23,342 bases of DNA from a virus (IMGVR_UViG_3300032087_006032:1-23342), one strand, 5' to 3'. Counted from the first letter of the stretch, positions 1 through 23,342 are shown. Numbers and translations are program-made. Notes: a model not told the origin generated them from the letters alone.

Positions 1-288
1 TTACGTCTATCTAATGATATACAAACAATGTCCCTTGATCTTGACTCAGGTGGAGTTGGTACAGAACTTAAAAAACTTTTAAGCCCTATGTCTGCTACAT
101 ACGATAGCTTTGATAGATATAAAGAATTAGACGCTAGAGGTTATTTATGGTGCGATGCCAATAAAACCACAGCCATTAGATGGTTAGTTAGTTTTTCTAG
201 AAATAATGGATTAGAATTAACATCTAAAAGTGCTAATACCTTAATCAAAAAAGCTATCTCAAATTATAAGAAAAGCCTTATTTCTTAG
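1..288 (+). CDS. Unknown protein, C-terminal part (5' end outside window)
   Basis: This is the only plus-strand gene. The reading frame is open from base 1, and the first ATG at 28 has no purine-rich ribosome site before it. The gene therefore most likely begins to the left of the window and the visible 95 residues are its C-terminus. The visible part is soluble and mixed-charge, with a tryptophan pair near the middle (YLWCD and IRWLV) and a lysine-rich end. I recognise no domain or motif. Its stop lies inside the end of the convergent minus-strand zinc-ribbon gene, an 11-nt tail-to-tail overlap, so the left transcription unit meets the replication operon here without any spacer. It is a real gene by length and gene-like composition; its function is not known. 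Confidence 0.6.
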   Translation, partial: LRLSNDIQTMSLDLDSGGVGTELKKLLSPMSATYDSFDRYKELDARGYLWCDANKTTAIRWLVSFSRNNGLELTSKSANTLIKKAISNYKKSLIS

Positions 289-601
289 TTGGATTATATT
301 TATACCAACCACGATTCTCTAGATAGTCGCCGTTGTCGCCTTTACGCTTAGGGAATAAAGTTCCGCCCTTTTTGTGTTGACCATACTGCAACACTGATCC
401 GCACTTAGTGCAACGCAATTCATAGTAATCGTTGTCTTCAACATTTCTTACTACAAATCTTAGGTCATCACTCTTACAGGATCCACAGCAAGCTTCTCCG
501 AAGATTTCCTGCAATGTAGACAGTTCTTTAAAAATCTGTTTCTGTCCTTCTGCCTCTAATTCAAACTCCAACCTATCATTAACTTTATATTTTAATTTCA
601 T
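278..601 (-). CDS. Small zinc-ribbon protein, unknown function
   Basis: A 107-residue protein with a four-cysteine zinc ribbon: C39-x2-C42 and C64-x2-C67, separated by a charged hairpin. The N-terminus is a short strand/helix region, and the C-terminus is basic and rich in Gly, Lys and Asn (KKGG, PTKK). Two ATGs are available, at 607 and 601. The GGAG at 613..610 lies 8 nt from the ATG at 601 but only 2 nt from the one at 607, so 601 is chosen. This also gives an ATGA overlap with the stop of the upstream annealing-protein candidate. Translational coupling to that gene suggests a role with it in DNA repair or recombination, which is inference. It is the last gene of the minus-strand run and overlaps the convergent gene on the other strand by 11 nt. 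Confidence 0.75.
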   Translation of the reverse strand: MKLKYKVNDRLEFELEAEGQKQIFKELSTLQEIFGEACCGSCKSDDLRFVVRNVEDNDYYELRCTKCGSVLQYGQHKKGGTLFPKRKGDNGDYLENRGWYKYNPTKK

Positions 602-1287
602 CGCCATTGCTCCGTGTAACCTTTAAGAATTTCTGGAATACTATCAATGTCTTGTTGATAGCTAGACAACTGCCTTATAATATCAACAGCTTCCTTATGA
701 GTCAAGCTTCTTACATTATTATTGTCGAAACCTAGATGTTCTACAAGAGACAGGGCATTTACATCCAACCTCTTGCATAATACATCCATAAAATTAATCT
801 GGTTACTGCTAACCTTACCAACATTTTCACCATTAATATCATCTTCTATTTCTTCTGCAATTTCTTCTGCAGCTACAACTTTTCTTAATTTCAAAGCCCT
901 TCTTAAAGCTCTACCTTCAGCCCTTGTTTCTGCAACAGCAACAGGATGATTTCTGAAAATTTTATCACAATTACCCCAGTATACGTCTGCGGCGCCATTT
1001 ACGGTTCTGGTTTTAATTTCCTGTGGTAGATCACCATTATTTAAAACATAGGTCAGAGAATGGACCACAGTGGCCCTCTGGCCGTTTTCTGGGTCTGGAG
1101 ACTGTATTACTTCAGAGCATGAACCAACAACGGTACAATCTAGTGCAATTTCAAATATTCTACGCAAACCATCTGTGGTAGGATTACCCATAATCTTTTC
1201 ATCATCAGACAATAATTCCAGAACCTGGTCAGTCCATCCCAGATCATTAGGTGTTACAACTTGTTCTGCTTTTTTTGCTTTCGTCAT
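598..1287 (-). CDS. Candidate Rad52/Erf-like single-strand annealing protein
   Basis: A 229-residue protein. Residues about 115-135 read VAVAETRAEGRALRRAL, which resembles the alanine/arginine helix (A-E-T-x-A-x-G-R-A-L) found in phage Erf/Rad52-type annealing proteins. A beta-rich N-terminal part with a conserved-looking Trp-Gly segment (VYWGNC) precedes it. An acidic linker (about 140-152) leads to a small helical C-terminal domain (SSNQINFMDVLCKRL...LTHKEAVDIIRQL), a layout common in phage annealing proteins. The start ATG at 1287 overlaps the upstream stop as TAATG, with GAGG 7 nt ahead. Its stop is coupled by ATGA to the zinc-ribbon gene. If correct, it would anneal ssDNA in recombination-dependent replication alongside RecA and SSB. 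The family call rests on one motif plus layout, so it is tentative. The gene itself is certain. Confidence 0.5.
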   Translation of the reverse strand: MTKAKKAEQVVTPNDLGWTDQVLELLSDDEKIMGNPTTDGLRRIFEIALDCTVVGSCSEVIQSPDPENGQRATVVHSLTYVLNNGDLPQEIKTRTVNGAADVYWGNCDKIFRNHPVAVAETRAEGRALRRALKLRKVVAAEEIAEEIEDDINGENVGKVSSNQINFMDVLCKRLDVNALSLVEHLGFDNNNVRSLTHKEAVDIIRQLSSYQQDIDSIPEILKGYTEQWR

Positions 1288-2069
1288 TATTCATCCTCTA
1301 TATTAAAAGTCTTCTGATTGCTACTAGAAATGTTTGTTAATAATTTATCCAATTTTTCAAAGATCAATCTAGCTCTGGTAGCAGAAAAATCCTTGGATTG
1401 TTTGATCCTGACTAGCTTCATGCCGCGTCCAATAATTAATCCTGTTTTTTTATTGTCGTATTTTTGGTTACGCTGCAAGGTATCTTGACCCCACACGGGC
1501 TCAAAGTGAGATGGGCCATCGACCTCTATAGCTGTAGTAAGCTCTGGCAGATAGATGTCAATTTGCAATTTGGTATTTGAGAGAATTTGCTCTTTATGAA
1601 ATTCCACTTTGTATCCAGCGCCTATAAGAGCATCTAATAAAAACTTTTCTAACTTGGAACCATACTTACTACTCTCTCTAATTGCCACGTATGCAGAGTG
1701 TCTTCTGTTATATTTTTCATCTTCAGATAACTTATCCCATACATCTCTGGCTTTTTGTTTTCTTTGTTTTAATTCTGATTCAGACATATTGGCCCACGAA
1801 TTATATATGCCCATACCTATCTTTTGCTTTTCTTCTTCACTTCTAGCTTTGCCCTTGGTAGGATGCTTAGCTTTCCCTTTTGCTAAAACATTTTTCTGGG
1901 CTTGCGTTTTATCACGAATAGGTATTTCATACTTAATGGCATCTCGTCTAACTTTATTAGCATAAGTATCGTACTTATTTGCTATCTCAGCAAACGACAA
2001 TCCATCTTTCACATATTCTTTTTGTAATAACTTCTTTTTGTCTGGTTCAGACAGCGTTTTGTACGACAT
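1287..2069 (-). CDS. Homing-endonuclease-like protein, Vsr/PD-(D/E)XK fold with HTH and NUMOD3-like region
   Basis: A 260-residue protein with three parts. Residues about 22-50 look like a helix-turn-helix (SFAEIANKY...). Residues about 64-125 are a basic, repetitive stretch with the GKARSEEEKQKIG pattern typical of NUMOD3 DNA-binding modules of homing nucleases. Residues about 138-225 are a Vsr-like nuclease core: E141, D171, the IEVDGPSH strand (E182, D184, H188) and a later basic segment ending in VRIKQ. This combination is known from EDxHD/Vsr-type free-standing homing endonucleases. The start ATG at 2069 follows AAGGAG at 10 nt and overlaps the previous gene by 23 nt, a looser join than its neighbours, which fits a later insertion. 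It probably makes a site-specific break to promote its own spread; the target is unknown. Confidence 0.7.
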   Translation of the reverse strand: MSYKTLSEPDKKKLLQKEYVKDGLSFAEIANKYDTYANKVRRDAIKYEIPIRDKTQAQKNVLAKGKAKHPTKGKARSEEEKQKIGMGIYNSWANMSESELKQRKQKARDVWDKLSEDEKYNRRHSAYVAIRESSKYGSKLEKFLLDALIGAGYKVEFHKEQILSNTKLQIDIYLPELTTAIEVDGPSHFEPVWGQDTLQRNQKYDNKKTGLIIGRGMKLVRIKQSKDFSATRARLIFEKLDKLLTNISSSNQKTFNIEDE

Positions 2070-2439
2070 AGTTTTGGTACTCCTTGTTTGATAGAATCTT
2101 TTTTAATTGATCTAGTCTGCCTTTTTCCTCTAAAAAGTCTTCTATATTATAATGATCAACATTCGATAGATTATGCCTTGTTGGAATATCTATACATATA
2201 AATTTATTGGACTTAAAAGTATCGGCAATATCATAGCAAGTATTATCTGTTAGAATCAAATAATTTTGAGACATCAAGTACCTACTGTGAAATTCTGGTA
2301 ATGGAGTTAATACATTCTTTTTATCAAAAAATATCACAGGATCAGATATAAGATTGTGGTGCCTAAGTATCCCATATAGTTTAAAGCTATTTGTTTCTGG
2401 TGTTACGGCTGCTGAGTAGTATTTTATGTCGTGCATCAT
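2047..2439 (-). CDS. Unknown protein at the end of the sugar-related cassette
   Basis: A 130-residue soluble protein that I do not recognise. It has alternating hydrophobic strands (PVIFFDKK, NYLILTDN, KFICIDIP) separated by loops, consistent with a small alpha/beta fold, and ends in a helical, charged tail. No cysteine cluster, signal peptide or membrane segment is seen. The ATG at 2439 overlaps the stop of the nucleotidyltransferase-like gene (ATGA). A second ATG at 2436 has the better distance from AAGGA and may be the true start. Position and coupling suggest it works with the upstream nucleotidyltransferase and glycosyltransferases, but that is guilt by association only. Confidence 0.65.
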   Translation of the reverse strand: MMHDIKYYSAAVTPETNSFKLYGILRHHNLISDPVIFFDKKNVLTPLPEFHSRYLMSQNYLILTDNTCYDIADTFKSNKFICIDIPTRHNLSNVDHYNIEDFLEEKGRLDQLKKILSNKEYQNYVVQNAV

Positions 2440-3104
2440 ATATCCTTTGCTTTTTTGTAATTGTCCACACTATCTATTATTATATGCTTTTTGGTGTTAA
2501 CGTCTTGTATGGTGAATTTGTCATAATTGTTTAACAGATTAATAAATTCAAACATATAAGTAGAGTATAGTTTTTCAGTACATATTTGCTTGGCATATTC
2601 TATATGCTTTTTATTTAAACAGTATATGTTGGTTGACTTTGTAGGTAGATTAAAGAACATGTGTTGCAAAGTATCTCCGTCTACAATCGCCCCAATATTC
2701 GTTGCGAATTCTTTATGACGATTAACAACCAAGAAAGACTTATGTACTCTGGTATTGATTTTTGACCAAAAGTTTTTCGCAAACATGCAGTTCTGATTAA
2801 CGACTATTGCTTTATTGTATTTGATAGCTTTTAATGCTTCACACAAGCTTTGTGTTTCATTAGATGTAGTAGACAACTCATGAGATATATACTTAACACG
2901 ATTATATCCCTCCAATATTTTTTGCATTTTCCTGTGTTCAAATCCGCCAACCACAACAATTTCTGCACTGTTATAGTTGTGTAATATATACTCTATGTGT
3001 TTTTCTATTATGGTATATTTTTTATACTTCAACAATCCCACATTGCCCATAGACTTCATGCCTTTTGTGGGTAACGAGGATATGATTATAAACGATACGC
3101 TCAT
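2436..3104 (-). CDS. Nucleotidyltransferase-like protein (GT-A/sugar-nucleotide type, divergent)
   Basis: A 222-residue protein. The N-terminus has the layout of NTP-transferase and MobA-type enzymes: a first beta strand (VSFIIISSL), then a Gly/Lys loop (GMKSMGNVGLLK) in the place of the usual G-x-G-T-R-x-x-P-K-x-L loop, then a helix (YTIIEKHIEYIL) and a second strand (AEIVVVGGF). Later segments (YNKAIVVNQNCMF) sit where the substrate or metal loop would be. The loop is degenerate, lacking the standard GTR, so activity is uncertain. If active it would make or use a nucleotide-activated sugar. It begins at an ATGA overlap with the methyltransferase-like gene and is coupled to the next gene in the same way. 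Fold assignment is moderate confidence; the substrate is unknown. Confidence 0.6.
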   Translation of the reverse strand: MSVSFIIISSLPTKGMKSMGNVGLLKYKKYTIIEKHIEYILHNYNSAEIVVVGGFEHRKMQKILEGYNRVKYISHELSTTSNETQSLCEALKAIKYNKAIVVNQNCMFAKNFWSKINTRVHKSFLVVNRHKEFATNIGAIVDGDTLQHMFFNLPTKSTNIYCLNKKHIEYAKQICTEKLYSTYMFEFINLLNNYDKFTIQDVNTKKHIIIDSVDNYKKAKDI

Positions 3105-3520
3105 TTAATTATTTGTGCTGTAAAATAGTACTCGAATATATTAATGTACTTTTGTGTAATCAATTTATAATTAGCAACAGATAATAGATCTATAATATTT
3201 TGTGCAGAGTGCATGAACACTCTTTCTTTGTAAGTTAGCATCTGGGCTAATTCAATATTAACTTTATCAAAAGTCAATGCAATCGCTAATTGTTTTATAT
3301 CTGGGGCCTGAATATATAGCAGGCCTTTATTGTTTAGTTTTTCAGCTATTTTTTCTAATAATGCTGGTTGTTCAGATGGTAGAGTATAATCTAGTAGATC
3401 TTGTATATACATACTTTCTACAGAATTATTTTCTATTTCATCTATTCTATCTATATGTATATTGTTGGTATCTGGTATGTCCAGTATATCATTAGTCTTA
3501 TGTAGGTAAATATTATTCAT
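3101..3520 (-). CDS. Methyltransferase-like small protein, apparently lacking the SAM-binding loop
   Basis: A 139-residue protein. Residues about 28-75 (NNSVESMYIQDLLDY, then a helix, then NNKGLLYIQAPD) match the central part of class I SAM-dependent methyltransferases, where an acidic turn, a helix and a strand ending in x-P-D/N follow in that order. The C-terminus (NYKLITQKYINIFEYYFTAQI) looks like the last beta hairpin of that fold. The Gly-rich motif I that binds SAM is absent, because the protein starts after the place where it should be. The ATG at 3520 is chosen over a longer version because it gives the 8-nt ATG-x3-TAA overlap used repeatedly in this operon. It may be a degenerate or partner-dependent methyltransferase. 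Confidence 0.55.
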   Translation of the reverse strand: MNNIYLHKTNDILDIPDTNNIHIDRIDEIENNSVESMYIQDLLDYTLPSEQPALLEKIAEKLNNKGLLYIQAPDIKQLAIALTFDKVNIELAQMLTYKERVFMHSAQNIIDLLSVANYKLITQKYINIFEYYFTAQIIK

Positions 3521-3959
3521 ATATGTATCTTCTTTTTTTCTGCTCGTTAAAAATCTGCTCCCATTCTTTAGCATTAGATCCGTAACCTAGAACAATATCA
3601 TGAATATTGCCCCAGGATTGTTTAACCTGATCATCAACAGCTATCTGCCAAACATTAGGTAGCATATCTATTTTTTTCTGCACCTTACTAACATCTAGTG
3701 TGTCTGATCTAACCTCATGGTCTACAACAACTAAATTACATTGATGATATTGACAAACACTTATAATTTTCTCTAAGCTTTGAGTTCGATTATTCAGTAG
3801 AACTATATCTGGTACACAGTTTCCAACATAAAGGTGGTCAAGTGAAAAAATCTTAACATCCAAGCTTTTCAGAAATTTCTCGAAATAAATGTTATTGCTC
3901 GGTATATTTAATATGTTTGTGCTATTACTAAGTTCTCTGGATAATAGGCTACTAATCAT
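3513..3959 (-). CDS. Lone glycosyltransferase-like domain, unknown function
   Basis: A 148-residue protein. Its middle (PDIVLLNNR, a helix, then CNLVVVDHE) looks like two Rossmann strands of the N-terminal half of a GT-B glycosyltransferase. The next part (NVWQIAVDDQVKQSWGN, then HDIVLGYG) resembles the region where such enzymes test for a surface-exposed Ser-Trp and leave the first domain. No second, nucleotide-sugar-binding domain and no E-x7-E motif are present, so it cannot be a complete GT-B enzyme alone. It starts at an ATGA overlap with the full glycosyltransferase before it and ends in an 8-nt overlap with the methyltransferase-like gene. It may be an accessory or remnant domain. Confidence 0.5.
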   Translation of the reverse strand: MISSLLSRELSNSTNILNIPSNNIYFEKFLKSLDVKIFSLDHLYVGNCVPDIVLLNNRTQSLEKIISVCQYHQCNLVVVDHEVRSDTLDVSKVQKKIDMLPNVWQIAVDDQVKQSWGNIHDIVLGYGSNAKEWEQIFNEQKKRRYIYE

Positions 3960-5026
3960 AAGTATGTATGAAATTTTGAGTTGTCGAATATATTGCGATC
4001 TACACTAGACATCTTGCGTTGTTTTTCTTGTTCTGTTAATTGAAAAGCCGACCTCATTTTAGCTCTAATATCAGATACGATTGGTTTATACCATACTTCG
4101 TGTTGAGTAAATACATTATTTAGACCAAAAATATTATTACTAATAACGTTTTCTTCGATGCTCTTTATATTAAATCCATTATTCTGTGTAATATAGCAAG
4201 CTGGGGCTGTTTTATCTACACATATCACACTATTACCATACAATAAAGCTTCTACGCAAGCGGCTCCACCATGAGAACATTTTGATGTATCTATGTAGCA
4301 ATGGCAATTATTATGAAGGTCGACCTTTTTGGTATGATCTATGTGTCCCAAAATAATGATTGGCTCAATAGTATCTTTAGGGGTTTTACGGCTAATTTCA
4401 TAGGCATTATTAACTATATTTTTTACAGCACCTTCTTCTGCTGAATCTATTTTGATAATAAGCCTAGCAGATTCTTTATTTGAAAATTCTGATAGGTATG
4501 CTATTAGTAATTCCAACAATCCGTCTTTGTGATTCAATGACGAGAAACTATAGAAATTAAATTCATTTTCATCACTATGGTTGGTTTCCTCGTCTATTCT
4601 TTTTAAATTAAAGGGTTCTGGTATAACCTTTATTTTTTTAAATACCCCAGACTCTCTCAGTATTTTTTCCCCATAGAAAGAGTTGACCCACACTTCATCC
4701 ATCATGTTGATTTTTTCAATCCATCCAGTATGAGATAGATTTCTCGTTGCTATTTTTGGCACACAAATATTTTTACCAAAACGATTATTGTATTCATAAA
4801 ATTCTGGTAATGTATCTTGTATGACGCAATCGTAGTTGTACTGTTTGTTGTTTTCTAGAGATAGCAAATCTTTATCTAAATTAGTTACATAGTTATCTAT
4901 GGTAAGATAGATAGGTCTAATAGATAAATTAACATTAGCAATATTATTCAGTGCTTCTATATAGCGTAAAGAAGCATAGCCAAAACTGTTTTTCTCTCTA
5001 TAATGTCCTAGATATAGAATATTCAT
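3956..5026 (-). CDS. Glycosyltransferase, GT-B fold (group 1 type)
   Basis: A 356-residue protein that would transfer a sugar from a nucleotide-sugar to an unknown acceptor in the cytoplasm. The N-terminal domain opens with MNILYLGHY and a loop with FGYASLRYIEAL. A mid-protein segment (EVWVNSFYGEKILRESGV, then VIPEPFN at about 134-140) is the classic hinge pattern of group 1 enzymes, the site where the next domain starts. The C-terminal domain has FNFYSFSSLNHKDG and SHGGAACVEALLYGNSVIC (about 251-269), matching the donor-binding G-x3-C/V-E-A-L segment. A longer version would run 66 nt into the previous gene; the ATG at 5026 is chosen because it forms an exact ATGA overlap with that gene's stop. 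Sugar and acceptor cannot be told from sequence. Confidence 0.8.
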   Translation of the reverse strand: MNILYLGHYREKNSFGYASLRYIEALNNIANVNLSIRPIYLTIDNYVTNLDKDLLSLENNKQYNYDCVIQDTLPEFYEYNNRFGKNICVPKIATRNLSHTGWIEKINMMDEVWVNSFYGEKILRESGVFKKIKVIPEPFNLKRIDEETNHSDENEFNFYSFSSLNHKDGLLELLIAYLSEFSNKESARLIIKIDSAEEGAVKNIVNNAYEISRKTPKDTIEPIIILGHIDHTKKVDLHNNCHCYIDTSKCSHGGAACVEALLYGNSVICVDKTAPACYITQNNGFNIKSIEENVISNNIFGLNNVFTQHEVWYKPIVSDIRAKMRSAFQLTEQEKQRKMSSVDRNIFDNSKFHTYL

Positions 5027-6651
5027 GCGTATTGAACTACATGGTTCATCATTTCTGGAGGATCTATTTCTCCTACCCTGACCTTTTCCCATATGGTTTT
5101 GCTGTTCATAAAACCTTCCAGAGACTTTATAGCGTTATCCATTGTAAATGGTTGCACCTTACCATTACTTGCTACATATCCAACATCGGCTGAGTGAACG
5201 ATATTTTGGAAAATAGCGGTATGCTTAATGTGCGGAGCATTAATAACATGATCAGCAATAAAGTTTAAGACTTTTCTATTACTAGGTAATGGTGGAACTT
5301 TTACTTCTGGTTGTGGTAAAGCTGGTTTTGCGTCCCACTTGCCTTGTAATCCAGTTAATTCGATATTGTCAAATATACGTTCGAAAGCCTCTGCGGTTTT
5401 ATTCCAATCGTAACTACTAGTTAATTTATTTCTCAAATTCTCTGTCTGGCTCATGCGTTTGATAAAAGATAGATCTTTTAGCTCATTATATTTCTTAACT
5501 AGAATATCTATACATTTATCATCATCTGGATAAACACGATCAGCATTAGTTTCTAGCTCTCTAAAGTAAGATGCTACTGGAACAATATCTGCCCCTATAT
5601 TATCTCCTACTTCTCTCATGGCTCCATGATCTACTGTGACTACAGGTATGCCACAGGCAGCAGCTTCTACTGGTGGGATACCGAATCCTTCACAAATAGC
5701 ATATTGAACATAAACATCAAAGCTATTTATAACCTTGGCCAAATCTTTATCTTCTAAACCATTTGAAACAGTACACATTCCACAGGCTTTTTGATTGCAA
5801 TGCTTACAACCTGTAGGATGTTCATGAAATGTACTAGCATAATACTTCTTGCATGCTTGACACTTGTATGTAAAATATACCAGGGACATAGCATCATAAT
5901 ACATTAATAGATCTGGTAAATTCCATGCGTTTAAATCTGGATAGCTAGTGTGCAGATACAACTTAGCATTAGGTGCTGATCGAGAAACTTCTTTGATAAT
6001 TTTGATAAGGTTTGGAATTAATTTGCGTTTTTGATTTCTCATTACAGACCCTATAACAAAGTCTGATGGTGATAAACCAAGTTGTTGTTTCAGCATTTCT
6101 TTAGGTTCTTTACTTGGTGCAAAGACATCTATATTTACTGCGTCATTGACTGGTTCTACTAAATTCATAGGCACACCAGTAGATTTTAAATAATCAACGC
6201 CCCATTGTGTGTGTGCAGATACAGTGTCAGCACTACTAAATGTTTGCAGCCAATCTGTTTTTTGTGGTGCAGAATCGATGGTTGGGCCTATCATCCAATG
6301 AAAGTATGGTCGTAATGGTGACATCTCTACAAAACTAGACATCCAATAATCACGAATGTCAAATACTATATCTGGCTTAAAGTCTATGCAAGATCTTTCA
6401 AAGCCCCACGCCCCAAAGGCATTGCTGGGATTGCTCCCATATTGTTTCAATGCCTCTGGATCTGTTGGCGCGTTGGCATAAATCTTCCAAGGTTCTTTCT
6501 TAGGGACATTGATGGTTCTATATGCAGACAGTTCAGCAATTTCATACTTATTTGTAGCATGTAGTTTTGAAAGGATACTTTTTGTGTAATTACCAAATCC
6601 AGAATCTACATGACTAGACTCGGCACACATTAATATTCTTTTTTTGCCCAT
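5023..6651 (-). CDS. GT4-family glycosyltransferase with an inserted six-cysteine zinc module
   Basis: A protein of about 542 residues. The GT-B N-domain starts with KKRILMCAESSHVDSGFGNYT. The C-domain shows VIGSVMRNQKRK (phosphate-contacting R/K pattern), then FDVYVQYAICEGFGIPPVEAA with the E-x7-E donor motif (about E321 and E329), then GIPVVTVDHGAMREV. Between these, at about 264-293, sits an insertion with three C-x2-C pairs and two histidines, almost certainly zinc-binding and not part of the usual GT4 core. A Pro-rich linker (about 450-465) leads to an extra C-terminal region of about 75 residues that I do not recognise. Two ATGs occur at 6654 and 6651; AAGGG favours the second. It is the first gene after SSB, 23 nt downstream, so it is probably transcribed from the SSB promoter. 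Confidence 0.85.
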   Translation of the reverse strand: MGKKRILMCAESSHVDSGFGNYTKSILSKLHATNKYEIAELSAYRTINVPKKEPWKIYANAPTDPEALKQYGSNPSNAFGAWGFERSCIDFKPDIVFDIRDYWMSSFVEMSPLRPYFHWMIGPTIDSAPQKTDWLQTFSSADTVSAHTQWGVDYLKSTGVPMNLVEPVNDAVNIDVFAPSKEPKEMLKQQLGLSPSDFVIGSVMRNQKRKLIPNLIKIIKEVSRSAPNAKLYLHTSYPDLNAWNLPDLLMYYDAMSLVYFTYKCQACKKYYASTFHEHPTGCKHCNQKACGMCTVSNGLEDKDLAKVINSFDVYVQYAICEGFGIPPVEAAACGIPVVTVDHGAMREVGDNIGADIVPVASYFRELETNADRVYPDDDKCIDILVKKYNELKDLSFIKRMSQTENLRNKLTSSYDWNKTAEAFERIFDNIELTGLQGKWDAKPALPQPEVKVPPLPSNRKVLNFIADHVINAPHIKHTAIFQNIVHSADVGYVASNGKVQPFTMDNAIKSLEGFMNSKTIWEKVRVGEIDPPEMMNHVVQYA

Positions 6652-6674
6652 CATAATCCCTTCGGTTAGAATTC

Positions 6675-7043
6675 TTAGAAAGCTACAGCTTCTTCCATAT
6701 CCTTCTTGCGAGAAGGTCTAGTAAGCTTAGCAAAGTTACTTACTCTGAGCTTCATGCTAGAGTGTTTAACACCATCTTTTTCCCAGGTGTCGTTTCGTAA
6801 AGATCCTTCTAGCATCACTAAGTCGCCCTTAGCAAAGGATTCAGCAATGGTTCTTGCTCCAGTATCCCATGCTTCACAAGGCACAAATGTAGTAATCTTG
6901 TCCTTGTTTCCATCGGACTTGGTATACTCTCTAGAAACAGCAATAGTAAAATTAACTACTGATGTATCCTTACCATTAGAAGTATTGATTGTTCTAAGGT
7001 TAGGATCTCTGGCCAGATTACCCTTCAACACAACTAGATTCAT
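6675..7043 (-). CDS. ssb: Single-stranded DNA-binding protein
   Basis: A 122-residue protein that coats ssDNA at the fork and in recombination intermediates. It has the bacterial SSB OB-fold from residue 1 to about 108: MNLVVLKGNLARDPNLR, then VVNFTIAVSREY, then TFVPCEAWDTGARTIAESFAKGDLVMLEG and a final strand MKLRVSNF. The C-terminal tail is very short and only weakly acidic, ending MEEAVAF. This keeps the terminal Phe of the partner-binding tip but not the usual D-D-D-I-P-F. It is well expressed by design: its own promoter lies just upstream and AAGGAG stands 6 nt before the ATG. It separates the polymerase genes from the glycosyltransferase cassette. Confidence 0.95.
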   Translation of the reverse strand: MNLVVLKGNLARDPNLRTINTSNGKDTSVVNFTIAVSREYTKSDGNKDKITTFVPCEAWDTGARTIAESFAKGDLVMLEGSLRNDTWEKDGVKHSSMKLRVSNFAKLTRPSRKKDMEEAVAF

Positions 7044-7049
7044 AATAAT

Positions 7050-7055
7050 CTCCTT
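7050..7055 (-). promoter_or_regulatory. Ribosome binding site of ssb
   Basis: A perfect AAGGAG reading on the minus strand, 6 nt before the ssb ATG. It is stronger than the sites before most genes of the operon and fits high expression of SSB. Confidence 0.8.
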
Positions 7056-7085
7056 AAATCAAAAAATAAAGTAACACAACTAACT

Positions 7086-7113
7086 ATTGTAACCCACCGA
7101 GTGCCGAAGTCAA
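7086..7113 (-). promoter_or_regulatory. Sigma70-type promoter for ssb and downstream genes
   Basis: On the minus strand a -35 box TTGACT (7113..7108) and a -10 box TACAAT (7091..7086) are separated by 16 nt, each one base from consensus. The predicted start is near 7079, giving a short leader of about 36 nt to the ssb ATG. It lies in one of only two sizeable gaps in the operon, right after the stop of the polymerase C-terminal half. This would let SSB and the glycosyltransferase cassette be transcribed independently of the upstream replication genes. Confidence 0.65.
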
Positions 7114-7119
7114 GGCAAA

Positions 7120-8703
7120 CTATGCTTGCCAAACCTTCTTGATGATCATACTATCATCCTTCTTCTTCGATGGCTCTAATTTTATTACTGTAGTATTGTC
7201 TACAGATAATAAATGTCTGTATATTTTGTATTCTTCAGGAAAGATTACTGTGTCTATTGATCCAGTATTATCTGCTATTTTAACAAATGCCATTTCCTGT
7301 CCAGGATTTGCACCTCTTTTAGTTTTAATCACACTAACATCCTTAATTTCAATACCTACCATTATATTTCTTGGGAAAGTCCTAGCATTACATAAAGCCC
7401 TACAATCTGTATTGACGTAATGTAAGTCGCACTCATCTATTTTGGAGCAGGATACGCTAATACCTAATAATTGATTCTCTGTGTCTGCTATCCATGCGAT
7501 AGAGTCTTCTAATGAATATGCTGGATTTTTGAGCGACTCCAGTAAAGATTCTATAGACTTTTTTCTTCTAACATTAACCTTTGTTAATACGAACGAAATA
7601 CACTGTAAGATATTTTTAAATTCACCGATATTATTTACAATGTGTTCTTTCTCTTTGGCTGTTAGATTATCTATGATGTCATAATCAAATAGCATCTGTT
7701 TTCTGCTTAATCCAAGATAATCAAAACAACCAACAGATATCATGCCTTTAGCACCAGTCTTATTGATCTTATCCAAGACCTTGAACATAATCTCTAGATA
7801 GTTTGCATTTTGCCTATCTATTTCCAGTGTTTGCATCTTGTCATAAACAGAATCCCCGACTCCTTTAATATCTGTTAATCCAAAGTAAATCTTATCGTTT
7901 TGTAGTATGCAGTCTTTGTTATTGATTCTAAAGTCAGGATTGCACACATCAATATCCATCTGCCTACAATTACTTACGAGATCACATATTTCTTGAAAAG
8001 GATCAATCTTTTCTCTGGCTAATTGTAGATAAGAAACGAAAAATTGTTTAGGAAAATGGGTTTTGACATAAGCCGATAGATATGCATTCATAGCATAGGA
8101 AATAGCGTGGCTTTTATTAAAAGAATATCTCTGGCTTTTTTCAATCCAGTTGAAGATTTCTGTGGACTGCTCAACATTCACCACATTGATCTTCTTGCAG
8201 CCTGCCAGGAACTTCTTTTTAATTTTGGCCATCTCTTCTGGTTTCTTTTTACCAATGGCCTTACGAAGCATGTCAGCGTCTTGTAGGTCAAATCCGGCGA
8301 TGCCTTGGGCAATTTGCATAGCCTGTTCTTGATAGATCATCTCACCATATGTAGTGGAAAGAATATCTTTTAGACTCTCATGATAATAATCAATTGATTC
8401 TAATCCATTTTTCTTATCTATATAATGATTACTAACAGACTTGCCATCACGATATGCCTCTAAGCAACCGGGACGTAAAATAGAGATCAAAGCCGATAAT
8501 TGCTCTATATTTTCTGGCTTGAGTTTTTTAGCCATTGTTTGGCCTAGTCGAGACTCTAACTGGAAACACCCCTTAGTATTGCCAGAGCCAATTAATTTCC
8601 AAGTTTGTTTACAATCGAGATTGAGATTGATCAAATTAAGATCAAGATCTATTTTGTCTTCGGTAAAGCCAAATGAGCAACCGCACTTATATTTTTTACG
8701 CAT
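7120..8703 (-). CDS. dnaE: DNA polymerase III alpha subunit, C-terminal half (fingers, HhH, OB)
   Basis: A 527-residue protein corresponding to the second half of bacterial DnaE. After a short N-terminal extension with KYKCGCSFGF it has the fingers-domain motifs: GCFQLESRLGQ (about 45-55), YQEQAMQIAQGIAGFDLQDAD, LRKAIGKKKPEEM, and RYSFNKSHAISYAMNAYLSAYVK (about 192-214). An HhH-like part (GLTDIKGVGDSVYDKM) follows, and an OB-fold near the end (MVGIEIKDVSVIKTKRG...GSIDTVIFPEEY). It has no PHP domain or palm aspartates, so it is inactive without the other half, encoded at 9591-11453. A longer start at 8739 is possible, but the ATG at 8703 gives the recurrent 8-nt ATG-x3-TAA overlap with the exonuclease gene. 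Combined length of both halves (1147 residues) equals a normal single-chain DnaE. Confidence 0.9.
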   Translation of the reverse strand: MRKKYKCGCSFGFTEDKIDLDLNLINLNLDCKQTWKLIGSGNTKGCFQLESRLGQTMAKKLKPENIEQLSALISILRPGCLEAYRDGKSVSNHYIDKKNGLESIDYYHESLKDILSTTYGEMIYQEQAMQIAQGIAGFDLQDADMLRKAIGKKKPEEMAKIKKKFLAGCKKINVVNVEQSTEIFNWIEKSQRYSFNKSHAISYAMNAYLSAYVKTHFPKQFFVSYLQLAREKIDPFQEICDLVSNCRQMDIDVCNPDFRINNKDCILQNDKIYFGLTDIKGVGDSVYDKMQTLEIDRQNANYLEIMFKVLDKINKTGAKGMISVGCFDYLGLSRKQMLFDYDIIDNLTAKEKEHIVNNIGEFKNILQCISFVLTKVNVRRKKSIESLLESLKNPAYSLEDSIAWIADTENQLLGISVSCSKIDECDLHYVNTDCRALCNARTFPRNIMVGIEIKDVSVIKTKRGANPGQEMAFVKIADNTGSIDTVIFPEEYKIYRHLLSVDNTTVIKLEPSKKKDDSMIIKKVWQA

Positions 8704-9415
8704 GAGCAAAAGAGTTTTTGAACTGTATCCTGTTAGCAAAATTCTTGTGTAACTTGAGAAACCTTATCAATATGTTAGCACAGTCAGTGACATCCTTCAA
8801 GGCGTCGTGTGCATTATCAAAGTCTATTCCCATATACGATCTAATCGAATCTAACGATATGGACTTAATTTCTGGTATGTACATAAACCATAAGTTTACA
8901 ACGTACATTAGATCTATTCTATCTCTAGGATGAAATATAGATGTGGACTTTTCTTTAGCGTCAAACTGATCGTATTTTTCGCTAAGTCTATCTACAATCT
9001 TCATATCAAATCTATTGATATTATAGCCACATGCAATAGGTGCTGTGAACTTACTTTTGGTTTTCTTGCCAGATCCACCTAAATGGTAATTATCTAGATA
9101 GCTAATAAATTGTTGCCAAGAATGTTTTTGTTCTGGATATTTCAACCAATCTTCCAGAATTGTACTTTTATCGACACCTCTCACTTTACCGTGCCAATCT
9201 AAAATATCGGAATCGGTATATGGATGATTATCAATAGTTACGCCTTCGGCTTTTTCTAGCCGTTCTGGTTTAAGATTGATATTAAATTCCGAGTTTTCTA
9301 CAATCTTTAATTTAACCGGGTCCACTATGACTGCTGCGAGTTGCACGGGGCTGCAATTGTGTGGATCAGCCCCGTCCGTCTCAAAGTCAAAGACACAAAT
9401 CTTATTCTTGTTCAT
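8696..9415 (-). CDS. dnaQ: DnaQ-like 3'-5' proofreading exonuclease
   Basis: A 239-residue DEDDh exonuclease, equivalent to the epsilon subunit that removes misincorporated bases for Pol III alpha. Exo I is FDFETDG with D10 and E12. Exo II is GYNINRFD with D137. Exo III is NAHDALKD with H203 and D208, the DEDDh type. An insertion at about 75-125 (HGKVRG..., GGSGKKTKSK) enlarges it beyond the usual catalytic domain of about 180 residues. The ATG at 9415 overlaps the stop of a 57-aa gene (ATGA). Its stop overlaps the start of the polymerase C-half by 8 nt. It therefore lies physically between the two halves of the polymerase it presumably serves. Confidence 0.88.
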   Translation of the reverse strand: MNKNKICVFDFETDGADPHNCSPVQLAAVIVDPVKLKIVENSEFNINLKPERLEKAEGVTIDNHPYTDSDILDWHGKVRGVDKSTILEDWLKYPEQKHSWQQFISYLDNYHLGGSGKKTKSKFTAPIACGYNINRFDMKIVDRLSEKYDQFDAKEKSTSIFHPRDRIDLMYVVNLWFMYIPEIKSISLDSIRSYMGIDFDNAHDALKDVTDCANILIRFLKLHKNFANRIQFKNSFAHA

Positions 9416-9585
9416 GCAACCTTTTGTACTTCCTGTTGTGGTTTGAAAACTGCATTTGCTCCATTAGCTACCTGTTTAGCATTACATTTAAGCTGGCAAC
9501 AAGTAAGCTTTTCTGGTTTGACTTTTTTATACTTGACATTATTAACTGTGAAAATATCACCAAGTTTTAAATCTTGAAATTTCAT
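9412..9585 (-). CDS. 57-residue protein with a CC...C motif, unknown function
   Basis: A short gene with no recognised family. It starts at ATG 9585, with AAAGGAG at 9600..9594 that lies inside the last codons of the polymerase N-half, and ends in an ATGA overlap with the exonuclease start. The protein begins MKFQDLKLGDIFTVNNVKYKK, a two-strand beta pattern (L-K-x-G-D-x-F-x-V-x-x-x-x-Y-x-K) common in small phage proteins. It continues with LTCCQLKCNAKQVA and NAVFKPQQEVQKVA. The three cysteines (29, 30 and 34) may bind metal but are too few to be sure. The strong ribosome site, exact couplings on both sides and the ordered motif pattern make it a real gene. Its role between polymerase and proofreader is unknown. 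Confidence 0.72.
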   Translation of the reverse strand: MKFQDLKLGDIFTVNNVKYKKVKPEKLTCCQLKCNAKQVANGANAVFKPQQEVQKVA

Positions 9586-9590
9586 AGTAT

Positions 9591-11453
9591 TTACTCCTTT
9601 TTTAGTAACGATTGGACATTCATCATTTTATCCAGCAGGGCAATACCTAGGATATCGAATTTTACTACACCTATAGATTCTAAATCATTCATTTCTAAAC
9701 CGGCTATGTTTTGTTTGGTTTTAGTATCATAAATCATAGGGCAGATACCAGCTAGGCTTTCCTGGGATATTGCGATACCTGCTGCATGTTTAGATTGGTT
9801 GTACTTGGTGCCTTCTAATCTAATAGCTTGCTCAAAGCGTTTGGCAAGTGGTCCCTTGAGTTCGCCGTCTTGCTTATGACACCAATCTTGCAATTGTTTG
9901 CTATTGTTTTCTAATGCCCAGTTGATAATCGAGGCTTCTCCGCTTTCGTCTTTCATTTCTTGCAGTTCATCTGCAATTTTTGCCTCATCTGGTATATGTT
10001 TGGTAATACGGTTCATTTCTTCAAAAGATATATTGCCATATACTCTTAGTACCTCTTTCAATGCTCCTCTGCCTTTAAGCGTATTATAGGTAATCATTTG
10101 AGAAACTTTATCTTGACCATATGTATTTTTGATATACTGAATAATTTCTTCTCGTTTATTAATCGGCACATCAACGTCAATATCTGGCATGGATATTCTA
10201 TCTTTACTGTTACGCCCAGCGTTGTAAAATCTTTCAAAAATCAGATTGTATTTGATGGGATCAATAGCTGTAATACCCACCAAATATGACACTAGGCATC
10301 CAGCGGCACTGCCTCTACCGGGTCCAGGTAGCCAATGATTTTTCTGCACATGATTGACTATATCTTGCACAATCAAAAAATAACTACTAAGATTGGCACC
10401 TTCCAGCACATCTAGTTCATATTTAATGCGATCAACATATTTGTTATGCAATTCTTTCGGCACAACATTTTGAATTCTGTCTCGCCAGCCATGACGGCAA
10501 AGCTCTCTTAAGTATTGCTCAGAGTTCATTCCGTCAGGACAATTAAAATCTGGAAGATGAGGCTTGTTAAGAATATCATAATCTTCACACATAGAATCCA
10601 CCAAGTTGGTATTATCTATTTCATCCCCAAGATTAATCTCGTTGATATCTTCATGAGATAGTATATGATAGCTATCAGAGTGGAAAAATGAATCCATTCC
10701 GAATGATTCACCCCTAGATATTTTTTCTGCAACTTTTGGCAGAGACAGCTTCATATTACTGCATAGCAAGATTCTTTGATCTACGCAATCATCAGCTTCA
10801 CAGTAATGAGCATCTATGCTGGCTATTTTAGGAATTTTATTGAGAGTGCATATATCTCTCAGTTTTTGTCCTATGGTTTGCTGGTATTGATTTTCTCGAT
10901 CCATTAGTTGTACTTCAACGAAAAAATTGTCTTTTCCAAAGATATCTGACAGACCACCTATTTCCTTGAGTATTTCGTTATCGCTAACAAAACTTTCTTC
11001 AGGATATATTTTGTTTGCTAAATATGAACCAGGATGTCCACACAAACACACAATATCATTCTTGGATACCATCGATCCTAACTTGGCCATATCCAAACGA
11101 GGTTTGTGGTAAAAGTTTTCTGCTTTGTTAGACTCTGAAACAATTTGCACAAGATTTTTCCAACCGTTCAGATTTTTCGACAATAAAACTATATGTGATA
11201 ATTTTCTATTGTCTTTATTGTGAATATGACTGTCTTGTTCAGAAATATATAGCTCAACACCAAGAATAGGTTTGATATTTTGCTTACGCATAGTCTGATA
11301 AAATTTGATACAGCCAGAAATTGTGCCGTGATCAGTGATAGCACAACTTTTCATTTCTAGCTTAGAGCATCGTTGGGCGATGTCTTCTGGCTTGCTAAGT
11401 CCGTCCAATAAACTGTAATGCGAATGCAAATGCAAAGGGGTATAGGGTTTCAT
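9591..11453 (-). CDS. dnaE: DNA polymerase III alpha subunit, N-terminal half (PHP and palm)
   Basis: A 620-residue protein with the first half of bacterial DnaE. The PHP domain opens it: PLHLHSHYSLLDG (H8, H10, H12), ITDHGTISG (D41, H42), GVELYI (E67), CGHPGS (H140), and DAHY near 214. Many metal ligands look intact, so PHP may bind metal. The palm has LPGPGRGSAAGCLVSYLVG (about 375-392), MPDIDVDVP with catalytic D426 and D428, and VVKFDILGI with the third aspartate D600. The chain stops 20 residues after D600, exactly where the palm leads into the fingers; the fingers are encoded separately at 7120-8703. No intein motif is seen at the end. It starts at an ATGA overlap with the Cas4-like nuclease. 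Confidence 0.92.
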   Translation of the reverse strand: MKPYTPLHLHSHYSLLDGLSKPEDIAQRCSKLEMKSCAITDHGTISGCIKFYQTMRKQNIKPILGVELYISEQDSHIHNKDNRKLSHIVLLSKNLNGWKNLVQIVSESNKAENFYHKPRLDMAKLGSMVSKNDIVCLCGHPGSYLANKIYPEESFVSDNEILKEIGGLSDIFGKDNFFVEVQLMDRENQYQQTIGQKLRDICTLNKIPKIASIDAHYCEADDCVDQRILLCSNMKLSLPKVAEKISRGESFGMDSFFHSDSYHILSHEDINEINLGDEIDNTNLVDSMCEDYDILNKPHLPDFNCPDGMNSEQYLRELCRHGWRDRIQNVVPKELHNKYVDRIKYELDVLEGANLSSYFLIVQDIVNHVQKNHWLPGPGRGSAAGCLVSYLVGITAIDPIKYNLIFERFYNAGRNSKDRISMPDIDVDVPINKREEIIQYIKNTYGQDKVSQMITYNTLKGRGALKEVLRVYGNISFEEMNRITKHIPDEAKIADELQEMKDESGEASIINWALENNSKQLQDWCHKQDGELKGPLAKRFEQAIRLEGTKYNQSKHAAGIAISQESLAGICPMIYDTKTKQNIAGLEMNDLESIGVVKFDILGIALLDKMMNVQSLLKKE

Positions 11454-12481
11454 TCTGTACTTCCAGGGGCTTTGTAATATCCTACATTGTAACCGGGCAC
11501 AGTGTATTCGTCAACCACATTTTTTATTCCTTTCAACTCAATATCATGTTTGACTTGTTCGCACATCGTCATAAAGTCGCCTTGGTGACATAATTGACCC
11601 TGACGATATTCTATCAACGGTGTTACGTTAGTATTATCAAAGGAATTTTTCCCATAATGACAAAGCTTAGTGCATTTCCAGCTTTTGCTCAATTTGGGCT
11701 TTTTGCATTTTTTAATTTCGTCAAATTTTGTCCTCAATAAATCTTCAGTCTTAAATATGTCAGATCTATCAAATGTCATACTAAATGGACCGCCATCATT
11801 GATAAAATATATAGTCACAATGCAGTGTTTCAATTCTGGATATAGTTTTTGAGCAGCATAGAAGTAGATCATAAGTTGTGGATCTTTTTCTAGCTTTTCC
11901 TGTGTTTTTTCCTCACCAGTTGCCCAATTCAATCTTCTTCCGGTTTTCCAGTCGATAATTTCTAAGGTGTCATCATTCACCTTGGTAATTAAGTCAATGG
12001 TTCCTTTAATTGCTAGTGTGCCTTGTAAATCCCCGTAGTTATATTTTGCCCACGGTTTATCTATAACAATATCAAACTGTTGTTCTGGATACAATATATC
12101 ACGATTACGTGGATCAAACATACCGTCTGCATATTCAATAGCCTTATAGGACCATGCCCTACAGTCTTTGCGGTCTTTGTCGCTCCAAGTATGATGCTTG
12201 AACTGAGAAGTATAAAAGTCGTAAACGTCATTAATGATATTATCCAGATTATAATTATGGATATCTACATTGCCTATGATGTCATCCTCAAAGGAGTGCT
12301 CTCCTTTTTGTTCGGTAAATTTGATAAATGCTAATATCTCTAATACTTTATGTACTATGGTGCCTTTGTCTGCTTTTTTATTTGAAGGCGATCTATATCC
12401 TAATACATAATCAAAGAAGTATTGTTGCTCACACATATTGTGCGTATTATATGATGAGCTACGGAAATATGTTATTATAAT
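11450..12481 (-). CDS. Cas4/RecB-like PD-(D/E)XK nuclease, probable ATT start
   Basis: About 343 residues. It is a probable ssDNA exonuclease of the Cas4/AddB class with an iron-sulfur cluster. Motifs: SSSYNTHNMCEQQYF at the N-terminus (C17, first cluster cysteine), GTIVHKVLE (H44), GTIDLIT (D163), EIIDWKTGR (D177, K179), DPQLMIYFYAA (the Q-x3-Y helix), then KCKKPKLSKSWKCTKLC with the later cysteines. The first ATG is at 12436, but it has no ribosome site and would cut off the S-S-S-Y segment that opens this family. The frame stays open upstream to an ATT at 12481 that stands 7 nt from AAAGGAG, so ATT is taken as the start (ATA at 12478 is less likely). It overlaps the dNMP kinase end by 7 nt. 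Likely role: end processing in recombination. Confidence 0.82.
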   Translation of the reverse strand: MIITYFRSSSYNTHNMCEQQYFFDYVLGYRSPSNKKADKGTIVHKVLEILAFIKFTEQKGEHSFEDDIIGNVDIHNYNLDNIINDVYDFYTSQFKHHTWSDKDRKDCRAWSYKAIEYADGMFDPRNRDILYPEQQFDIVIDKPWAKYNYGDLQGTLAIKGTIDLITKVNDDTLEIIDWKTGRRLNWATGEEKTQEKLEKDPQLMIYFYAAQKLYPELKHCIVTIYFINDGGPFSMTFDRSDIFKTEDLLRTKFDEIKKCKKPKLSKSWKCTKLCHYGKNSFDNTNVTPLIEYRQGQLCHQGDFMTMCEQVKHDIELKGIKNVVDEYTVPGYNVGYYKAPGSTE

Positions 12482-13056
12482 GGTAATACTCCTTTGTTTT
12501 GAAGAAATTTTTGAATGATCTCATTTTTTTCGTCTAGACACATCTGATTGTTATCTATCGAATAATCAAAGTTCTTGGGGTTGTATTCTGAATCATCCAA
12601 TGCTGTCTCGCTTGCGTGTGATGAGTGATACAGGTTTCTATTAAGTTTGATTACCAGACCACCCGCTTTTTTAACAGCCTCAACCTCGTTGGGAAAACGA
12701 CAATCTGCTATGAGTGCGAGTGGTAGATTTTCGTAATGAATTTTCCTAATCGTTGCATCTGCCCAAACATTCTGTTGCATTTTACGAAACATATCAGTGC
12801 CTACAATTTGCATAACTTCTCTTGCAGACAACTGTTTTCCTTTCCAGTAACAATCCACCAATTCATTTTTGTGCTTATCGGTACCATAGCACTGATTATA
12901 GGTTAATCCTAATATGGTTTGACACATGTGCTTTAGTGGATCAGCAAAGTTATATATGCAAGAATTTTCTTGCTTTTTGCTAGCCCACAGTTTTTGTACA
13001 AATTCGCAAGCACTAGTTTTACCAGATTGTTTTCTTCCTGCAAATGCTATAATCAT
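12475..13056 (-). CDS. Deoxynucleoside monophosphate kinase (T4 gp1-like)
   Basis: A 193-residue P-loop kinase that would phosphorylate dNMPs to dNDPs using ATP, feeding replication together with the reductase and deaminase at the other end of the operon. Walker A is GRKQSGKT at 7-14. The FADPLKHMCQTILG segment (about 37-50) is a typical nucleotide-binding lid of T4 gp1 and related phage dNMP kinases. Later IADCRFPNEVEAVKKAGG and SSHASETALDD match the same family's conserved D-x-R-x-P-N-E and H-x-S-E loops. It starts at an ATGA overlap with the primase stop. Its end contains the ribosome site and start of the next gene. Which dNMPs it accepts cannot be told. Confidence 0.88.
   Translation of the reverse strand: MIIAFAGRKQSGKTSACEFVQKLWASKKQENSCIYNFADPLKHMCQTILGLTYNQCYGTDKHKNELVDCYWKGKQLSAREVMQIVGTDMFRKMQQNVWADATIRKIHYENLPLALIADCRFPNEVEAVKKAGGLVIKLNRNLYHSSHASETALDDSEYNPKNFDYSIDNNQMCLDEKNEIIQKFLQNKGVLPL
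12489..12495 (-). promoter_or_regulatory. Ribosome binding site pointing to an ATT start codon
   Basis: AAAGGAG on the minus strand lies inside the last codons of the dNMP kinase gene. With a 7-nt spacer it addresses an ATT, not any ATG, GTG or TTG. The nearest in-frame ATG is 52 nt further downstream and has no such site. This site decides the start of the Cas4-like nuclease. Confidence 0.6.
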
Positions 13057-14207
13057 AATTGGGCCTCTATTACTTGTTTAATTTCCTTGTCAATTTCTTC
13101 AGAAGTCATTTCTGCAATATCATTGCGACTAACATTTATACTGCATACATTATAGGTTTTGTTGCATTTATCATAGATATTTTGCGCTGCTTTTTGCCCA
13201 GCTTCGTCATTGTCCATAATTAAAAACAATGTCATTGCTCCAGATGCGTCCAATATAAGTTTTTGCTTTGGGCTTAGATTGGTTCCAAAAATCGCTAAGC
13301 TGTTATGTATGCCATTTTCCTCTAGTTTCCATACATTACCTGGGCTTTCAACTAGGATAGCATATCCTTGCTTAGATATATAGTCTTTCGCAAACCAGTG
13401 GTTGTAAAGGCAATCTTGCGTCTTAAAGCCACTATTATGTTTCCATTTAGAGTATTTCCATAAATTGTCACTGTCGGGACACTCACCATCATGATATCCT
13501 TTGCATTGATCACATCTGTCAAAAATACTTCTTCCGGTACATCCAACCATATACCGATAAGACGAATCATATATTGGCACAACTATACGATTAGACATTG
13601 GCTTGTCAGGTTTGCTACATAATCCTACATCATACTTATCTAATACTTCCTTGGTATATCCTCTGTCGATATAATATTGACAAGGTATATCTATTGTGCT
13701 TCTAATAAAGTCTCTAGTAATGGTAGGCTTTTCTGCCGGTTGATTGGGAGCAATCGCACCTATTGCAGCAGTAAATCTTTTCTTGTTTCTCTGTGCAGTA
13801 TTTACTTTAATATCTTCTAGCTTTGTTTCAGTAAACTGTTCACAAAATCTAACGGTTTCTTGGAAGGTACATACCTCGTCACCTTTTTTGTGCCACCCAT
13901 ACTTTTTGGTAGACAGCAAACCTCTAACAAAACCAATAATCGAGTCTTTAAAAGTATCTTCACAATTATGTGTTCTGCATTTCCAGTTACCACGATATGT
14001 ATCACCTTCTGGATAAATATTGATGGCAGAGGGATTATCTCCATGATGTATAGGACAACACATCGTATACATCTTACCATTATCCTTATAGTCAATATCA
14101 AAATAATCAAAGAGATCTTCTATTTTGTCACAAATTTGATCCCCAAGTATTTTGAGCTTTTCCTGATTACCATTATTCGAACGGTATCTCTTCACCGCTG
14201 CTTTCAT
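13053..14207 (-). CDS. dnaG: DnaG-type DNA primase with zinc finger and TOPRIM domain
   Basis: A 384-residue primase making RNA primers for the fork. Zinc-binding domain: MCCPIHHGDNPSA with C51 and H54, then KCRTHNC with C77 and C82 (CHC2 type). Linker about 130-165. TOPRIM fold: AILVESPGNVWKL with E287, AIFGTNLSPKQ, and LFLIMDNDEAGQKA with D332 and D334. A second cysteine group, C223, C232, C235 and C243, lies just before TOPRIM and may bind another zinc. There is no C-terminal helicase-binding domain, so it is shorter than bacterial DnaG. An apparent longer start is TTG; the ATG at 14207 is chosen because AGAGG lies 6 nt ahead. It overlaps the helicase gene by 35 nt. Confidence 0.9.
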   Translation of the reverse strand: MKAAVKRYRSNNGNQEKLKILGDQICDKIEDLFDYFDIDYKDNGKMYTMCCPIHHGDNPSAINIYPEGDTYRGNWKCRTHNCEDTFKDSIIGFVRGLLSTKKYGWHKKGDEVCTFQETVRFCEQFTETKLEDIKVNTAQRNKKRFTAAIGAIAPNQPAEKPTITRDFIRSTIDIPCQYYIDRGYTKEVLDKYDVGLCSKPDKPMSNRIVVPIYDSSYRYMVGCTGRSIFDRCDQCKGYHDGECPDSDNLWKYSKWKHNSGFKTQDCLYNHWFAKDYISKQGYAILVESPGNVWKLEENGIHNSLAIFGTNLSPKQKLILDASGAMTLFLIMDNDEAGQKAAQNIYDKCNKTYNVCSINVSRNDIAEMTSEEIDKEIKQVIEAQL

Positions 14208-15621
14208 CAAACACCTCTTGATTATCTGAGCTTTGCATCAATTCCAATCTGGTCTTACCTTCCGTAATTTTAGCACACCAACCTTTCATATTGCAGTTGA
14301 TGTAGTCGTTGTCATCTAAACCTCCACCGTGCCGACTAACCAACGGCAGTAGCTTACGATTACCATTTTCTGGCCCATCTTCTGCTATTTCTTCATCTGT
14401 TTTTCTTTTGAAGATGCTGAAGTTGCTACACAGCCAGATAATTCTATCTGAACCGCTTGCTGTGTCTGTAGTTTCTTTAGTGATGCCATCACGATTAAGC
14501 TGTACAAATGCTACAATAGGTACTTTGTATCTTGTGGCAAAATTATGTAAAGAGGTCATCATAAAACCAAGCACTTGATATTCTTTCATATCTTGACTAA
14601 TACCAGCACTATCCATCAATTTCAAATAGTCATAAAATATCACACAGTCTTTTGCTGTGCCATCATCATTTAATCCAACCTCTTTAATCAACCATCTTCT
14701 CATTAATGATATCTGATCTTCGAATGGTTGTCCAGCAATAGATTTGTGAAAAATTTTCATATCTTTCAAATCTTTAGCTGCTTTTTCTATTTTACTTTTC
14801 TTGCTTGGTGATTGTGCAAATGCTCCGGTTTCTATACTATTGATATCTACTTCTGTCATCATGGCCAAGATACGATGAATATGATCTTCCTTGGTCATTT
14901 CGGTGTCAAGATTCAAGATTGGCACCTTTTGCTTAGATGCGATATTAAAACCTATATTATCTGACAGAAGAGTTTTACCTGTCTTTGGTCTAGCAGCAAT
15001 GACGTTGACTGTGCTTCGTCGCAAGCCTCCACCAATAGATTGATCGTATATTGGAAATCCGGTAGGAATACCAATTTGGTCTATAGGGTTTTCGGCCAGA
15101 GACTTGATATAATCCTCAACCTCATCACCAATAATCGTAGGATGATTATCTGTATCATTTAGTAAAGAAGAAAAGTTGAATATTATGTCTTCTGCTATAC
15201 CTACAATATTCCCTACTGGCTCAGTGCCTTTGACTTCACCAACCTTGCTCTTGGCCTGATCTAGCTGCTTTTCTAGCAATCTAGCTATTTCTAGCTTTCT
15301 GATCTTGGCAGCAAATTTACGAACATTATCTAATTCTACAGGGAAATTTATAATAGCCTGTAAATGCTGAACTTCTTCTTTTTTGTCAAAAACCGCAGAT
15401 AGCTTCAGTTCTTCAGCAGCAGAGAAGACTGTGGCTATATCTAGCTTTGCATTTGGGTTGTGCTCAAAGATGTGTTTGAGACATTTGAATATTACCACAT
15501 TACTATCAATAGTGAATGTGTTTTCCTGAATAATATCGGCAATATCATAATAGGCGTCCTCACCATGATTATAGACACCCGATAATACCGCACGTTCAGC
15601 TGATACGTCTGCTAATTTCAT
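14173..15621 (-). CDS. dnaB: Replicative DNA helicase, DnaB type
   Basis: A 482-residue RecA-fold hexameric helicase. The N-terminal domain (1 to about 105) starts with SAERAVLSGVYNHGEDAY, as in DnaB. The linker runs to about 165. The motor domain follows: GIPTGFPIYDQSIGGGLRRS, Walker A ARPKTGKT (210-217), catalytic glutamate in LDTEM (E241), Walker B DCVIFYDYLKLM (about 325-336), and VPIVAFVQLNRDG (about 367-379). A late KITEGKTR segment fits the arginine-finger/DNA-loop end. The tail is acidic and ends GEEIPFE, much like an SSB tip. The start is one base after the stop of the zinc-ribbon gene, with a weak GGA site inside that stop region. Primase follows directly, giving a helicase-primase pair. 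Confidence 0.93.
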   Translation of the reverse strand: MKLADVSAERAVLSGVYNHGEDAYYDIADIIQENTFTIDSNVVIFKCLKHIFEHNPNAKLDIATVFSAAEELKLSAVFDKKEEVQHLQAIINFPVELDNVRKFAAKIRKLEIARLLEKQLDQAKSKVGEVKGTEPVGNIVGIAEDIIFNFSSLLNDTDNHPTIIGDEVEDYIKSLAENPIDQIGIPTGFPIYDQSIGGGLRRSTVNVIAARPKTGKTLLSDNIGFNIASKQKVPILNLDTEMTKEDHIHRILAMMTEVDINSIETGAFAQSPSKKSKIEKAAKDLKDMKIFHKSIAGQPFEDQISLMRRWLIKEVGLNDDGTAKDCVIFYDYLKLMDSAGISQDMKEYQVLGFMMTSLHNFATRYKVPIVAFVQLNRDGITKETTDTASGSDRIIWLCSNFSIFKRKTDEEIAEDGPENGNRKLLPLVSRHGGGLDDNDYINCNMKGWCAKITEGKTRLELMQSSDNQEVFDESSGEEIPFE

Positions 15622-15622
15622 T

Positions 15623-15976
15623 TTATCCAGCCATAGAAGAACATTTGTTACATTTATATCGCTCTACAGAGTCTGATATTAAGCCAGGATTAACCTGATC
15701 CTTTTTTCCACAAACTCTACAAGTTACATCAACTGGCACATACGATCTATTTCTTGGCACCAGAGGTTGCACTGATAGCTTTTTATCTATCTCGCTATCT
15801 GCTTTGTGCATATTCTTTTCGGCCATACTATCAAACTTATTTACTCGCTTCTTTTTTGTATTTATAGACTTACTTTTAATAACACTATTTTCATGTTCTT
15901 CAGCATCATCTTGCGGCAGCATATTGCTTAGCATCTGGATCATTTGTTTAATTTGATCTGGAGTTAAGTTATCCAT
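15623..15976 (-). CDS. Zinc-ribbon protein next to helicase, unknown function
   Basis: A 117-residue protein. The N-terminal helix (LTPDQIKQMIQMLSNML) is amphipathic and could mediate contact with a partner. The middle, about 30-75, is charged and probably disordered (KSKSINTKKKRVNKF). The C-terminus is a zinc ribbon: VTCRVCG with C86 and C89, and YKCNKCSS with C109 and C112. The ATG at 15976 gives the 8-nt ATG-x3-TAA overlap with the previous gene. It lies immediately before the helicase gene, so a role in helicase loading or replisome assembly is possible but not shown by sequence. I recognise no named family. Confidence 0.72.
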   Translation of the reverse strand: MDNLTPDQIKQMIQMLSNMLPQDDAEEHENSVIKSKSINTKKKRVNKFDSMAEKNMHKADSEIDKKLSVQPLVPRNRSYVPVDVTCRVCGKKDQVNPGLISDSVERYKCNKCSSMAG

Positions 15977-16457
15977 TATTAGTAACCTTTATTCTAGAGA
16001 CCGACATTAGTATATCTGATAAATTCTTTATGCTGTTAGATAGATATGATAATCTATCCATTCTTTGTTTTGCGTACTTCCTAATCTTACTTAATTTACT
16101 AGCTCTTTCATTATGTTTAATGGCTTGATATGCTTTTTCTACATACCCATACCCTTTGTAGTTATTGATTTCATCACCAATCACCTCTTTGATCGTTTCA
16201 TCTGCCCAATTATACCTTGCTGTTTCACGATTGCAAGTCCTTTGAATATGAAAGCTGAATTGAGCTAACCTGAATGATATCTCAGCACATTGTTGAGGTG
16301 TATGTTTCTCAATCACATCTCTATTCATTGTTAAGTATGATTGCAGTTCACTTTCTGGTAATACATCTTCTGTATACGAGCATAAACCCAGAGTTTTCTC
16401 GTAGTCATCAAGAATATTATCCCAGTTTTCTAATTCTTCTTTAACCGTTTTGTTCAT
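15969..16457 (-). CDS. Helical protein, candidate UvsY-like recombination mediator
   Basis: A 162-residue, almost wholly helical protein with no cysteine motif or membrane segment. Residues about 58-95 (ISFRLAQFSFHIQRTCNRETARYNWADETIKEVI) are followed by NNYKGYGYVEKAYQAIKHNERASKLSKIRKYAKQ and a final helix LSNSIKNLSDILMSV. This order, an early helix pair, a Tyr-Gly turn, a basic stretch and a last hydrophobic helix, is like T4 UvsY, which loads the recombinase UvsX on SSB-coated ssDNA. It lies two genes from the RecA-type recombinase. Similarity is only in layout, so the call is tentative. GGAGA stands 6 nt before the ATG, and it overlaps the previous gene by 17 nt. Confidence 0.5.
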   Translation of the reverse strand: MNKTVKEELENWDNILDDYEKTLGLCSYTEDVLPESELQSYLTMNRDVIEKHTPQQCAEISFRLAQFSFHIQRTCNRETARYNWADETIKEVIGDEINNYKGYGYVEKAYQAIKHNERASKLSKIRKYAKQRMDRLSYLSNSIKNLSDILMSVSRIKVTNNG

Positions 16458-16854
16458 TGATTATCTCCAACCATTTATCTGTTTCATTATAGGGTAGTTC
16501 AATAACTGCAATATCATTTAATCTGCACCACTCTTTTTTTTCACGATCTCTCTTTTTGTGTTTCATAAAGTTGAGCTTACTGCCATGGAAAAATGGCGTG
16601 TATTTGTAGTGCTGTTCACCATGAACCTCTATACAAATTCTAGCAAGCGGAACGAAAAAGTCAAGGTACAGCGTTTCCGCTTTGCGTAATGGAATACCCA
16701 CTTCTTCCAGAATCTGCATTGTAGGAAATACTTGGTGAATTAATTCTCTAGCTTTCAGATGTAATGCAGACTTGTTTTTTAGTGTGCCTTTAGCAATATG
16801 GCCCTTTAGGGACCATCTTTGCATTTGACCATCTAAATCGACCACATCAATCAT
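16441..16854 (-). CDS. Vsr-fold (EDxHD-like) nuclease next to RecA
   Basis: A 137-residue protein. The first 30 residues (MIDVVDLDGQMQRWSLKGHI) form a small beta hairpin. From about 30 on it shows the Vsr/PD-(D/E)XK core: HLKARELI, then ETLYLDFFVP with an aspartate, then ICIEVHGEQHYKYTPFFHG carrying E, H and a second H, then a basic KKRDREKKEWCRLNDI helix and IAVIELPYNE. The I-E-V-x-G-x-x-H strand is shared with the homing-endonuclease-like protein at 1287-2069, so both use the same fold, but this one lacks HTH and NUMOD parts. It is joined to the recombinase stop by ATGA, suggesting a resident recombination or repair nuclease more than a selfish one. Confidence 0.65.
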   Translation of the reverse strand: MIDVVDLDGQMQRWSLKGHIAKGTLKNKSALHLKARELIHQVFPTMQILEEVGIPLRKAETLYLDFFVPLARICIEVHGEQHYKYTPFFHGSKLNFMKHKKRDREKKEWCRLNDIAVIELPYNETDKWLEIINEQNG

Positions 16855-17867
16855 TTTATACCCATAGTATCCTTAATTTCACCCCACAATGTATTGTATA
16901 CATCTGGGTTTTCTGCAATGTAATTTCTGGTTTTTTCTTCTCCTTGAAATTTAGGCTTATCTTTAATGGCTGTAATTGTATACCAAGATCCGGCCAAGTC
17001 AATGAGTCCTATGTCTTTAGCTAGACTGCATATCTCCATAGCCTTATCAATACCTTCGCCATATCTTAGATAGCTTTTAATATTGCCTCCAGGAGGACCT
17101 AATGCTGAACATAAAACTTGCCAGTCAATAGTCTGTCCAATTTGAGTATTGTCTTTACCGACTGTCCAAGGCGAGAAAAATTTAGCCCTTAACTTAACGT
17201 CTGTTTGGTACGCAATAGCTTGACCAGACTTTTCTTTAAATTCTACATTACCGTACCCTGGATTACCCATAAGATGAGTAATGCCAATTACGATATTTTT
17301 ATTGACAGGAATAACATTAGCGACCTTTCTGCAAAATTTAGCAAGTAGTTTTGCTCCATCTGCACGTTGCATTTTTTCCATATCTGATGTAATTTCTGCT
17401 TCTGTACATAATGCAGAATAAGAGTCTATGATTAGTACAGATCCAGGTTCGTTATTAATGATCTGCTCAGCTATTTGCAAGTATTCTTCTGCGTGAAGAA
17501 TTTTACCCTGCTGTGATCCAATGATATTGAATTTGTCGAGATTAAGATGAGGAATACCTTCTAGGTCTCTCTTTTTTAAGCGACCTTCTATATTTAGATA
17601 ATATACATTGCGACCATCTTTAAAGTCATCGTAACCATACTCTGGTTTTTGAGCAGTAGCGGCGAAGTCTAGGGACGTTGTGGTTTTACCGCATTTGGGC
17701 TGTCCGGTGAAGATAATAAAACTACCCTCTGGGATACCACCATTTAAAACCATGTCCAAAGAGGGGCTTACTGGAATGGTGATTAGGTTTTGATCCACAA
17801 CAGCATTAGCAGACATCAAGATGCCATCACCGAATTTTTTCTTAACACTGTCTTTAACTTTACTCAT
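16851..17867 (-). CDS. RecA/UvsX-type recombinase
   Basis: A 338-residue ATP-dependent strand-exchange protein. After an N-terminal helix (VKDSVKKKFGDGIL) the core has SLDMVLNGGIPEGSFI, Walker A GQPKCGKT (55-62), the catalytic glutamate in YYLNIEGRL (E94), Walker B SVLIIDSYSALC (about 142-153), and ANVIPVNKNIVIGITHL, which precedes the allosteric/DNA loop region GNPGYGNVEFKEKSGQAI. The C-terminal part (about 280-338) is reduced compared with RecA, and there is no acidic tail. A TTG-initiated longer version exists; the ATG at 17867 is chosen because AAAGGA lies 8 nt before it and it gives the 8-nt ATG-x3-TAA overlap. Partners nearby are SSB, the mediator candidate and the Cas4-like nuclease. 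Confidence 0.9.
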   Translation of the reverse strand: MSKVKDSVKKKFGDGILMSANAVVDQNLITIPVSPSLDMVLNGGIPEGSFIIFTGQPKCGKTTTSLDFAATAQKPEYGYDDFKDGRNVYYLNIEGRLKKRDLEGIPHLNLDKFNIIGSQQGKILHAEEYLQIAEQIINNEPGSVLIIDSYSALCTEAEITSDMEKMQRADGAKLLAKFCRKVANVIPVNKNIVIGITHLMGNPGYGNVEFKEKSGQAIAYQTDVKLRAKFFSPWTVGKDNTQIGQTIDWQVLCSALGPPGGNIKSYLRYGEGIDKAMEICSLAKDIGLIDLAGSWYTITAIKDKPKFQGEEKTRNYIAENPDVYNTLWGEIKDTMGIK

Positions 17868-18273
17868 TATCAATGTCCTTTAATTTAGATATAATACCTT
17901 TTTTGCTTTTTGGTTTTTGATAGGTTTGTTTATTGCGATCAAGCTCCAATGTTAATTCTGTATTCTGTACAGATATAATCTTCTCGTGTTCTATAATAAT
18001 TGGCTCTAGGAATTTTGACCTTAACGAATATGTTTTGTAAGATCTTTTATCCTTGATGGCTGCAATAATAGCTTTATCGCTATATTTTTTAAGCAGCTTA
18101 TGGGCTGTGAAGATTTGACCTTTATAGAATTTTTCCCACTCCTTACTTACCCAAAATCTGTAATGCAAATCCTTCTTATCCATCCTGGCTTTGGTTTCAC
18201 AAATTAGCTCAGTAATATATTGAGCAGCAGAAACCTTTTTGCCGTTCGAATATTTGGAGATATATTTAGTCAC
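17860..18273 (-). CDS. Unknown basic helical protein, probable GTG start
   Basis: A protein of about 137 residues that I do not recognise. It is basic and helical: KYSNGKKVSAAQYITELICETKARM, then LHYRFWVSKEWEKFYKGQIFTAHKLLKKYSDKAIIAAI, then YSLRSKFLEPIIIEH, ending with a Lys-rich tail (PKSKKGIISKLKD). The Trp/Phe/Tyr-rich middle resembles a protein or nucleic-acid docking helix pair. An ATG at 18339 exists, but would force a 74-nt overlap with the previous gene and has no ribosome site. GTG at 18273 gives the standard 8-nt overlap (GTG-x3-TAA) and is preferred. Located directly before the recombinase, it may serve recombination or helicase loading; this is only context. Confidence 0.6.
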   Translation of the reverse strand: MTKYISKYSNGKKVSAAQYITELICETKARMDKKDLHYRFWVSKEWEKFYKGQIFTAHKLLKKYSDKAIIAAIKDKRSYKTYSLRSKFLEPIIIEHEKIISVQNTELTLELDRNKQTYQKPKSKKGIISKLKDIDNE

Positions 18274-18598
18274 GAGATCTACGTATACACGAATCAAATT
18301 TGGTATTGGTTGTATTTCTAGCCGCTTTTGCTGCTTCATCAGCTAGTTGAGCGGCACCTTCTGTCATTATAGTAACATTCTTGGTGCCTTTGCTGCAAGT
18401 TTGTTTGATAAAGCTGCTGTCCTTAGTAGAACTTGATGCGGTTTTGATATTAGCTCGCCCTTCTGGATCAATATGCAACGCTTGCTTGATTGACTCTGCT
18501 GTTACATCAATCTCCTTAGCAATATTCGTTACTTCCATACCGATGACTTCGTGTAAGTATCGGGCTGCATATTCCTTAACTTTTGATATCTTTGCCAT
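18266..18598 (-). CDS. Small helix-turn-helix protein
   Basis: A 110-residue protein. Residues about 7-42 (VKEYAARYLHEVIGMEVTNIAKEIDVTAESIKQAL) form a helix followed by a clear helix-turn-helix of the type that reads T-x-I-A-K-E-x-x-V-x-x-x-S-I. The rest (about 43-110) is Ser/Thr/Lys-rich, ends with an Ala-rich helix (GAAQLADEAAKAARN) and is probably flexible. It may be a DNA-binding regulator or a replication accessory; which one cannot be told. The ATG at 18598 overlaps the previous stop as TAATG with AGAGA ahead, and is chosen over a longer start with no such site. Confidence 0.65.
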   Translation of the reverse strand: MAKISKVKEYAARYLHEVIGMEVTNIAKEIDVTAESIKQALHIDPEGRANIKTASSSTKDSSFIKQTCSKGTKNVTIMTEGAAQLADEAAKAARNTTNTKFDSCIRRSRD

Positions 18599-18969
18599 TA
18601 TTCCATCTCTCTTTCTGCATTTCGAAGCCATGCTATATTTTTAGTTTTGAGAAAATTAGTATACAACGAGAAAACCTTTGGTGAAACAGCTTTAAATTCC
18701 CAAGCTTTCTTACCAATTTTGGTCATAAACTTATTGGACATACCTTCTGAGTATAAGCCAATAGGATTGTAAATTTTGCCATGAGCGCCTAGCTTAATAA
18801 AATACCGCTCACCATCATTAGAAGATATTTTTTTAGCTAAAACATCTCCAGTACCATCTTCCAGTCTAGGATAATTATCATTATCTAAATAGTCATGTTG
18901 ACCAAATAGTGTGTAATAATCATAAGTCTTATCTTCTTCGATTTTCTGCTTAATGTTGTATGTTTCCAT
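18598..18969 (-). CDS. Unknown 123-residue protein
   Basis: A soluble, mixed alpha/beta protein of no family known to me. The N-terminal half is acidic and Tyr-rich (DKTYDYYTLFGQHDYLDNDNYPRLEDG). The centre is beta-like (ERYFIKLGAHGKIYNPIGLYSEG). The C-terminal third is basic and helical (MTKIGKKAWEFKAVSPKVFSLYTNFLKTKN). There are no cysteines and no membrane segment. The ATG at 18969 is one base after the previous stop; a longer version would overlap that gene by 125 nt and is rejected. It sits in a run of small unknown genes between the FmdB-type protein and RecA. Confidence 0.62.
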   Translation of the reverse strand: METYNIKQKIEEDKTYDYYTLFGQHDYLDNDNYPRLEDGTGDVLAKKISSNDGERYFIKLGAHGKIYNPIGLYSEGMSNKFMTKIGKKAWEFKAVSPKVFSLYTNFLKTKNIAWLRNAEREME

Positions 18970-18970
18970 A

Positions 18971-19315
18971 TTATTTAGGCCAGATGGTTTTTGGCCCCTT
19001 CTCCATTCTTGACATTCCTGTTGGTAATTCGCCGCCGTTTTTTTCTTCCTTATATGCGTTGTGTTTAGCGTACAATGCTTGTTTTTGGTCAGCACTCATT
19101 TTTTCGCTATTTCTATGTGCCAAATGTCCTAGTGTTTTTATTTCGCTATCTGATAATCTAACAAACCCAGTAGCATTACTAAGGTCATCCGCATACGATC
19201 TGTCAGCTTTGGCCTTACACTTTTCGCATTTTTGATCGTCCGTATAATTATCGAACGTCATAAACAACTCAAATTTATGTTGACACTTACAACACACAAA
19301 AGTATATGTAGGCAT
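18971..19315 (-). CDS. FmdB-type zinc-ribbon protein
   Basis: A 114-residue protein. Residues 1-41 are the FmdB-family regulatory zinc ribbon: MPTYTFVCCKCQHKFELFM with C8-x2-C11, then QKCEKCKAKADRSY with C30-x2-C33. The rest is a charged helical tail (RLSDSEIKTLGHLAHRNSEKM, KQALYAKHNAYKEEKNGG) ending in a basic, Trp-containing end. Phage members are of unknown function; in bacteria they are presumed regulators. The ATG at 19315 forms TAATG with the HNH gene stop and is exactly the family's usual MPxY start, so the longer 12-residue extension is rejected. Confidence 0.8.
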   Translation of the reverse strand: MPTYTFVCCKCQHKFELFMTFDNYTDDQKCEKCKAKADRSYADDLSNATGFVRLSDSEIKTLGHLAHRNSEKMSADQKQALYAKHNAYKEEKNGGELPTGMSRMEKGPKTIWPK

Positions 19316-19893
19316 TATTTCTTCACTATATGAGACACGTAAGGAGACCATTCGTCTGGTATCTTATCTATTGTAATCAGATACTGGAAGATTGGCAAGT
19401 ATTTTTCGCTTTTCGATGGTGCATATGGTGATTTTAATAATGGCATTTTGGCTTGTTGTGGTGTTTTGTCTCCTTTCTGGAGATTGCATTTCACACAAGC
19501 TGTTGTAATATTTAACCAGTTAGTTGGCTTACGACCACTATTCGCAGGCCATTTAGATTTTGGTATAACATGATCATATGTTAATTGTCTTAAGTCTTTA
19601 CGAGAACCGCAATATTGACATGTATAATTATCTCTGATGAATAGATTTCTTCTAGAGAATTTAATTGGGCGATTAAATATATTGTAGAACTTTAAGAGTC
19701 TTACGACAGAAGGCACAGCCACCGTCTTAGACGATGACTGTATACCATCTTTATCGTAGTAAGATAATACTTCTATATTTTGAGAATACCCATTCTGACT
19801 TCTGTACCATAAGATCATAGCTTTTTGCCATGAAATTGTACATAAAGGCATATAATTGCCGTTTAGTACTAGGCAGTCTTTATGGGCTTTCAT
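19315..19893 (-). CDS. HNH endonuclease
   Basis: A 192-residue nuclease. The N-terminal domain (LVLNGNYMPLCTISWQKAMILWYRSQ, then AVPSVVRLLKFYNIFNRPIKFSRRNLFIRD) matches the conserved arm found ahead of the HNH core in a widespread bacterial and phage subfamily. The core: YTCQYCGS (C92, C95), LTYDHVIPKSKW (D107, H108), TNWLNITTACVKCNLQKGDKT (N128, C133, C136), so the metal site and the zinc-stabilising cysteines are all present. The ATG at 19893 is one base after the PhoH stop, with AGG 7 nt ahead; a longer version would overlap PhoH. It lies in line and in the same tight spacing as its neighbours, so it may be a resident enzyme or a homing type. Confidence 0.85.
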   Translation of the reverse strand: MKAHKDCLVLNGNYMPLCTISWQKAMILWYRSQNGYSQNIEVLSYYDKDGIQSSSKTVAVPSVVRLLKFYNIFNRPIKFSRRNLFIRDNYTCQYCGSRKDLRQLTYDHVIPKSKWPANSGRKPTNWLNITTACVKCNLQKGDKTPQQAKMPLLKSPYAPSKSEKYLPIFQYLITIDKIPDEWSPYVSHIVKK

Positions 19894-19894
19894 T

Positions 19895-20587
19895 TTACAA
19901 CCTATCCACCATATCTGCAATAATGGGATTTCGAACAATATCAGATACTTCTAGGTGGGAAAAACCAATGTTATGGACTCCCTGCAATCGCTGTATAATA
20001 TCATAAAAACCATTACGGCGATTTTCCTGTAAATCTGACTGCTCTAAGTCTCCTGTCAATACCATTTTACTGTCTATGCCTATGCGTGTCAAGAGCATTT
20101 TTAATTGTTCATAAGACGCATTTTGACATTCGTCTGCAACAATAAATGCTTCGTGAAAGCTACGCCCACGCATAAGGCCGAGAGGAACAATTTCTATTTG
20201 TCGAGAAGATTTCAGCTTATTAAAATGTTGAGGTTTTAAAAAGTAATCAATTTCATCAAATAGTGGTAATAAATATGGGTGTAGTTTTTCTTCAGCAGTA
20301 CCTGGGAGGAAGCCTAACTTTTCTCCAGCTTCAACTACTGGTCTAGTAATAACAATTTTCTTTACTTTAAAATCTAGTAGGTATTCTAAAGCCATACCAA
20401 CGGCAATATGTGTTTTACCACTACCAGGAACACCTTGACAGAAACTAACGGTGTTTTCTGCAACAGTGCGAATGTAGTCTTTTTGATTAATAGATCTTGG
20501 TTTTAATCTATTTTTAAATCCAATGACAACTTCTTCTGGAGGGGTAAGTGGATTTCGACCACGATTGGTTTTGTTTCTTTTTCTCAA
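19895..20587 (-). CDS. phoH: PhoH-like ATPase (TTG start)
   Basis: A 230-residue P-loop ATPase of the PhoH family, common in phages; its cellular role is unsettled (an RNA helicase or RNA-processing role has been proposed). After a basic N-terminus comes Walker A CQGVPGSGKTHIAVG (G52 to T59), KIVITRPVVEAGEKLGFLPG (about 77-96, the family signature), Walker B EAFIVADECQNAS (about 146-157) and SKMVLTGDLEQSDL. The start is TTG at 20587: AAAGG stands 7 nt before it, and the first in-frame ATG comes only after Walker A, so it cannot be the start. It lies 22 nt after the reductase stop and belongs to the same transcript. Confidence 0.92.
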   Translation of the reverse strand: MRKRNKTNRGRNPLTPPEEVVIGFKNRLKPRSINQKDYIRTVAENTVSFCQGVPGSGKTHIAVGMALEYLLDFKVKKIVITRPVVEAGEKLGFLPGTAEEKLHPYLLPLFDEIDYFLKPQHFNKLKSSRQIEIVPLGLMRGRSFHEAFIVADECQNASYEQLKMLLTRIGIDSKMVLTGDLEQSDLQENRRNGFYDIIQRLQGVHNIGFSHLEVSDIVRNPIIADMVDRL

Positions 20588-20594
20588 TGTTGTA

Positions 20595-20599
20595 CCTTT
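20595..20599 (-). promoter_or_regulatory. Ribosome binding site selecting the PhoH TTG start
   Basis: AAAGG on the minus strand, 7 nt before TTG, in the 22-nt gap after the reductase stop. It supports the non-ATG start of the PhoH gene. Confidence 0.6.
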
Positions 20600-20609
20600 C
20601 GGAATAGGT

Positions 20610-22805
20610 TTAAATTAGACAGGCACCACCGGCGCAACTAATTTCTTCTATTCCTGTAGTATTATCTTCGGTTTCCAGTAGTTGCGTATAATCAACCTTA
20701 TTAAAACTGCTATATAAATCTGTATAGATTTTCCAGTTATAGACATCTTTCATACAGTATGTTAACCTTTTTAAATCACCGTCGAAATATCTTTTGGCAA
20801 ATCTGTTCATTTTGATTTCAAAGAGCTGCTTATCATCAGGATCGTCTTCAGATGCTTGTGAGAGCGTCATATAGTCGCAAGCAGCCCACAAATTATTATT
20901 AAAGGCATTCAACCCTAGCTCAATTAAACCAGAGCACCACAGGGCCGCTTCGCCATATTCTTTTACGATTTCTCGGCTGGTTAAAACCGTAGTAAACGGA
21001 GCCTGTGGGTAATCTTTATCACCGCTCTGAGGAATAAGGCTAATTCCAGCAAAATACTTTCTGTTCTGATAAATATACTTCGTAACATCTTGCCATTCAT
21101 CTGGCTTGACCGTCACAGTATTACTCACATTATGGCTAAGAAAATCTTGAGTACACAATGATCTGTTTTTACCAGAATGTACCCAGTTTTTCTGAGTGTC
21201 TTTTACAACACTAAGCATCTCTACCGCTGGAAGTTGGTTTTTCAGCTTAGATCCATCTGGTACTTCTACTGGAAATTTAATAACTTCGTCAGTATTGTTT
21301 GCTGACCAAGATGACTTTTCGCAAGCATGGGGATTATAGTTCTTGAAATGTTGATATGGTGCTTCTAATATATTTGCCTGCACATGCCTAATATATCGCT
21401 TAGCATGATGTGGATGAATACCAGAGCTTGTACCAAGCATACTGCTACTGGTGCCTTCTGGCTTTAAGCAGGTTACTCTTGCTGCTTGATTGATATTGAT
21501 TTTCTTTGAAAGCTCTTTGTTGGTTTCTACTGCTATTTTAGCACCAGCTTTTAATACCTTTTCAGTTAGTACTAGTTCGTGCTTTTCCATGATACCAGTT
21601 AATGAAACACCGAGTAATGCTTCACGCTCAAAGATATTATTGCTAATTTCACCTAAATAATCTAGCTTTGTAAATCCAGCTTGCAGAGTACCAATAATGG
21701 CTGCTGCTTTACATCTTTCATAAAAATCTTCTTCGTCTGATACAGACGAGCAGTTTATAGTTGATAGATTACAGCCTTGCCAACCAGACTTGCCTGTTTT
21801 CTCATCAACAGGCCACATTCCAACCTCAACGCAAGGATTGAACGTCATTTCTGTTGAATCGCTCCAGATAAACCCTGGTTCACCAAACTCTTTGACAGAT
21901 TCCATTAGTTTGGTAAATTGTTCTAATGTCGTATCATCTTTTAGTAATAATGCGGAATTATTGCTTCTGGCTCTTTGTGGATTATCAACATACCAATTAC
22001 CAGTTTTAGCTTTTGCCATTTCCTGATCGTTGGCACTAAATAATGCTAACGATGCGCTACGCCTAACCCCACCAGATAATACAGCATCGCTGCTGTGCAT
22101 AACAATATCATAAGCATCAATCGGTCTGAGTTTTTTTCGCCCATTTTCAACACACTGATCTAAAAGTTCTCGGATTTTTTCAAGACCATTTTGCAGAGGT
22201 TCGAATCCTGGGGCTTTACCAACACCAGATGATAATTGCGAACCCTTTTCTCTAATATTAGAGTAATCAAAGACAATGTATTGATCTTGATATTTTGCAA
22301 ATTGTTCTTCACTAGGTTTTACAAAGTATGAACTTAATAATACACCAAGAGCATCTGCCCATCCTTCAATGCTATCTTCAATTACATATTTCATAGCTAT
22401 TTCAGGTTTGGGATTTTGCGACAGCTGAGGCAGTTTAGCAACGTGATGTTTTTGCACACTGAAACCTGTACCGCTACCACAAAGCAATAGCCAAAAGCAC
22501 TCTTGGAAAAATCTTAAACGATCACAATAAGAACTGGTGCAGTTATAAATCTTAGCGTGTCTTTTAAGGATAGGTTCGCCGCCAAACTGTAAAGCTCTTT
22601 GACTACCTAACACTTTTTTCTTGTGCATCATATCATATGCCCAATCAATATCTTCACCGATATCTTGATCAGCATATTGAGTATGCATCATATCTCTAAC
22701 TCTGTCTACTGCTTCTTTCCATGTTTCTCTGCGATTTTTATCTTCTATCCAACGAGCATACTTACTAACAAAGGTATAATTTTGAAGTTCTTGAATCGCA
22801 GACAT
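20610..22805 (-). CDS. nrdJ: Class II ribonucleotide reductase, adenosylcobalamin-dependent
   Basis: A 731-residue monomer-type reductase that converts ribonucleoside triphosphates to deoxy forms, using adenosylcobalamin to make a thiyl radical. Length is near the Lactobacillus leichmannii enzyme. Redox pair: C89 in YNCTSSYCD and C345 in GCNLSTINCSS. Radical site: FNPCVEVG with C325 and E327. The tail pair C724/C729 in SCAGGACLI would be re-reduced by thioredoxin-like partners. Other conserved parts: LLLCGSGTGFSVQ (about 106-118), SGGVRRSASLALF and the phosphate loop KPEGTSSSMLGTSSGIHP. No R2 partner gene is next to it, as expected for class II. AAGGAG lies 5 nt before the ATG, and a promoter lies in the leader. 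Confidence 0.93.
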   Translation of the reverse strand: MSAIQELQNYTFVSKYARWIEDKNRRETWKEAVDRVRDMMHTQYADQDIGEDIDWAYDMMHKKKVLGSQRALQFGGEPILKRHAKIYNCTSSYCDRLRFFQECFWLLLCGSGTGFSVQKHHVAKLPQLSQNPKPEIAMKYVIEDSIEGWADALGVLLSSYFVKPSEEQFAKYQDQYIVFDYSNIREKGSQLSSGVGKAPGFEPLQNGLEKIRELLDQCVENGRKKLRPIDAYDIVMHSSDAVLSGGVRRSASLALFSANDQEMAKAKTGNWYVDNPQRARSNNSALLLKDDTTLEQFTKLMESVKEFGEPGFIWSDSTEMTFNPCVEVGMWPVDEKTGKSGWQGCNLSTINCSSVSDEEDFYERCKAAAIIGTLQAGFTKLDYLGEISNNIFEREALLGVSLTGIMEKHELVLTEKVLKAGAKIAVETNKELSKKININQAARVTCLKPEGTSSSMLGTSSGIHPHHAKRYIRHVQANILEAPYQHFKNYNPHACEKSSWSANNTDEVIKFPVEVPDGSKLKNQLPAVEMLSVVKDTQKNWVHSGKNRSLCTQDFLSHNVSNTVTVKPDEWQDVTKYIYQNRKYFAGISLIPQSGDKDYPQAPFTTVLTSREIVKEYGEAALWCSGLIELGLNAFNNNLWAACDYMTLSQASEDDPDDKQLFEIKMNRFAKRYFDGDLKRLTYCMKDVYNWKIYTDLYSSFNKVDYTQLLETEDNTTGIEEISCAGGACLI

Positions 22806-22810
22806 ATTTG

Positions 22811-22816
22811 CTCCTT
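22811..22816 (-). promoter_or_regulatory. Ribosome binding site of the ribonucleotide reductase
   Basis: AAGGAG on the minus strand, 5 nt before the ATG at 22805. It directly follows the ten-base sequence that is also found at the ssb promoter. Confidence 0.75.
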
Positions 22817-22828
22817 AACTATTGTCAG

Positions 22829-22858
22829 ATTATAGCAATGATTGGGGAAAGAGGTTAA
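22829..22858 (-). promoter_or_regulatory. Sigma70-type promoter for the reductase and following genes
   Basis: A perfect -10 TATAAT (22834..22829) with a weaker -35 TTAACC (22858..22853, 4 of 6) at an 18-nt spacing. Transcription would start near 22822, giving a leader of under 20 nt. It lies in the largest gap of the window (about 120 bp) and would serve the whole run of replication genes to its left. Confidence 0.5.
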
Positions 22859-22925
22859 AAAAGTTCATTGCTGCCATATTAGAAATATCACTACATTCGT
22901 TTCGTTTATCGCTGTTGTATCACTA

Positions 22926-23342
22926 TTATAGTACACCGCCAGCGACATGCAACCATGAAAGATTTAGTGGCGTCTTAATTATTTCTATACCTGTTTGCTC
23001 TACAAAAAGGTTGAATCTTTTTTGCGCATTTTCATCAAATAGTGTAGTGCCGTGAGCATCGCCCATTACGACTTTCGTAACGCCTTCTTGCCATAATGAC
23101 ATAATGCAATCATTACAACACTGTCCTGTTACATAGGCTATTCCATTATCTGGGCGTATCACACAATTTGCTAAAGCGTTACGTTCGGCATGAATCATCC
23201 AGTGATATTTTTCTGGCCGAGAGGTAGGAAGCTTAGAATCATCCATACCTTTAGGAAAGCCATTATAGCCTACGCCTAGAATTCTATTTTGTTGATCTGT
23301 AATAATGCAGCCATGTTGAGTATGAATATCATGACTGCGTAA
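22926..23342 (-). CDS. dCMP deaminase, 5' end outside window
   Basis: 138 residues are visible; the frame is open to the right edge, so the start is outside the window. The first ATG in view is not the start, because the upstream codons encode conserved deaminase sequence: SHDIHTQHGCIITDQ, then NRILGVGYNGFPKGMDD, the standard N-terminal part. Zinc-site motifs: WMIHAERNAL with the H-A-E histidine and catalytic glutamate, and TGQCCNDCIMSL with the two later cysteines (C-x2-C); Cys replaces the usual Pro before them. It deaminates dCMP to dUMP, feeding dTMP synthesis. It stands just ahead of the reductase, so the window's right end is a dNTP-supply block. No thymidylate synthase or dCMP-modifying enzyme is visible here. 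Confidence 0.9.
   Translation of the reverse strand, partial: LRSHDIHTQHGCIITDQQNRILGVGYNGFPKGMDDSKLPTSRPEKYHWMIHAERNALANCVIRPDNGIAYVTGQCCNDCIMSLWQEGVTKVVMGDAHGTTLFDENAQKRFNLFVEQTGIEIIKTPLNLSWLHVAGGVL

Follow-up and report, generated by a model that had tools for sequence, protein, structure and literature searches.

A phage DNA polymerase III alpha encoded by two genes divided at the palm/fingers border, with a DnaQ-like exonuclease gene between them

Introduction

How might a bacterial-type replicative DNA polymerase be supplied when its palm and its fingers are encoded by separate genes? Cyanobacterial DnaE is encoded in two genes, and its chains are rejoined by a split intein. The question is raised by a phage locus in the window analysed here, which is the whole of the complete IMG/VR record IMGVR_UViG_3300032087_006032, a linear fragment of 23,342 bases. 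An initial annotation, made from the sequence alone, had described in it a DNA polymerase III alpha subunit (DnaE) split into two halves with its presumed proofreader encoded between them. We examined this locus, its relatives in IMG/VR and the known split polymerases with which it may be compared.

Results

Organization of the replication module

A phage replication module occupies the minus strand of the record, and all features located below lie on that strand. In gene direction it encodes a dNMP kinase, a PDDEXK nuclease, the DnaE N-half, a 57-aa protein, a DnaQ-like exonuclease (here called X), the DnaE C-half, SSB and a glycosyltransferase-like protein, the last labelled by eye. The N-half (9591..11453) is preceded by the RecB-like PDDEXK nuclease (11450..12436; ORF, Pfam and relatives), and the C-half (7120..8703) is followed by SSB (6675..7043; Pfam and relatives), both of these being conserved neighbours. 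Between the halves lie the 57-aa gene (9412..9585), which has its own GGAG ribosome-binding site, and the gene for X (8696..9415), in agreement with the initial annotation. The genes overlap by 4 nt (PDDEXK nuclease and N-half), 4 nt (57-aa gene and X) and 8 nt (X and C-half), and the earlier description of the halves as two ORFs, each with a start overlapping a neighbour, likewise held.

Domains of the two halves and position of the break

The N-half (620 aa) was characterized from its ORF, Pfam, alignment, an AlphaFold (AF2) model and Foldseek, and carries PHP, palm and thumb together with the three catalytic aspartates. Pfam returned PHP (4.7e-37) and DNA_pol3_alpha (1.1e-73). The catalytic D-x-D pair is D426-V-D428 (codons at 10170..10178) and the third aspartate is D600 (codon at 9654..9656), as assigned from ORF and alignment; all three were invariant in 65 aligned N-halves, which bears out the earlier assignment. 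The C-half comprises 527 aa from the ATG at 8703 and carries fingers, HhH and OB, again as initially annotated (DNA_pol3_finger, 2.8e-46; HHH_6, 9.9e-11; a weak OB match; AF2 and Foldseek), with the fingers motif GCFQLES at residues 45–51 (8551..8571; ORF and alignment). An alternative TTG start at 8739 would give an ORF of 539 aa (7120..8739); relatives mostly start aligning at residues 6–19 of this TTG form, which favours ATG 8703 as the start.

The features that mark the C family (PHP, palm with three aspartates, fingers, HhH and OB) were all present. In E. coli alpha, the domain layout includes a C-terminal tau-binding domain, which is not required for C-family membership as such. The C-half stops right after the OB region and this domain of bacterial DnaE is missing, so that the earlier statement that the halves sum to one normal DnaE stands from PHP through OB and fails for the tau-binding domain.

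When mapped onto solved structures, the N-half profile aligned as far as residue 635 of Taq alpha, and the C-half alignment began at Taq alpha 641, its first aligned E. coli alpha residue being 584. The halves thus meet between Taq alpha 635 and 641, placing the break at the palm/fingers border, where it had been put initially. Past D600 the N-half continues for about 20 residues, and about 25 residues of the C-half precede the region matching other DnaEs. AlphaFold models built from lineage alignments had mean pLDDT values of 91 (N-half) and 88 (C-half). Foldseek matched the N-half model to Taq, Mtb and E. coli PolIII alpha with query TM scores of 0.72–0.78 (Taq, 0.77), and the C-half model to Mtb DnaE1 and others with a best TM of 0.54 (E 2.5e-22), the low TM values of the C-half matches being accompanied by large rmsd.

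Exonuclease X and its probable coupling to the C-half

X (239 aa) is a DnaQ-like DEDDh exonuclease and the presumed proofreader, matching RNase_T in Pfam (8.6e-10) and phrog_192, "DNA polymerase exonuclease subunit" (6.3e-19). Its DEDDh residues D10, E12, D137, H203 and D208 were invariant in 27 aligned sequences, and only a short tail follows the exonuclease domain, at the end where DnaQ/epsilon enzymes have a tail for binding PHP of alpha. The 57-aa protein had no Pfam or PHROG match; a homologue is encoded at the same place in many relatives.

The stop of X and the start of the C-half overlap by 8 nt in the source locus (8696..8703), and this C-half start lacks a clear Shine-Dalgarno sequence, whereas that of the 57-aa gene is strong. 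In nearly all of the 106 loci distinct by X sequence, the C-half start overlaps the X stop or is only a few bases away from it, overlaps of 8 or 4 nt being the commonest. The overlap across loci, together with the start lacking a clear Shine-Dalgarno sequence, suggests that X and the C-half are likely translationally coupled.

Conservation of the split arrangement

IMG/VR was scanned with the N-half (73 loci), the C-half (the best 80 of 244 loci) and X (16 loci). Among related loci with both halves, the halves were in separate ORFs with X between them in 159 of 159, several of which share contigs (106 are distinct by X sequence). The sole entry scored as fused (L001) proved to be the source locus itself on the opposite strand. 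This disposes of the assembly error that the initial annotation had named as a possible refutation. The same gene order, for which it had proposed a search (dNMP kinase, PDDEXK nuclease, N-half, 57-aa gene, X, C-half, SSB, glycosyltransferase-like gene), was kept in nearly all related IMG/VR loci, with a distance from N-half to C-half of 740–1010 nt in nearly all.

Each of 20 long records (69–233 kb) contained one N and one C domain, interrupted and appearing as two pieces in three instances (the N domain in G016 and G020, the C domain in G013). No full-length or other dnaE, the second potential refutation, was found in these 20 records, which are classed as linear and, as IMG/VR records, may be incomplete, limiting claims of absence. 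In the 15 of the 20 that were tested, no match to a family A (PolA) or family B (PolB) polymerase was found, and the controls worked. Ten long records gave no match for a DnaN clamp, and inspection of the C-half by eye showed no canonical clamp motif; both points, which bear on processivity, weigh against the two-chain reading proposed below.

Purifying selection on the N-half and the C-half is strong: for pairs with unsaturated dS, dN/dS was 0.02–0.10 for the N-half and C-half (the N-half values leaving out L002, whose N gene contains a stop) and 0.01–0.09 for X. The break, which sits in a variable linker, is an old one that arose before all lineage members seen.

The carriers form a widespread group of large phages that has never been cultured. 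Searches with X and with the upstream PDDEXK nuclease found no cultured relative, and a genome-contig search returned only matches about 31–36% identical and listed as bacterial. Pseudomonas phage Y1 was considered as the closest cultured relative and rejected, because its match falls within an lpxA-lpxB-rnhB-dnaE segment of bacterial type. When the deep members L062 and L166 were used as scan queries, more split members and one distant match of 29% (L257) were recovered. No fused intermediate was found among the genome contigs or in these two scans, which favour close relatives.

Inteins and other breaks in related polymerase genes

Inspection of the ends and of aligned relatives revealed no intein features at either end of the N/C junction. 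The earlier claim that the split lacks an intein accordingly holds at the junction ends, but inteins do occur at other sites in polymerase genes of the lineage. L062 has a cis-intein in the C-half, within the fingers, at PG^C...HN^C. A split intein is present at GPGRG^S in four relatives (L069, L082, L091 and L094), an endonuclease-like ORF separating its two parts, and only these four have the fractured-gene layout of N-extein-IntN, endonuclease gene and IntC-C-extein. The L082 IntN matches the NrdJ-1 and DnaE inteins, with an Intein_splicing profile score just below the cut-off, and the IntC of these relatives ends in HN^S, as judged by eye.

Breaks of other kinds were also present. In L131–L134 a break directly ahead of PDID divides the N-half, and a LAGLIDADG ORF separates the two pieces; a group I intron at the L131 break had no Rfam support. 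In L150 an ORF named HNH-like by eye lies between the N-half and the 57-aa gene.

A stop and short gap in the N-half of relatives

L002 is 97–98% identical to the source locus across the polymerase genes and has 830 nt extra between the PDDEXK gene and the N-half. The extra sequence contains an HNH endonuclease gene and a leader reading MGVERHYVPLHVHS, followed at once by TGA, then by GTGTCA and by HYSLLDG. The source locus has no stop-gap interruption and represents the empty form: it is 97.6% identical to L002 up to the N-half start codon and has replaced sequence beyond, and its S11/H12 codon junction (11420..11421) is the empty allele of the leader, stop and gap, as judged by comparison with relatives such as L002.

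A survey of the loci flagged 17 such interruptions, one of them false (L069, whose N-terminus is uninterrupted), and a pattern scan of IMG/VR found 39 stretches (27 distinct, partly on the same contigs), each directly before (H/M)(Y/F)SLLDG. The scan fixed the take-off codon and the stop and left the landing codon and frame free. Together, survey and scan gave 41 distinct interrupted loci, including L002. In these 41, the take-off codon is TCT or TCC and is followed by TAA, TAG or TGA, the gap from take-off codon to resumed frame is 6–12 nt, the codon ahead of resumption is TCT, TCA, TCC, ACT, GCT or GCC, and all three frames of resumption are used (10, 14 and 17 cases). The protein alignment is continuous across the gap. 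No start codon lies between the stop and SH(Y/F)S in L110, L128 and L165, so independent initiation would lose conserved residues there.

An HNH gene lies directly upstream in 9 of the 41 loci. The leader valine codon is GTC in 16 of 16 interrupted cases from the unfixed survey and in 0 of 27 uninterrupted LHVHS cases, a pattern to be expected of a leader that moves together with the element. The 12 interrupted rows on the C-half tree require 9 changes, so the interruption is patchily distributed. The most economical reading of these sequences is a stop-hop linked to a homing endonuclease gene, a putative small bypass of the T4 gene 60 kind. As in T4 gene 60, a homing endonuclease gene stands beside a short untranslated interruption that starts at a stop, and coding resumes in another frame (PMC5009743). 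The two differ in gap length (50 nt in T4 gene 60 compared with 6–12 nt), and the landing codons of the relatives, unlike that of gene 60, often share just two of their three bases with the take-off codon. The existence of short counterparts of the gene 60 hop has long been presumed (PMC5009743).

Discussion

Most probably the phage makes its own replicative PolIII alpha from this locus, as two non-covalently docked chains, with X proofreading; we put the probability of this reading at roughly 0.8. The N-half would supply PHP, the palm and all metal-binding aspartates, and the C-half would supply the fingers, HhH and OB, which are expected to hold template and nucleotide. The two would be translated separately and then associate at the interface that palm and fingers naturally share, with no peptide bond joining them, to form an active polymerase, and X would serve as the 3'-5' proofreader (an epsilon analogue), probably made in step with the C-half through translational coupling. 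The best parallel for non-covalent assembly, which we infer by analogy, is the split gp43A/gp43B. The gp43A/43B proteins of Aeromonas phage 25 co-purify with polymerase activity, and Aeh1 has a split NrdA that is fully active (PMC2988022).

Several other routes from two genes to one polymerase have to be weighed against docking. Trans-splicing after synthesis, as in cyanobacterial DnaE, might be suggested by the split inteins of L069, L082, L091 and L094, which lie inside the N-half at GPGRG^S; at the N/C junction, by contrast, the N-half runs on only briefly past D600, the few extra residues of the C-half include no HN-Cys/Ser/Thr end, and aligned relatives leave no room for either intein half, making this route very improbable. 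Inteins insert at conserved motifs. Location of the break in a variable linker argues against an intein origin, and its age as well as its location indicate that no intein at a conserved motif left it behind as a remnant. Joining of the two messages in RNA by a spliced group I or II intron carrying the 57-aa and X genes has a general attraction in that phage polymerase genes are frequent intron hosts. Nevertheless, the interval between the halves is almost wholly coding and made of overlapping genes that leave an intron no space, X has its own start and is a complete DEDDh enzyme as opposed to a homing enzyme, the C-half has its own ATG in relatives, and no Rfam match was obtained in the 23,342-base record; we give an intron hardly any credence. 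Decay of the halves to remnants, or a metagenome assembly error, can occur, as L149 illustrates with an N-half that has no aspartate block and is damaged or misassembled. As a general explanation it is scarcely credible against the same arrangement in every locus with both halves, from many metagenomes, against strong purifying selection, and against halves that are single-copy, with no intact dnaE, in the 20 long records.

A more serious alternative, though still an unlikely one, is that X is an obligatory scaffold bridging the two halves in a three-chain core. In its favour, every locus has X between the halves, and in nearly all distinct loci the X stop overlaps the C-half start or sits right beside it. 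Gene order alone, however, is no proof of binding by X, and the deep relatives L062 and L166 have further genes between the N-half and X. Moreover, the PHP domain is the binding site of E. coli epsilon (PMC3919608), and PHP is present here on the N-half only. X may nucleate assembly of the halves, as the initial annotation proposed; what points to this is the conserved gene order and the X/C start-stop overlap. We retain two docked chains with X as proofreader.

Comparison with known systems places the locus among phage replicative polymerases encoded in two genes. As for gp43A/gp43B of Aeromonas phages 25 and 44RR, one polymerase comes from two separate conserved genes; gp43 differs in belonging to the non-homologous family B and in being linked to a seg endonuclease or an untranslated insert rather than to a proofreader gene. 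Also comparable are the DnaEs of cultured phages with two genes of the C family lying close together: Djokovic gp64/66 and Suzy gp64/65 (Terapinvirus), ChewyVIII gp72/70, Nilo gp74/76, Hiddenleaf gp58/59, and those of Bacillus phage Jayan and Cellulophaga phi13:1. When mapped onto the lineage profile, the first five break at the PHP/palm border and the last two just before the catalytic PDID. Split phage DnaEs are thus already known at other positions (PHP/palm and before the catalytic aspartates). None of these breaks is at palm/fingers, the proteins are mostly about 23–31% identical, and no exonuclease gene lies between their parts.

In a 2021 survey, jumbo phages of group 2.2 were described with a split minimal PolIII alpha in distant genes, its parts termed NTP-binding and Mg-binding, and with an accompanying PolB (PMC7824862). 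In these, as in the present lineage, two stand-alone proteins make up the PolIII alpha catalytic core (PMC7824862), but they have the core only, whereas this lineage has the full domain set in one operon and no PolB in 15 long records. Cyanobacterial split DnaE shares the two genes, while this lineage is without intein sequence at the junction. Bacterial DnaE1 with DnaQ shares the domains, the catalytic motifs and a separate DEDDh proofreader, and differs in being a single chain with a tau-binding C-terminal domain; the best match among bacteria was about 33–36% identical. We found no report in the open-access literature of a DnaE break at palm/fingers with a proofreader gene between the parts.

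Taking the lineage as a whole, we incline slightly towards viewing dnaE as a repeated target of mobile elements that has been tolerated in various ways: as two free chains (palm/fingers, all members), by a split intein (GPGRG^S), by a cis-intein (fingers), as a LAGLIDADG-associated break (before PDID), and by an HNH-linked stop with a 6–12 nt ribosome hop for PHP (41 distinct loci).

If the halves dock as proposed, these phages, in which no other replicative polymerase was detected, would possess a natural, stable two-chain replicase of the bacterial type, divided between its catalytic palm and its fingers. The locus allows a direct test of whether separable subunits suffice for a working C-family polymerase and of how the ratio of proofreader to polymerase is controlled. 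Its relatives include near-identical phages that differ in whether an essential gene carries an interruption linked to a homing endonuclease, and they offer a set of putative short ribosomal hops.

A stop-gap interruption of the N-half gene

In the N-half gene of L002, the 98% sibling of the window, the start of the reading frame is interrupted by a leader, a stop codon and a short gap (L002:7271-8060), an arrangement shared with 40 other distinct loci. The conserved leader, M(G/D)(V/M)...YVPLHVHS, is followed immediately by the stop codon, and the coding sequence picks up again at (H/M)YSLLDG 6–12 nt further on, in any frame and with zero residues missing, in all 41 distinct loci. The window carries the empty allele of this site (11420-11421). 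An HNH endonuclease ORF lies directly upstream in 9 of the 41 interrupted loci. Judged from sequence, the interruption looks like a homing-endonuclease-linked ribosomal stop-hop, a predicted hop of the ribosome across the gap.

Inteins and further breaks

A split intein was found in the N-half at GPGRG^S in L082 (4077-7153), L069, L091 and L094, its two parts being separated in each by an endonuclease-like ORF; the IntN of L082 is similar to NrdJ-1. The C-half fingers of L062 contain a cis-intein, PG^C...HN^C (11522-13693). A second N-half break, just ahead of the catalytic PDID motif, is present in L131 (4108-7101) and in L132–L134, with a LAGLIDADG ORF between the pieces; Rfam found no group I intron at the L131 break. 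The neighboring PDDEXK nuclease ORF of L131 (2123-4111) carries an in-frame intein-like insert, with GLPLDT at its start and HN^T at its end, which by eye appears class-3-like; the sole Pfam match is a LAGLIDADG domain. The PDDEXK nuclease gene of L069 has a similar gap.

Other relatives, cultured phages and the window

The N-half of L149 (3205-4933) has a frameshift and about 35 residues missing, D426 and D428 among them, and is either a damaged copy or a misassembly. Two deep-branching members have extra genes between the N-half and the exonuclease gene (L166:4885-8004; L062:9889-10846), which by eye are glutamate dehydrogenase-like, uracil-DNA glycosylase-like and GMP reductase/IMPDH-like. 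In Mycobacterium phage Nilo (MH001447.1), gp74 is labelled a sliding clamp, but its match is to the PHP portion of DnaE, and the remainder of DnaE is matched by gp76. The record of Pseudomonas phage Y1 (OQ572403.1) bears at its end (1-8311) an lpxA-lpxB-rnhB-dnaE bacterial segment, with genes named by eye, that is probably host contamination. In the window, two ORFs resembling Vsr/PDDEXK-type endonucleases by eye (1287-2069 and 16441-16854) are possible homing genes within the window itself.
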